Source: Apoderus coryli (taxonomy: Eukaryota > Arthropoda > Insecta > Coleoptera > Attelabidae). Taken from it: a stretch of 64,000 nucleotides of DNA. The notes beneath the pieces are model-generated. The model saw nothing but the letters and a program-made list of their open reading frames with translations, had not been told where the DNA came from and searched no databases. The DNA is taken from assembly GCA_911728435.2 (NCBI GenBank), contig OU452199.1:25244860-25308859 (forward strand), read 5' to 3'. The translations under genes were made by a program, and so were the position numbers. Shown piece after piece: positions 1 to 64,000 of the stretch (positions are counted from its first letter, which is position 1; each line of letters begins with the position of its first letter).

Positions 1-1332
1 TTTTATTAAAAATATTACAACCAATCAAAAATCATGGAATTGGTAAATTGATTACAGAAACCAAAGCGCGTAGAGATGCACACTCTCGTTACTCAGACAA
101 TCTCACGGAACGATATGGAGACGAAAGCAAAAGAAGATGCATTGGTTGTACATCATGTACACTCTGGTAGTCAAATTAATGATAACATAATCGTCCCTAG
201 TTTAGTAGACGAAAACAAAACAGCACACCGTTATGGCTTAGTTGAGCAGGGTATAATAGCCTTAATTATATACAGTTTCCTTTGCCAGCAATAAAACATT
301 AGGCCCTAAAATGATATAAATTTAGGTCTATATATTATACGAGGGGAAGTTTTTGGTTCCGCGGCAGGCCGGGGTGGGAAAATAGTGGTGGGGATATTGT
401 TAGTCGTGACATGTTCTATGACTTAAAATTAGTATAAACACCAAGTTTTATCTTAGTGGGGTCATTAATCTTTAAATCTTTAAACTATCGTTGATCAAGC
501 AACTCAATCGGGAAGAAAACTAAAGACATGAAAAAATCGAATACGCGCCGTTACAAAGATTCTGACTAAACAAGGAAAGTATATTCAATAAACAAAGAGA
601 TATCATCGGTTAACGGCAATATTTATTACTCAAGAGAAACAATGGTGTACAAATGACATGAAGCTTTTTAAAATTCACTAGAAGACGGCCCTCGGCGAGC
701 TATTACAGAAAGAAATTTGTAAACATTTTATGGCCCATCTAGTATAATTGTGTATGTAATCCATATATTTCCTCCTTAATTACGTGTAACTAATGTGGGT
801 AATGCGAAGGCCTAGCAATATGAACGGTACTGAAAAAAGGCTCTTACTTTTCAAAAGTGTAAATTAAGAATTAATATTGGCGTGAGTCGTAAATTAGTTA
901 TTATTACTACCGGTTTTAATACCCATTGCTTCGAAATTTGTGGGTTTTTAGGAAATCTAAACGTATGTATATTAGCTAGGTTTCTTAACCTGTTGGAACA
1001 GTCATATAAAAGCTGCACGTATTGCGACTTTTTTTAGCACTTCCCTCGATTTAATATTACATAATTATTTAGGTATCTACTCAATATTTTTAAAATAGAT
1101 ATTTAGAAACACGCAATGTAATTGACAACACCTCGTATACTCTCGTATCAAAACCAACTTGAAAAACAATATACACTGGGTGATTCAATATGGTTGCAAC
1201 AAACGAAAACTGGAGATTCCTGAAAACAATTCTAGCATTTTTTGCCATTGAACCCATGTCCGCGAATGCTTCGTTATCGAGATACAGGGTCTCCTAATTT
1301 AGTGGTCAAATTACCTTTTTTGTTCATTTCCC
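1..1332. other. AT-rich non-coding stretch
   Basis: No gene is recognisable. A 72-residue open frame at 76-294 matches no family I know and has no long continuation. The stretch from about 1180 to 1332 may be the unpaired flank of the palindromic element that follows. Confidence 0.5.
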
Positions 1333-2039
1333 AAAAACTAGCTAACCGATTTTGACAAAATTTTACATGCATTTTGGGACCTATAATCTAAAATAATCTG
1401 CATTATTTTGGCTTTCGTTAACTGTTCATTGGCATAGATATAGGGGGCATTTGGGTAAATTTTACACATAAATTAATTAAAACTGCTTTGACAAGCTTCA
1501 TTATTTTAAATTATTACTTTTTTAAAAAGAACAACTTATGAGCTACAAAAAAGCTAATTACGTCGATGTTGTGATCTCTACTATTTTTATGGCAAACGAT
1601 AAATTGCAAGTTAATGGTAGATTTAAATCAAAATAACGTTTACCAGAAAACCATATGAAAAATCAAAGTTGCCGTGGAAAACGATTTAATAATAACAAAT
1701 TACTTAACAACAAATTTTTCCACGGCAACTTTGATTTTTCATTTTGTTTTCTGGTAAACGTTATTTTGATTTAAATCTACCATTAACTTGCAATTCATCG
1801 GTTTCCATAAAAATGGTAGAAACCACAACATCGACGTAATTAACTTTTTTGTAGCTTATAAGTATAAGTAATAATTTAAATTAATGAAAGCTGTCTTTAG
1901 TTAATTTATGTGTAAAATTTACCCAAATGCCCCCTATGTCTACGCCAATGAACAGTTAATGAAAGCCAAAATTATGCAGATTATTTTAGGTTATCGGTTA
2001 TGCATGTAAATATTTCTCAACATCGGTTAGCTAGTTTTT
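1333..2039. repeat. Palindromic (foldback/MITE-like) element
   Basis: Two long arms, about 1333-1682 and 1716-2039, are imperfect reverse complements around a short AT-rich centre near 1699. Matching landmarks are the outer ACTAGCTAACCGAT and its complement ATCGGTTAGCTAGT, the GGGGGCATTTGGGTAAATTT block and its complement, and the inner GTTGCCGTGG / CCACGGCAAC pair. Small indels separate the arms, so this is not a fresh duplication. It has no coding capacity. The structure fits a foldback or MITE-type non-autonomous DNA transposon; no target duplication was identified. Confidence 0.75.
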
Positions 2040-2814
2040 GTTTATTGTCGAACAGGTGCACTTCTTTTAACCATAGATGAACGAAATAAATGTATTTGTA
2101 ACCTTGAAAGGGAACTACCTACCGTCTTAGATAAAAAAAACATCTCACTTCCTATACCGTGTACCTACCTAAAAAATTTTATCCATGCCGTGTACATTCT
2201 CTCTCTGTCTTGCCCTATCGAGTACAGCACGTGGTTGCTATCGAGTACATTAGAGTGTTTTAATTTATAGACAGGCTTTGTGCATCTATGCCGTTTATCT
2301 ATGGTACAGGTTATGTACGGGGCATTTATTTGTAATTGCCATGGTGATTGAATTTTAATGCGTATAATAATAGTTTGTGAATGGGTGTGTGGGGATATTT
2401 ATGGAAATTGTTGACATCGTAGCGAAATGAATCACATTATTGATTTTCTGCGCTTTTGTGATGAGTGTCGACCTCTTTATTGATTAACAAAATCCCTTTC
2501 ATCGATTAGGTGTTTTGTGGATTTTCGCATATTTTGCAAATTATATTACAAATGTTACGTATATCAAAGTGTTGTAAGTTTTGTGATTTATATTTACCTT
2601 GTTCTTTTGTAGCCGTGTTATTGTGTATATATTTGGAAGAGTGTCAAAGAACGTTGTCAATGACACCTCAACTAAATCAGATATTTCAATTTTTTAGAAT
2701 GTAAGAGTCGCATCCAAGTTATGGTGCATTTATTAAAATTAAATAAAAATACATGAGCGCAAACATTCCCGGAAAAATGTACTCAGTTGTCACAATAGCA
2801 TATTGTGCAACGAA

Positions 2815-2911
2815 CATGAAATGACATATATTTCCTACGAGTATGATAGTTCGCAGCATGAGCCGGAGGCGAGTGCAGCAAATCATACGAGTAGGAAATG
2901 GTCATTTCATG
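2815..2911. repeat. Imperfect hairpin repeat
   Basis: CATGAAATGAC...TTTCCTACGAGTATGAT is followed by its complement ATCATACGAGTAGGAAA...GTCATTTCATG. The loop is comparatively GC-rich and contains AGCCGGAGGCGAG. A similar GCTCG-rich stem occurs near 10940-10990, suggesting a short dispersed MITE family. Confidence 0.65.
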
Positions 2912-3230
2912 TGAGTTCCACACTATACTTTTTCTACGACTGTTCTAATGCTTTTGAATAAATTTAACATAATTTTTAGGAAAATATTTGTTTTTCGAAA
3001 CTTACCCTTGTTAGCGTATAAGCCTAAATACGATAAATTAGAAGTATTAAATTGACTAGGTGGTGTTAAACTATATTCACTATCACTGTTTATGTGTTTT
3101 GAAATCAGCGAAATACTTAATTATAATTATTATTAATTATAAATACCAAAACTGTCTATTTGGTGTTTGTATTTTCGGCGTCGCTATGGTGATTTTTCAT
3201 GCCCGTCGCTATTTTTGTCATTATCAGGAA

Positions 3231-3295
3231 ATTTACCCGTGCGTAATAATATTTCCCACTAGTTGCCTAGCAAATATTATTACGCACGGGTAAAT
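3231..3295. repeat. Perfect 24-bp inverted repeat
   Basis: The arms 3231-3254 and 3272-3295 are exact reverse complements (core TTACCCGTGCGTAATAAT) around a 17-base loop. This could be a miniature palindromic transposon or a DNA hairpin. No further copy was noticed in the window. Confidence 0.75.
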
Positions 3296-3881
3296 GATAA
3301 ACAGCATTACAATGTACTACATTTTCAAATCATGATTGAACATATAATAAAGGCATTTAAAGACAGTAGGAGAAAAAAATTATTGTAGTAGACTCTAAAA
3401 ATCTTTTATGTCCATTTAACAAATCGAAACGTGTAATTAAACTCAATGTAATAGTAACATGTTGTGTAGTTGTTGTTACGAAAAATACCTATAGAAACAA
3501 GCATTCACTTCTGCGTTACACACAAAATTCCTTGTTGAAGACTTGAATAAAGCAGGGAGTTTTATTTGTCGGTGAAAATTATTTACCTAAAATTTTTAGT
3601 AAATAGTTGTGCTCGCTCTGACACGTTGAGCTTCTTATTTCCCGTGTATATGCATTGAACCTATCTATAGAATAATTTTATTAAAATTCGCGTGGGGTTC
3701 GGGCAAGACAACTTATACTAAGTTTGCTCCTGATAAAAAAAAAAGGTGGAAAAAGGGGAAATCAAGCAACAGAATCGACAGCATCCCCGCTACACTCGAT
3801 CCCGTATGTAAACCTGAGCAATGTACGGTAAATACCATCTTAAAGTTTCTTACTTCCAAATTCAAAATAGGAGGTCTTACT

Positions 3882-3895
3882 AATAGTCTACTAAG
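3882..3895. repeat. Target-site duplication, left copy (Penelope pair)
   Basis: AATAGTCTACTAAG is repeated exactly at 9519-9532, directly bounding the Penelope-like inverted pair. A 14-bp direct repeat at both edges marks the whole pair as one insertion unit. Confidence 0.85.
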
Positions 3896-3985
3896 TATTA
3901 TGCTTTTAGTGTCCTTCGCAAATACGAATTGTTAGACTGTTTCATAGGGTAGAGGACAAAGAAAAACACCAGAACTATTCAAAAA

Positions 3986-4023
3986 TGCGACGTTTCGCAG
4001 CTATATTGCTGCTTCCTCAGGCA
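3986..4023 (-). ncRNA. Hammerhead ribozyme motif in Penelope terminus, copy 1
   Basis: Read on the minus strand: TGC, core CTGAGGA, a stem II hairpin (GCAGC / GCTGC, loop AATATA), core GAAAC, then GTC and GCA. The conserved hammerhead boxes CUGANGA and GAAA are in order and TGC/GCA can close stem I. Stem III is only AC/GU without a loop, the minimal form known from Penelope-like elements, where cleavage is thought to work best in dimers. Activity is inferred, not shown. Confidence 0.7.
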
Positions 4024-4499
4024 CTACAATGAAAATACAAAATTACACAATCTTACAACTAAGTACAGCAAAATAAAATTACTATGTTCAAATTACGACA
4101 CAAAATGAATCCATAAAAATGTAAAAAAATGTAAAAAACATCAATAACTAAAATTACCTTAGGCGTAGTCAGGTACAAAAAACAAAAAACAAACAATAAT
4201 ATTGATCTTCAATGAAACTTATCGATACGTACATACTGTGAGAATATTTCATGATCCTAACACAAATAAAATACTCATTTAAATTTTGGTATCGCATAGC
4301 AATTATACAAAAAAAAAAACGATACAAAAAACAGTTCCCTTCTATGTAAAAAAAAAAAAAAAAACCACCAAAATTGATAGATAAATCCATCAACTCAATG
4401 TGTACCGAGTGCACGCTATATATTACATGGGTTATCGTAAAAGTACCGAATAGTCAACTAACAAAAGTATGACGATAAACCACAAACATTTCCCCCGTT

Positions 4500-6821
4500 T
4501 TAAACACTCGAAACCCTATACCTTTCTATCACATTGTTATAGATATTGCTCAAGTTCTGTGTATCAGTGCGTAAATTGATTGTGTCATTCAATTGAATAT
4601 GAATCATTTCAGATATATTTCTCTTTAGCCAGTGGCTTTCCCTATCCAACACCCTCAGGTCGTCAAACAAAAAACTGTGACCAGTCTCAAAATGATGAGC
4701 GGACAGAGCGGTCTTATCCCTTTCAGTATTACTATTGCGACAGTCACTCATATGTTGGCTAACTCTCCTCTGAATGTATTGCTTCGTTTGTCCAACGTAC
4801 ATTTTACCACATTCACATGGGATTCCGTACACAACACCTGAGAGTTTATCCTTTGGAGTTTTTTCCTTTAATCTGGTATGGAAAACTCCATTTATAGTCT
4901 TTAAGTTGTAGAAAGCCAGGCTTACTGGCGTATCTCTGAAACACGCCCCAATCCTTTGTGACAAGCCCTCAATAAATGGGAATCTAAAATATCGGCGTTC
5001 AACCAAAGTACCATCCTCATTTGGGACGGACGAAGTCCTGTGAAACAGATCAATACACCTGTTGACGAAGGATCCCGGATAGTTATTCTGTTTCAAAATC
5101 TTCCTAATCACGGACAAATTGCCCTCGTGGAACGAGCAATGACTTAATTTCAAAGCCCGAAATAAGAGATTATGCACGACAGCCATTTTCTGTTTAACAG
5201 GATGGTTTGAATAATAGTTCAGGACTCTACCAGAACTAGTAGGCTTCTGATACCAATTTGTCGTCATAGAACCGTCAGGGTCCCGATTAACCATAACATC
5301 AAGAAAAGGAATACGGAAATCTTTCTCTGACTCGATAGTAAACCTCAAGCTTGGGTGATAGTCATTAAAATACTGCAACACTATCGAAAAAGAGTTCTTT
5401 GGGACTGCCAATAAAGTATCATCAACATAAATTTTAATAAACGGTATATGAAATGGAATCACTTTTAAAACGCTTTCTACTAAATCGTTCATCACCAGAC
5501 CAGCCAGTATAGGACTCGCAGGATTACCCATAGCGCTTCCATCTAACTGCAAGTATAGTAAACCTCCATAAGCAAAATAACTGGATTGAAAACAAAACTC
5601 CACAATCTCCAATAGAAGACTCTTTGAGACTGAAACATACGCAGAAATAAAACTCCATCTCTTCCTAATGATTGACAAAACCAGCTCTTTAGGTATGTTA
5701 GTAAAAAGAGAAACGACATCCAACGAAATTAACTCATAATCATCCGGTATTCTGATATCCTTAACGAAATCAACGAACTCAAAAGAATTTTTAATACTAT
5801 GAATAAACGTCGTTGTTAAAGGCGATAAAATCTCATGCAGGTATTTAGCTATATTATACGAGGGAGATCCGATGCAGCTGACAATGGGACGCAAAGCAAA
5901 CTCATTTTTATGAACTTTTCTTAATCCGTAGATTTTTGGTGGGACGGAATTGTGAAGTTTTAATAATTTAGATTTGTTTTGATCTATCTGTCCCACCTCA
6001 AGTAATTTGTCCACCAGTCTGTTCGCTTTAGTCTGAAAACTGCTTGTTGGATCACGTCTTATGCATTTATATACAAGATCATTGTTTAACATTTCTCTCA
6101 TCTTTAAATCATATTCAGATTTATACATTACCACGGTCGAATTTCCCTTATCAGACCTTGAAACCATAATATCCGGGTTATCCTTCAGAAATGAGCGCGT
6201 CTCAGTACACAGTTGGTTTAAATATTTCGCTTTGTCACCACCGACATTACGTCTATTGTAAAAGTTTTGTATTATGTTAGTTGTTCTAAGTCTAATGGCA
6301 TTCGTCTGACGATCATCAAACGACAAACCCGAAACGCACAATTCCAAGTCTTTAAGAATTGTTGGAATAGGCAAATCGGATGTATCATTCAACGGCAAAC
6401 CAAACTTGGGGCCCAAGCCCAACATAGTTCTTACACCTACAGGAATATTAACATCTGTATAATTTCTAACAAAATGTTCATGCGTTTTAATATCAAATCT
6501 AGCCTGACTCAATTTGAGAGCGTTCAATTTTTTAATATTTACTGATTTAATCCTAGAAAATTCAACATTAAATCTTCTATTATTTACATTTAGTGTGTTA
6601 AGAAAAGTTTCCGAAGGTATAAGTTCTTCAAGTTCCCTTTTAATGTTTTCAATGTTTTCAAAAATGTGTCTCACTTTCCAATGACTAATAGTAATTTCAA
6701 GGTTTAAAATACCCTTTCTAAACTTCTGAATCAAGCGATCCACCCTGTACACAAACGGATGATCATCCACCAACATGCTATAAACACATCTCAGATTATT
6801 AACAATATGATTCGGAAACAA
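4500..6821 (-). CDS. Penelope-like reverse transcriptase / GIY-YIG endonuclease (copy 1)
   Basis: An uninterrupted 773-residue frame. The Penelope-type reverse transcriptase spans roughly residues 200-560 with catalytic YVDD at 465-468; the preceding motifs SLDVVSLFTNIP and GSAMGNPASPILAG are typical of the family. The C-terminal GIY-YIG endonuclease (about 660-750) shows VVYGIPC...MYVGQTKQ followed by a conserved H and downstream E region. The enzyme would nick DNA and copy the element's RNA by target-primed reverse transcription in the nucleus. The frame stays open upstream to about 6852, where it meets copy 2, so the natural N-terminus is lost; the listed first codon is TTG and the first ATG lies about 15 codons inside. 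Domains are complete, but expression as a full protein is uncertain. Confidence 0.9.
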   Translation of the reverse strand: MFPNHIVNNLRCVYSMLVDDHPFVYRVDRLIQKFRKGILNLEITISHWKVRHIFENIENIKRELEELIPSETFLNTLNVNNRRFNVEFSRIKSVNIKKLNALKLSQARFDIKTHEHFVRNYTDVNIPVGVRTMLGLGPKFGLPLNDTSDLPIPTILKDLELCVSGLSFDDRQTNAIRLRTTNIIQNFYNRRNVGGDKAKYLNQLCTETRSFLKDNPDIMVSRSDKGNSTVVMYKSEYDLKMREMLNNDLVYKCIRRDPTSSFQTKANRLVDKLLEVGQIDQNKSKLLKLHNSVPPKIYGLRKVHKNEFALRPIVSCIGSPSYNIAKYLHEILSPLTTTFIHSIKNSFEFVDFVKDIRIPDDYELISLDVVSLFTNIPKELVLSIIRKRWSFISAYVSVSKSLLLEIVEFCFQSSYFAYGGLLYLQLDGSAMGNPASPILAGLVMNDLVESVLKVIPFHIPFIKIYVDDTLLAVPKNSFSIVLQYFNDYHPSLRFTIESEKDFRIPFLDVMVNRDPDGSMTTNWYQKPTSSGRVLNYYSNHPVKQKMAVVHNLLFRALKLSHCSFHEGNLSVIRKILKQNNYPGSFVNRCIDLFHRTSSVPNEDGTLVERRYFRFPFIEGLSQRIGACFRDTPVSLAFYNLKTINGVFHTRLKEKTPKDKLSGVVYGIPCECGKMYVGQTKQYIQRRVSQHMSDCRNSNTERDKTALSAHHFETGHSFLFDDLRVLDRESHWLKRNISEMIHIQLNDTINLRTDTQNLSNIYNNVIERYRVSSV

Positions 6822-6851
6822 ATTATGTGACCGACACTGTAGTAGAAAAAC

Positions 6852-8954
6852 CTTAACACACTAAATGTAAATAATAGAAGATTTAATGTTGAATTTTCTA
6901 GGATTAAATCAGTAAATATTAAAAAATTGAACGCTCTCAAATTGAGTCAGGCTAGATTTGATATTAAAACGCATGAACATTTTGTTAGAAATTATACAGA
7001 TGTTAATATTCCTGTAGGTGTAAGAACTATGTTGGGCTTGGGCCCCAAGTTTGGTTTGCCGTTGAATGATACATCCGATTTGCCTATTCCAACAATTCTT
7101 AAAGACTTGGAATTGTGCGTTTCGGGTTTGTCGTTTGATGATCGTCAGACGAATGCCATTAGACTTAGAACAACTAACATAATACAAAACTTTTACAATA
7201 GACGTAATGTCGGTGGTGACAAAGCGAAATATTTAAACCAACTGTGTACTGAGACGCGCTCATTTCTGAAGGATAACCCGGATATTATGGTTTCAAGGTC
7301 TGATAAGGGAAATTCGACCGTGGTAATGTATAAATCTGAATATGATTTAAAGATGAGAGAAATGTTAAACAATGATCTTGTATATAAATGCATAAGACGT
7401 GATCCAACAAGCAGTTTTCAGACTAAAGCGAACAGACTGGTGGACAAATTACTTGAGGTGGGACAGATAGATCAAAACAAATCTAAATTATTAAAACTTC
7501 ACAATTCCGTCCCACCAAAAATCTACGGATTAAGAAAAGTTCATAAAAATGAGTTTGCTTTGCGTCCCATTGTCAGCTGCATCGGATCTCCCTCGTATAA
7601 TATAGCTAAATACCTGCATGAGATTTTATCGCCTTTAACAACGACGTTTATTCATAGTATTAAAAATTCTTTTGAGTTCGTTGATTTCGTTAAGGATATC
7701 AGAATACCGGATGATTATGAGTTAATTTCGTTGGATGTCGTTTCTCTTTTTACTAACATACCTAAAGAGCTGGTTTTGTCAATCATTAGGAAGAGATGGA
7801 GTTTTATTTCTGCGTATGTTTCAGTCTCAAAGAGTCTTCTATTGGAGATTGTGGAGTTTTGTTTTCAATCCAGTTATTTTGCTTATGGAGGTTTACTATA
7901 CTTGCAGTTAGATGGAAGCGCTATGGGTAATCCTGCGAGTCCTATACTGGCTGGTCTGGTGATGAACGATTTAGTAGAAAGCGTTTTAAAAGTGATTCCA
8001 TTTCATATACCGTTTATTAAAATTTATGTTGATGATACTTTATTGGCAGTCCCAAAGAACTCTTTTTCGATAGTGTTGCAGTATTTTAATGACTATCACC
8101 CAAGCTTGAGGTTTACTATCGAGTCAGAGAAAGATTTCCGTATTCCTTTTCTTGATGTTATGGTTAATCGGGACCCTGACGGTTCTATGACGACAAATTG
8201 GTATCAGAAGCCTACTAGTTCTGGTAGAGTCCTGAACTATTATTCAAACCATCCTGTTAAACAGAAAATGGCTGTCGTGCATAATCTCTTATTTCGGGCT
8301 TTGAAATTAAGTCATTGCTCGTTCCACGAGGGCAATTTGTCCGTGATTAGGAAGATTTTGAAACAGAATAACTATCCGGGATCCTTCGTCAACAGGTGTA
8401 TTGATCTGTTTCACAGGACTTCGTCCGTCCCAAATGAGGATGGTACTTTGGTTGAACGCCGATATTTTAGATTCCCATTTATTGAGGGCTTGTCACAAAG
8501 GATTGGGGCGTGTTTCAGAGATACGCCAGTAAGCCTGGCTTTCTACAACTTAAAGACTATAAATGGAGTTTTCCATACCAGATTAAAGGAAAAAACTCCA
8601 AAGGATAAACTCTCAGGTGTTGTGTACGGAATCCCATGTGAATGTGGTAAAATGTACGTTGGACAAACGAAGCAATACATTCAGAGGAGAGTTAGCCAAC
8701 ATATGAGTGACTGTCGCAATAGTAATACTGAAAGGGATAAGACCGCTCTGTCCGCTCATCATTTTGAGACTGGTCACAGTTTTTTGTTTGACGACCTGAG
8801 GGTGTTGGATAGGGAAAGCCACTGGCTAAAGAGAAATATATCTGAAATGATTCATATTCAATTGAATGACACAATCAATTTACGCACTGATACACAGAAC
8901 TTGAGCAATATCTATAACAATGTGATAGAAAGGTATAGGGTTTCGAGTGTTTAA
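6852..8954 (+). CDS. Penelope-like reverse transcriptase / GIY-YIG endonuclease (copy 2, 5'-truncated)
   Basis: Mirror copy of the minus-strand frame, open from 6852 (sequence beginning LNTLNVNNRR) to a stop at 8954. From 6927 the 675 residues are identical to residues 99-773 of copy 1. The YVDD catalytic motif is encoded near 8025-8036 and the GIY-YIG domain near 8610-8880. About 90 N-terminal residues present in copy 1 are missing, and no start codon precedes the conserved region, so this is a 5'-truncated copy with intact catalytic domains. The 3' flank to 9518 carries a hammerhead motif. Transcription through both copies would make RNA able to fold into a very long duplex. Confidence 0.9.
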   Translation, partial: LNTLNVNNRRFNVEFSRIKSVNIKKLNALKLSQARFDIKTHEHFVRNYTDVNIPVGVRTMLGLGPKFGLPLNDTSDLPIPTILKDLELCVSGLSFDDRQTNAIRLRTTNIIQNFYNRRNVGGDKAKYLNQLCTETRSFLKDNPDIMVSRSDKGNSTVVMYKSEYDLKMREMLNNDLVYKCIRRDPTSSFQTKANRLVDKLLEVGQIDQNKSKLLKLHNSVPPKIYGLRKVHKNEFALRPIVSCIGSPSYNIAKYLHEILSPLTTTFIHSIKNSFEFVDFVKDIRIPDDYELISLDVVSLFTNIPKELVLSIIRKRWSFISAYVSVSKSLLLEIVEFCFQSSYFAYGGLLYLQLDGSAMGNPASPILAGLVMNDLVESVLKVIPFHIPFIKIYVDDTLLAVPKNSFSIVLQYFNDYHPSLRFTIESEKDFRIPFLDVMVNRDPDGSMTTNWYQKPTSSGRVLNYYSNHPVKQKMAVVHNLLFRALKLSHCSFHEGNLSVIRKILKQNNYPGSFVNRCIDLFHRTSSVPNEDGTLVERRYFRFPFIEGLSQRIGACFRDTPVSLAFYNLKTINGVFHTRLKEKTPKDKLSGVVYGIPCECGKMYVGQTKQYIQRRVSQHMSDCRNSNTERDKTALSAHHFETGHSFLFDDLRVLDRESHWLKRNISEMIHIQLNDTINLRTDTQNLSNIYNNVIERYRVSSV

Positions 8955-9425
8955 AACGGGGGAAATGTTTGTGGTTTATCGTCATACTTTTGTTAGTTGA
9001 CTATTCGGTACTTTTACGATAACCCATGTAATATATAGCGTGCACTCGGTACACATTGAGTTGATGGATTTATCTATCAATTTTGGTGGTTTTTTTTTTT
9101 TTTTTTACATAGAAGGGAACTGTTTTTTGTATCGTTTTTTTTTTTTTGTATAATTGCTATGCGATACCAAAATTTAAATGAGTATTTTATTTGTGTTAGG
9201 ATCATGAAATATTCTCACAGTATGTACGTATCGATAAGTTTCATTGAAGATCAATATTATTGTTTGTTTTTTGTACCTGACTACGCCTAAGGTAATTTTA
9301 GTTATTGATGTTTTTTACATTTTTTTACATTTTTATGGATTCATTTTGTGTCGTAATTTGAACATAGTAATTTTATTTTGCTGTACTTAGTTGTAAGATT
9401 GTGTAATTTTGTATTTTCATTGTAG

Positions 9426-9463
9426 TGCCTGAGGAAGCAGCAATATAGCTGCGAAACGTCGCA
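9426..9463 (+). ncRNA. Hammerhead ribozyme motif in Penelope terminus, copy 2
   Basis: The plus-strand equivalent of the motif at 3986-4023: TGC, CTGAGGA, stem II GCAGC-AATATA-GCTGC, GAAAC, GTC, GCA. It lies about 470 bp downstream of the stop codon and about 55 bp before the element end, in the region that forms the pseudo-LTR of tandem Penelope-like copies. Confidence 0.7.
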
Positions 9464-9518
9464 TTTTTGAATAGTTCTGGTGTTTTTCTTTGTCCTCTAC
9501 CCTATGAAACAGTCTAAC

Positions 9519-9532
9519 AATAGTCTACTAAG
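9519..9532. repeat. Target-site duplication, right copy (Penelope pair)
   Basis: Exact AATAGTCTACTAAG, matching 3882-3895, directly after the right arm of the Penelope pair. Confidence 0.85.
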
Positions 9533-12469
9533 GTTTAAAGGAGGGTTGATTATGGATAGGTGGAGAGTCTGTTGAAAGCGTATATATATTTACACCATCA
9601 CTAGGCATTGACGATAAATTGCACTTACATTACAAGTATTCCGACGGTTATTAGCATTTATGTGTCCTATGTGTAATGTTTCTGTTTCAGTGATTTTTGT
9701 CAATAGCATCCCAAAATGTCAACATTTGCGTTTTCACCCTGTATCTCAGAAGCAACAGAATTAATTCTGCTTGTGGCATTAAAAGTTTAAAAAAAAAACT
9801 GGGATATGGTCTCGAAAACCGCAAGTCTCCATCTTTATTAACAGCTAAGATACCATGCAGTCCAACAAAATAGGACACAATTTAGGTATACATTGAAAAA
9901 ATCGGTTGTGTCACTCCAACAATTTCCCGACACGATATAATATAATCAAAAATATATGACCTGCGTAAGGAAGCAGCATTTTATTAATAATTATTATTAT
10001 AATTATTGCATTATTTTCATTATTTCCAATAAACTAACGTAACAAACTTTATTCAAAAATTAGAAAAAAAAAAGTTTTGCTACCTAACTTTTTTTTATAT
10101 GTTCCAACTAAAGTAACTGCTTACATTTTAAACGCTATTTTCTCGAGAATTATGGGGGCAAATATCAAAAGTGACCTATCGCTGTAAAGCAGCAGAAATG
10201 CTTTAAAATGATGTATCACTCGACCCCTAGTGATATAAGAAAAATTAGCGGTTGTGTCCACCCCTATCACAGGGCTTAAGCGATTTCAACCAAAATCTAA
10301 TGGCTTCATGCTAGGGCGGCCCCAAACTCATATACCAAGATTCAATTGGTTAAAGCGTTTAGGCGCTATCGTGGAAGAATACATACAGACACACACACAG
10401 ACAGACAGACTTCCATCTGGAAATGGTCTTAATCGTTTCAGGGAACTTCAAAATGGTTATATCCGTCTTTATCTCAATTTATTTTTAGCGCGTTCACAAT
10501 AGTTTCCCTGTGGGAGAAAGTAAAATGAGTAAAAATAAGCCTAAACTGAAAAAATTTAATTTATGGTAAAACTCACCTTTCCTACGTTTCAATGCCGGTA
10601 AAACCGAAAAAGTTTAAAACATTTCACTTATTATTATTTTTTGTCATATATTTCTTTGAGCATTATTATATTTTTCCACACCCGTACTATAATAATACAT
10701 TTATATGCCAAAAATCCGTTTCATAATGAGATCCAGTACATACAGATACATACAGATTTTTCATAACGATACAGATTTTTAACCAATAGAAACCCATAAT
10801 TTTTCAATCAAGCATGCTGTGCATTTGACGTTTGTCAATACAAATATAAATATATTTATAGGTCTTCATTATTTATCGGGTGTAAAAAATAGCGTATGCA
10901 ACTCTCATGTAATTGTTATTAATACACTCGCATAAACCATATAAAACTCATCTTCGGCTCGTTTCGTATCCCGGTTCATGCTCGTGTATTATTAACCATC
11001 ATTACATGATCGTTGGATAATATAGGTACTATTATAAATATTTTAGCATCACATTTCGTAATTGTGGTATCTAAAACGGCAGCATTTTGTTAAATTATTT
11101 ATGTTTGTGAACATAGCTTCCTTGATCTCTAATTTCTCCGCACGTTCCTTATAATAAGCTCTTTAAAAAAATCACCGGCGCTCTATATCTACCAATTTTT
11201 TCTCGTTTTTCAATTTAGATTATATATTATTATACAGTACATTTAATACAGTAAATTAATTTCAGTATGGAGAGCTGTTCGTACCTCAAGGGCACCATTT
11301 AATTTCTGATCCAGCTAGTTTCTAATGGGTCATTATTTGAACTTCGATAACACGCATGTAATAGGCTGAAGAAAATCCGCATTCAATTACACAAACACGA
11401 CATTAACATCAGTTTTGCTTAAACGTGTGAGTAGGAATTGTTGGGTCACATTTACTGGCTTCCTAAATTTATCCGTTTAACTGGAAAATGTACCATAGAG
11501 AACAATAACACATTTTGGTTAATAAGGAATCACCCTTAAAGTTTTTTGAATTTGTTTTGCAACACCCTGTATTTATTTGTAGCAAAGAATTGCATTCATG
11601 CCAGCGAGAATAGAACTTTCCAATTTTTTGAAATTCATATTAATTATTACGTTTATGTTACCATTTCGATACAAATATCGTTTAACAAAAGGTTATCGAA
11701 TATCTAGTTTTTTCTGATAAAGTGAAAAACTATACGCCACTGCACTAATTAAATATAAAATCGTGTATATGTGCCAACAAACACATTCATATACATAATA
11801 GGCAGTTTGAAGTCTGTTAGAGCGGAAGTCCTTTCTCTGGAGCTTTGACCGTTGTCCGATAATATATGAGAATGAGCAATACACTTGTACGCACACAGTC
11901 ATTGCATCATTACCACACTCTCTATTAAATTACTACCGTATCTGAATAATTGTGAGAGACGAATCAAAGTAATACCCATACTCAGTGGGCAAATATGTGT
12001 GCGGTAAACATGAAATCAGCTCATATCCTCCATTATTCAACCAATACTTAAATACTTTCGTAATGCCACGTGGGTGGCTGTGCAACATGCTTAGCTAACT
12101 GGACTGTAAATAATATGTTCTCATTAACAGACCATAAATTAATGCGAATATATCCTACGTTTATGTAAATTGCGTGTAGGATGGAGTGAAACAGAGGAGT
12201 ATGAAAATAGAAACTGGCATAGACTAATTTCTAATTGTTTGTAAACAATAACTAAAATAATAAATAGTAAGTAAATATTAACAAAAACATGCACACAATT
12301 TTAGATCTCACAAAAGTATATCGTATAAATTCGAGTCTGCTAAACGGCATAAATATGTTAAATAAACATAAACTATTTTGACAAAAGGAACTGTCAAGCA
12401 AATTATGCAAAATAAGTGACACCAACGTTAGAAAAAAAATTACCAAATTTTGACAAACCAACGAACCAA
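9533..12469. other. Non-coding stretch with repeat fragments
   Basis: No coding homology was recognised. It holds a CAGA-tailed element near 10240-10420, GCTCG-rich hairpin sequence near 10900-11010, and at about 11265-11300 a decayed end of the element family found at 25.6-37.0 kb (ATGGAGAGCT followed by a diverged form of its terminal sequence). Part of 11290-11470 resembles 13640-13880, so a further dispersed repeat is present. Confidence 0.45.
10240..10420 (+). repeat. Short CAGA-tailed interspersed repeat
   Basis: A segment with TTGGTTAAAGCGTTTAGGCG followed by a (CA)n/(CAGA)n tail. The same kind of module (TTGGTTAAAATCTGTTAAG, then cagacagacagac) ends the 1.9 kb elements at about 27.3, 32.8 and 35.9 kb. 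It may be a microsatellite-tailed non-autonomous element, or a piece of one. Confidence 0.4.
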
Positions 12470-12583
12470 AATAGACAGATATGGTAGTCCTAAAAAATAA
12501 CGTCCACCGCTATTAACGTTAACGTTAATTTAACACCAACGATTTTCAAATAGAGAGATATGGTAGTCCTAAAAAATAACGTC
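12470..12583 (+). repeat. Two direct repeats of about 35 bp
   Basis: A block containing GATATGGTAGTCCTAAAAAA then TAACGTC occurs at about 12470-12504 and again at about 12548-12583, a period near 78 bp. The spacer contains the palindromic string AACGTTAACGTT. No coding potential is seen. Confidence 0.6.
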
Positions 12584-12759
12584 ACCTATGATGACAATCA
12601 TATTATTATAGGTAGCCATGTTTAGGCTAGCAGATTTAAAATACCTATGTAATATATTTATAGTAGGTATTTAGTATAAAATTTTATAAGGTTTTTGAAT
12701 TTGACAAGTATAGATTTATTATTTAAATTAAGTATTTATCACATTATAACAACATTAAT

Positions 12760-13520
12760 TAATAAGCAGCATGTACAGGGTGATGCAAAAAAAAAAACAT
12801 TAATTAGCCGCCATTTAACAAATTTTCCAAATTGCAATCGAATAAATTTTAAATGTTTAGAAATTTTTGAGCATACACTTTAAATTTATATACGGGGTGA
12901 GTCAAAAATGTATTCGTTAATTTTTTTTAAGGATAAAAAAGTAATATTTCGAATTATCTTTTGAATTTTTTAGATTTGAATCCATGAATTCTTTAGCGTG
13001 TAATTATAAGCTCCTAGAGGTAATCTACGGAGTAACTCAAAAATGTTTCTATTTATTTTCAATATTTTTAGATGCGGTAGAACGTAATAGAAAAATGCTC
13101 AGATATTTTTAGTTTTTTAAATTGGTTTATGAAATTATTGCACAGGGTGGATAAAAAATGTTTCAAAAAAATTTTAATTTGAAGTTTTTTGTATATTTTT
13201 TTCACAGTTTCACAGTATTTTAGGTAGAATGGGCACATAAAATTTTTATACAGGGTGTGTGTGTCCCATTTAAAATTTAAAATACAATATTTGTTATCAG
13301 GCTGTGGCGTCATTGGTAGGGCATGCGAAAAGTTAGGGGTTCGAATGCCAGCTCTGGCAATAATTTTTTTGAATTTATTTTTTTAATTTTTTTTTTTTTA
13401 ATTTTTTAACTTTTTTTTTAATTTTTTTAAATTTTTTTTTACAACCCTCAATGAATTTTGTCATAGATAAGACTACCACAAAACGACTGGGAAATCCCAA
13501 AGGAATTTCTTGTTAAAACT
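12760..13520 (+). repeat. Dispersed modular repeat, copy 1
   Basis: Modules built around GGTGAGTCAAAAATGTA and AACTCAAAAATGTTT are separated by TTTATTTT-rich text. The copy ends in CATAGATAAGACTACCACAA then AACGACTGGGAAATCCC. A second, longer copy with the same order and end lies at about 51090-52375. A tRNA-like segment sits inside this copy. No protein is encoded, so this is a non-autonomous interspersed element. Confidence 0.6.
13300..13360 (+). ncRNA. tRNA-like Pol III promoter module (SINE head or tRNA relic)
   Basis: TGGCGTCATTGGTAGGGC resembles a tRNA A box and GGGGTTCGAATGCC, about 30 bases on, resembles the B box with its T-loop TTCGAAT. The surrounding arms do not fold into a good cloverleaf: the T stem pairs poorly and the acceptor ends do not match. 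A SINE-type promoter or decayed tRNA is therefore likelier than a functional tRNA. A T-rich tract follows. Confidence 0.5.
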
Positions 13521-13639
13521 AATAAACTATGAATATAATGGACTAGGCGATTTCAAGTAACGCATTCCTAGAAGATTCGTTAATTTTTACAACCAGCCAC
13601 AAAAAAAAAGTGTCATACCTGTACTTAAAGAGGGTGATT

Positions 13640-14330
13640 GTTGCTCGACGGAATATTAGAAGTTTTGGGGAAACTAAGCATCAGAATTTTTATTGCATTC
13701 TTTATCTATTTTCTCAAAAATGTGTTTTCTCATGAGGCTAGTTACTCAAGGGACGCGATTTTGAACTTACATAACACGCATATTGTACAAACTAACGAAT
13801 ATCCGCATTTAATTACACAAACTCGACATTAACATCAGTTTTCTTTAAACGTATGGATTTGAATTGTTGACGAGTATTTTTCAGTGTGCCGCATCTTCTC
13901 CATACGATTAAATGGTGAGTCTTACTTTGTTTTCTGTAAGAAAATTTACCCGTTGTATTGGGAAAAAAACCACTGCGGACAAGAGCTCAAATGGGTTTCA
14001 TGCATGATGGTGTCCCAGCACACTCATATGCAGGATGGTACTTGGTCGATGGTACATTAGAAGTTTTGGGAAAATTAGGCATATGATTGTTATGAAAATT
14101 TATTTTGTTACTTACGTCAACGTGTGGCCTCCACCTTTCTCGGGAGGGATCTAAATGCGTTCTGCGTCGATGGACGCCCTATATAAACTAATTTTTACCC
14201 CCGGCTCAGACACATTGTCGAAGGAGCGTGTTCCATAAATTTGATTATTAATCAGATATCCATTCAAGTCACGGAACAACTTTTTGAAAATGAAAATTAA
14301 TGCAAAATCTGTATTCACGATTTTTCTTTC
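13640..14330 (+). pseudogene. Decayed DDE transposase (mariner/Tc1-like superfamily)
   Basis: Short broken frames resemble mariner-type transposases. Near 13990-14050 the translation is MGFMHDGVPAHSYAGWYLV, where F-x-H/Q-D-G-x-P-A-H is the conserved block around the second catalytic Asp. Near 14120-14160 a WPPPFS...DLNAF-like stretch resembles the usual WPPRSPDLNALD block, with a frameshift. Repeated scraps (GAAGTTTTGGGGAAACTAAG, twice) show it was rearranged. No frame is long enough to be functional. The superfamily call is an inference from two motifs. Confidence 0.4.
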
Positions 14331-14344
14331 TCTATGCACCTAAA

Positions 14345-14450
14345 AAAGGGGCTATACAGGGGTTTTGTGTTCTTCCTGTAGCATCTTGTTGATGTCTGTG
14401 TTAATTACCGCCTGCAGTTTTGCATTCGGCGGATGAAAACGATGCATAAT
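14345..14450 (-). pseudogene. Possible Gypsy-type reverse transcriptase scrap
   Basis: Minus-strand translation over about 33 codons reads in part KLQAVINTDINKMLQEEHK, ending in a stop. This resembles the start of Ty3/Gypsy reverse transcriptases, where a helix of the type V-x-x-x-I-x-x-M-L precedes the first catalytic motif. Nothing further matches, so the call is weak. Confidence 0.25.
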
Positions 14451-14689
14451 CGGTTTGAGAATCAACAATTATATTCCGTGTCCTAACCGTTTAGTGATAC
14501 TTTTAACTTCCTCAAATTTAGTCAGTCTGTCTGCAAGAAGTTCTTCTCTTTTGGTGAGCTCTAGCCTCTGTGTCCGATTTTAAAGCAATGCGCACACAGA
14601 CGTTTCTCCGTACAGCGGTAAAAGTTCGTTCGTTCCTTCCCGAGAAACAATTCCGAAAGAAAATACATTATTTTTTGCATTGAGAGCAA

Positions 14690-15060
14690 AAAGGCTTGGA
14701 AATTTTTTTGTAAAGGTCCGTTCGACATTTGTCCCCGGTTTCACTGCAGCCGCATGGGCTTATTGTGAAAAGTCCCAGTATTTTATGCCACCCAATCCAA
14801 CAACCCTGTCCCCTTCACTAACTTGTGGAGTTCAGTTATGTTTTGGGGGTCAGTATCTGCGTGCCCAAAAATAGCGTGTCGCCTTCGCTGTAAAGCTACA
14901 CACGCACATACCACATGGTGAGCTGTTTCAACTGCCCCATTACACAATCTGCATTGCAGGTCCCCGTTATACAGCCCCATCTTATTTAGGTGACTTCTCA
15001 GGGCGCAATGCCCAGTGAGGAGTCCTATAGTTAATCGAATCTGACTCCGTCCTGCTTAAT
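14690..15060 (-). pseudogene. LINE C-terminal zinc-finger tail, decayed
   Basis: The minus strand encodes a tail of the type L-L-T-G-H-C-x-L-R-x-H-L, then MGLYNGDLQCRLCNGAVETA and HHVVCACVALQRRRHAIFG. This CxxC...H...C arrangement is the usual C-terminus after the RNase H region of I/R1/Jockey-group LINEs. The frame is broken upstream near 15050 and homologous sequence may extend to about 15250. The 3' untranslated end (about 14700-14780) has a second partial copy at 21960-22035. Confidence 0.6.
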
Positions 15061-16200
15061 GTTAATAGTTTTTCAGTTCGTTTTGTTGCTGCACTAGGTA
15101 TGATTTTCTTACCATGTTCCTGTTGAAATACTGACACAACGGTGTCGCTCCAAACGCATTGTTGACGGTACCGATGCTGAAGCTTAGGCTTTCTGAAATC
15201 ATATCGTCAGAAGCCTGACGCTGTACTCTTTCGACTTGAGAGTAGTAAAATGGGGATATCCCTCGTTTTTTTTTTATTTCTGCATCTGAAGTATTGGGTC
15301 TTGTAAGAGTTCAAATTTTCTACAAATTCTTGTGAACGAGGCAAAACTACAGGTTCGACGTATATATACTGTGTTAGCAGTTTCTAGTAGTTTTCAGCAT
15401 TGTCAAGGTACATTTTATACCATATCCTTGCCACATCTCCCCAAAACGAACTAAAATATGAACATTTTAATGTACCATCTGACGCCTTAGCCTCGGTCGT
15501 CCTATCGAAATTTATGCGCGTATGAGGACGTTTTAAAATGTAAGTAGAAATTATAAAATATAAATATCATATAAAATAACGTTTGTATCTGATCGATTAA
15601 CCAGTCCATTATTCAGTGTGGTTAAAAGAGAGAAGAATTCTAAGAAGAAATTGTTGCACACAGGTATCAGGTGTCTCAAACTTTATTATTTTAGGGTTGA
15701 AAGTGGCACTTTTCCTCTCTTCAAATTAAATAAAGGTTCACATAAAAAAGGGATTATTTTTTTAGTTTATGTTTTCATTATATTTTAATTTTCATTAATT
15801 ACCAAAAATTAACACTTTTTTAATTTCATACCTGTCGTCATATTTAGGAAATCTATAAAACGAAAATCCTTGGCCCTCTTTACTTTAGCAGCAACAAAAC
15901 AGTAATACCTAAGCATTTTTACCTAAATCACTAACTTGTCACTATATTTGTCTTAAAACTACACTTAAAACACTAAATATGACAATTCAAAATAAACCAG
16001 GAAAAACAGATCTAATATTCAAACATACGATATTAAACTAAATTGAATTAAATTATTTAATTAATTAACCATGTAAAATTATTAAAATAAATACAGTACC
16101 TATACTAACATAGAATAATAATGTATAAATATTTTTTTCTGTGACGGGAAAAAAGTTTGACATATTTATTCTCTTGACAGGTAATAAAATGTCACTTTTT
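15061..16200. other. Non-coding stretch
   Basis: 15061-15250 may be the frameshifted upstream part of the LINE tail. Beyond that I see only AT-rich sequence with no recognisable coding, RNA or repeat structure. Confidence 0.4.
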
Positions 16201-16262
16201 ATCCCCGGGAAAAAAGTGAGTACTTTTTTCCCCGGGAAAAAAGTGAGCACTTTTTTCCCGGA
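16201..16262. repeat. Tandem inverted repeats of GGGAAAAAAGT
   Basis: Alternating GGGAAAAAAGTGAG and ACTTTTTTCCC units build overlapping hairpins with CCCGGG centres. The unit recurs at the ends of the palindrome at 16537-16647, so both are probably pieces of one MITE family. Confidence 0.6.
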
Positions 16263-16536
16263 CACATAAGTAACGGTAGATATTTAATTTTAGGAAATTT
16301 TATTATACAAAAGTTACATTTTCTTTACATATCAAAACTGGCAATAATTTGTGGCGCTACTTTTGCTGCTTCTACTGACTCCGGTGGAGTGTTCGCAATT
16401 TTTAAATTAAATTACAGAATAAAATTGACAGATATTTGATTACCTTTTTAAAACTTCAAATTTCACTTGAATAATTTTCTAACTTTTTTCAATATTAAAT
16501 CGAAGTTTTTCCCGTCTCAGAAAAAAATAGTGTATC

Positions 16537-16647
16537 ATACACGGGAAAAAAGTTAGATTTAAGCTCTCGGTTTTTTGTCTCCCTCCGCTGCGCGTCGGGA
16601 GACAACACAACCTCGAGCTAAAATCTAGTACTTTTTTCCCTTGTATA
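16537..16647. repeat. Hairpin MITE
   Basis: ACGGGAAAAAAGTTAGATTT...AGCTCTCGG pairs with CCTCGAGCT...AAATCTAGTACTTTTTTCCC. The GC-rich loop contains a second small stem, TCTCCC...GGGAGA. No coding capacity. Confidence 0.65.
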
Positions 16648-16689
16648 ATAAATAACTATTTTTCTTTTGTTTCTTTATTTACCAAATAT

Positions 16690-17540
16690 CTTTATAATAG
16701 AAGCCAGTCTGTTATATATTCAGGAGTGTCATCGGTTAAGAGTTTTATTACCAGAGGTGTTCCACAGGGTTCTGTATTAGGGTCTCTTCTTTATAGCTTA
16801 TACACGTGTAATTTTCTTTCTGTGGTTAGCTTTTGTGATATTCACCGGTACGCCGATGATACACAAATGTACCACTTTTTTCCCCATGATGAGATTAATG
16901 AGTCGTTACTATAATATAATATAGTGATCATCAGCGATTAGTTGATTATTCGAAACAGCAGAATTTAATAATAAGTACCGATAAATCTTCCGTAATTCTA
17001 TTTGGGGGCCTAACACAAAATAACTTTCAGATTCAAGTTGATAACAATATTTTAGAAAGTAAGAACAACGTCAAAAGCTTAGGTCTAATAATTGATCAAA
17101 AACTAAGATTTTCGGAGCGTATTTCTAAACTAGTTCAAAAAAGTTTCGTAAAATTGAAAGTGTTATTTGGGTATCGCCAACTAGTGAATGTTAAAAGTAA
17201 ATTGTTATTATGTGAATCACTTGTCTTATCTTTATTGAATTTTTGTGACTGTAGGTATATGGACCCTGTTTGTTACAAAAAGACGTGAAACGTTTGCAGC
17301 GTGTTCAAAACTCATGTTTAAGGCTTGCGTACGGCATTAGACGATTTGACAGGATCAGCCACACTTTGGAAAGGGCTCGTGGGTTGAATATGTTTAATAG
17401 AAGAAAGTTGCATGCGTTGGTTCTGTATCATAAGATAGTAAAATACGGGACGCCTCCATATTTGTTTAGAAAATTGACTTTTCGCACTGACATTCATAGG
17501 GTTAAGACCTTATCGATATTATTATACTGTGAACACAATA
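16690..17540 (+). pseudogene. LINE reverse transcriptase relic (CR1/Jockey-like)
   Basis: Broken frames give consecutive reverse transcriptase blocks: RGVPQGSVLGSLLYSLYT, the catalytic RYADDTQMYHF, then at about 16970-17260 SLGLIIDQKLRFSERISKL, and from 17280 RLQRVQNSCLRLAYGI and KIVKYGTPPYLF near the C-terminus. The order is correct for a non-LTR element without an RNase H domain. Stops and frame changes near 16910 and 17270 show that it is dead. It is truncated upstream of the palm domain and is joined downstream to a Penelope-type terminus. Confidence 0.8.
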
Positions 17541-17559
17541 AAATAATTTCCGACTGGTA

Positions 17560-17870
17560 TAACAGCTTAATAATAGTTATAAAACTCCAACTAAAACAAC
17601 AGTCTATAAATTTCTTTCTTTTTATTTTTCTTGGGGATTTGGTTCTATATTAAATATTCAAACAATTTGGTTTTTAGTGTTTTATATCAAAATATGTTGT
17701 CATTTTTTCTGTTTGCTGCCGCAACGTTTCGGCATGTTTTCTGCCTTCGTCAGGGTAGGATATTCGTTAAGAAATCCATGTACAAAACATGTCTTTTTAA
17801 ATGCATAATACATACAAACAAAAATCAAGCCACATCACCCTAGAACTAATATCTAAAACAATTACATATT
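17560..17870 (-). mobile_element. Penelope-like terminal fragment
   Basis: Recognised by the hammerhead motif at 17716-17757 and the GCCGAAACGTTG context typical of Penelope pseudo-LTRs. No coding part of the element adjoins it. Boundaries are approximate; the left one abuts the LINE relic. Confidence 0.5.
17716..17757 (-). ncRNA. Hammerhead ribozyme motif, Penelope type
   Basis: Minus strand: core CTGACGA, stem II GGCA / TGCC with a 7-base loop, core GAAAC, then GTT. Both conserved boxes are intact. Stem III is the minimal AC/GU type and the closing base before stem I is U. Stem I is weak, so a degenerate copy is possible. Confidence 0.55.
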
Positions 17871-17899
17871 TTTTTCAACAAGTAACAATGTAAAATCTT

Positions 17900-17985
17900 A
17901 CATCTAGATTATAATTTCTGGTCGGTAAGTGAGAAAATGCCATTTTTTTCTCACTTAACGACCAGAATTTATAAACTAGATGTGA
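17900..17985. repeat. Hairpin MITE
   Basis: ACATCTAG...TTCTGGTCGGTAAGTGAGAA is followed after a short loop by TTCTCACTTAACGACCAGAA...CTAGATGT. The stem is over 30 bp and nearly perfect. Confidence 0.7.
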
Positions 17986-18699
17986 GCCTTTAACGTGTCT
18001 TGTATAAAACAGTTTTTGCAACATTTGACTTTCCCACTAACAGGTGTAACCTAACCTAAGATATTTGAAATCTATTTTGGGTTCGAAGTCTGAGATGGCG
18101 TTATTTTATTCATAATAAATTGTTTTATTATGGAAGGTATAATGTTGCGGTCTTAATATTGGAAATCTTAAGGTCGAGAGAAAATATTCTTTATTTTTGT
18201 TAGATCATGTAAGTATAATCGTTTTGATTTAAATACACTTACTTAGGTACTGCAGAAGAAATTATCCTTTAACTTTTGTTTCCAACAAAATTATTTACAT
18301 AGGTTGGTAAAATCTTTAGGAATACCAGCCCAAATCAGAACAGCTCACAGATATACAGTTTCAGGGTAGATAAGATAGAATTTTGTAAGTAGAATAAAAT
18401 GAGGTAGGTGATTTTTTTTTAATTATAAGGTATTGAAGGCTTGTGTGTACCTTCGTGAAACAGGGGACTTAGGTTAAACGGACACATTCGATGTTTAGCT
18501 TAAAAAAAATAATTATTTTGGATAATTCTCAAGACAAAACATAAATAAACACTGCCACAACCTCTTTTAGTTTTCCAACGGCGGCATTTTCGATGCTGTT
18601 AGGATTTACCTAACGTATAACTTCTCTTATACGCTGCTCATTGAGGTATTAAAATTTTGTTGCTCTAACAAGTAGAACGGGGTTATGGAAAAGTAATTG

Positions 18700-18960
18700 C
18701 AGAAATGCAGGAAGCAGTGAAACCTCTGTTAGATAGTATAAAATTTCGTCCTAATGCAGATTGGTATAATGTTTCTGTTATATTTCTGTACGTGGCAAAA
18801 ATAAAATTGAACATCCGTTTAATCCAACTAAAAAAGAAGTAAGAAAAGACTGGATTTACCACAGATCTAGGAAGGGGGAGATAAAACTGTTTACATTTCC
18901 AAGCGATCAAACATCATTACTTGCAGATATCGATAATGCCAAACTTCCGCTTTCATTCCC
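18700..18960 (+). pseudogene. pogo-like transposase, N-terminal DNA-binding fragment (decayed)
   Basis: One frame reads IEHPFNPTKKEVRKDWIYH then KLFTFPSDQTSLLADIDNA. This matches the CENP-B/pogo-type helix-turn-helix pattern (HPFN...K..KDW...H...L..P..TS..R). Sequence upstream (VKPLLDSIKFRPNADW) lies in another frame. The catalytic half of the same superfamily lies on the same strand at 20835-21345, so the two may be pieces of one element split by later insertions. This is a relic, not a gene. Confidence 0.5.
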
Positions 18961-19344
18961 GCATTGTTTTAAAATACACTATTTTGATACGGCATTTTTT
19001 ACCGTTTTAAAGCAAAATATAACTTAGGTGATGGTACTAATTTTTGTGTATTATAAAACGATATACCCAAGGTATTTTTTAGTTACTTTTTTATGAATTT
19101 TAACATATTCAAGACATATTTCACCAAATTATAATTTATTTATGAAGTACACGTGGCAACTCTGTAAAGCAGAGCAACTTGAATAGTACGCGAAGAATTT
19201 ACTATTTCATTCTTTGTGTAATCAGCCGGTAGTTTGAGCTCTGTTGCCAACTATCCTTTGGTTGCGTATTTATTTGTTGTTAGTTGGGGATTTTGAGGAA
19301 TTTTGAGTGTTTTCTTGTGCAAAAACTATAAAAAACAATTAACA
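18961..19344. other. Non-coding stretch upstream of the THAP relic
   Basis: AT-rich text with no recognised gene. The last 30 bases before the ATG at 19345 would be the leader of the THAP-like gene. Confidence 0.4.
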
Positions 19345-19817
19345 ATGGTGCGTCAGTGTATAGTGTGTAGAAATAATGAAAATTCCAACCCAAATTTGAT
19401 ATTTCGGAGGTAAGTAAGGTTACGACTTGTTATTATTTATCAGTGTAGTTTGCTTGCTCTACAAAATAAAAATAAATTCCTGTAAATAAATACCTAATGT
19501 AATTGTTGATTTTTGTGATGTTATAGAGGTGCTAGGACTATTCAAATCAAGGTTTAATTTTAAACTAAGGTTGCACTTCGTTAGATAACTAAATATGTTA
19601 ATACTGAATTGGTAGGTTACAAAAGAATTAAATAATTTCATATTGTAGGTGTCCAGTAAATTCGGAAAGACTACAGCGTTTGCAACTATGCACAAATATG
19701 CTCAAACCATTTTGATGTGAGCGACATTAAGATAACTGAGATTACTGGTCGCAAGCAAATTCGACCAGATGCTGAACCTCAATTATCATTTCTTTTTAAT
19801 GAGCCTCTGTCGTACAG
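19345..19817 (+). pseudogene. THAP-domain zinc finger gene fragment, two exons, frameshifted
   Basis: Exon 1 (19345-19409) begins MVRQCIVCRNNENS and ends in a GTAAGT donor. Exon 2 (19649-19817) follows a TTGTAG acceptor; the junction restores ...IFRRCPVNSERLQ in phase. After a one-base frame slip near 19690 the other half appears: ICSNHFDVSDIKITEITG. The CxxC...CxxH signature and HF-x-x-SD-I/F-K are hallmarks of the THAP domain, a DNA-binding zinc finger found in P-element transposases and host regulators. Exon 2 ends at a possible GTAATT donor. The frameshift suggests a pseudogene, though an assembly error would look the same. Further exons were not found. Confidence 0.55.
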
Positions 19818-19904
19818 GTAATTATATATATATATGCTTAATAAAATGTGTCTATATAAAATTTAAGGTATAATGTTCAATAATATTGTAATAAACATAT
19901 GGTG

Positions 19905-19955
19905 TATTTACCACACATCTAGATTCTAGATCTGTGGTATTTACCTATTGTATTT
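19905..19955. repeat. Short inverted repeat
   Basis: TTTACCACACATCTAGA is followed by TCTAGATCTGTGGTATTTACC, a nearly perfect palindrome. Related ends occur at 18852 (GGATTTACCACAGATCTAGG) and 20798 (TCTAGATCTGTGGGATTTACC), possibly marking the edges of one inserted family. Confidence 0.5.
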
Positions 19956-19974
19956 ATTATAGTGTTTAAATGAA

Positions 19975-20130
19975 AGTCGAATCTCCACAAGATATATTTA
20001 ATAGAAACTATCGGCCATACATGTTTCGGGACTAGACCAGTCCCATCATCAGTGGCATGTTAACAATCGTACCAACACAACGCTAAGACATACAATATTC
20101 CATTAAATTTCCACTGAAATCACCCTATGG
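19975..20130 (-). mobile_element. Penelope-like terminal fragment
   Basis: A stretch centred on a well-formed hammerhead motif with no adjacent coding sequence. Its sequence differs from the 9.4 kb and 17.7 kb termini, so it belongs to another Penelope subfamily. Boundaries are approximate. Confidence 0.5.
20014..20056 (-). ncRNA. Hammerhead ribozyme motif, well formed
   Basis: Minus strand: GCCA, core CTGATGA, a 6-bp stem II GGGACT / AGTCCC, core GAAA, then CATGTA and TGGC. GCCA/TGGC closes stem I. Stem III is the short AC(AU)GU type. All invariant positions of both core boxes are present, making this the best preserved Penelope-type hammerhead of the window. Confidence 0.7.
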
Positions 20131-20834
20131 AAAAATATTTGAACTATTAAAATTTAATTAAAATTACAATTAATTGTTAGTTTGTATGTACTAGTTTCCC
20201 AGATAATATATAATGGTGCTACCTATTTCCTATAACCATTGTTGGCGCCAACCCTTGTCTTTGTAAATATATTTTTACCTAATTATTAATAATTTTATTG
20301 CACCCTTATCGGCGCCTTAGCTGTCTTGCTTTTATCTGTGGTTTTTCCAAAACACTTAAAGACCAAAGATATTATTTATTGGCACGTCTCGTCTGAGTGT
20401 AAATAGGATTATTTAAGTATTTTTTAGTTAGTATAGTTTAACCATAGTCTAATAAATAATATATTATTTATTAGAGTATGGTTTAACAGCCGTTCAATCC
20501 TGATCATATAAAAAACGTTCATTAAATGTATATATTTTATTTAAATTAATTATATTAAATTTAAAAGTTATTTGATGGTGTGTTTCAATGTTATTTATTT
20601 ATGAAAATACTGGCAAACCAGCAAAACCGTACGCCACTGGTACATAAAACGAAATCGAAACGACGCAATTGGTACAACGTTGCCATTTTTTCTATCTGTC
20701 CTTTTCTATCTTATATATTATCTGCCAACTTATGTCTGATTGTAAACAAATGTGAATTATGAATGAAATTTCAGATAATGTTATATCTCTCGAGTTTCTA
20801 GATCTGTGGGATTTACCCATTTTTAAAACCTAAC
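20131..20834. other. Non-coding stretch
   Basis: AT-rich, with a palindromic AATAATATATTATTTATTAG-like segment near 20450-20475. A 60-residue open frame at 20580-20762 has no recognisable motif. Confidence 0.4.
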
Positions 20835-21345
20835 TTCGCTGTTAGTGGTCGTTCTTCTGAATCATGGAGTTTCAATAGTGTATCCACGTGTAACAAATCA
20901 TATATTCATTATTTCAAAAACTTGTTGAACCTAATGGAGAATCATACATTTTCGCCACACAAAATTTTAAATGTTGACGAAGCAGGAATAACCACTCTCC
21001 ATCGACTAGAAAAAGATATGGCACCTAAAAAGGCCAAGAACAGGTGGGAGTTGTCACCAGTGGTGAATGCGGCTAAAATATCACAATATGCTGCTGCACA
21101 AGGGCTAAAGGACAGTATATTCGACCAATGTTTGTTTTTTGGGAATTCGATTGGCTTCTGGGCTTGAGAAGGATGGTTCAGTGGGTTATTTGTATCGATG
21201 CTCAAAATTGTGGTGAATGGTGCAAGATTTTTTTGTGGTATGGCTCCAAAATTTTTCTGAACATGCTAGGCCATCTTTTAATGATCATATCTTGTCAATT
21301 CTAGATAATCACAGCAGTCATATGACAGAGGATATTTGAATTTGT
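20835..21345 (+). pseudogene. pogo/Tigger-like DDE transposase fragment (decayed)
   Basis: The frame at 20922-21167 contains HKILNVDEAGITTLHRLEKD. The phrase NVDE(T/A)GI...V is the conserved block around the first catalytic Asp of pogo/CENP-B-type DDE domains. About 150 codons on, in another frame near 21290-21330, ILSILDNHSSHMTEDI supplies the second catalytic Asp (LDNHSSH). Frameshifts and a stop at 21165 make it inactive. The second half of the domain and the terminal inverted repeats were not found. It may pair with the helix-turn-helix fragment at 18.7 kb. Confidence 0.65.
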
Positions 21346-21590
21346 ATTCATTCATAAAATTATCAACGTAAAGTGTGGTCGCCAAACACATTCTTTTACA
21401 TTTCTGTACCGAGTGGGGTATTTGCCAAAGGAAGTGAAGAGTTAGGCTGTCAACTACTGACTGTTCAACACTGATGAGTCGTAGATCGACAAAACGGCCG
21501 TCTGCGAAAAGTATAGTGGTTGACAGACAAACTCTCGAGATTAAGTCTTGTTTTGGTTGCCAAACACATTATTTTACGTATAATAATTAA
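21340..21590 (+). mobile_element. Hammerhead-bearing short element (degenerate copy)
   Basis: Shares GCCAAACACATTCTTTTAC, the hammerhead and the following GACAGACAAACT...GATTAAG block with the copy at 23.2-23.4 kb. It is a partial unit with no coding capacity. Confidence 0.6.
21441..21532 (+). ncRNA. Hammerhead ribozyme, type I, degenerate
   Basis: Core CTGATGA at 21471-21477, stem II GTCG / CGAC, then AAAA where GAAA is expected, followed by ACGGCCGTC, in which AC/GT closes stem III around GGCC and GTC is the canonical cleavage triplet. A long outer stem I pairs GTTAGGCTGTCAAC (21441) with GTTGACAGACAAAC (21519). The G-to-A change at the invariant GAAA box and the mutated inner stem I predict loss of activity. 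Confidence 0.65.
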
Positions 21591-22960
21591 TTCTTAACCT
21601 TACTAGATATTTGATATACCCAATTGCAACTTAAGTTGTCACACGAATTCGATCCGCACATGCTGTTTTAACATACTAAAATATATGTTTTTAAATGCAT
21701 TAATTATTTATTCTAAAAATACATACCAGTCGAACATCCTCCTTCTTTTGAAGGCGCTGAAAAATACGATAGTTCCAATCACAAACCACTGTGCAAGTGC
21801 TTACAATCATAACTTTGAGAATTAACCTCTAAACCAATTATTCAACTATTGAGTGTATATTACTAAGACATGGGTCTCACATTCAAACAAAAGTATTATG
21901 TTTTCAGAATAATGGCCATAATGGGCACTACATATTTTTAGGACAAGTTGTCGTGCGGTTTCAAATAAGTTTTTTTTTTGGAAAGGGCCCATTCGACATA
22001 AGTCCCCGGTTTAGCCACATGGGCTTATTGTGTAATCAAATAAGTTTAAAATTATATTTAAATTTTATTTGTTCATTTATTATTTAAAAATTAATACTAA
22101 ACAATATTTTAATACTGCGATTGTGCATCTTGTCGGGCAAATAAACTAACATAAGAAGTCAGGAAATATTACCTTCAAGAACTAATAACTAATAAAATAA
22201 GTTTATTGGAAAGATAATAATATTGGAGTGATTTTTCCCAACTAATTTAAGATTGTACACAGATATCACTGCTTTATCAAAATATTTTGTCTTATTTTCC
22301 AAGTAACCTTGATTCGTACCAAGAAGCTAGAACATATATGCTAGTGTTGAAACGAAAGTCTACTACTACAGTAAGTTAATTTCTTACTAATATAACATTG
22401 TATAAAGTTTAACAATTGAGTAGTGAACATGAATATTAAATAAAATTGTAATATGCATCAATAGTTTTGAACAAATTAATGATAGTTTACATTTAATATA
22501 GGTAACTTTAAATTCAAATGCCTAACATTATGAAACAATATTGTTCAAGCTCATCATATTTATTATCAATCAAGCCTCCAGTGTGGTAATTCCATCGAAA
22601 TTTAATTAACATTGTAATTAATTTTGATTATATAATGTGGAGTCATCACCATGCAGGTACGAATCTATACCAGTAACTTATATAGCTTAAGTTTCATTTG
22701 CTTATTAATTATTATTAATGCAATGTAGTAAAACTGACTACAATTATTGGTTCCCAATTTGATTATCCCGTAAAAGAACGATGTTGCATTTCTTCGAACT
22801 GTAGTACGTATACAAGGTGGTCACGATGGACACCACGGAGTTTTATGAGAAAATTAGATTTTTTTTATTGCAGGGACATTATGTAGGTCTATTACGGTTA
22901 CATTTTTAAAATCATTTAAAATATACACGGCGCTTCAAAATAAACCGCCATATACCAAAG
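21591..22960. other. Non-coding stretch with a LINE 3' fragment
   Basis: Mostly AT-rich with no gene seen. At 21960-22035 it holds a partial copy of the LINE 3' end also present at 14700-14780. Confidence 0.45.
21960..22035 (-). repeat. LINE 3'-end fragment
   Basis: Shares CATTCGACATAAGTCCCCGG then CACATGGGCTTATTGTG with the sequence just downstream of the LINE tail at about 14700-14780 (in LINE orientation). It is a truncated insertion of the same LINE family. Confidence 0.5.
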
Positions 22961-22969
22961 TTATATAGA

Positions 22970-23420
22970 TGTAAAAGAATACGTTTGGCGACATCTACTT
23001 TCTGTTGGTAACATGCCGAGTGAACAACAATTCACTATATCGACTGCAAAATTACCTACAAATAGATGTGCTGATACGCCCTTTATCTCCCGCTAAAGGG
23101 AGTATCTCGGGATTAAGGCTTGTTTTGTTAAGCAAGCCCATTTCTAAGGGAGTATCGGCGCATCTATTTGTAGGTAATTTTGCATTATGGGGTCAGTGAC
23201 CTCCCACGCAGTCGATGTAGTGAATTGTTGTTCTTTCGCCATATTTTCAACAGAAACTAGATGTCGGCAAACACACTCTTTTACATCTCCATACCGTGTG
23301 GGTTATATATCACAGTATTTAGAGGGTTTGGCTGTCAACAACTGACCTATCACCACTGATGAGTCGTGGATCGACGAAACGGCCATCTGGTGAAAGTATA
23401 GTGGTTGACAGACAAACTAT
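22970..23420. mobile_element. Two hammerhead-element units in inverted orientation
   Basis: 22972-23104 and about 23150-23300 are reverse complements: both carry GATGTAAAAGA...GACATCTA...TTTCTGTTG, CAACAATTCACTA and AAAATTACCTACAAATAGATG. The right arm has about 30 extra bases. The hammerhead at 23326-23417 lies just outside the right arm, the same relation seen in the 54.5 kb tandem copy. No protein is encoded. Confidence 0.65.
23326..23417 (+). ncRNA. Hammerhead ribozyme, type I
   Basis: Minimal fold at 23351-23392: CACCA, core CTGATGA, stem II GTCG / CGAC, core GAAA, CGGCCATC, then TGGTG. CACCA/TGGTG forms the inner stem I. An outer stem pairs GTTTGGCTGTCAAC (23326) with GTTGACAGACAAAC (23404), 13 of 14 positions. 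One change from the ideal is A for G in the stem III closing pair (ATC instead of GTC), which should weaken cleavage. Confidence 0.75.
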
Positions 23421-24285
23421 CTCAATTAAGTTATATTTTTCACTGGAATGATCTATAATTTATTGTTGAATTAATTATGAAAAATAAGGTATACTTTTGG
23501 AAGTGTGTCCTCTACGTAAATTTGATTTTTCTTCGTTTCGAACAAAAAAAAATTAATTGTTAACTTATTTTGTCAAAACTACTTCGACATCGCAAAAACG
23601 AACTGTTCATTGATTTGTTATCCAATTTAATACATATGTGGCCAATTCAATGGTCTTTCAAAAAGTACTACGGTATCCTATACATAAACCTTCAAATTTC
23701 ATTTAACAAATTAAGAACTTAGTAACAATTTAAGTTTGTAAAACTAACAATTTTATTTAACAAATGTATTAAATCCGGTGGTGCGGGCAAGCTAAGTGTA
23801 GGTACGGAGTAAATCGATATTCCTAATTATTGATAATTTCTGGAAGATTCAGGACCAAAAAATTAATGCAAATTGCGTGGGCATATAAAATGAAGATTTG
23901 GGTGAGAAAATAGAGCTCATAGGTACAAAATTAATACATTAAATGTTATAATTATTATCTATTGTAAATAAATTCATAGTTTTTTTCACATTTTAAAGTA
24001 GAAGCATACTACCAGTAGTAGATTGAGTAAACTGAGTTGTATTTTAGCAGATTCTTATGGAGTCCTTCATAATTTCATGACCCCTGAACCCTAAAAATGA
24101 TTACAGGTCAAAAGTTAATATATCAGGTGTCCTAACGGGAAGGGTTTTAATCGATTATGGAGAAACTGCAATTTTATGTCAAAAATGATGTTTGCAGATT
24201 AAAGAATAATTACAATTTTTTATTATAATAATAATTTAATTTGTTGGGATATCCTACTAGTTGTGGACCTCCTTCAGGTGACTAT
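23421..24285. other. Non-coding stretch
   Basis: AT-rich; no gene, RNA or repeat structure recognised. Confidence 0.4.
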
Positions 24286-25175
24286 GTATATTTTTCAATA
24301 AGTATAAAATCAAATTGAAAAAAGTGTTAAAATTCCAAATTTTATATTTTTTTTCCATCAAAAATAAGGGCAAGTTTACGAAAAGATGTCTATCCCAAAA
24401 ATTTATAGTTGTCAGAATATTGACAATTTTACATTTTTCTATTACAATAGTGAAGGAAATTTAATTGATTTTAGTTGGCCATGCTGGCTTTAGCAAGCAA
24501 ATAAATATGACACTTGGTCAAAAATACTCTACAATTTGAGCCAACAATCTATTCGGCGAGCAACACAGGAACAATTCACAGGGAAAGTGTTTAGAAATGC
24601 AAGGTCAAAATTTTGAACATTTTTGTTAAACTAGTTATTTTATGAGTTAACCTTAGATAAGTCTCTTTCATACGTCTCAATATTTTAAAAAAGAATAAAA
24701 AAAGTAATTAAAAGTTCTCAATAATAGTTAATCAAATTCGTCGCAGACATTCGAAATAATGTACTATTAGTTTAACAACATTAGGTCGGCTAGGTGTTTC
24801 GTTTGTATTTTTTTGGGTATCTGGCAGCAAATGTAGCACAGTTCTTGTTATCATTCTGTCAAATTCTTCATAAATAATAAAAAAATTTAAATAGTCTTCT
24901 TTAGGATAATTTATATTTATGATTATGACTACTAATTAGTATCCACAACTGTCATAATTGTTGAGAATTTTTGAAGTGTCATATTTATTTGCCTTCACTC
25001 TCACTATTGTAATAGAAAAATGTAAAATTGACAATATTTTTAAAACTATAAATTTGCCGTTATTTTAAATGCAAAAAAATAAAAATATATAAAATTTGGG
25101 GGGTTGTCATTTAAAAATTTTGAATTTTGACACTTTTTCCAATTTGATTTTATAGGTACTCTTTTTTATAGGATG
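24286..25175. repeat. Palindromic MITE of about 0.9 kb
   Basis: Arms of about 250 bp (24290-24560 and 24950-25170) are imperfect reverse complements. Shared blocks include ATAAAATCAAATTG, TTTTACATTTTTCTATTACA, ACAATAGTGA and AAATAAATATGACACTT. The unpaired middle of about 400 bp is non-coding. It resembles a foldback-type DNA transposon. Exact ends were not resolved. Confidence 0.65.
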
Positions 25176-25573
25176 AGTGTGGCATTTAGGTTAATTGCAT
25201 ATTGAATTTTTAATTAAAACTCATTTATTCACTAACGAATTCTATAGTGTTACCTTGACTTGAACAACGGTAAGTGATTAGGGAGATGAGGTTCGAGAGT
25301 TTAAAAAGTAATCTATACGATGCATTGAAGGGTAATTTAATTACCAAAGAAAACACAATCGTCAACGCGGCTATATTATTTATTTATTTATATTCTTGTA
25401 TACTTTTACATTTATATCTGACATAATATACAGGGGTGAGCATTTCGAAAAAACGACAAAATTAATGAAATGCCAAATATGTCAATACTGTGTGATTTTT
25501 CAAATTATAGTAACAGTTCTTTTGGCAGGAGTACGGTATTTATGTGTATTTTTTTTGTATCCAAAAAGAATCT

Positions 25574-27443
25574 AAATAAACTGTTGCCCTCGAGGCACGA
25601 ATAGCTCTCCATATTTAAGTGTAAAAGTAATAATTTTATGACCTTTTTGTCATTTATCTAAATTTAATAAATTTCTGTTTTGTTTTAGACATCAGCTTTT
25701 TTTTTTTAAGTATCGGGTTTTGTGCGTTTTTCTTCTCTTTGGAGGCACTATTTATACGCAGATATTTTATATTTTAGATCTAGGCCAAGTTCTTGTACGC
25801 AAAATAATTGATTTTTTTTAGTTTTATTATAAAATTTATTTTGCCCCTTTTCTACTATTTACGAACGCCTATGTAAACAAAATTGTTATGTTGCATGTTG
25901 TAGGTTATCCGTTAAGTGGTTTTTGAGTAATCACGGATACAATTTTTTTCTGACCCTTTTATAGAATTTTGTCGGACGCCTATGGAACATTAATTTTTGT
26001 CGTGTATTTTAACACCAATTCAACTAGTTAAATATAAAATTTTTCACATTTTAATTTTTTTTATTTTACCCCTTTTTTTACTATTTACCAACGCCTATGT
26101 AAATAAAAATTTTATGCTGCATTTTTTAGGTTATCTTATATCAAAGCTATATATAATTAGCCAATTTTTCTGGTATATTTGGGAAACATTTTTTTTCGTT
26201 TTTGACACTTTTTTTAAGATTATTTTCGAAGGCCTGTGTGAACTAATTCTTCTATGTAACATTTTTTAAGTTATATTCTATCACAACGATAAAAAATTAT
26301 TTAATATTTCGGATAAGTTTAAAAACTATGATTTTTTAAATTTTTGAACCGTCTTTTAAACCCCTTGCCTACGCTCAATGTTAATCACCACCTATAAATA
26401 TCCTGTAGTATTTTCGTACCAAATGTGGTTAAAATCCGTTAAGTGGTTTTTGAGTTATCACGGATACGAATTTTTTCTGACCCTTTTATAGAATTTTCAC
26501 GGACGCCTATGGAACATTAATTTTTGTCGTGTATTTTTAACACCAACTCAACTAGCTAAATATAAAATTTTTTACATTTTAATTTTTTTTTATTTTACCC
26601 CTTTTTCTACTATTTACAAACGCCTCTGTGAATAAAAATTTTATGCTGCATTTTTTAGGTTATCTTATATCAAAGCTATATACAATAATTAGCCAATTTT
26701 TCTGGTATATTTGGGAAACATTTTTTTTTTCGTTTTTGACCCTTTTTTTAGACGATTTTCGAACGCCTGTGTGAAACAATTCTTTTATGTAACATTTTTT
26801 AGGTTATATTCTATCACAACTATGAAAAATTATTCCATATTTCGAATAAGTTTAGGAAATATATATTTTTTATGTTTTGACCCCTTTTCCACTATTTACG
26901 AACGCCTGTGAAAGTAAGTGATTTATGACACATTTTATAGGTTATATTCTATTAAAGCTATATATAATTAGTTAATATTTCTGCTATGTTTAAGAAGTAC
27001 GATTTTTTTAAATATTTTTTACCCCATTTTACACTATTTTCGAACCCCAATGTGATCTAATATTTTATGTTCAATATTTTAGGTTATATTCAATTAAATG
27101 CGTAAAAAATTATTCAGTATTTCGGATAAGTTTAAGAACTATGAATTTTTTAAATTTTTGAACTCTCTTTTAAACCCCTTGCCTACGCTCAATGTTTCCC
27201 AAAATCTAATCAGCTCCTTGCCATGTCCCATAATATTTTTGTACCAAATTTGGTTAAAATCTGTTAAGTGGTTTTTGTGTTATCGTGCATACAGGCAGAC
27301 AGACAGACATTTTTTTAAAACCACTTATTTATGTATAAAATGACCAAAAACAAGTAATTCCGGTGAAATTAAAAAAAAAATTTTTTTCATGAAACTAATA
27401 GTCTCCATATATACATATATTACATATATGATATGGAGAGCTA
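25574..27443 (+). mobile_element. 1.9 kb non-coding element, copy A (complete)
   Basis: Starts AATAAACTGTTGCCCTCGAG, then TAGCTCTCCATAT, and ends in ATATGGAGAGCTA, so a 13-bp inverted repeat lies at or near both ends. The interior holds several diverged tandem modules of about 170 bp (CTATTTACGAACGCCTATG...TTTTAGGTTATATTCTATC) and two ACCAAAT-TGGTTAAAATC-GTTAAG modules, the second with a CAGA repeat tail. Short frames are AT-rich noise. It is a non-autonomous element of unknown class. This is the only isolated copy of the five; copies B-E form inverted pairs. Confidence 0.7.
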
Positions 27444-27953
27444 AAAATCAATAACTTACGTACGCTACTTGAAGTGTAGGCTAAATATTGAAGGTAAACG
27501 AGAATAACTTCGAAACGATGCATTTAAACCCCATACTATATCGTTGCCTTTCCGTTTTAGGGCTCTATCTAAATAAGTGTCAATATATAGGGTGTGCTAT
27601 GTAAAAAAAGGCAATAGCATGCCGTCACAGCAAAATGAGCCACCCTGTATCTGTGAAGGTTAAATAAATAAAAATTCCAGTTAACCTAACAAAAGTTTCT
27701 ATTTAACTTTTTGTTGTACTGTTTATAGTTTTTCAGATAAGGTAGTGGTCCCTCTTAAACGGACCACCCGGTACAGACCTAAAGTATTGGAACAAACTAA
27801 CTTCATTATTGGTTATGTTATTCAAACACAGTTCGAGATAAGTAAGTGCATTGAAGTGCTAAGAAAAAATAGTAAAATTGAGAGGAAATCCAAAAATAAA
27901 TTATACATATGATGTTTTACTTGAAATCAAAAAGTGGATATCAACTTCTGTTA
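27444..27953. other. Non-coding stretch
   Basis: No gene or repeat recognised between copy A and the LINE 3' end. Confidence 0.4.
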
Positions 27954-29335
27954 TAATAATAATAATAAACGTCTTTATTAAAAATGTATAAATACATTAT
28001 ACAGCAAACCATCAGGAAGGCGAAGTTTAGCTAATAAGCTATTCTTTAACACTTAACCTTCAAGATGACTTTACAAATAAATTTCTAAATATAACAAAAC
28101 GAAAAATATTAATAATAAATTGATGCGATACACTAAGAAAAAAAAAATAAAAGAAAAAATATGTATCAGAGAATCAAATCACTCGATTTCTACATTTAAA
28201 TATCTTCCGATTGTAACATATCTTCTATTTTCTTCCTAAAACTAAAAGGTCTTAAACTGAAACAATTATAATATGAATTATACAAATTTACTATTTGATA
28301 TGTAAAACTTCTTTTAAATAATGCAAGCGAATACTGAGGCATGGTCAACAGGTTTACATTTCGTACATTTCTGTTGGGAACATTGTGTCTGCAAGTCAAT
28401 TTTTCACGCAAGTACACCGCATATCAAGACTTCAGACGCCTCTATGCGAACATAAGGTAAGGCAGCTTTACGCTATTGTGTAGTTTGAGCCACCCTAGGC
28501 CAAAGATTTTTTAAGAAATAAGATCATACTTTCGCAAATTATTCAAATTATTTATAAAGCGGCAGCAAGTGTTTTGAACTATTTGTAACCTATTCTTAGT
28601 GCGATAATGGAGGCAAGGATAGTATACTAAATGACAATAGCAAAATATCGTCATAATCAGTGATTCGCAAAGTTTTTTCTACATTTTATAATTCAGAATA
28701 TTTCTGTTGGCATAAAGCATTTTCATTCGAACATAAGATCTCTGAAGTAAGCTTTTACAGTGTTACTTAAACGTTAAATTAACATCAAAAATCAACCCCA
28801 AAAATTTAGCTTGATTTGTGAAAGTTAATCATATGTCATTTATTTTGATATCTAGGTTGGACTCAATGTGAGCTCTATGGGTTTTTGAGCAAAATACCAT
28901 GATCGTAGTTTTACCTGGATTGATTTTCAACTTATGGGCCAAAGAATATTTATAAATAACTTTGAGATCTTGATTGATTTTGGCTGAAGTTAAATGAACA
29001 TTTTTACTATCAAAGTAATGCAAAATATGAGTATCATCAGCGTAGAGTAATTGCAAATGAGAATGAGTCACCGAGGATGCAGCATTAGACGTGTAAATTA
29101 AAAGTAGCCTTGAACTGAGCCCTGGGGAACACGGGAAATAACTGGTTATTATTAAGTAATACGCATTGGGTGCGATCCGCTAAGTAATATTGAAAAAACA
29201 ACAGAGACCTATCGCTGAACCCGTAATACTTCAGCTTAGCAACAAGCAAAGCATGGCTTAGCAGATCCAATGCCTTCAAATAATCTAGCGCCACTGATAC
29301 CACTGACTATCCCCTATCCAAAGCTGCTATAAACG
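27954..29335 (-). pseudogene. LINE relic with (ATT)n tail (CR1/Jockey-like)
   Basis: Read on the minus strand: near 29300-29250 ALDYLKALDLLSHALLVAKL covers the first catalytic block (normally F-D, here LDLLSH). At 29071-28829 LLYADDTHILHYF carries the YADD box followed by HKLKINPGKTTIMVF. At 28417-28196 the C-terminal tail NLLTMPQYSLALFKRSFTYQ appears. The 3' end at 27954-27968 is a (TTA)n-type repeat, the tail usual for CR1-like elements. Stops and frameshifts separate the blocks, and the 5' half (endonuclease) is missing. Confidence 0.75.
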
Positions 29336-29707
29336 GAAGCGGTACAATAGTCAAAATACTATAGACTGTGCAATGACTCAAATTTTTAAAACAATCGTCT
29401 CGTTAGTTTCCCCATGTAATGTACCATCGACAAACAATCACTCTGTATTATCTATTTTCGGATGACTTTTATTGAATATGATATTGTCACACCCACTATA
29501 TTGTAATAAAAATATTGCATCCAGTCGAACTAAGTATTTTTCGATGCTAATTAATTTATAAAAGTTCATCATCCTAACATCGGTATTGTATCTATTAAAT
29601 AGACAAAATTAGCTGATTGACATTTTTGCACAAAAGCGGTACGACGCCAGGAATAGGCAATTTGATTGGTTCGAAAGAGTGGAAAAAAGTAAAGTTATAA
29701 ATATTGG
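29336..29707. other. Non-coding stretch
   Basis: 29330-29450 resembles, in reverse orientation, part of the 13.6-14.1 kb transposase relic (TCTCGTTAGTTTCCCCATG, TGTACCATCGACAAACAATC). Nothing else was recognised. Confidence 0.4.
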
Positions 29708-30472
29708 TGTAACAGGAAGTTACAGGAGATTTTTATTTGCACTTCTGTGTAAAAAAGTTTGAAGAGAGTGGTTGGAGACTTGGCAGCTGGGAGCATGAAG
29801 GCTCCCTCGAGTTAGAGGACGTGTATTCAAAAACTCCGCCAGGTTCTCTTACCACAAAACTGTCTTTTTTTGGGTCTTCTCTCCAACTTCGGCGAAGAAA
29901 ACTTCGGGTTCTAGAAGCGACCAAAAGGACGAATCTCCCCGTTGAGGAGTGTCTTTTAAGCTTTACGGTTTATTGAACGCGTATACAGTATTAATTTTAA
30001 TTATAAATTTTAATCTTCTGTGAAGTAAAATTACCAAAGAGATCAGCTTTGTTTTATAACATGATTTTGATGTAAATACAAATTTGTATGTATTGTATTA
30101 AATAATTGTCCTTTTCTTTTAAATTGAACTTCTGATATTTTAAATAATTAATTCAATAAATAATAGTTAGTAAAATATATTTGCCTTTCGTTTTTTATTT
30201 TAAAATAGTTTTCTAAATCTAATAAAGTAACTATTAACTGGGACACACGGTTCAAATACAGACGTCACTCGTTTACGAGGAAGAATCAATAAGATCCTCT
30301 TTATGTGAGCGTGATGTACGTGGCCGATTCTCGAGGAGCTCTACAAGCCTAGCGAGTAAATTATGAAAACCAACGAATAGAATCGATAAATTTCAAACCC
30401 CTCTGTACGAGTCTATAACTTATTTATTTTACCATTAGATTGATTATTCTCATACTTATATTATTTGTGACA
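29708..30472 (+). repeat. Candidate solo LTR, about 765 bp
   Basis: Begins TGTAAC and ends GTGACA, near-matching short inverted ends of the TG...CA type, and is followed at once by TGGTGACCGGG, which has the TGG start expected of a tRNA primer-binding site. A CG-richer block (29770-29960) and AATAAA near 30150 lie inside. No internal coding region or second LTR was found, so a truncated or solo LTR is the best reading. Confidence 0.35.
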
Positions 30473-30488
30473 TGGTGACCGGGTTAAT
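30473..30488 (+). promoter_or_regulatory. Possible primer-binding site
   Basis: TGGTGACCGGGTTAAT directly abuts the candidate LTR end CA. A tRNA with a 3' end of GGTCACCA would pair with it. Which tRNA cannot be decided here. Confidence 0.3.
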
Positions 30489-30704
30489 ATAAAATATTAA
30501 TAATATTATCTGGAAATATCGACAATGCCTCGTCCAGTATACGATACTTGTTATGTCATACCATTGAATGAATAATAGAACACCGTCAAAAAACTGTACT
30601 TTTGACTTATTTTAACTATTATTCCAAAGCGAATGTTACATATTATACAATACCTTGACAGGCCATGAAAAGTTGGCGAGCTACGCTATATATTCTATTC
30701 AGCT

Positions 30705-31000
30705 GGATAAAATAATTTATAGGATTTAGTTCGGGAAACGCAGTCACACTTGGTGTATAACGGATATGTAGTCTCTAATAATATTACCTACGATGATGAA
30801 TTAACAATCCTCAAATTGATTGCTCGGGAAATACGAATCTATAGAGATAGAGATGGATTCTAAAATTTATTGAAAATTTAGTTGATCTAGTTGATCTTGT
30901 GTGAAATTTGTTCTGTAGTTCTCATTGGATTTTAAAATTTAACAAGTAGAAAAAAGATATAGTTAAAAAACTTAACCAATTTTCCTATTTATTAAACTCC
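30705..31000 (+). repeat. Dispersed repeat, inverted relative to 55.3-55.5 kb
   Basis: Contains ACCTACGATGATGAATTAAC, ATACGAATCTATAGA and ATTTTAAAATTTAACAAGTA, which reappear as reverse complements with moderate divergence at about 55290-55515. No coding capacity is seen. Confidence 0.6.
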
Positions 31001-31181
31001 AATTTTAACATAGAAATATAATATACCGTATTTCTAGAAATTAACTACGTAGGTCATAAGGAATATACAATAAACACACCTTGTTATATTACATAATTTA
31101 TTCAGACTAACAGTAAATTGTATATAGCTTTGTGAAGAATGTTGCAAATTTATCTGATCTTGTTCTCGTTACTGCAAAATT

Positions 31182-32851
31182 AATAAACTGTTGCCCTCGA
31201 GGCACGAATAGCTCTCCATATTTAAGTGTAAAACTAATAATTTTATGACCTTTTTGCGAGCCTTTTTGTCATTTATCTAAAATGTATATATATTTTTTTT
31301 GTTTCAGACATCAGCTATTTTTTTAAGGATCGGGGTTTGTTCCTTTTCCTTCTCTTTGGAGGCACTATTTATACATACATATTTTATATTTCAGATCTTC
31401 TACGCCAAGTTGAAAATAGTTGATTTTTTTTCTAATAAAAATTATTTTGCTTCCTTTTCTACTATTTACGAAAGTCTATGTAAACAAAATTATGATGCTG
31501 CATGTTGTAGGTTATCTTGTATCAAAGCTATATATAATTAGCCAATTTTTCTGTTATATTTTATTTTTTTTTTCGTTTTTCAAACGCCTGTGTGAACCAG
31601 CTCATTTATGTAACATTTTTTATGTTATCTTCTATTACAACTATGAAAAAGCATTCTGTATTTCGAATAAGCTTAGGAACTATATATTTTTTTATTTCGA
31701 CCCCTTTTACACTATTTACGAACGCCTATGAAAACAAGTTAATTATAACACACTTTATAGGTTATATTCTATCAAAGCTATAAATAACTAGTCAATATTT
31801 CTGCTATTTTTAAGAAGTACGTTTTTTTCTAACCTTTTCAACCCATTTTTTACACTTTATTCGTATGTCAATGTGGTCTAATTGTTTAGGTTATATTTAA
31901 TTCAACGCAAAAAAAAATTAATCAACATTTCGGATAACTTTAAGAACTATGATTTTTTTAATTTTTGAACCCTCTTTTAAACCCCTTGCCTACGCTTAAT
32001 GTTAATCACCAATAAATATCCTGTAGTATTTTCGTACCAAATGTGGTTAAAATTCGTTATGTGGTTTTTGAGTTATCACGGATACAATTTTACGGACGCC
32101 TATGGTACATTAATTTTTGTCGTGTATTTTTAACATCAATTCAACTAGTTAAATATAAAAAAAATTACATTTCAATTTCTTTTTTATTTTACCCCCTTTT
32201 CTACTATTTACGAACGCCTATGTAAATACAAATTTTAGGCTGCATTTTGTAGGTTATCTTATATCAAAGCCATATATAATTAACCAATTTTTCTGGTATA
32301 TTTATGAAACGATTTTTTTTTTTTCGTTTTTGACCCTTTTTTTAAACCAATTCTTTTATGGAATATTTTTTAGCTTAGATTGTATCACAACTCTGAAAAT
32401 TATTCCATATTTCGAATAAGTTTAGGAAATATATATTTTTTATGTTTTGACGCCTCTTCCACTATTTACGAACGCCTATGAAAGTAAGTTATTTATGACA
32501 CATTTTATAAGTTATATTCTATCAAAACTATAAATAACCCATTTTACACTATTTTCGAACGCCAATATGGTCTAATATTGTATGTTCAATATTTTAGGTT
32601 ATATTCAATTAAATGCGTAAAAAATTATGCAGTATTTCGGATAAGTTTAAGAACTATGAATTTTTTTAATTTTTGAACCCTCTTTTAAACCCCTTGCCTA
32701 CGCTCAATATTTCCCAAAATCTAATCAGCTCCTTGCCATGTCCAATAGTATTTTTGTACCAAATTTGGTTAAAATCTGTTAAGCGTTTTTTGCGTTTTCG
32801 TGCATACAGACAGACAGACAGACAGACAGACATTTTTTTAAAACTACTTAT
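31182..32851 (+). mobile_element. 1.9 kb non-coding element, copy B (3'-truncated)
   Basis: Same start and internal module order as copy A. It stops after the CAGA repeat and AAACTACTTAT, about 105 bp short of the normal end, and is joined directly to the full 3' end of copy C in opposite orientation. Confidence 0.7.
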
Positions 32852-34725
32852 TAGCTATCCATATCATATATGTAATATATGTATATATGGACACTATTAG
32901 TTTCATGAAAAAAAAATTTTTTTTAATTTCACCGGAAATACTTGTTTTTGGTCATTTTATACATAAATAAGTAGTTTTAAAAAAATGTCTGTCTGTCTGT
33001 CTGTATGCACGATAACGCAAAAACTACTTAACAGATTTTAACCAAATTTGGTACAAAAATATTATAGGACATGGCAAGGAGCTGATTAGATTTTGGGAAA
33101 CGTTGAGCGTAGGCAAGGGGTTTAAAAGAGGGTTCAAAAATTAAAAAAATTCATAGTTCTTAAACTTATCCGAAATACTGCATAATTTTTTACGCATTTA
33201 ATTGAATATAACCTAAAATATTGAACATAAAATATTAGACCACATGGGCGTTCGAAAATAGTGTAAAATGGGGTAAAAAAGATTAAAAAAAACGTATTTC
33301 TTAAAAATAGCAGAACTATTAACTAGTTATTTATAGTTTTAATAGAATATAACCTATAAAATGTGTCATGAATAACTTACTTTCATAGGCGTTCGTAAAT
33401 AGTGGAAAAGGGGTCAAAACATAAAAAATATATATTTCCTAAACTTATTCGAAATATGGAATAATTTTTCATAGTTGTGATACAATATAAGCTAAAAAAT
33501 ATTCCATAAAAGAATTGGTTCACACAGGCGTTCGAAAATAGTTTAAAAAAAAGGTCAAAAACGAAAAAAAAATGTTTCTCAAATATACCAGAAAAATTGG
33601 CTAATTATATATAGCTTTGATATAAGATAACCTAAAAAATGCAGCATAAAATTTGTATTTACATAGGCGTTCATAAATAGTAGAAAAAGGGGTAAAATAA
33701 AAAAAAATGAAAATGTAAAAATTTTTATATTTAACTAGATGAATTGGTGTTAAAAATATACGACAAAAATTAATGTACCAAAGGCGTCCGTGAAAATTCT
33801 ATAAAAGGGTCAGAAAAAATTTGTATCTGTGATAACTCAAAAACCACTTAACGGATTTTAACCACATTTGGTACGAAAATACTACAGGATATATATCTAT
33901 AGGTGGTGATTAACATATAGCGTAGGCAAGGGGTTTAAAAGAGGGTTCAAAAATTTAAAAAATCATAGTTCTTAAACTTATCCGAAATATTGAATAATTT
34001 TTTTATAGTTGTGATAGAATATAACATAAAAAATGTTACATAAAAGAATTAGTTCACACAGGCGTTCGAAAATAGTCTTAAAAAAGTGTCAAAAACGAAA
34101 AAAAAATGTTTTCCAAATATACCAGAAAAATTGGCTAATTATATATAGCTTTCATATAAGATAACCTAAAAAATGCAGCAAAAAATTTTTTATTTACATA
34201 GGCGTTTGTAAATAGAAAAAAAAGGGGTAAAATAAAAAAAAATTAAAATGTAAAAAAATTTATATTTAACTAGTTGAATTGGTGTTAAAAATACACGCCA
34301 AAAATTAATGTTCCATAGGCGTCCGTGAAAATTCTATAAAAGGGTGAGAAAAAAAAATGTATCCGTGATAACTCAAAAACCACTTAACGGATAACCTACA
34401 ATATGCAGCATAACAATTTTGTTTACATAGGCGTTCCTAAATAGTAGAAAAGGGGGCAAAATAAATTTTATAATAAAACTAAAAAAAATCAATTAATTTG
34501 CGTTCAAGAACTTGACCTAGATCTGAAATATAAAATATCTGCGTATAAATAGTGCCTCCAAAGAGAAGAGAAAGGCACAAAACCCGATACTTAAAAAAAA
34601 ATAGCTGATGTCTAAAACAAAACAAAAATTTATTAAATTTAGATAAAGGACAAAAAGGTCATAAAATTATTACTTTTACACTTAAATATGGAGAGCTATT
34701 CGTGCCTCGAGGGCAACAGTTTATT
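32852..34725 (-). mobile_element. 1.9 kb non-coding element, copy C (complete, inverted)
   Basis: Minus-strand copy from TAGCTATCC (one mismatch from TAGCTCTCC) to GCCTCGAGGGCAACAGTTTA. With copy B it makes a palindrome of about 3.5 kb. Confidence 0.7.
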
Positions 34726-36086
34726 TTTACTATTTACGAACACCTATGTAAATAAAAATTTTATGCTGCATTTTTTAGGTTATCTTATATCCAAGCTATA
34801 TATAATTAGCCAATTTTTCTGGTATATTTGTGATACATTTTTTTTTTCGTTTTTGACCCTTTTTTTAATACTATTTTCGAACGCCTATGTGAACTAATTC
34901 TTTTATGTAACATTTTTTAGGTTATATTCTATCACAACTATAAAAAATTATTCAATATTTCGGATAAGTTTAAGAACTAAGATTTTTTAAATTTTTGAAC
35001 CCTCTTTTAAACCCCTTGCCTACGCTCAATGCTAATCACCACCTATAAATATCCTGTAGTATTTTCGTACCAAATGTGGTTAAAATCCGTTAAGTGGTTT
35101 TTGAGTTATCACGGATACAAATTTTTTCTGACCCTTTTATAGAATTTTCACGGACGCCTATGGTCCATTAATTTTTGTCGTGTATTTTTAACACCAATTC
35201 ATCTAGTTAAATATAAAAAATTTTACATTTTAATTTTTTTTTATTTTACCCCTTTTTCTACTATTTACGAACGCCTATGTGAATAAAAATTTTATGCTGC
35301 ATTTTTTAGGTTATCTTATATCAAAGCTATATATAATTAGCCAATTTTTCTGGTATATTTGGGAAACGTTTTTTTTTTCGTTTTTGACCCTTTTTTTAAA
35401 CTATTTTCGAACGCCTGTGTGAACCAATTCTTTTATGGAATATTTCTTAGCTTATATTGTATCACAACTATAAAAAATTATGCCATATTTCGAATAAGTT
35501 TAGGAAATATATATTTTTTATGTTTTGACCCCTTTTCCACTATTTACGAACGCCTATGAAAGTAAGTTATTCATGACACATTTTATAGGTTATATTCTAT
35601 CAAAACTATAAATAACTAGTTAATATTTCTGCTATTTTTAAGAAATATGTTTTTTTTTTAAATCTTTTTTACCCCATTTTACACTATTTTCGAACGCCAA
35701 TGTGGTCTAATATTTTATGTTCAATAGTTTAGGTTATATTCAATTAAATGCGTAAAAAATTATGCAGTATTTCGGATAAGTTTAAGAACTATGAATTTTT
35801 TTAATTTTTGAACCCTCTTTTAAACCCTTTGCCTACGCTCAATGTTTCCCAAAATCTAATCAGCTCCTTGCCATGTCCAATAGTATTTTTGTACCAAATT
35901 TGGTTAAAATCTGTTAAGCGGTTTTTGCGTTATCGTGCATACAGACAGACATTTTTTTAAAACTACTTATTTATGTATAAAATGACCAAAAACAAGTATT
36001 TCCGGTGAAATTAAAAAAATTTTTTTTTTTCATGAAACTAATAGTCTCCATATATACATATATTACATATATGATATGGAGAGCTA
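34726..36086 (+). mobile_element. 1.9 kb non-coding element, copy D (5'-truncated)
   Basis: Plus-strand copy that begins inside the first ACTATTTACGAAC module and keeps the complete 3' end ATATGGAGAGCTA. It abuts copy C at its 5' side and copy E at its 3' side. Confidence 0.7.
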
Positions 36087-37025
36087 ATAAGTAGTATTAA
36101 AAAAATGTCTGTCTGTCTGTCTGTCTGTATGCACGAAAACGCAAAAACCGCTCAACAGATTTTAACCAAATTTGGTACAAAAATACTATTGGACATGGCA
36201 AGGAGCTGATTAGATTTTGGGAAACATTGAGCGTAGGCAAAGGGTTTAAAAGAGGGTTCAAAAATTAAAAAAATTCATAGTTCTTAAACTTATCCGAAAT
36301 ACTGCATAATTTTTTACGCATTTAATTGAATATAACCTAAAATATTGAACATAAAATATTAGACCACATTGGCGTTCGAAAATAGTGTAAAATGGGGTAA
36401 AAAGGTTAGAAAAAAACGTATTTCTTAAAAATAGCAGAAATATTGACTAGTTATAGCTTTGATAGAATATAACCTATGAAATGTGTTACAAATAACTTGT
36501 TTTCATAGGCGTTCGTAAATAGTGTAAATGGGGTCCAAATAAAAAATATATACTCCCTAAGCTTATTCGAAATATGGAATGATTTTTCATAGTTGTAATA
36601 GAATATAACCTAAAACATGTTACATAAATAAACTGGTTCACACAGGCGTTTGAAAATAGTGTAAAAAATATAACAGAAAAATTGGCTAATTATATATAGC
36701 TTTGATATGAGATAACCTACAATATGCAGCATAACATTTTTGTTTACATAGGCCTTCGTAAATAGTAGAAAAGGAGGCAAAATAAATTTTATTATAAAAA
36801 AATCAACTATTTTTAACTTGCGTAGAAGATCTGAAATATAAAATACGTACGTATAAATAGTGCCTCTAAAGAGAAGAAAAAGGAACAAAACCCGATACTT
36901 AAAAAAATAGCTGATGTCTAAAAATATATATATAAATTTGAGATAAATGACAAAAAGGTCATAAAATTATTAGTTTTATACTTAAATAATGAGAGCTATT
37001 CGTGCCTCGAGGGCAACAGTTTATT
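36087..37025 (-). mobile_element. 1.9 kb non-coding element, copy E (internally deleted)
   Basis: Minus-strand copy starting at ATAAGTAGTATT, so it lacks the terminal 105 bp or so exactly as copy B does. It has lost several internal modules and ends CGAGGGCAACAGTTTATT next to the inverted repeat of the 37.0-50.6 kb composite. Confidence 0.7.
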
Positions 37026-37200
37026 TTAATCTAATATGTGTTAGACTATTGCATACTTAACGTAGGTATGTACTTACGCACTGTATATCATTGACATGGA
37101 CATGTTGTGGTTAGTGACATAATAGAATAACTAGATGCCAGCGTTGCAGATTGTATAACAGATTTCAAGAAAACTACTATAAATATATTTATGTATTTTA
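37022..37200 (+). repeat. Terminal inverted repeat, left, of the 13.6 kb composite
   Basis: Reverse complement of 50464-50635 at high but imperfect identity. Shared blocks are AATCTAATATGT, GTACTTACGCACTGTATATC, CATAATAGAATAACT, GCCAGCGTTGC and TTTCAAGAAAACTACTATAA. Confidence 0.75.
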
Positions 37201-37309
37201 TTAATGAGCCTGTGCGGGAAAGTAATTGGAAGTAACAAAGTAAAAATAATAATTAGATATAATTAAATCAGTTAGACGACGTCTGCTCTACAAAATAAAC
37301 ATACATATT

Positions 37310-37450
37310 CTTAAATTATACGAACTACCTACCTAACTAATTACCTATCTACCTACCTAACTAATTACCTATCTACCTACCTAACATGCAACCTAAACCA
37401 CAAGCGCACTTATCAAGCCTGCACATGGCAAGGGTTTCGCCCTTTTTAAC
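37310..37450. repeat. Telomere-like tandem array, segment 1
   Basis: Repeats of CTACCTACCTAACTAATTAC followed by the recurrent block (CATGCAACCTAAACCACAAG, CCTGCACATGGCAAGGG). Copia inserted right after it, in TTAAC. Confidence 0.7.
37446..37450. repeat. Copia target-site duplication, left
   Basis: TTAAC, repeated at 41892-41896. Five base pairs is the usual Copia duplication length. Confidence 0.85.
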
Positions 37451-37594
37451 TGTTAGCAGAGCGTGGTTGAACAACCTTATGAAGTAAAATAATATATTAA
37501 CTTTTAACAACTCTTATACGTTTTATTTATATTCTGACAACTATCACTATTTTCTTTCTATATACAATATGATGCAATATAACAACTTCCAACA
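37451..37594 (-). repeat. Copia 3' LTR
   Basis: 144 bp, identical to 41748-41891. Starts TGTTAGCAGAGCG and ends ACTTCCAACA on the plus strand. Confidence 0.95.
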
Positions 37595-37604
37595 CCCCCA
37601 CTTG
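37595..37604 (-). promoter_or_regulatory. Copia polypurine tract
   Basis: On the minus strand AAGTGGGGG directly precedes the 3' LTR; this purine run primes plus-strand DNA synthesis in LTR elements. It lies between the stop codon and the LTR. Confidence 0.8.
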
Positions 37605-40600
37605 TTATGTTGCTGCAAGACCCATCTTTCTACAGATTTCTTTTAGTTTTTCGTTAGATATCCCTTTTGTGAGTGCATCTGCTACCATATCTTTTGTAGA
37701 AATACTCTGAACTTGAATTTCACCACGGTTTTGCATCTCCCGTACAAAATGGTGTTTTATATCGATGTGCTTGCTTCTTGGTCTGTATCCTGCATTTTTA
37801 CTTAAATCAATCGCTCCTTTATTATCGCAGTATATTTTTATGAAATTCAAACTATCTGGTATGATTTCATTAATAAGATTCTTTAAAAATATAGCTTCCT
37901 GTGTAGCGAAACTTAAAGCCATATATTCGGCTTCTGTCGTTGATAGTGCGACTGTAGTTTGTTTCTTTGACGCCCAACTGACGGCACCTCCACCAAGCAG
38001 GAAAACATATGCCGCTGTAGACTTCCTATCATCTTGATCACCGGCCCAATCAGAGTCACAATAACCACAAATATCTTCTAAACATTGATTAAATTGTAAC
38101 TTGAAATTTACGGTGTTTTTTAAATAACGGAAGATTCGTTTGACTGCTGCCCAATGAACTTTGCCAGGATTTTGATTGAATCGTGAAAGCACCCCCACTG
38201 AATAAGCTATGTCTGGGCGAGTACATTGTGCTGCGTACATAATGCATCCGATTGCCTCTTGATAGGGAAACTTTGACATTTCTTTCTTTTCAGCATTTGT
38301 CTTAGGTTGTCCATCTTTGGTAAATGCTTGGTTTATATCCAAAGGAGTGGATATTCCATTACAATTTGACATGTTGAAACGGGTAAGAATATCCGTAATA
38401 TATTTTTCTTGGTCAAGAGTAATGGTCTTTTTTCTTCTATCTCGAGTGATTCTCATACCAAGGCAATAATGTGCTTCTCCAAAATCTTTCATCTTAAAAC
38501 GTTTCATTAACATCATTTTAAGATTATTTTTTTCATATATATCATTTGAAAATATTAAAATGTCATCTACGTATATTGCTAAAACTATATCTTTACCATT
38601 TTTTCTTCTAGAATAAACACATGGGTCGTACATTGATTGCTTAAAACCTAGTTCTTTTATGGCTGAGTCCAGTTCTTTGTTCCACATCCGACTTGACTGC
38701 TTTAGGCCATAAAGAGTTTTTAATAATCTACAAATTCTTCCATCAGGTAGTTCCATATATATTTCTTCATCAAGCTTTGGGTGTAGAAAAGCGGTGACAA
38801 CGTCCATCTGATCGATTTCCCAATCGTATTTGGCGGCTAGTGCGAGAAGAAGTCTGATGGAACTGTACCTAATTACCGGAGAATATGTTTCTTCGTAATC
38901 AATGCCTGAAACTTGTGAATAACCTTTTGCTACCAATCGTGCTTTATAGCGATCTATTTCACCAGTTTTTGTAAATTTGGTTTTAAAAGTCCATTTACTT
39001 TTTACAGGTTTCTTGCCGGAAGGAAGTTCACAGATTTCCCAAGTGTTATTCCTTTTATGTGCTTCCATTTCCTCGTTCATTGCTTTATGCCATTCACTTG
39101 CATTTGTCCCCAATAAAGCTTCATCCATCGTATTTGGATCGAGCGAGAATGATTCGAACGCAGCTTGACATATAAAATCTGAGTTAAAAATATTTTTGTT
39201 TGGCACATGAACACGATTTGATTTTCTGATCTGGTTTTCTTGATTTTCATCTCTTTCGTTTTCTTTTAAAATATCCTCAACTTCGCCTAATTCGTTCGAT
39301 GTTTCTTCAAAAACTTCTTCCACAGGTTCAATAATTATTTTTTTTGTTTCAAATTCTGTAGGCAATTCCTCCCCCACTTCAACAACAGTTTCTGTGATTT
39401 CTAACTGCTGTTGATGGTCATTGCACTGATTTTCAGACATTGGAACCGGAAATATATTATTGTAATATTCTTCATTAGTATTTTTATTTAATGATTGGTT
39501 TTCGAAGAATTCAGCATCACGTGATATCAGAATTTTGCGTGTAATTGGATGTATAAAACGAAATCCTTTTGTATGTTCTGTATAACCGACAAATATATAT
39601 TCCTCAGCTTTTCTATCTAATTTTCTTCTTTTTTCTTTGGGAATGTGTACCAAGGCTTTGCATCCAAAAATGTGTAGATGTGATAAATTTGGTTTCTCAC
39701 CTGTCCACGCTTCCTCTGGAGTGCAATTTGCAAGAGCTTTTGTTGGGGATCGATTTTTTAGGTAAACTGCTGTGGATATAGCTTCAGCCCAAAAACAGTT
39801 TCCAAGCTCTGCATCTATTAACATGCTTCTTGCAGTTTCCATTAGGGTACGATTTAGCCTTTCTGCTACACCATTCTGTTGTGGAGTATATGCCATAGTT
39901 TTTTGATGTTTTATTCCAGCTTTTTTAAGTATACCCAATAACTGACTGTTGACATATTCAGTACCATTATCGGTATGTAGGCATCTTATTTTCTTTTTGG
40001 TTTCATTTTCAACGTATGCTTTATACTCCATAAACTTTTCAGTTACTTCGTTTTTTGTTTGAAGAAAATAAACTTCAGTTTTTCTGGTAAAATCGTCAGT
40101 AAACGTCAAGAAGTACTTGGCTCCACCGATTGACTGAGCTTGCAAGGGACCGCAGACATCAGAATGTACCAATTCTAGTGGTTCTTTTGCGCGTTGACAA
40201 CTAGCTTTATTAAATGGTTTTCGATGTATTTTACCCTTAATGCATGCTTCACATTTGGAAAAATCGTCGTTATTGAAACTAATTCCAGTTGCTAATTTAT
40301 TCTTCAGTAGCTTCATGGATACATTGTTCAAATGACCTAAGCGACGATGCCAAATTTCTTGAGATTTTAAAGTCCTTACTGTATTTACTAATAATTCTGC
40401 TACATCCAGTTTGTACATACCATTTGTTTCAGTGGCAGTGCAAATGATATTCTCTGTATCTAACTTAATTTTCTTATTTGTAATGCGACATCCAAATTCT
40501 GAATCGAAAATAACAGTTCGACCATTTTTGGTTATTTTACTTACAGACAAAAGATTCATTGCCAAGCCTGGTGCATGTGTAACATTTTTGATGGTTATGA

Positions 40601-41591
40601 AATTTTCATTTTTCAGCTGAATTTCAATATTACCATATCCAGTACAATGCATTTTCGTTCCATTAGCAATTCCGATTTCCTGATTTTTACATTCTTCAAA
40701 ATGATCTAATATGTCTTTTGATCCTGTAAAATGTGAAGTTGCTCCTGAATCTATGTACCAGCCTTGATTCTCAGTGAATTCATTGCATGTTAACGCTTGA
40801 TTTGATCGTTTGGTTTTGTCGTTACCTCGTATTGGTTTCTTAGGTTTCTGACATTCGTTGGCCTTGTGATTATATCCATTACAATTGTAACATCTAGGTC
40901 CAGATTTATTAAATTTTTGATATTTCTTACTTGCGAAAGCAATTTCAGTAGTATTTTTGCTACTTAAACCTTTTACATTTTCTTGCAGTAAAAGATTTTT
41001 AACAAAATCGGTACTAGTCGTCTGCTTTGAGCCTTGAATTCCTAATATCAAAGGTTTGTATTCATCTGGAAGACCACCAAGAATAATACCACCAACAACA
41101 TTGTCTTTAAACGGTTCACCAATATTTTCCAGTTGTTCAGCAATATGAATAATTTTATCAATATATTCTTGCATTGAGGAACAGGAATCAAAATTAGTTT
41201 TGAAAAGACTTGAATATAAACTAACTAAACTTACTATACCACTATTTTCGTAAGCTTTTTTCAGATTATCCCATGCTTCTTTGGCTGTTTTGGCTTTTTT
41301 TGTTTCTGCAGCTGCACACGGCTTTAACGATAAGTTAATTTTTGCTAAAGTTCGTTGATCTACATCTTCATCAATGTTTTGTCCGACTTTAGGTTCAATA
41401 CAGTGCCATAAACCTGCGTCTATTAAGTAGTTCTTCATCCAAAACTTCCAATCATTGTAATTTGTACCATCCAGGTGTTTATTTTCAGATAAACCTCCTA
41501 CAGCGGTTGAGATAATTGTTGTGGATTTTCGTTTATCGAGTTCCTTTCTTAAAATATCAATCTGAGCCTCCAATTCTTCGTTAGTAGACAT
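37605..41591 (-). CDS. Copia Gag-Pol polyprotein
   Basis: An uninterrupted 1328-residue frame beginning at ATG 41591. Order: Gag with one CCHC knuckle (CYNCNGYNHKANEC, from about residue 234); aspartic protease with WYIDSGATSHF (Asp near 281); integrase with an H-H-C-C zinc site (WHRRLGHL...CEACIKGK) and catalytic Asp 478, Asp 541 and Glu 577; reverse transcriptase with YVDD at 1007-1010; RNase H with CDSDWAGD, TTEAEYMAL and YCDNKGAI. Protease-integrase-RT-RNase H order is diagnostic of Copia. Gag and Pol share one frame, as in Drosophila copia. All catalytic residues are present. The protein would assemble particles in the cytoplasm, reverse transcribe the RNA and insert the DNA in the nucleus. 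Confidence 0.97.
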   Translation of the reverse strand: MSTNEELEAQIDILRKELDKRKSTTIISTAVGGLSENKHLDGTNYNDWKFWMKNYLIDAGLWHCIEPKVGQNIDEDVDQRTLAKINLSLKPCAAAETKKAKTAKEAWDNLKKAYENSGIVSLVSLYSSLFKTNFDSCSSMQEYIDKIIHIAEQLENIGEPFKDNVVGGIILGGLPDEYKPLILGIQGSKQTTSTDFVKNLLLQENVKGLSSKNTTEIAFASKKYQKFNKSGPRCYNCNGYNHKANECQKPKKPIRGNDKTKRSNQALTCNEFTENQGWYIDSGATSHFTGSKDILDHFEECKNQEIGIANGTKMHCTGYGNIEIQLKNENFITIKNVTHAPGLAMNLLSVSKITKNGRTVIFDSEFGCRITNKKIKLDTENIICTATETNGMYKLDVAELLVNTVRTLKSQEIWHRRLGHLNNVSMKLLKNKLATGISFNNDDFSKCEACIKGKIHRKPFNKASCQRAKEPLELVHSDVCGPLQAQSIGGAKYFLTFTDDFTRKTEVYFLQTKNEVTEKFMEYKAYVENETKKKIRCLHTDNGTEYVNSQLLGILKKAGIKHQKTMAYTPQQNGVAERLNRTLMETARSMLIDAELGNCFWAEAISTAVYLKNRSPTKALANCTPEEAWTGEKPNLSHLHIFGCKALVHIPKEKRRKLDRKAEEYIFVGYTEHTKGFRFIHPITRKILISRDAEFFENQSLNKNTNEEYYNNIFPVPMSENQCNDHQQQLEITETVVEVGEELPTEFETKKIIIEPVEEVFEETSNELGEVEDILKENERDENQENQIRKSNRVHVPNKNIFNSDFICQAAFESFSLDPNTMDEALLGTNASEWHKAMNEEMEAHKRNNTWEICELPSGKKPVKSKWTFKTKFTKTGEIDRYKARLVAKGYSQVSGIDYEETYSPVIRYSSIRLLLALAAKYDWEIDQMDVVTAFLHPKLDEEIYMELPDGRICRLLKTLYGLKQSSRMWNKELDSAIKELGFKQSMYDPCVYSRRKNGKDIVLAIYVDDILIFSNDIYEKNNLKMMLMKRFKMKDFGEAHYCLGMRITRDRRKKTITLDQEKYITDILTRFNMSNCNGISTPLDINQAFTKDGQPKTNAEKKEMSKFPYQEAIGCIMYAAQCTRPDIAYSVGVLSRFNQNPGKVHWAAVKRIFRYLKNTVNFKLQFNQCLEDICGYCDSDWAGDQDDRKSTAAYVFLLGGGAVSWASKKQTTVALSTTEAEYMALSFATQEAIFLKNLINEIIPDSLNFIKIYCDNKGAIDLSKNAGYRPRSKHIDIKHHFVREMQNRGEIQVQSISTKDMVADALTKGISNEKLKEICRKMGLAAT

Positions 41592-41730
41592 TATTTAATA
41601 TTTTTTTTTTTAACTTTTTTGATATATGTCAAATACTGTCAGATTTTTTCTTAAATTCAGAATTTCGGAAAAATTTACAGTTTTTGTGGATTAATTAACT
41701 TCCAATTCTTCTACTCACACTTCTAATACA

Positions 41731-41747
41731 GTTGCGGACCCATAACC
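41731..41747 (-). promoter_or_regulatory. Copia primer-binding site
   Basis: Directly inside the 5' LTR the minus strand reads GGTTATGGGTCCGCAAC. It resembles the anticodon-region complement of initiator methionine tRNA, the half-tRNA primer known for copia. The match is imperfect in the last bases. Confidence 0.65.
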
Positions 41748-41891
41748 TGTTAGCAGAGCGTGGTTGAACAACCTTATGAAGTAAAATAATATATTAACTT
41801 TTAACAACTCTTATACGTTTTATTTATATTCTGACAACTATCACTATTTTCTTTCTATATACAATATGATGCAATATAACAACTTCCAACA
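41748..41891 (-). repeat. Copia 5' LTR
   Basis: 144 bp, identical to the 3' LTR. Being the upstream LTR on the minus strand it should hold the promoter; a TATA-like TATATA lies in it. Confidence 0.95.
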
Positions 41892-41896
41892 TTAAC
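41892..41896. repeat. Copia target-site duplication, right
   Basis: TTAAC immediately after the LTR, matching 37446-37450. Confidence 0.85.
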
Positions 41897-42256
41897 TTAC
41901 TTACCAACTAATCTGCAACCTAAACCTCATGCGCACATATCGGGCCTGCACTTGGCAAGGGCTTCGCCCTTGCTATCCTCCTTAACTACCTACCTAACTA
42001 ACCTCCTACCTAACTAACTTCCTACCTAACTAACCTCGTACCTAACTAACCTCCTACCTACCTAACTAACCTCCTGCCTACCTATCTAACCACCTACCTA
42101 CCTTACTAACCTCCTACCTAACTAACTAACCTTCTACCTACCTAACTAATCTGAAACTTAAACCTCATGCGCACATATCGGGCCTGCACTTAACTGCCTA
42201 CTTAACTACCTACCTAACTAATTATCTACCTACCGACCTAACCTCCTACCTATCTT
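41892..42256. repeat. Telomere-like tandem array, segment 2
   Basis: CTACCTAACTAACCTCC-type units with two copies of the recurrent block (CCTCATGCGCACATATCGGG then CCTGCACTT), the first with the hairpin GCAAGGGC-TTC-GCCCTTGC. On the minus strand the units read TTAGTTAGGTAGGAGG, a degenerate relative of the insect telomere repeat TTAGG. Confidence 0.75.
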
Positions 42257-42471
42257 TTTCTTTTCTTTTTTCACTGACGTAGTTGGCACCGAAGCTAACC
42301 AAACAAGGCATGAAACCACCTTTGTGGAAACGGAACCGCCGATCTGGCATACTTCATTTCCACAGGCTGTCTTTTCTGCTCTTTTTGAGGTTATGCTTGT
42401 CTATTTTAGCTTTTTATCTGTTGAGTAATTTGATGTTTTATGTCCTACGGCTCCCTTCCACGAATTCGTGA

Positions 42472-43080
42472 TTAGGGGTTCGGGCTTTGCTGTCTCCGAC
42501 GTTCTTCCTCTTCTTTGTTTTTCATAACGTCTTTTATAAATGACTGAATAACATTCCAATCCTTTTCACATTTCATCATTATGCTAATCATGTTGCCTTC
42601 ATGTATCGTCTGGGTTAATTTAATTTCCAGTGAAAGTCTTTTACTTAGCCATTTAGTACATTCGAAAAGTGTGTGATTTACATTGTCTATCTGCTGACAA
42701 TACACACAGTTATCATCGTTGGATCTTTTAATTTTTTTTGTATATGTACCAAAGGAGCCATGTCCAGACAAAACTTGTGTGAGATAATAATCCATCTTTC
42801 TGTGTTTGCAATTCAGCCACACTAAAATATCCGGTATAAGTTTCTTCGTCCACTGTCCTGTTTTTTCGTGTCTGGTCCATCTCTCCTGCCATTGATGTAA
42901 CGTCAGTTCTCTTTCGATCCTGGCATCTTGTGAGTCGGCTCGGTTATACAGTCGTTTTCTTTCTTCTACCAGAAGGTCAATAGGGGGGTTCCCCGTTATT
43001 ATTTGTATAGCTTCTGCGGATATCGTGCGATATCCGCTAGCTACCCTTAGTAGTGTTTTCCTCTGGGCTTTTGTGACCAT
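42472..43080 (-). pseudogene. LINE 1 ORF2, C-terminal region
   Basis: The 202-residue frame begins in LLRVASGYRTISAEAIQIIT (the conserved region after the reverse transcriptase of R1-like elements) and contains a CCHC-like zinc motif NCVYCQQIDNVNHTLFEC. Upstream, in another frame (about 43080-43350), KYLGIIVDKNLSFGPHIEA continues the thumb region, so a frameshift lies near 43080. Confidence 0.75.
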
Positions 43081-43441
43081 ATTTCGGTATTTACCGATCG
43101 CAAGAAACTTACATTAAACTGGCGCCCCATTCACTAAAATCGACTGCACGACGCCGTTCATTGCTGCTCTTTTACCCCAGCTGGGGCCGCTAATATTTGG
43201 GAATAGTCTTCCTAGTGCCGCTGTTTTTACTTCAGCTTTTTTAACGGTGGCCTCGATGTGAGGACCAAAAGACAGGTTTTTATCGACGATGATTCCCAGA
43301 TACTTAACTGTCTTTTTAGGCGTTATTCTATGCTCTTGTAGTCTAAAAGAGACGACTTGACGGTCTCTTGGTCCTGCTAAGATAACTGCCTCCGTTTTTT
43401 CAGGCGCCAGCTCCAGGATATTTTCCAGTCGTCCACTAGGT

Positions 43442-43915
43442 CTAAAGCTTCATCAGCTTTGTTCGTAAGTTCTCCTCTTGAGTCGCTCTATGGCAAAAGT
43501 AGTTATTTACAATGTTTATAATGTACTTAGATATACCTTTGTGTTCTAGGCGTTCTAAAATAATTTTCCACGATGCAGAGTTAAATGCATTTTTTACATC
43601 TAAAGCTATCAAAGCGTACCATTTACGTTTTTTGCTGTTCGCCATTTTTGCTTCTCTTGCAATTTCTAGTATGTAGTTTACCGCGTCTACTGTGGATCTA
43701 TGTTTCCTGAAACCAAATTGCAACGTGGACAGATTTTCACATAGATTCAGCTCTTTTTCTACTCGTAGCTTAATTAAGTGGTCGTACAATTTTGCAATTG
43801 TGTTTATCAAGCAAATAGGGCAATATGAAGATGGCTCTTCCAAAGGCTTACCTGGTTTTTTAAGGAGGACAAGCTTAGCTATTTTCCAGGGTTCTGGGAA
43901 CGACTCATCACACAA
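43442..43915 (-). pseudogene. LINE 1 ORF2, reverse transcriptase fragment lacking the YADD block
   Basis: LINTIAKLYDHLIKLRVEKE, FGFRKHRSTVDAVNYILEIA and LIALDVKNAFNSASW are reverse transcriptase blocks; the last holds the first catalytic Asp. After NYFCHRAT the text jumps to EELTNKADEALDLVDDW, which lies beyond the active site in LINE 2. The GVPQGS and YADD blocks, roughly 60-70 residues, have been deleted, so this copy cannot encode an active polymerase. Confidence 0.75.
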
Positions 43916-43971
43916 GAGCTTATTTAAAACATTCAGTATGAGCTGTGGTACTGTATCTACTGCTACTTTTA

Positions 43972-44514
43972 TTATCTCTGTCGGGATCTGGTCTGGGCCC
44001 GAAGCTTTCCCTCTTTCATTTTTCGTGAGGCTTCGCGTAATTCTTCAGTTGAGAAAGGCACGACATTTTCCGGTGGATCAGTAGGCCAAGAGTCTTTCTT
44101 TTCTGGGAACAGCGTTTCTATTACCTTTTTCTTCATCTCCCCGTCCATATCGTATGGTGGTATTTCTGCCCGAAATTGTCTCATAACTATCTTGAAGCCC
44201 TCAACCCATATATCTTCGTTTAGCTTGTTACAGAGCTCCTTCGAGCATTTCCGTTTTTATGTCGCTATCATTTTGTTTAGTTTCTTCTTTTCTTCCTTGT
44301 ATTTGTTGTATTCTGCCATTCTTTCTTCGTTTGTAATGTTTCGTGACCTCAACCTCGTGTATGTTCGTCTCTGGTTTATGCATGTTTTTCTTTGTACATC
44401 AATGTCTTCGCACCACCAGTATGGGCTCGGCTTGTGTAGGTTTTTCTTTTCTTTGCTTATGTTTGCTACGTCACTCAGGGTTTCCATGCATAAGTCTAAG
44501 CTCATATTTTCCAT
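43972..44514 (-). pseudogene. LINE 1 ORF2, endonuclease-RT linker fragments
   Basis: Two frames: 44257-44514 (NLHKPSPYWWCEDIDVQRKT, the W-W-x-x-D linker of R1-like elements) and 43972-44184 (VPFSTEELREASRKMKEGK, the segment preceding the polymerase fingers). A frameshift separates them. Confidence 0.7.
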
Positions 44515-44586
44515 AAGTTCCTTATCAATTAGGTTAAAACATTCCTTTGCGCATTGTTTATTTATCTTTGGTCTGGGACTTATAAT

Positions 44587-44968
44587 CTAGCTTGGCCTGC
44601 TTTCCCCTGGAAGCGCAATTTCAAAGATAATGTATCGGTGGTCGCTTAAAGTTTCTTGGTCTAGCACTGACCATCCCTTTACCTTTTTCCCCAATTTTGC
44701 CGCAGATATTGTCACATCGATGTAAGATTTTGAGTCTCTCCTGACGAAGGTTGGCATACCCGGCTTGTTATGTAGATACGACCATCCATTCAGATAAAAT
44801 TTCTCCCCGTACATCTGTGATTGGTGAGCCCCATTCAACAGATTTTGCATTTAAATCTCCCGCTATAATCGCTTCGCGTTTCCTATTTTTGATATCGTCG
44901 AAAATATTCTCTATGTACTTCGCAAAAACATCTCGGCTTACATTTGGAGAAATATAACATCCATACAA
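44587..44968 (-). pseudogene. LINE 1 ORF2, APE-type endonuclease fragment
   Basis: Overlapping frames give AIIAGDLNAKSVEWGSP (the G-D-x-N-A catalytic block) and then SYIDVTISA...LSDHRYIIFEI (the S-D-H catalytic block). Both are hallmarks of the endonuclease that nicks the target. A frameshift near 44790 separates them. The N-terminal part (to about 45210) is not seen as an open frame. Confidence 0.75.
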
Positions 44969-45211
44969 ACTTTAATTTTCAAAGTCCACGCACACGTAAC
45001 CATCCGCAACTATTATGTGTTTATTTACAAAATATATACCTACGTCTAATTTATTATCCTTGACCCACCCCGGTTTTGTCACTAGCTTTTTATTTGGTTC
45101 ACTTGCCACTTAATGTCCATCGCTTCTTTAATTGCAGTTTGTGATACTAGATCATGGGCGCCGCGTGCACGATTTAAGTTTATTTGAAGAAACTTAGGCA
45201 TTTCTCATCTG

Positions 45212-45766
45212 CTATTTTGTGGCCTCCGTCCACGCTTTCTTATATAAAGGGCATCTTAGGTTTCCCGTTTGGTGTCCCTCTATTTTGCAGTCTACACAGA
45301 ATGGCGCGTTCTTGCAGCTTTCTATTTTGTGGCCGTTTTGTTCACACCTTAGACAAGCTTCCCGTCTATCTATACCTTTGCATTCTATGGCTGTGTGGCC
45401 AATAGTCCAGCACCTGTAACATTTCTTGACATCGACTCTCTTATGAATCTTGTACTTCACCCAGCCTATAATAATGTTCTCCATTCTCTCAAAACGAGCA
45501 GCCACCATACTTGACACAAAAACAGTAGCGTTTTGCGTCTCACCGTACGCAGGTCTCATGGATTTAACCTTCACAAACTGGCTCTGAGTGTCTAGAGCTC
45601 TTACAATACTATCTTCCACTTCCGACGTCGACGTAAATACATCTATTCCTTTTACATGGAAAACCACTTTTCCATCGCTGACACATTGTACCTGGACACT
45701 CTTTACGTTTTTTGTTATCGCCTCTTTTAACTTCAGCGCTTTCTCGTGCCCGTCCTCCACCGTCAA
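45212..45766 (-). pseudogene. LINE 1 ORF1 (gag-like), zinc-knuckle half
   Basis: A 184-residue frame ending in three CCHC knuckles: CYRCWTIGHTAIEC, CLRCEQNGHKIESC and CVDCKIEGHQTGNLRC. This triple array is typical of the RNA-binding ORF1 protein of R1/I/Jockey-group LINEs. The upstream VRALDTQSQFVKVKSMRPAY region is the usual RRM-like spacer. The frame is broken from the N-terminal parts at 45928-46836. Confidence 0.8.
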
Positions 45767-45927
45767 CAGTACGTTTCCATTTTTGGCCTTACGAATGGCT
45801 CTGATCTTTGTGCCGGTATCTTCTATATTTATTCCGGTTTTTATTTCCCGAAGAAGGTCCGCGTAAGTTTTGCCTTCGCTTGTCTTAACAACAACGGTTT
45901 ACAAATTCCAGTGTCTTTGCAAGTTCA

Positions 45928-46836
45928 TCATTTGTGTAGTGTGCCTGCGATGAAATAACTAAGATTTTCTTCCTTTCGTGTTTCAATAATAACTCCCTTA
46001 GTGCCATAATTGTTATATAAGATATCGTGTCTCATTTCTATTACATCTAGCATAGGATAATACCTGTAACTCTCCGTCGTCTTCATCTCGCCCAAGTCAT
46101 CCGGTGTCTTCATAATTTGGATTTGGTATGCTACCCCACCCAGCTGTATGTTTTGTCTTGCTAAGTCCTTTGTATCCCCATATCTTGGTCTGCCTCGTGA
46201 ACAGAAGTTTTAACGAATTTTACTTTTTGGAACGTTTTCCTAGGCCAGTTTTTATATTTAAGAGACTTCTCAAAATTCCCATATGTCTTTGGACCTTCTA
46301 GTAGTTCACGGATCTCATCGGTCCAATTCATTTCCACCGCTGCGGTTTTACCCACCACGCAGTCACACGGTACCGGGTCCGTCTGAATTGCTATTTCGGC
46401 TGTTTCTTTCTTTGCCTCATAACTCTCTGTTTGTACTTCCCTTTCTTGATTTCGCCTCTGGAGGGGCCTTTGTTTTCTTTTATGTTCCCTCTTCAGTTCG
46501 CCCGCGATCTGCGAAAGATCTATCAAGCATTTTTTGATTTCGACCTTTGTGTTCTGGTTGTTTTTCAGCAGCACATTAAGCTCATTAGTCACACACATTA
46601 ACCTGTGAACTATTGCGTCCATATCGTCCCTTTCCATTTTGTTTGTGTCTTTTCCGCTTTTGCTGTTGTATCGGAGAGTCATCCAAAGCAATACATTTTG
46701 ATATCTCTTGATTTGGTGGACTTCTACCTAAACTCGCTCCTGGAAAAAACACTTCCTCACTCTTTAAGGTGTCGATCTCCTTCGAGGATTCTTCACCAGA
46801 TTGACTATGCTGTCTTGCTAAATATCCCGAAGCCAT
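45928..46836 (-). pseudogene. LINE 1 ORF1, N-terminal fragments
   Basis: Frames at 46585-46836, 46161-46691 and 45928-46113 together cover an N-terminal region rich in Lys, Glu and Arg with a coiled-coil-like middle (LMCVTNELNVLLKNNQN). Conserved motifs are few. Position and orientation make them the start of ORF1. Two or more frameshifts are needed to join them. Confidence 0.55.
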
Positions 46837-47205
46837 TTCGACAAGGGATGTGCCTTACACAGTATTTCTAAACGCTCTTTTGATCTTAAATATTAATTAT
46901 TTCCGCAACGCAAAGTGTTCGGTAGCTAAGTTGTGTCCTGCCACGTTTAAATTTTTATCGGCGTACGCCGAATGCTAATAAAAAAAAGTTTAACTATTTA
47001 CATTTTTATTGATTGTCTATGAGATTTATATACAATTTAAAGTACTTACTGTTTATCAAAACTTCTATTACGACCACTACAAAACTCGAAATTTTCCGGC
47101 GTCCATTTCGCACTAAAAATCACTAAATAACATTAAAATTAAACCACACTTTCGATGAAAAAACCAAGAGCACAATTTACACACGTCCAAACAGTACGAC
47201 GTCAA

Positions 47206-47423
47206 CCTCCTACCTCCCTACTAACCTCCTACCTACCTAACTAACCTCCTACCTACCTAATTAACCTCATACCTACCTAACTAACCTCCTACCTAACTTA
47301 AACATCATGCGCACATATCGGGCCTGCACTTGGCAAGAGCTTCTTGTTTTCCTACTTAACTACCTACCTAACTATCTACCTACCGACCTCACCTCCTACC
47401 TAACTAACCTCCTACCTAACTCA
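47206..47423. repeat. Telomere-like tandem array, segment 3
   Basis: CTACCTAACTAACCTCC units around one recurrent block (CATGCGCACATATCGGGCCT). It separates the 5' end of LINE 1 from the 3' end of LINE 2. Confidence 0.75.
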
Positions 47424-47773
47424 CCTTTTTTAATCAAACACGGCAACCGGTACTGTAGGATTTCCACCCACTAAAAAAACTCTGCCTCTTCGCCACTGCA
47501 ATGGTACCGCTGTTCGCATAAACTTCATTGCAGTTTGTGTCTACCTCTCAGTGTAAAACATTTTGTTGTCTTTCGTCCCTTTCTTTCTGTTCCATAAATG
47601 TTTCAGCAAATACCAATACTGCATTCCAGCTTTCTTTGTTTGTCACCATCTTGGGCACTATGTTTTCTGGTGTTATTTGTTGGTCAAGTGTTAGTTCTAG
47701 TTTTACTCTGTCTGTGTTCCATCGTGGGCACTAGAACCATGTGTGTTCCACAGAGTCTACATCATCGCAGTAC

Positions 47774-48073
47774 CTACATACACTTATCAGTTTCAGTTTT
47801 TTTGATTTTTTTTGTATAAGTCTTGAAAGCACCATGTCCACTTAGTAGTTGCGTCATGGTATAATTTATAGGTCTATATTTGCATTGGTGAAAACTACGT
47901 ATATTTGGAATTAATTTCCTTGTCCAGGATCCCACCTCAGCTTGCTCCCATGTTGTCTGCCACTCTTCAAGTGTTCTCTCTCGTTCTTCCTTTTTTATGT
48001 CATTTAAGGCACCTTCGTTCCGTTCATGTATCCTTGTTCTTAGGTGCTCCGTACAACAGCGTTGATTGGACAA
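47774..48073 (-). pseudogene. LINE 2 ORF2, C-terminal region
   Basis: A roughly 100-residue frame (WTRKLIPNIRSFHQCKYRPI and TMTQLLSGHGAFKTYTKKIK) aligning with the C-terminal tail of LINE 1 (LTQVLSGHGSFGTYTKKIKR). The terminal zinc motif lies in a second frame downstream. Confidence 0.7.
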
Positions 48074-48194
48074 CTGAGTTTAGCACCACCCTTTTGTGGC
48101 TTCCTGGACCTCTTATGTTTGGCAAGAGTTTTATAAGAGCTGCTACCCTTTTTTCGGCTTTATTGACTGTGTATTTAATGTGTTGCTTAAAATA

Positions 48195-49218
48195 CTATTT
48201 CTCATCTATGATAATTCCCAGGTATTTCAGTGTCCTCCTCGGTGTGATTAGTTTTCCTTTGCAGTAAAAATTTATAGCTGATCTGTCTCGCTTGCCTTTT
48301 AGAATGATGGCCTCCGTTTTTTGTGGGGCGAGTTCAAGTTGTTTCTTTTCCATCCATTTGTCAACCATTTCGATCGCTTCATCGGATTTCAACATGAGTT
48401 CCGTTTTGTCTGCAGCCCTAACAACAATCGCAATATCGTCGGCATAAGCGACTACATTTACGCCGTCTGGATACCTCAATCCCAGCAAGTCATCGTAAAC
48501 AATATTCCACAGCAAAGGTCCCAATATTGAGCCCTGAGGGACTCCCGCATACACTTTAATCTGGTTTTCCTTGTCAATGCTCAAAGTTCTCTCGCTCAGA
48601 TAACTATCGATAATAGCCTGTAAATACATTGGCAACCTTCTATCCTCTAGCTCTTCTAATATGGTCTTCCACGACACAGAATTAAAAGCGTTTTTTATGT
48701 CGAGTGTAACCAGTGCTGCCCATGTCTTATCGCGATCTTCCCGAACAATTTTGAGAACCTCCTCGACGACTCCCACCGTTAACCTTCCTTTACGGAAACC
48801 ATATTGGTAATCCGAGAAACCCCTCGTTCTTTGAATCTCTATTTCGAGCCGGGATTTTATTAGTGATTCGTAGCACTTGCTGATTGTTTGAAGGAGGCAG
48901 ATTGGTCGCAAATCTTCGACACCTTTCGCTATTAGAATCAATCTTGCGTTTTTCCAGGCTTGTGGGAATACTTGCTCTCGTAGGACGTTATTCAATAGAT
49001 TTAAGATGGTTTGGCCAACTGCTTTCACTGCCTGGCGCTTTTCTGTTTCTGAGTAGAGCTATTGATTTCTCGAGCTCCTCCATTGTAAATAGTTCCACAT
49101 GTGGGCTTTTACCCCGTCTGTCTCGTGTTTCCTGTTTGACTGGAAATAGTTTCCGTGCTATTTTCTGTTTGAGTTCCAAGGAAGGTTGGTAGGGCCGTAA
49201 TCCGCGTAACTGTTTCAT
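48195..49218 (-). pseudogene. LINE 2 ORF2, reverse transcriptase
   Basis: The main frame (48195-49028) reads PICLLQTISKCYESLIKSRL, ALVTLDIKNAFNSVSW, YAGVPQGSILGPLLWNIVYD and VVAYADDIAIVV, so all polymerase motifs are present with both catalytic regions intact, followed by thumb text KYLGIIIDEK. A second frame (48988-49218) holds the N-terminal fingers (LFTMEELEKSIALLRNRKAP). A frameshift at about 49010 and the loss of the endonuclease make the copy inactive. Confidence 0.8.
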
Positions 49219-49497
49219 AACTATTTGGTAGGCGTTTCCCCATATGTCATTTTCAAGCTGACTTTTTAGTTCGTTCCATTTTAGTTTTTTTGAGTTATTT
49301 ATTTGATGTTGGAGTGTTTTTTTTTTGTCGTCTATAATGAGATTTGGCGTGGTCGATTTCGGCTTGAGAAAGCCTCTGTCTTGTTACTCTTAAGATATTT
49401 CTTCTGGCTTTTAGGCATAAATTGATTCCAAGAAGCTTTTTGCCATATTTAAGCAACTATTTGCTTTCATCATTTTAAAGATATACGTCTCCACAGT

Positions 49498-50169
49498 TTA
49501 TTCATTTTTACCTGGAATGTTTGTCGCCGTAGTAGAGCTAATGTAGTTTGTGGACACTTTATTTTCATTTGGTGTCAACTCCTGAATATCCGGATATCTG
49601 TCTTTAAATTGTTTTGCTATGCCTTTTACCATATTATTATCTTCAACGTATATATCAATATCCGTGTCTTGGAGCCACAAGGGGTTCCTCTGCATTAGTT
49701 CACATTTTTCGAAAGTTTCCTCTGGCTAATCAGTGCTTAGTATTTCTTGTAGCTCATCATACCCTTCGATATTTGTCATGCTTTGCCTTATTTCGTGTGC
49801 AACTTTTTCTTTATTTTAGTCCAGGTCTACTTGTATGCCAATTTCTGTTGTTTCAATTTTTTTGGAATCTTCTGTTTGTATGCCCTTGGCACTTGTGGAT
49901 TTTTCGGTTCTATTTTTGCCCAGTGTTTGTTTTGTTCGAGCCATTCTTGTTGTCAAAATACTGAGTTCCTCTATTGCCCGTTTAACTTCCACCGTTGTGT
50001 TTGTTACGGCTTTAGTGATAACTACGAGCTTTTTTACTTTGTCTATGACATCCTCTATATATTTGTCCATAGCTCTTTGCTGTTCAGATTCAGGTTTTTG
50101 GTAATATGTTTGACTTTCCTCGCTCCGGGGCCTTTTTGTTCTTTGTTTTGGAGACTCATCTACTACCAA
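49498..50169 (-). pseudogene. LINE 2 ORF1 (gag-like) fragments
   Basis: The frame at 49816-50169 is charged with a helical middle (YIEDVIDKVKKLVVITKAVT) and TEIGIQVDL. The phrase (A/T)EI(A/G)IQ(T/V)D also occurs in the LINE 1 gag, supporting a shared ORF1 family. The frame at 49498-49695 (PLWLQDTDIDIYVEDNN) is the next part. The zinc knuckles are absent, lost in the deletion before 49440. Confidence 0.6.
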
Positions 50170-50187
50170 AATCGCCTCTGTGTCTGT

Positions 50188-50395
50188 TAACTAACCACTT
50201 ACCTAACTAACCTCCTACCTGACTAACTAACCACCTACCTACCTACCTAACCTCCTACCTACCTAACTAATCTGAAACTTAAACCTCATGCGCTCATATC
50301 GGGCCTCCACATGGCAAGGGCTTCGCCCTTGCTAACCTACGTAACTACTTACCTAACCTGCTAACTAACTAACTACTTTAGTCCAAAATTAGAAA
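50188..50395. repeat. Telomere-like tandem array, segment 4
   Basis: CTACCTACCTAACTAATCTG units and one recurrent block with the hairpin GCAAGGGC-TTC-GCCCTTGC, followed by a short unique spacer before the right inverted repeat. Confidence 0.75.
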
Positions 50396-50463
50396 TAAAA
50401 AGTAAAAATAACAATTATAACATCCTATACAACAATATTTTTTGTGTATTATTTACTTAGATA

Positions 50464-50635
50464 AATAAAATACACATAGATATATTTATAGTAGTTTTCT
50501 TGAAATCAACTACAATCTGGCAACGCTGGCATGCAGTTATTCTATTATGACACTTACGACAGTTGATATACAGTGCGTAAGTACATATCTACTTTAAGTA
50601 CGTAATAGTCTATTACATATTAGATTAAAAAAATA
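50464..50635 (-). repeat. Terminal inverted repeat, right, of the 13.6 kb composite
   Basis: Reverse complement of 37022-37200; about 175 bp with small indels. Outer edge near the string TAGATTAAAAAAATATAAAC. Confidence 0.75.
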
Positions 50636-51010
50636 TAAACACTGATTATTTTGTCTTCATCCGTACATAATTTTGTTCAAAATAGTCTTATTATTAATCC
50701 CATGAAAAAAAAATTTAAAAAAAGTCGTTATTTCTTTCTGGTCGATAATTTACCAGAACCTGAAACTATTCCAGCACAGTTTCCTCACCAAATCCATACA
50801 TTACGCAATATATTTACACATGGAACATGATTAGACATACATTACGCAATATATTTACACATGGAAAATGATTAGATACCTACTTGATTTTCCAACAAAT
50901 TTAATTTACTCAACTACCACAATAATATAACAAATATTAAAACATGATTATATTTAAAAAAACTTTTAATTTATGCGTACTTTTATTAAACAATCATGGC
51001 ATACCTGTTA
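50636..51010. other. Non-coding stretch with a 43-bp tandem duplication
   Basis: At about 50797-50880 a segment with CGCAATATATTTACACATGG occurs twice. A further copy closes the window at 63945-64000, where the match continues into ATTTTCCAACAAA. No gene is seen. Confidence 0.5.
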
Positions 51011-51085
51011 TCCAATTGGGTAAACGTTTACTCTGGTAATCGTAAGGTTGCAAATTCAAAACAGAGTCATGGAACTGTTTTTATT
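51011..51085 (+). ncRNA. Degenerate tRNA-like module
   Basis: ATCCAATTGGGTAAACG resembles an A box and AGGTTGCAAATTCAAAAC a B box/T-arm at the proper distance. It is weaker than the module at 13300 but lies at the matching position of a related repeat, which supports a Pol III (SINE-like) origin. Confidence 0.35.
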
Positions 51086-51089
51086 ATTA

Positions 51090-52375
51090 TTGAAAACGGG
51101 GTCATTGAATTTTTTTTTTTGCTTTTTGTATATTTTAAATTAAGAATACATTAGGGTGAAACTATATAGTTCCTAGAGTTTATCTACGAGGTAACTCAAA
51201 AAATTTCCCACCCATTGATGCCCTTAATAATTATAGTTTAGTTTTAGTTTCTTTGCAATTCTTTAGAGTGAAATGTACAAATATTAAGAACTTCTACATT
51301 TTCAGGATATCCCTGTAACGACCAATCAATCACCTTTAAATTATTAATTTTAATATCTTATGCCTATGCAACCTCCTACACATCATTATGGTATTGATGG
51401 TTGCATAACCTCTTCTATGTATTACGACACTTTTCGATGCTCTTAATAATTTTGTCTAAAGTAAAAATTTGATTTTTTTGATGAGTTTCAGTATATACAG
51501 GGGTGTTTTTAAGGTGCTGTAGTTCATTTTTGAATGTGTTATTGATTATGCACATGTAACATTTTTTTCAGATTGCAATTGAATAACTTTAAAATGTTTA
51601 GAAATTTTTAACATAAGCACTTTAAATTTATATACGAGGTGAGTCAAAAATGTATCAATTTATTTTGTTAAGGACAAAAAAGTAATATTTTGAATAATTT
51701 TTTTTTTTTATTTTCTTAGATTGCAATTCAAGATTTCTTTGAAGGAGAAACTATAAGCTCCTAGAGGTTATCTAAGGGGTAACTCAAAAATTTTCTCATT
51801 TATTATTTAAGACTTTTAGACACGGCAGAACCTTATCAGCGATAGGTGACTTTTTTCTTTTTCTTTTATTATTTTTTTTTGATTTGTTTCTATTTGCAAT
51901 CAAGAATACATTAGGGTGAAACCATATAGTTCCTAGACGTTCTCTACGCGGTAACTCAAAACATTTCCCACTCATTTATTAATGCCCTTAATGAATTTAT
52001 CGATGTAGGAAGTAAAAAATTGATTTCTTTGACATTTTTTTAGAGTTTCACTGTATAAAGAGCACTTTTTTAAGTTTTGTAATTATACAATTTAGATACA
52101 AGGGAACTCAAAAATGTTTTAATTTATTTTGTAAGATTTTTGGGCACAGCAAAACCTAATTAATAGTAAAACTTTTGAGTTTTCTTAGTTTGTTAGAATG
52201 GCCCCATAAAATTGATTTATATACAGGGTGGCTCAAATGTAATTATATTTATTTGATTAGGTGGTTTCCAACCCATATTTTTAGTTTTTTTTGTTTTTTA
52301 GTAACCCTCAATGACTTTTGTCATAGATAAAACTACCACAAAACGACTGGGAAATCCCTCAAGGGATTTCTTGTA
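51090..52375 (+). repeat. Dispersed modular repeat, copy 2
   Basis: A longer copy of the 12760-13520 family: modules GGTGAGTCAAAAATGTATC, ATAAGCTCCTAGAGGTTATC and AACTCAAAA are repeated several times. The end CATAGATAAAACTACCACAA then AACGACTGGGAAATCCC matches copy 1. No protein is encoded. Confidence 0.6.
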
Positions 52376-52412
52376 TACATATATTACATATATGATATGG
52401 AGAGCTAAAAAC
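52376..52412 (+). repeat. 3'-end fragment of the 1.9 kb element
   Basis: CATATATTACATATATGATA followed by TGGAGAGCTA matches the last 35 or so bases of copies A and D. A minimal truncated insertion or excision remnant. Confidence 0.6.
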
Positions 52413-52569
52413 TTATAAACCTAAACCAGGTTTTCATACTTACAGATATTATAGACGCTTTAAGCATTTTATTATGATGTTTTAAGGATCTATATCTTTC
52501 GAAAATCTATTTTACAAAAAGAGTATTGATAATAAATTAGTATTATTTAACTCTTACATAATGAATTTA

Positions 52570-53920
52570 TTTAACATTCATGCACCTGTCAAAGTTGTCC
52601 CCATCACAAAGCCCTGGATATAAAAGAAGTAATAGACTTGCGAAACAAAGCTCTTTAATTAATGCAGAAAAGAGACAACTGCAATCTGCTTGAAAAACTC
52701 AATGTTTATTCTAAAGAGGACAAATATTTTAGTAGTATTGGAACAATGATCCGAACTTAGTGGGGTCTTACCGTTCTGATAGGTTATATGAAAACGTCGA
52801 TTTTAACTTTAGAATGGCTGGCTTGAAGGATCAGGTCAGTCAACTCATGCAACAGGTGATGATGTTTAGGTATTTTTATGCTGTGTTACTGCTGTCCTGC
52901 TGTTGTCCCGATCATGACCCACTTGGTTAATTTTTCAATTGAAACATCTACTTTTCCGGGTTGCTAAAAAAAATCTCGAGTGCATCCTATACCAAAACTA
53001 AAAAAAATGATGTTGACTTTAAAGATTGGCAACCTATCAGTATCTTGCCGGCACTTTCTAAAGTGTTGCAAAAATTTTAAAAATTTTGGAGGAGCATGAG
53101 ATACCGCCTGGATTGCGGTCGAGATTTCGGGCACTATAATAATAAATGTTGTGTTCTATTTCTTCTGGATGACTCTATGGCATTTAATAAATAGAAACAT
53201 AAGTTATTTTTGTCCATGCTCAGATATTTTAATTTTCAGTCACAAGCATGCACGCTCATTCAGTCATATCTGGCTTTAAATAATACATTTTCTAGGCAGG
53301 TTGGGGTCATGGCTAGTGTACTGCAAGGATCTCTCCTTGGCCACATCTTCTTTTCACTGTATACCTCACAGTTGATAAAATGCGTGAAATATAGTCCAGT
53401 GCATTTTTATTCAGATGACACACATTTGTATCTGTCTGTTGACACCTCTGACGTGACCGACGTAATTCTAAGGCTTCAGTTGGTCATTGTTTCGCACTAA
53501 GCCCAGAAAAATCGCAGGCAATGTTGCTTTGTAAACCGCAACAGAGAGAGATGCATGAAAACCAACAAAAAATTACTATGGGTTATGATCGACACCGATT
53601 TGCGATTTGTAAAGCATGTGACCAACAGTATCCAGAGGGGAATTTTAAATTTAAAATTAAGGTATGGTTAATGGGACTTATTGAGTGAAGGAATGAGGAA
53701 CATGTTTTGTGATTCTCTGGTGTTGTCACACTTCAATTAGGCATTTCCATGTATGGTCCTTGCCTGAGGGCTCTTGACGCTAATAGAATTATCCAGAATA
53801 GCTTTGTGGGTTTGATAGGGAGTATACGTCAGTTCGAGAGGGCCATTTCTGCAACACATCGACAGATTGAATGGAGACATAAGAGAGCGTAGAGTATTAC
53901 AATAACAAAATAACAGTGTC
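52570..53920 (+). pseudogene. LINE relic, strongly decayed (CR1/Jockey-like)
   Basis: Successive broken blocks: KPWI...EVIDLRNKAL near 52610 (endonuclease-RT linker), DWQPISILPALSKVLQKF near 53025 (normally Y-R-P-I-S-x-L-P), then the frame 53210-53500 with VLQGSLLGHIFFSLYTSQL and HFYSDDTHLYLSV, where the catalytic box is SDD instead of ADD, and finally LQNSFVGLIGSIRQFERAI-like text near 53790. Order and spacing are right for a single LINE of about 1.4 kb. Many stops show long decay. Confidence 0.7.
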
Positions 53921-53929
53921 TTTAACACA

Positions 53930-54460
53930 GCGAACTTGATCTATTGCATACAAATGACAAAAGCACACTAACAATTAAGTGGGGAATCCCCACCGGAGAT
54001 CACTAGGAGCATACTGTTGTTGTAGACGACCAATCACAATAATCTGCACAAAAAATGTTACTGAAATATTTTTAAAAAACCCTCGATTTAAATAAAGGTG
54101 TTGTTAATATTTTACATTTAATGTAGATTTAAAGGGCTACCGCTCCAGTAATTACCAGTTTTCTGGTACTTTAAATTTTTCTTTTAATTAAGTGCCTTAT
54201 TTTTAACAAAAAACCACAAAAAAATCTTCAAAACGAGACTAAACTATAAAAATATTATAAATATTCTACTTCAAGGTGACACTTTCCCAAAAAATCTTAA
54301 AAATTCGAATATCTTGAAAAGGGTCCACTTTGGACCAGGGTACTATATAGTCAAATTGGCTTCTTATGACTCCTGCTACCACGTCCTAAAATATTCAGGT
54401 CTACTTACAAGTAACCCTGTATAATCAGATTAAGTATAAAGGATAGATATAATATTTTTG
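53930..54460. other. Non-coding stretch
   Basis: No gene recognised. AT-rich text leads into the hammerhead-bearing tandem unit. Confidence 0.4.
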
Positions 54461-54985
54461 AGAGAGAGATGTTTTTGGCGACATCTAGCGTGAACAGACA
54501 ATATGCCGAGTAAAACACAGTTCATAAACGATGGCCGGACAAGAAATAACAACTCCATTATATCCTATTGCCAACACTAGATCCGCCCGAATCCCCTAGC
54601 AGGGAGGCTTTATTTAAGATTGCTTGTTACATAAAGTAACAAGACTTTAAGTTATGTTGGAAATTTGTTTCACACTACCATGCTTTCACCAGACGACCGT
54701 TTCGTCGATCCACGACTCATCAGTGGTGATCGGCAGGCAGTGTGACCCAAATTTCCAACATTTACAAAGAGCTTATACTAGCACGAGAATTGATTGAGAG
54801 ATAGATGTTTTTGGCAACATCTAGCGTGAACAGGCAATATGCCGGGTGAAACACAGTTCACAAACGATGGCCGGACAAGAAGTAACAACTCCATTATATC
54901 CTATTGCCAACACTAGATGCGCCCGAATCCCCTAGCAGGGAGGCTTTATTTAAGAATTGCTTGTCACATAAAGTAACAAGACTTT
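54461..54985 (-). mobile_element. Retrozyme-like tandem element with hammerhead ribozyme
   Basis: A 336-bp period: GATGTTTTTGGCGACATCTA at 54468 recurs as GATGTTTTTGGCAACATCTA at 54804. The following text (CAATATGCCG, GATGGCCGGACAAGAA, CCTAGCAGGGAGGCTTTATT) is nearly identical in both units. The first unit is complete with a hammerhead on the minus strand; the second stops after about 190 bp at AGTAACAAGACTTT. It has no open frame. A short tandem unit with one hammerhead per repeat is the structure of retrozymes, non-autonomous elements that yield circular RNAs. Fragments of related units lie at 21.4 and 23.0-23.4 kb. Confidence 0.75.
54655..54760 (-). ncRNA. Hammerhead ribozyme, type I, best-formed copy
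   Basis: Minus strand, minimal fold 54687-54728: CACCA, CTGATGA, stem II GTCG / CGAC with loop TGGAT, GAAA, then CGGTCGTC and TGGTG. AC/GT closes stem III around GGTC, GTC is the canonical cleavage triplet, and CACCA/TGGTG is the inner stem I. An outer stem of about 25 positions pairs TGTTGGAAATTTG...CACACT with its complement; I count 22 matches. Every conserved hammerhead position is present, so self-cleavage is predicted after the C of GTC. Confidence 0.85.
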
Positions 54986-57534
54986 GTCTTTGATGTCATA
55001 TTTGACGATGCTTCGCCGGGTAAACTCAGCAAAATTGTCAAACAGTCGCGGTCGATCGGTATATTTCACTTCAGGCTAGTCGAAAGAATATAAGTTTAAA
55101 ATGTTACATACCTTGTCCGCTATTTATTTAAATTCCACCGTATTTTAATAAATCGCATTATTTTTAAGATAACTATAATTTATTGTATATCGCTAATGAA
55201 CTACGTGGTTAATTTCTACGGTATACATTTATAGTTTAAAATTACAGTTTTTTAGATATCAAAAAGATTTAAGTTTTTCAACTGAATCTTTGTAATAAGC
55301 ATATTTCTACTTGTCAAATTTTAAAATCTAATGAAAACTAGAGAACACATATAACAATCTGCAACTGATATTCAAATAAATTTTAGAATCTATAGATTCG
55401 TATTCGTAGCAATCAGTTTGACGATTGTTAATTCATCATCGTAGATATTATTATCAGAGGCTTCATATCCGGTATACCCCAAGTGAGTCTGTTTCCTGAA
55501 CTATAAATTATTAACAGGTTTTGTTTTTATACTGCACCAACAGTAAAAAAAATCAGATTTTATTCGTATTTATAAGCTACCTATTGTGAATAAAATAAAC
55601 GTTAATACGATTTTCGGCAAAATGCCAGATTTGAGGAAACATCCGAGAAATTCATTTATAGATAGTTATTAACTTTATTACTTGGACGGTTGCGATTTGA
55701 AACAAAAATTTAAAACAGATCAATCATTGAAATTATTAACATTTTACCACTTTTATATTCTATATCGGATTTAGTAGCAATTATTCATGGAAAGCTGACA
55801 ACGTCAGCACCTGTACAAGTTGCTGCTGAATTTTCCTTATCTCTTATCTATATAAGATTTTGCCAAATGAAGCTAGATAAACTAAGTACGAACATTATGT
55901 CACACTACTATAGGTATATTAGAGACATACACGGTGAAACATATTATAGACTTCTAATCGTTATTGAAAATCATAGCACTTTAGACATGGTCTACGATTC
56001 AATGCCGTCGGCGTCGGCACTAAATTTTAACTTGACCTCTACTGTCCTGTCTCCTGGTAGAAAAAATGGTTCATATAATATAAAAAATTTCTGGTTTAGT
56101 GATGTTTCGGGAAAAAAACAGCCTGGTACTGGTGCTGCAGGTTATTAAACAAGGCGCAGAACGTATTTTCTGATAGCCATAGAGTTAGAAATATGATATT
56201 CGCAACCATCGCCCTACCAGTCTACCTTACAAAATTGTGAAAGTATTATTATTATCATATAAGCTATGGACGCAAGTTAAGTCATTTGATTAAGCACATC
56301 TTTAGCTGAAATTATAAATAAACTATCTACTGTCATATAATTAAAGTGAATTTTATTTACATTTTTTGTTTTGATATCGTTAATGAGTATTGTTTGGCAA
56401 ATTGATCTGTAACAGCGCGGCGTCGGTAAGGGGAATGCAGTTGCAATAAAACATGGCTGATTTCATTCATAAAATTTCCAGCGGCGTGCATTGCACAAGT
56501 TTAGTAATAATTAATAAACATTTATGTGTTACTAAAAAATTTAAATTAATGAAAAGTTTGGTAAAAGCACCTACTGCTATTAAGCTATCACACCCAAGGA
56601 GTATTTTATTTATTTATTTATTTAATTATATATTTTATTTCAAATATGTACTAAAGTTTGCATACCAAAAATTAAAATAAACCGTTCTTATATCTTTTTG
56701 TTGCTTTAAGTCACGTTTAGAAACTATAATTAACTGTTTTAAATATTTCGATTAAATATAACGATCATAATTAGTATTACTTTATAGAAGGTGGCAATCT
56801 GTTAGATTTCGTCAACTTGAGTATCATCATTATCATCAGTCTCGCTGTCGTCATCTTGTCCTAAAGTTATTATAATGTGCTCAATTTCCTCCAAAATTCT
56901 TCTTCCAACTCCTTAACATGTCTGCAAAATCTGCAAAAACTATTCCAATCATTACTGGATATTAAAAACTTCTTTTAATGTAACTAGGTTGAAATTTCCG
57001 GTTGTATTGCCGGTTCTCATATATTTAATTTAAGTTTTGCGTAAGTTAACTCTATTGGGTTTAACTCGCACATATACGGAGGCGTTCTAAAAGATTTTTT
57101 TTTAAATCGAACTACCCTGATTTTTTTAGCCATTAAAATTGCATATTTTTGTTCCTTTTAAATGATATACGATAGTTTTAGTTTTAGAAATATCAAAAAT
57201 CGAGAACGGTATTGAAAAATTTATTGTTTCGAGGATTTTTGGACACTCTTTAATTTTGGTAGAGTGTTAACTTCTGTCACGATTATGTTGTTAATCTTTA
57301 AAATACCAAAATTCTAAGTAGATTCAATAAAAATTTCCAGTTTTGATGCCTTAATAAACAACAAAAAATATGTAAGCTTATATTTCTAGATGAACAAAAA
57401 AAAAATTGTTTTGAACCTAAAACACTAAAGTAACAGAACACTAAATATACAATAATCATTTGATATAATATTTGATAATATTGCAACTCATACACGACAA
57501 CAAAAGTATAAATAATAACACCATTTTATTATTA
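54986..57534. other. Non-coding stretch
   Basis: Contains the inverted copy of a dispersed repeat at 55290-55515. Open frames at 55867-56148 (93 residues, ending KKQPGTGAAGY) and 56453-56680 resemble no family I know and are probably chance. Nothing else was recognised. Confidence 0.45.
55290..55515 (-). repeat. Dispersed repeat, inverted copy of 30.7-31.0 kb
   Basis: Reverse-complement matches to 30705-31000, including GTTAATTCATCATCGTAG and TCTATAGATTCGTAT, with moderate divergence. Confidence 0.6.
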
Positions 57535-58214
57535 TATATTATATTATATTATATTATATTATATTATATTATATTATATTATATTATATTATATTATATT
57601 ATATTATATTATATTATATTATATTATATTATATTATATTATATTATATTATATTATATTATATTATATTATATTATATTATATTATATTATATTATATT
57701 ATATTATATTATATTATATTATATTATATTATATTATATTATATTATATTATATTATATTATATTATATTATATTATATTATATTATATTATATTATATT
57801 ATATTATATTATATTATATTATATTATATTATATTATATTATATTATATTATATTATATTATATTATATTATATTATATTATATTATATTATATTATATT
57901 ATATTATATTATATTATATTATATTATATTATATTATATTATATTATATTATATTATATTATATTATATTATATTATATTATATTATATTATATTATATT
58001 ATATTATATTATATTATATTATATTATATTATATTATATTATATTATATTATATTATATTATATTATATTATATTATATTATATTATATTATATTATATT
58101 ATATTATATTATATTATATTATATTATATTATATTATATTATATTATATTATATTATATTATATTATATTATATTATATTATATTATATTATATTGTATT
58201 ATATTATATTATAT
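57535..58214 (+). repeat. (ATATT)n microsatellite, about 680 bp
   Basis: About 136 uninterrupted ATATT units with a single A-to-G change at about 58196. The 285-residue open frame across it (repeating LYYII) is an artefact of the five-base period. Such length and purity imply recent expansion or an assembler-generated run. Confidence 0.97.
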
Positions 58215-59154
58215 AATACTTTATACTTTATTGACTTTTCATATATATATCCTGCTATCAATGCTACGTCCGTATTACGCCCTTTTACGGTTAATATTGC
58301 GTCCAAAGAATTGCTGCGTCCGTATATAGGACGCACTAAAGTCACGGCCTTATATCTTCGCTCTGTGAGCAGATACGACTACGATTTTTAGATGGACTCG
58401 TCGGATTGCTACTCAGCTTGAATATATTTGATATTACATTTTCCGGTAGATCTGCAGAAGACTGTAAAATTGGAACAAAAAGGGACGCAGCATCATACAA
58501 AAATTCCTATGAAGGTTCAGCGTGTTGCCGTAGAGGGCTCTGATGTTATATACATTTAAAGAATTATATATGGGAAAGTATACATTAGTGCGTCCCTGAT
58601 GTGGCAACATTGTTTGCTTATTTTCTTTTGACCCTTTTGCATTTTAACATTTATTTCATTCGAACAAGTTTGATATGATATTTACATTATTTACTAGTAT
58701 TTTTTAGGGGAATCGTGTTAGACAGACAAAAAAAAATTTATTTTGATATTGATTAGGAAGGATTAATTAAATATAAGTGTTTTACAAAATATAAAACCCA
58801 ATCAAGATTTCTGTTCAAATATAAAAAACATAAACTGGCACGACATTCTTTCACATAACAATATTAACACCAAAACTGAAATGTTTATACAAACCAAAAA
58901 TGACAACATAAACCGAGCTACTTCAGAAATTAAAATAAAACTAAAACCTTGGATTACATCTAAAATTATTGAATTAATAGGAAAGCGGTGATAAATGTTC
59001 TTTCGTGTCCTTTTTGAGATCAAGACAGGCTAGTATTTTCGATTACTCACTGAACCAAACAACCCTTAAATAACTAAACTAGATATGGGAGTTGCTTGAT
59101 AATGGTTGGATTTTTGTATTCCACATATAACATAATTGAATTAAGCTGGTCACG
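58215..59154. other. Non-coding stretch with GCGTCC-rich segment
   Basis: 58250-58345 is relatively GC-rich and repeats GCGTCC/ACGTCC, including a perfect 7-bp stem TGCGTCC-GTATATA-GGACGCA. Similar GGACGCAG strings recur near 58490, 58590, 63195 and 63280, so they may mark edges of one repeat family around the LINE and satellite block. No gene is seen. Confidence 0.4.
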
Positions 59155-59600
59155 GGGGTTTACGCATGTTAATTCACAGAAGCTTCTTTACACAAGTTTG
59201 GTCAGACCATGCCTTGAGTATGCCTCAGCGTTTGGTCTCCACATTATGCTGTATAACTAGTGAAAATTGTGCTTATTCAGCACAAATTTCTCAGATACCT
59301 TGCCTACAAACTGCATATTGACTTGGTATTTGATGATCGTTTTGAATTATATGCTGACTTAGAGTCCTATCTTGGCATTGACACGCTGAGTGGTCAACGC
59401 CATTATTTGATTTAATTCTATCATCTTATCAATGGAAGATTGACTTGTCCTGATCTTTTAAGCAAAATTGAAATTCGTGTTTCATATCGTTCAACGCTTG
59501 CGAGCCGTGGTGTCATCAAACACATTCCAGAAAAAATTATGGTTGCAATTCGTTCTTGGCGCGCTCGGTTCGTCTTGCCAATGACAGTGAGGTGACGCTT
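59155..59600 (+). pseudogene. LINE C-terminal fragment (Jockey-like)
   Basis: Translation gives KLLYTSLVRPCLEYASAFG, then in shifted frames VQHKFLRYLAYKL and LESYLGIDTLSGQRHYLI, ending STLASRGVIKHIPEK...RSWRARFVLP. These are the post-polymerase blocks L-x-x-S-L-V-R-P-x-L-E-Y and Q-x-x-F-L-R of Jockey/CR1 elements. Stops near 59260 and 59415 show that it is dead. The polymerase core is absent. Confidence 0.7.
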
Positions 59601-59725
59601 TTTTTAATTTTTTGTCCCGAGAAGAACCTTTTTGGGCTCAGTAAGGCACTTATTTGATACCTAATTGATGTACTGTCTTATATTACTTTGTAATAGTGTA
59701 GAATGTTGTGATATTGTTATCCAAT

Positions 59726-60295
59726 TTATGCGTAATTAATTTGAATGTTGATTGTGTACTTCTTTTGAATTATTTTGCACTCAAGTACCTTGGCTGTTAT
59801 TAGGGACAACACGTCTCCATCTTGCACGATTTCATGCCCCAAGTATTTCTTGTGTTGGCTTCTGAAAGCGGTGCATTCTGGCAGTAGGTGATCAAGAGTT
59901 TCTTTAGCCTCCCTACAGAATCTGTAGTCATCGATCTCTTCTAGGCGTAATTTTGCCATATGTTTCCTAAGGCGACAATGTCCTGTAAGAATACGTAGCC
60001 CGAGATCCAAACAGATCTTCGATCTTTCTTGGTTGAAGTTTCCAAGGAATTTCTTGGAGTGTATCAATCCAGGTAGATTTTGCCTGAGTATTGCTCTGTC
60101 TGTTTTCTTCTTAATTCTGAACTTCTCTTTGAAGGTGTGTTTCGATAAGTCGCAGAAAGGTTTAGGCCTTACAAAAGAGATTGACACACCCTGTTTTGCT
60201 AACTTATTGGCTGCATCGTTTCCCCTGATACCAGAATGTCCGGGTATCCAAACAAGGGAAACTCTGTTATTCTTGCTAAGTTAGAAGACCTGCTA
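59726..60295 (-). pseudogene. LINE fragment with RNase H and zinc tail
   Basis: Minus strand from about 60290: VSLVWIPGHSGIRGNDAANK is the last RNase H block (catalytic H and D). It is followed by a 153-residue open frame with LGLRILTGHCRLRKHMAKLR and YRFCREAKETLDHLLPECTA, a C-x-x...H...C tail. RNase H after the polymerase is typical of the I/R1/LOA group. The fragment is 5'-truncated before the other RNase H motifs and ends near 59726. Confidence 0.75.
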
Positions 60296-60425
60296 AGCAT
60301 TCCCATTTTTGAGCTAATAACATATGAACTCAGCGATAATGTTGTCGGTTGTGTGGATCACAATGTCGCACCGTAAAGGTTAATTTGTACGCATCTACCG
60401 ATTGCGTGAATTTCCGCTTGGAAAA

Positions 60426-60480
60426 CATGACTGAATGTATAGACATTCAGTCATGTGTTCGTAAAGATTTTCTTAGCAAT
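60426..60480 (+). repeat. Palindrome-containing 45-bp repeat, copy 1
   Basis: ATGACTGAATGTATAGACAT...TCAGTCAT is self-complementary and is followed by GTGTTCGTAAAGATTTTC then TTAGCAAT. The same block returns twice at 61040-61140. Confidence 0.65.
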
Positions 60481-60484
60481 ATCG

Positions 60485-61010
60485 TCAGCATATCCTATGA
60501 TATGTGATATTGTCATAGTAGCCAGGGGCAAATTGAAGGCACTTTGGGTAACATAATACAAAAGTGTCTCCGGATAACTGAGTAACGGTGTACATCTGTG
60601 GGGCTGAGCATAAATTCAGCAAAAACCGCAATTATAACATTCACTAGAACTCTAAATATCAGACGAATTAGCCTGAATTGTGAGATCATTGAACAGAATT
60701 TGGAAGTAAAATATCTAGGAATCACCCTTGATATTAAACTTCTTTGTAATAAGCATGTTGAAATAACGGTTAGTATAAAGCAACAAAAAAGCTCTGATGG
60801 TGTTCAGAAATCTGGGAGACTTGGGGTTGTTACCCCAAAATACTGCGGTGGATGTACATCGTGATTGTGATACCTATCATAACATATGCGGCAATAGTCT
60901 GGGTTCTAAGGTAGAACAAAGTACAACAAGGAGAAAACTTGATAGGGTACAAAGACTAGGAGGCATATGCATTAGTGGAGCTATGATAAACGTGTCCAAC
61001 TAGAGCACTG
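60485..61010 (+). pseudogene. LINE reverse transcriptase fragment (I/LOA-like)
   Basis: Starts with a degraded catalytic box (YPMICDIVIVARGK, normally YADD), then GLSINSAKTAIITFTRTLN and VKYLGITLDIKLLCNKHVE, the segment following the polymerase active site. Further on, in other frames, VIPIITYAAIVW and RVQRLGGICISGAM give the connection domain. The RNase H fragment next to it lies on the opposite strand, so the parent LINE was probably broken and inverted here. Confidence 0.7.
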
Positions 61011-61039
61011 GAGACTATTATTACGAATTTCACACTTTT

Positions 61040-61140
61040 TTTCTTGTATAGACATTCAGTCATGTGTTCGTAAAGATTTTCTTAGCAATGACTGAATGTA
61101 TAGACATTCAGTCATATGTTCGTAAAGATTTTCTTAGCAA
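61040..61140 (+). repeat. Palindrome-containing 45-bp repeat, copies 2 and 3
   Basis: Two direct copies (about 61046-61090 and 61093-61140) of TAGACATTCAGTCAT then GTTCGTAAAGATTTTC then TTAGCAAT, also present at 60432-60476. They flank the LINE fragment, suggesting duplication during its rearrangement. Confidence 0.7.
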
Positions 61141-61389
61141 TTTCTATCTTCCTTGTGAGGATTTCTGGTGGATTCCGCTTCTAATTCATTTGAGGGGTTT
61201 GATCTACTACCCGAGTCTCAAGGAGTAGGATGGCTCGCTCCTCTCCCCCTTCCGTATTGATCCCATCTGGTTTCTTAAGTACCACCGTTGGGTTTCTTCG
61301 CACCTGTAGAACTGGAAGCGATATTTTCAAAAAAGGTCTTTTGACCTTCCTGATTTTTTTTATTATTCAAAGTTAACCGGTTAGTGTAC

Positions 61390-61585
61390 CCTGTCAATTT
61401 CCGTCACGTTTGGCTTTATTAAAAAGCCAACGGACCTCAAGCCTGACTTTTGACAGTTTGTCATTCCACAAAGGAGCGTCCTTACTTGTTGTAACAGCTT
61501 GCAGTGTGAGTGGGCAATTGGAGTCAAAAGCTTCCATTATTGCTTCACTGAATTGGTTTACTCTCCACTCAATAACGTGGTTAGC
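61390..61585 (-). pseudogene. LINE endonuclease-RT linker fragment
   Basis: The minus strand reads VNQFSEAIMEAFDSNCPLTL and APLWNDKLSKVRLEVRWLF then NKAKRDG. The pattern W-(W/N)-x-x-x-L...L-R-x-x-x-R...A is the linker between endonuclease and polymerase in I/Jockey LINEs. It is a third piece of the rearranged LINE at 59.7-61.0 kb. The start of the open frame, near 61590-61650, runs into satellite sequence. Confidence 0.6.
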
Positions 61586-63055
61586 TAAACCTAACCTAAA
61601 AATTTTTAATTGGATGCAAGACTGTATGGAGGTGGAACATGCTAAATGCACACCAAACTCAAATTTGAATGTATAGTAGGGATAGTTGCAATTTAATAAA
61701 AAAAAAACTTGATAAAAAAAACTATTCTATTAGAACGGATGCAGTATCATATGTAGAATATTTTATGTTGGTTATAGTATACAATATATCTAACAAATGG
61801 ATGCAACAAAGTATGCAAATAATTAAATAACTCTAACCCAAGCTAAACCCAACCTAAGAATTTTTATTTGACGCAAGAGTGTATGCAGGTGGAACATGTT
61901 AAAGGCAGACTAATCGCAAATTTCAAAGTATGGTAGGGATTGTTGTAGTTTAGTAAGTACAAAATTGATAAAAAACTATTCTATTTTTAGAACGGATGCA
62001 GTATTATATGTAGAAAATGTTATGTTGGTTATAGTATACACTATATATAACAAATGGATGCAGCAAAGTATGCAAATAATTAAATAAGTCTAACCCAAGC
62101 TAAACCTAACCTAAGAATTTTTAATTGGACGCAAGAGTGTATGGAGGTGGCACATGTTAAATTGACACCACACTCAAATTTAAATGTATAGTAGGGATTG
62201 TTGCAGTTTAATAAGAAATAACTTGATAAAAAAACTATTCAATTAGAACGGATGCAGTGTCATATGTAGAATATTTTATGTTCGTTATAGTATACAATAT
62301 ATCTAACAAATGGATGCAACAAAGTATGCAAACAATTAAATAACTCTAACCCAAGCTAAACCCAACCTAAGAATTTTTTATTTATTTATGCAATCAGAGC
62401 ATGTTAAATGCAGAGTAATTGCAAATTTAAAAGTATAATAAGAAAAAACTTGTTGAAAAAACTATTCTATTTTTAGAACGGATGCAGTATTATATGTAGA
62501 ATATGTTATGTTGGTTATAGTATACAGTATATATAACAAATGGATGCAGCAAAGTATGCAAATATTTAAATAACTCTAACCCAAGCTAAACCTAACCTAA
62601 GAATTTTTAATTGCTGCAGTTTAGTAACAACAAAAATGATATAAAAACTATTCTATTTTTAGAACGGATACAGTATTATATGTAGAATATGATATTTTGG
62701 TTATAGTATACTATATGTCTACCGAAAAGACGCAGCAAAGTATGCCTATAATTAAATAACTTTAACCCATGCTAAACCTAATCTATCAATTTTTATTTGG
62801 ACGCAAGAGTGTATGTAGCTGGAGCATGCTAAATACAACTAATTTCAAATTTAAAAGTATAGTAGGGATTGTTGCTGTTTAATAAAAAAACCCTTATAAA
62901 AACTATTCTATTTTTAGAACGGATGTAGTATTATATGTTATATGTTATGTTGGTTATAATATATAATATATTTAACAAATTGATGCAGCAAAGTATGTAA
63001 GTAAATAATTGGATGAGGCTAACCTAGACTAAACATAACCTCAATTTAAATATAT
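61586..63055 (+). repeat. Satellite array, unit about 258 bp
   Basis: The landmark GCAAGAxTGTATGxAGGTGG recurs at 61616, 61873 and 62131, with a diverged form near 62390 and again at 62803; spacings are 257-259 bp except where a unit is deleted. Each unit holds GAACGGATGCAGTAT, GTTATAGTATACAATATAT and CTAACCCAAGCTAAACC. About six units are seen, more decayed toward the right. No coding capacity and no hammerhead were found in it. Confidence 0.85.
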
Positions 63056-64000
63056 ATTTTTAGGGCGCCGTAACATATCAGCAAAAAATAACTTAGAAAA
63101 AACGTTGTTCATTGACATGTCGAAACATGAACGGATGCAATATTGTATGCGTGTTATGTAGGTTTTCATTATATATAATATATTTTCTTGAGGGACGCAG
63201 TATTATATACAATCGTGGTAATTTATAGGTCTACTAATTTAAAACCCCTCGAAAAAGAGAGAAAATAACGATGCGGCAGCACTGTGGGACGCTGCAATAT
63301 CCGTAAAAACGAGGAAAAAATATATTTTGGAGTTGATAATGATAGCAAGATGAAAGGAGCTAGTAATGATAGCACGACCTAAAAATTAATATATAATAAC
63401 GAGTGATCTTCGCGTCTTTGTCGAAAAGTGGGAAAAAAAGGCCAAAAGTTGGGCGGAATTGGCATCTAGCCACGCCGAAGGCGTGGCCCCCGCTTTATTG
63501 ATATAGAAACTTTATATTTTGCAGACTGGAATAGGCTGCTTATCAAAACTGATTGAATGCATTAAAATTATGTATTTTAATCATTTATTCACCTCTGTAG
63601 AAACGTAATTAAAGTGTGAGAAGGAGGTGAATAACTTTTTCTACGAGGAAATTCATGAAAACAACAGTACAAAACTGCAAAAAATGCTACTACTAAATCA
63701 ATAAATTTACCTTTTTTCAACATCCACACATACAATGAAAGCATTTTGATTTATACTAGGCACTGTTCTAAACACGGGAGTGCACTTTTACGGTATGATA
63801 CGGCCCTTTATTACATTTTTAATTGTAAACTAAAAATGTTGGAAATTCTTCGACACTTTGTACATCAATAACCTAGAAAAATTGCGAAAATCGCGGTTGC
63901 CACACTTTATTTGAACACTTTCATCATAAACATATTCCTCATAGTTTCACGCAATATATTTACACATGGAATATGATTAGATACTTAATTTTCCAACAAA
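63056..64000. other. Non-coding stretch
   Basis: Contains the hairpin at 63469-63487 and, at the very end (63945-64000), the start of a repeat also found at 50797-50900. No gene is seen. Confidence 0.4.
63469..63487. repeat. GC-rich hairpin
   Basis: GCCACGCC-GAA-GGCGTGGC: an 8-bp perfect stem with a three-base loop, followed by CCCCGCTTTATTG. The array hairpin near 41965 has the same design (8-bp stem, TTC/GAA loop) with different stem bases. Confidence 0.6.

Follow-up and report, generated by a model that had tools for sequence, protein, structure and literature searches.

We consider it probable (roughly 0.65) that the 336-bp tandem element found in the window, a 64,000-nucleotide stretch of the Apoderus coryli genome, is a non-autonomous, non-coding metazoan non-LTR retrozyme that is moved by a Penelope-like element (PLE), with both target strands primed on self-cleaved and probably circular RNA. 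The family is built of tandem units, its arrays take a mirror form with near-identical arms, their outer edges pair two start sites (S1 and S2), target duplications flank them, and the insertion footprint resembles that of a PLE. From these features we infer cleavage of the RNA, an RNA circle, and the mobilising enzyme. The mirror arrays, the paired start sites, and the target duplications are the most informative part of the analysis and were absent from the first-pass annotation of this DNA, as were two relatives of the element in the same window (copies B and C).

The array described in the first-pass annotation, here called copy A (Table 1), contains 1.57 units of 336 bp, in agreement with the 1.6 units and the lack of an open frame reported there. 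The two ATG/GTG/TTG frames of at least 40 amino acids that overlap it encode 42 and 47 amino acids, the latter being the longest frame listed, and we regard copy A as non-coding. One pair of direct repeats (54458-54619 and 54794-54955; 95% identity, spacing 336) is followed by a second (54619-54648 and 54956-54985; 97%, spacing 337), and the GC content of the retrozyme is 0.42, i.e., below 50%. Copy A is not mirrored, does not have two classified edges, and lacks a 12-bp duplication; a search for a target duplication around it gave 6 bp at most, which is within chance.

Table 1. Coordinates of the retrozyme copies, their hammerhead and start-site features, and the PLE pair in the window.
Feature	Position	Strand	Remarks
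Retrozyme copy A	54458..54985	- (strand of ribozyme RNA)	one full 336-bp unit plus 192 bp
First copy of repeated part, copy A	54458..54648	-	94.8% to 54794-54985 (BLAST)
Second copy of repeated part, copy A	54794..54985	-	right array end, without recognised start site
Left edge of copy A	54456..54458	.	at family start site S2 (RNA ...CUCUCUCAA)
Start site S1 position inside copy A	54611..54614; again near 54947-54950	.	S1 edges at unit ~150-157 in other loci
Type I hammerhead core	54686..54729	-	RF00163, 31.2 bits
Long stem I enclosing core	54654..54761; arms 54724-54761 and 54654-54691	-	inverted repeat and fold
Retrozyme copy B, mirror form	22967..23427	+	inverted part 22967-23084, then one unit; core at 23356
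9-bp direct repeat AAGTTATAT flanking copy B	left 22958..22966, right 23428-23436	.	sequence match
Retrozyme copy C, shorter	21337..21554	+	core at 21471, GAA to AAA
PLE, left copy of mirrored pair	3928..6602	-	99.66% to 6852-9521; ORF 4500-6860
PLE, right copy of mirrored pair	6852..9521	+	ORF 6846-8954
14-bp target duplication AATAGTCTACTAAG of PLE pair	left 3882..3895, right 9519-9532	.	sequence match
Minimal hammerhead-like motif in PLE	9429..9456; other copy from 4020	+; -	regular-expression match, read by eye

The annotated type I hammerhead on the minus strand, with intact CTGATGA, GAAA, and GTC, a loop-closed stem III, and a long stem I, was borne out. It is the sole hammerhead of copy A and sits between the two repeated parts, where CTGATGA (54723-54717) is followed by a 4-bp stem II with a 5-nt loop, GAAA, a 2-bp stem III closed by GGTC, and then GTC, with the cleavage site predicted between 54692 and 54691. 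The suggested covariance-model check came out only partly in its favor: the RF00163 model matches copy A at 31.2 bits, with an E value of 1e-5 for the 701 bases searched and 9e-4 for the whole window, but this is below the curated gathering score of 34, so that a default Rfam scan of the window lists nothing. The hammerhead of the family mostly scores below this threshold, which was passed by 1 of 20 family loci. An exact search with the 25-base core pattern in the genome-contig and viral-contig collections returned 0 and 0 matches.

The stem I of copy A is a 38-nt inverted repeat with 79% complementarity, and its fold has a z score of -9.2, with none of 200 shuffles equally stable. In the minimum-energy fold, computed with a model that has no tertiary contacts, the core is paired otherwise, 6.7 kcal/mol below the hammerhead-constrained fold. 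Among copies A, B, and C, 6 of the 32 pairs of the hammerhead structure, all of them in stem I, are changed on both sides yet still paired; with these three sequences compared, none of 500 shuffles reached this number and slid controls gave 0 to 2, and a further measure of covariation ("further pair types"), again from three sequences, was reached by 55 of 500 shuffles.

Copy B has a C-A mismatch in stem III of its hammerhead core and lies between the two copies of a 9-bp direct repeat, a length that 11 of 400 random stretch pairs also reach. A segment resembling the copy B unit occurs past the array of another locus (L032:3154-3193), which may be a junction or a nesting of two subfamilies. 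The window also contains other repeats. A copia element (37450-41891) with a 1,329-amino-acid frame has identical 145-bp flanking repeats (37450-37594 and 41747-41891) and is therefore probably a recent insertion; several related AT-rich repeats, both direct and inverted and including 140-bp and 282-bp tandem units, occupy 25574-37026; ATTAT is repeated 139 times at 57523-58218; and tandem arrays with a 257-bp unit and a 186-bp unit lie at 61583-62799.

To describe the family, we searched the 428-Mb genome with the 1.57-unit copy A and scored 40 of 2,851 first-look candidates, the latter figure being unverified as a copy number; the 40 gave 157 matches. The analysis covers every one of these 40, namely, 39 fetched loci and the copy A locus. 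Having been chosen as the best matches to a query of 1.57 units, they form a sample that favors young, multiunit copies. The 39 fetched loci hold 102 full units, 87 of which are 336 or 337 bp long, and the hammerhead core is intact in 94 of the 102; arms reach 10.4 units in the longest of the 40 loci. The expectation of the first-pass annotation that genome copies would be tandem and would keep the core is thus supported. The commonest stem III of the family is ACGGCCGT, and that of copy A is ACGGTCGT. We tried to read selection on the core from its variation and rejected this: the catalytic positions are less variable (0.004) than the remaining ones (0.028), but the 32-nt core as a whole is more variable than 77 of the 337 windows.

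The same annotation had held that the element could make a circular RNA of about 336 nt, and for copy A this is not supported. With its single hammerhead core, the transcript of copy A would be cut once and would yield by itself neither a unit-length RNA nor a 336-nt circle. In contrast, 30 of the 40 loci (the best 40 of 2,851 candidates) carry at least two intact cores on one strand and, judging from their sequence, could release a unit-length circle.

Mirror-image arrays were found at 31 of the 40 loci (again the best 40 of 2,851), all with plus units first and minus units last; the reverse order, minus then plus, occurred at none of the 40. The nine nonmirrored loci comprise seven with plus units only, copy A included, and two with minus units only. 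Within a locus, unit identity is 99.91% between opposite arms (72 comparisons at 7 loci) and 99.65% within one arm (127 comparisons), compared with 97.0% for units from different loci (4,952 comparisons). This near-identity of opposite arms suggests that the two were copied from a single RNA or from nearly identical ones.

The outer edges of the arrays form two clusters on the RNA, S1, which follows ...CAAUUCUUAA, and S2, which follows ...CUCUCUCAA. Both edges could be classified at 29 of the 40 loci, the other 11 being left out of this count, and 28 of the 29 have one S1 and one S2 edge, one (L040) has S2 at both edges, and none has S1 twice (P = 5e-8 against independent pairing, 29 loci). 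S1 is on the left in 12 of these 28 loci and on the right in 16. The edge rules were fixed after inspection of the first 20 loci, 11 of which have the S1 and S2 pair, and the later 19 loci gave 17 pairs and 2 loci with one classified edge. BLAST pieces that had less than 80% identity and lay outside the main cluster were dropped before edges were counted; this filter split locus L049, whose left edge lies at S2 and whose duplication is 10 bp long but which was counted as unclassified, and the short arms of L039 and L047 were entered as S2. In the predicted circular fold of the consensus, S1 and S2 are among the least-paired stretches, ranking 25 and 7, respectively, of 337 windows of 20 nt.

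Target duplications of 12 to 16 bp flank 25 of the 40 loci (12, 13, 14, and 16 bp in 10, 10, 4, and 1 loci, respectively), with no duplication of at least 12 bp in the remaining 15; in a control with mismatched edge pairs, 12 bp was reached in 1 of 1,560. The duplications span the whole mirror array in 24 of the 28 S1/S2 loci. The inner cDNA ends are scattered, with 8 of 68 within 6 nt of the cleavage site, compared with 2.6 expected. We rejected these ends as a trace of cleavage in vivo, as the P value of 0.005 at that place becomes 0.14 when the unit is scanned.

The same window carries a mirrored pair of PLE copies with a tail on the left edge of the pair and none on the right. Their proteins match GIY-YIG above and RVT_1 below the Pfam cutoff and have at least 120 relatives at 34 to 53% identity, the organisms named among the relatives listed being insects. 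Near the 3' end of each copy is a hammerhead-like motif of the form CTGAGGA-stem-GAAACGTC, which had no Rfam match in the window scan and resembles the minimal PLE hammerheads described in the accessible part of PMC7761336. A genome search with the PLE 3' region gave 41 hits at 25 loci (best 40 of 224 candidates), and 13 of the 25 have hits on both strands with the 3' ends outward in each, like the retrozyme. Edge counts cover these 13 mirrored loci and leave out 10 single-hit and 2 tandem-only loci. All 13 have one short and one tailed edge, the short edge ending within a few nucleotides of ...CTAACAAT (CTAATAAT in older copies) and the other continuing into a tail of ~28 to 40 nt. Duplications are 12 to 14 bp at 12 of the 13 and 9 bp at the remaining one, and their A+T content (0.88; n = 11 of the 13 loci) is close to that of the retrozyme duplications (0.89; n = 25). 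Within the window, the retrozyme units and the PLE have no sequence similarity. It is the insertion footprint, shared between the retrozyme and this PLE, that points to the mobilising enzyme.

We propose that tandem arrays would be transcribed in the hammerhead sense and that type I hammerheads would cut the transcript, freeing units of 336 to 337 nt. The long stem I may then hold the two ends of a cleaved unit together for ligation, and the circle would probably be closed by a host ligase. A PLE reverse transcriptase with a GIY-YIG endonuclease would cut both strands of an AT-rich target 12 to 14 bp apart, and both target ends would prime at internal RNA sites, S1 serving one strand and S2 its partner. 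The enzyme could round the template several times, and the joining of two concatemeric cDNAs would leave a mirror-image tandem array between target duplications. A circle would explain arms of up to 10.4 units, for which linear multimers are an alternative.

In the linear alternative, which we regard as unlikely though it is not to be dismissed lightly, a PLE primes both strands on linear multimeric array transcripts and the hammerhead trims these or is incidental. Source arrays are homogeneous, with 99.65% identity between units of one arm, so that their transcripts would likewise supply units that match one another. Mutation of the hammerhead in the Anolis PLE RNA did not prevent its insertion in vitro (PMC11167929), and the slight surplus of cDNA ends close to the predicted cut (8 of 68) would fit run-off on linear RNA. 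On the other hand, the intact cores in 94 of 102 units would cut long multimers, and published animal retrozymes accumulate as circles according to the accessible text of PMC7229834. A self-priming model, in which a single cDNA primed at the target turns back and serves as its own template to give the inverted arm, has been proposed for the inverted ends of rotifer Penelope elements (accessible part of PMC3846280); such a fold-back does not predict that the far edge begins at another RNA site, whereas one edge of each kind is present at 28 of 29 retrozyme loci and at all 13 mirrored PLE loci, and we therefore consider it improbable here.

Mobilization by LINE machinery with twin priming seems less probable still. 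LINE-like reverse transcriptase frames are present in the window and LINEs are named as possible mobilisers in the accessible text of PMC7229834, but the one LINE of the window taken as a control, the only LINE examined, occurs on both strands at 1 of 38 loci. Least credible to us is an origin of the arrays and mirrors after insertion, by unequal crossing-over, inverted duplication, or gene conversion, or as assembly artefacts. The tandem arrays are indeed satellite-like, and conversion could give identical arms; against this, the complete array lies between duplications at 24 of the 28 loci with an S1/S2 pair, its two edges are unlike each other, and at the 20 loci whose flanking sequence was read, the left and right flanks are not mirror images.

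Priming by a PLE on circular retrozyme RNA may also have a wider meaning. We advance tentatively, at somewhat less than even odds, that animal retrozymes are PLE parasites whose insertion is a twin-primed rolling-circle event, in which each cut target strand primes at its own dedicated site on a single circular RNA, thereby giving mirror arrays. The same rule would explain the optional PLE tail, so that PLE integration in general would be a two-strand, two-site reaction.

By its hammerhead type, unit size, tandem form, lack of coding capacity, duplications, and company of PLEs, all read from the sequence, the family is a metazoan non-LTR retrozyme, and the retrozyme assignment of the first-pass annotation fits this class. 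Its members, as described in the accessible text of PMC7229834, share with the present family a type I hammerhead, non-coding tandem units of 170 to 400 nt, GC below 50%, duplications of more than 4 bp, and the company of PLEs. Insects are already named there among the hosts (Cervera and de la Pena 2020), and PLE mobilization was proposed from shared hammerheads and co-occurrence. Within the accessible text of that source, mirror arrays and two paired start sites are features described only for the present family, and the words inverted, head-to-head, mirror, orientation, and opposite are absent. We found no report of retrozyme mirror arrays with paired start sites, including in the accessible parts of PMC7229834, PMC11722881, PMC6431247, and PMC8969392, in a literature coverage mostly without subscription journals that leaves novelty unproven.

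Among other hammerhead elements, the pDo500 satellite of Dolichopoda cave crickets is likewise an insect tandem repeat with a type I hammerhead, for which an extended stem I has been suggested; compared by description in the accessible part of PMC2837043, its unit is ~500 bp rather than 336 bp. Plant LTR retrozymes (accessible parts of PMC7229834 and PMC7761336) are also non-autonomous and have a hammerhead and a circular RNA, the latter probable in the present family, but they carry type III hammerheads in their LTRs and have ~700-bp units and 4-bp duplications. The type I hammerhead and the 12- to 16-bp duplications do not fit a plant-type LTR retrozyme.

The closest parallels in insertion are the PLEs with inverted ends and a tail (PMC11167929 and the accessible part of PMC3846280), which share with the retrozyme mirror insertion, outward 3' ends, two start sites, short duplications, and AT-rich targets. 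The rotifer Penelope elements have inverted ends with a tail on one and 9- to 10-bp duplications, a pattern read in the accessible text as self-priming (PMC3846280). With the purified Anolis PLE, both strands of the target are cleaved and extended, and synthesis begins at two internal sites, one at either end of the tail; in vitro, hammerhead cleavage was not needed and the strands did not differ in start site (PMC11167929). The retrozyme can likewise have S1 on the left or on the right (12 and 16 loci), but each of these insertions has one S1 and one S2 edge. It differs from the PLE of the window in having no ORF and no sequence match to it, and its start sites are more than 150 nt apart on the unit, compared with ~28 to 40 nt in that PLE. 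A footprint common to the retrozyme and the PLE of one genome names two RNA sites and one enzyme as candidates, and the PLE tail would gain a simple meaning, with one strand starting before the tail and the other after it.
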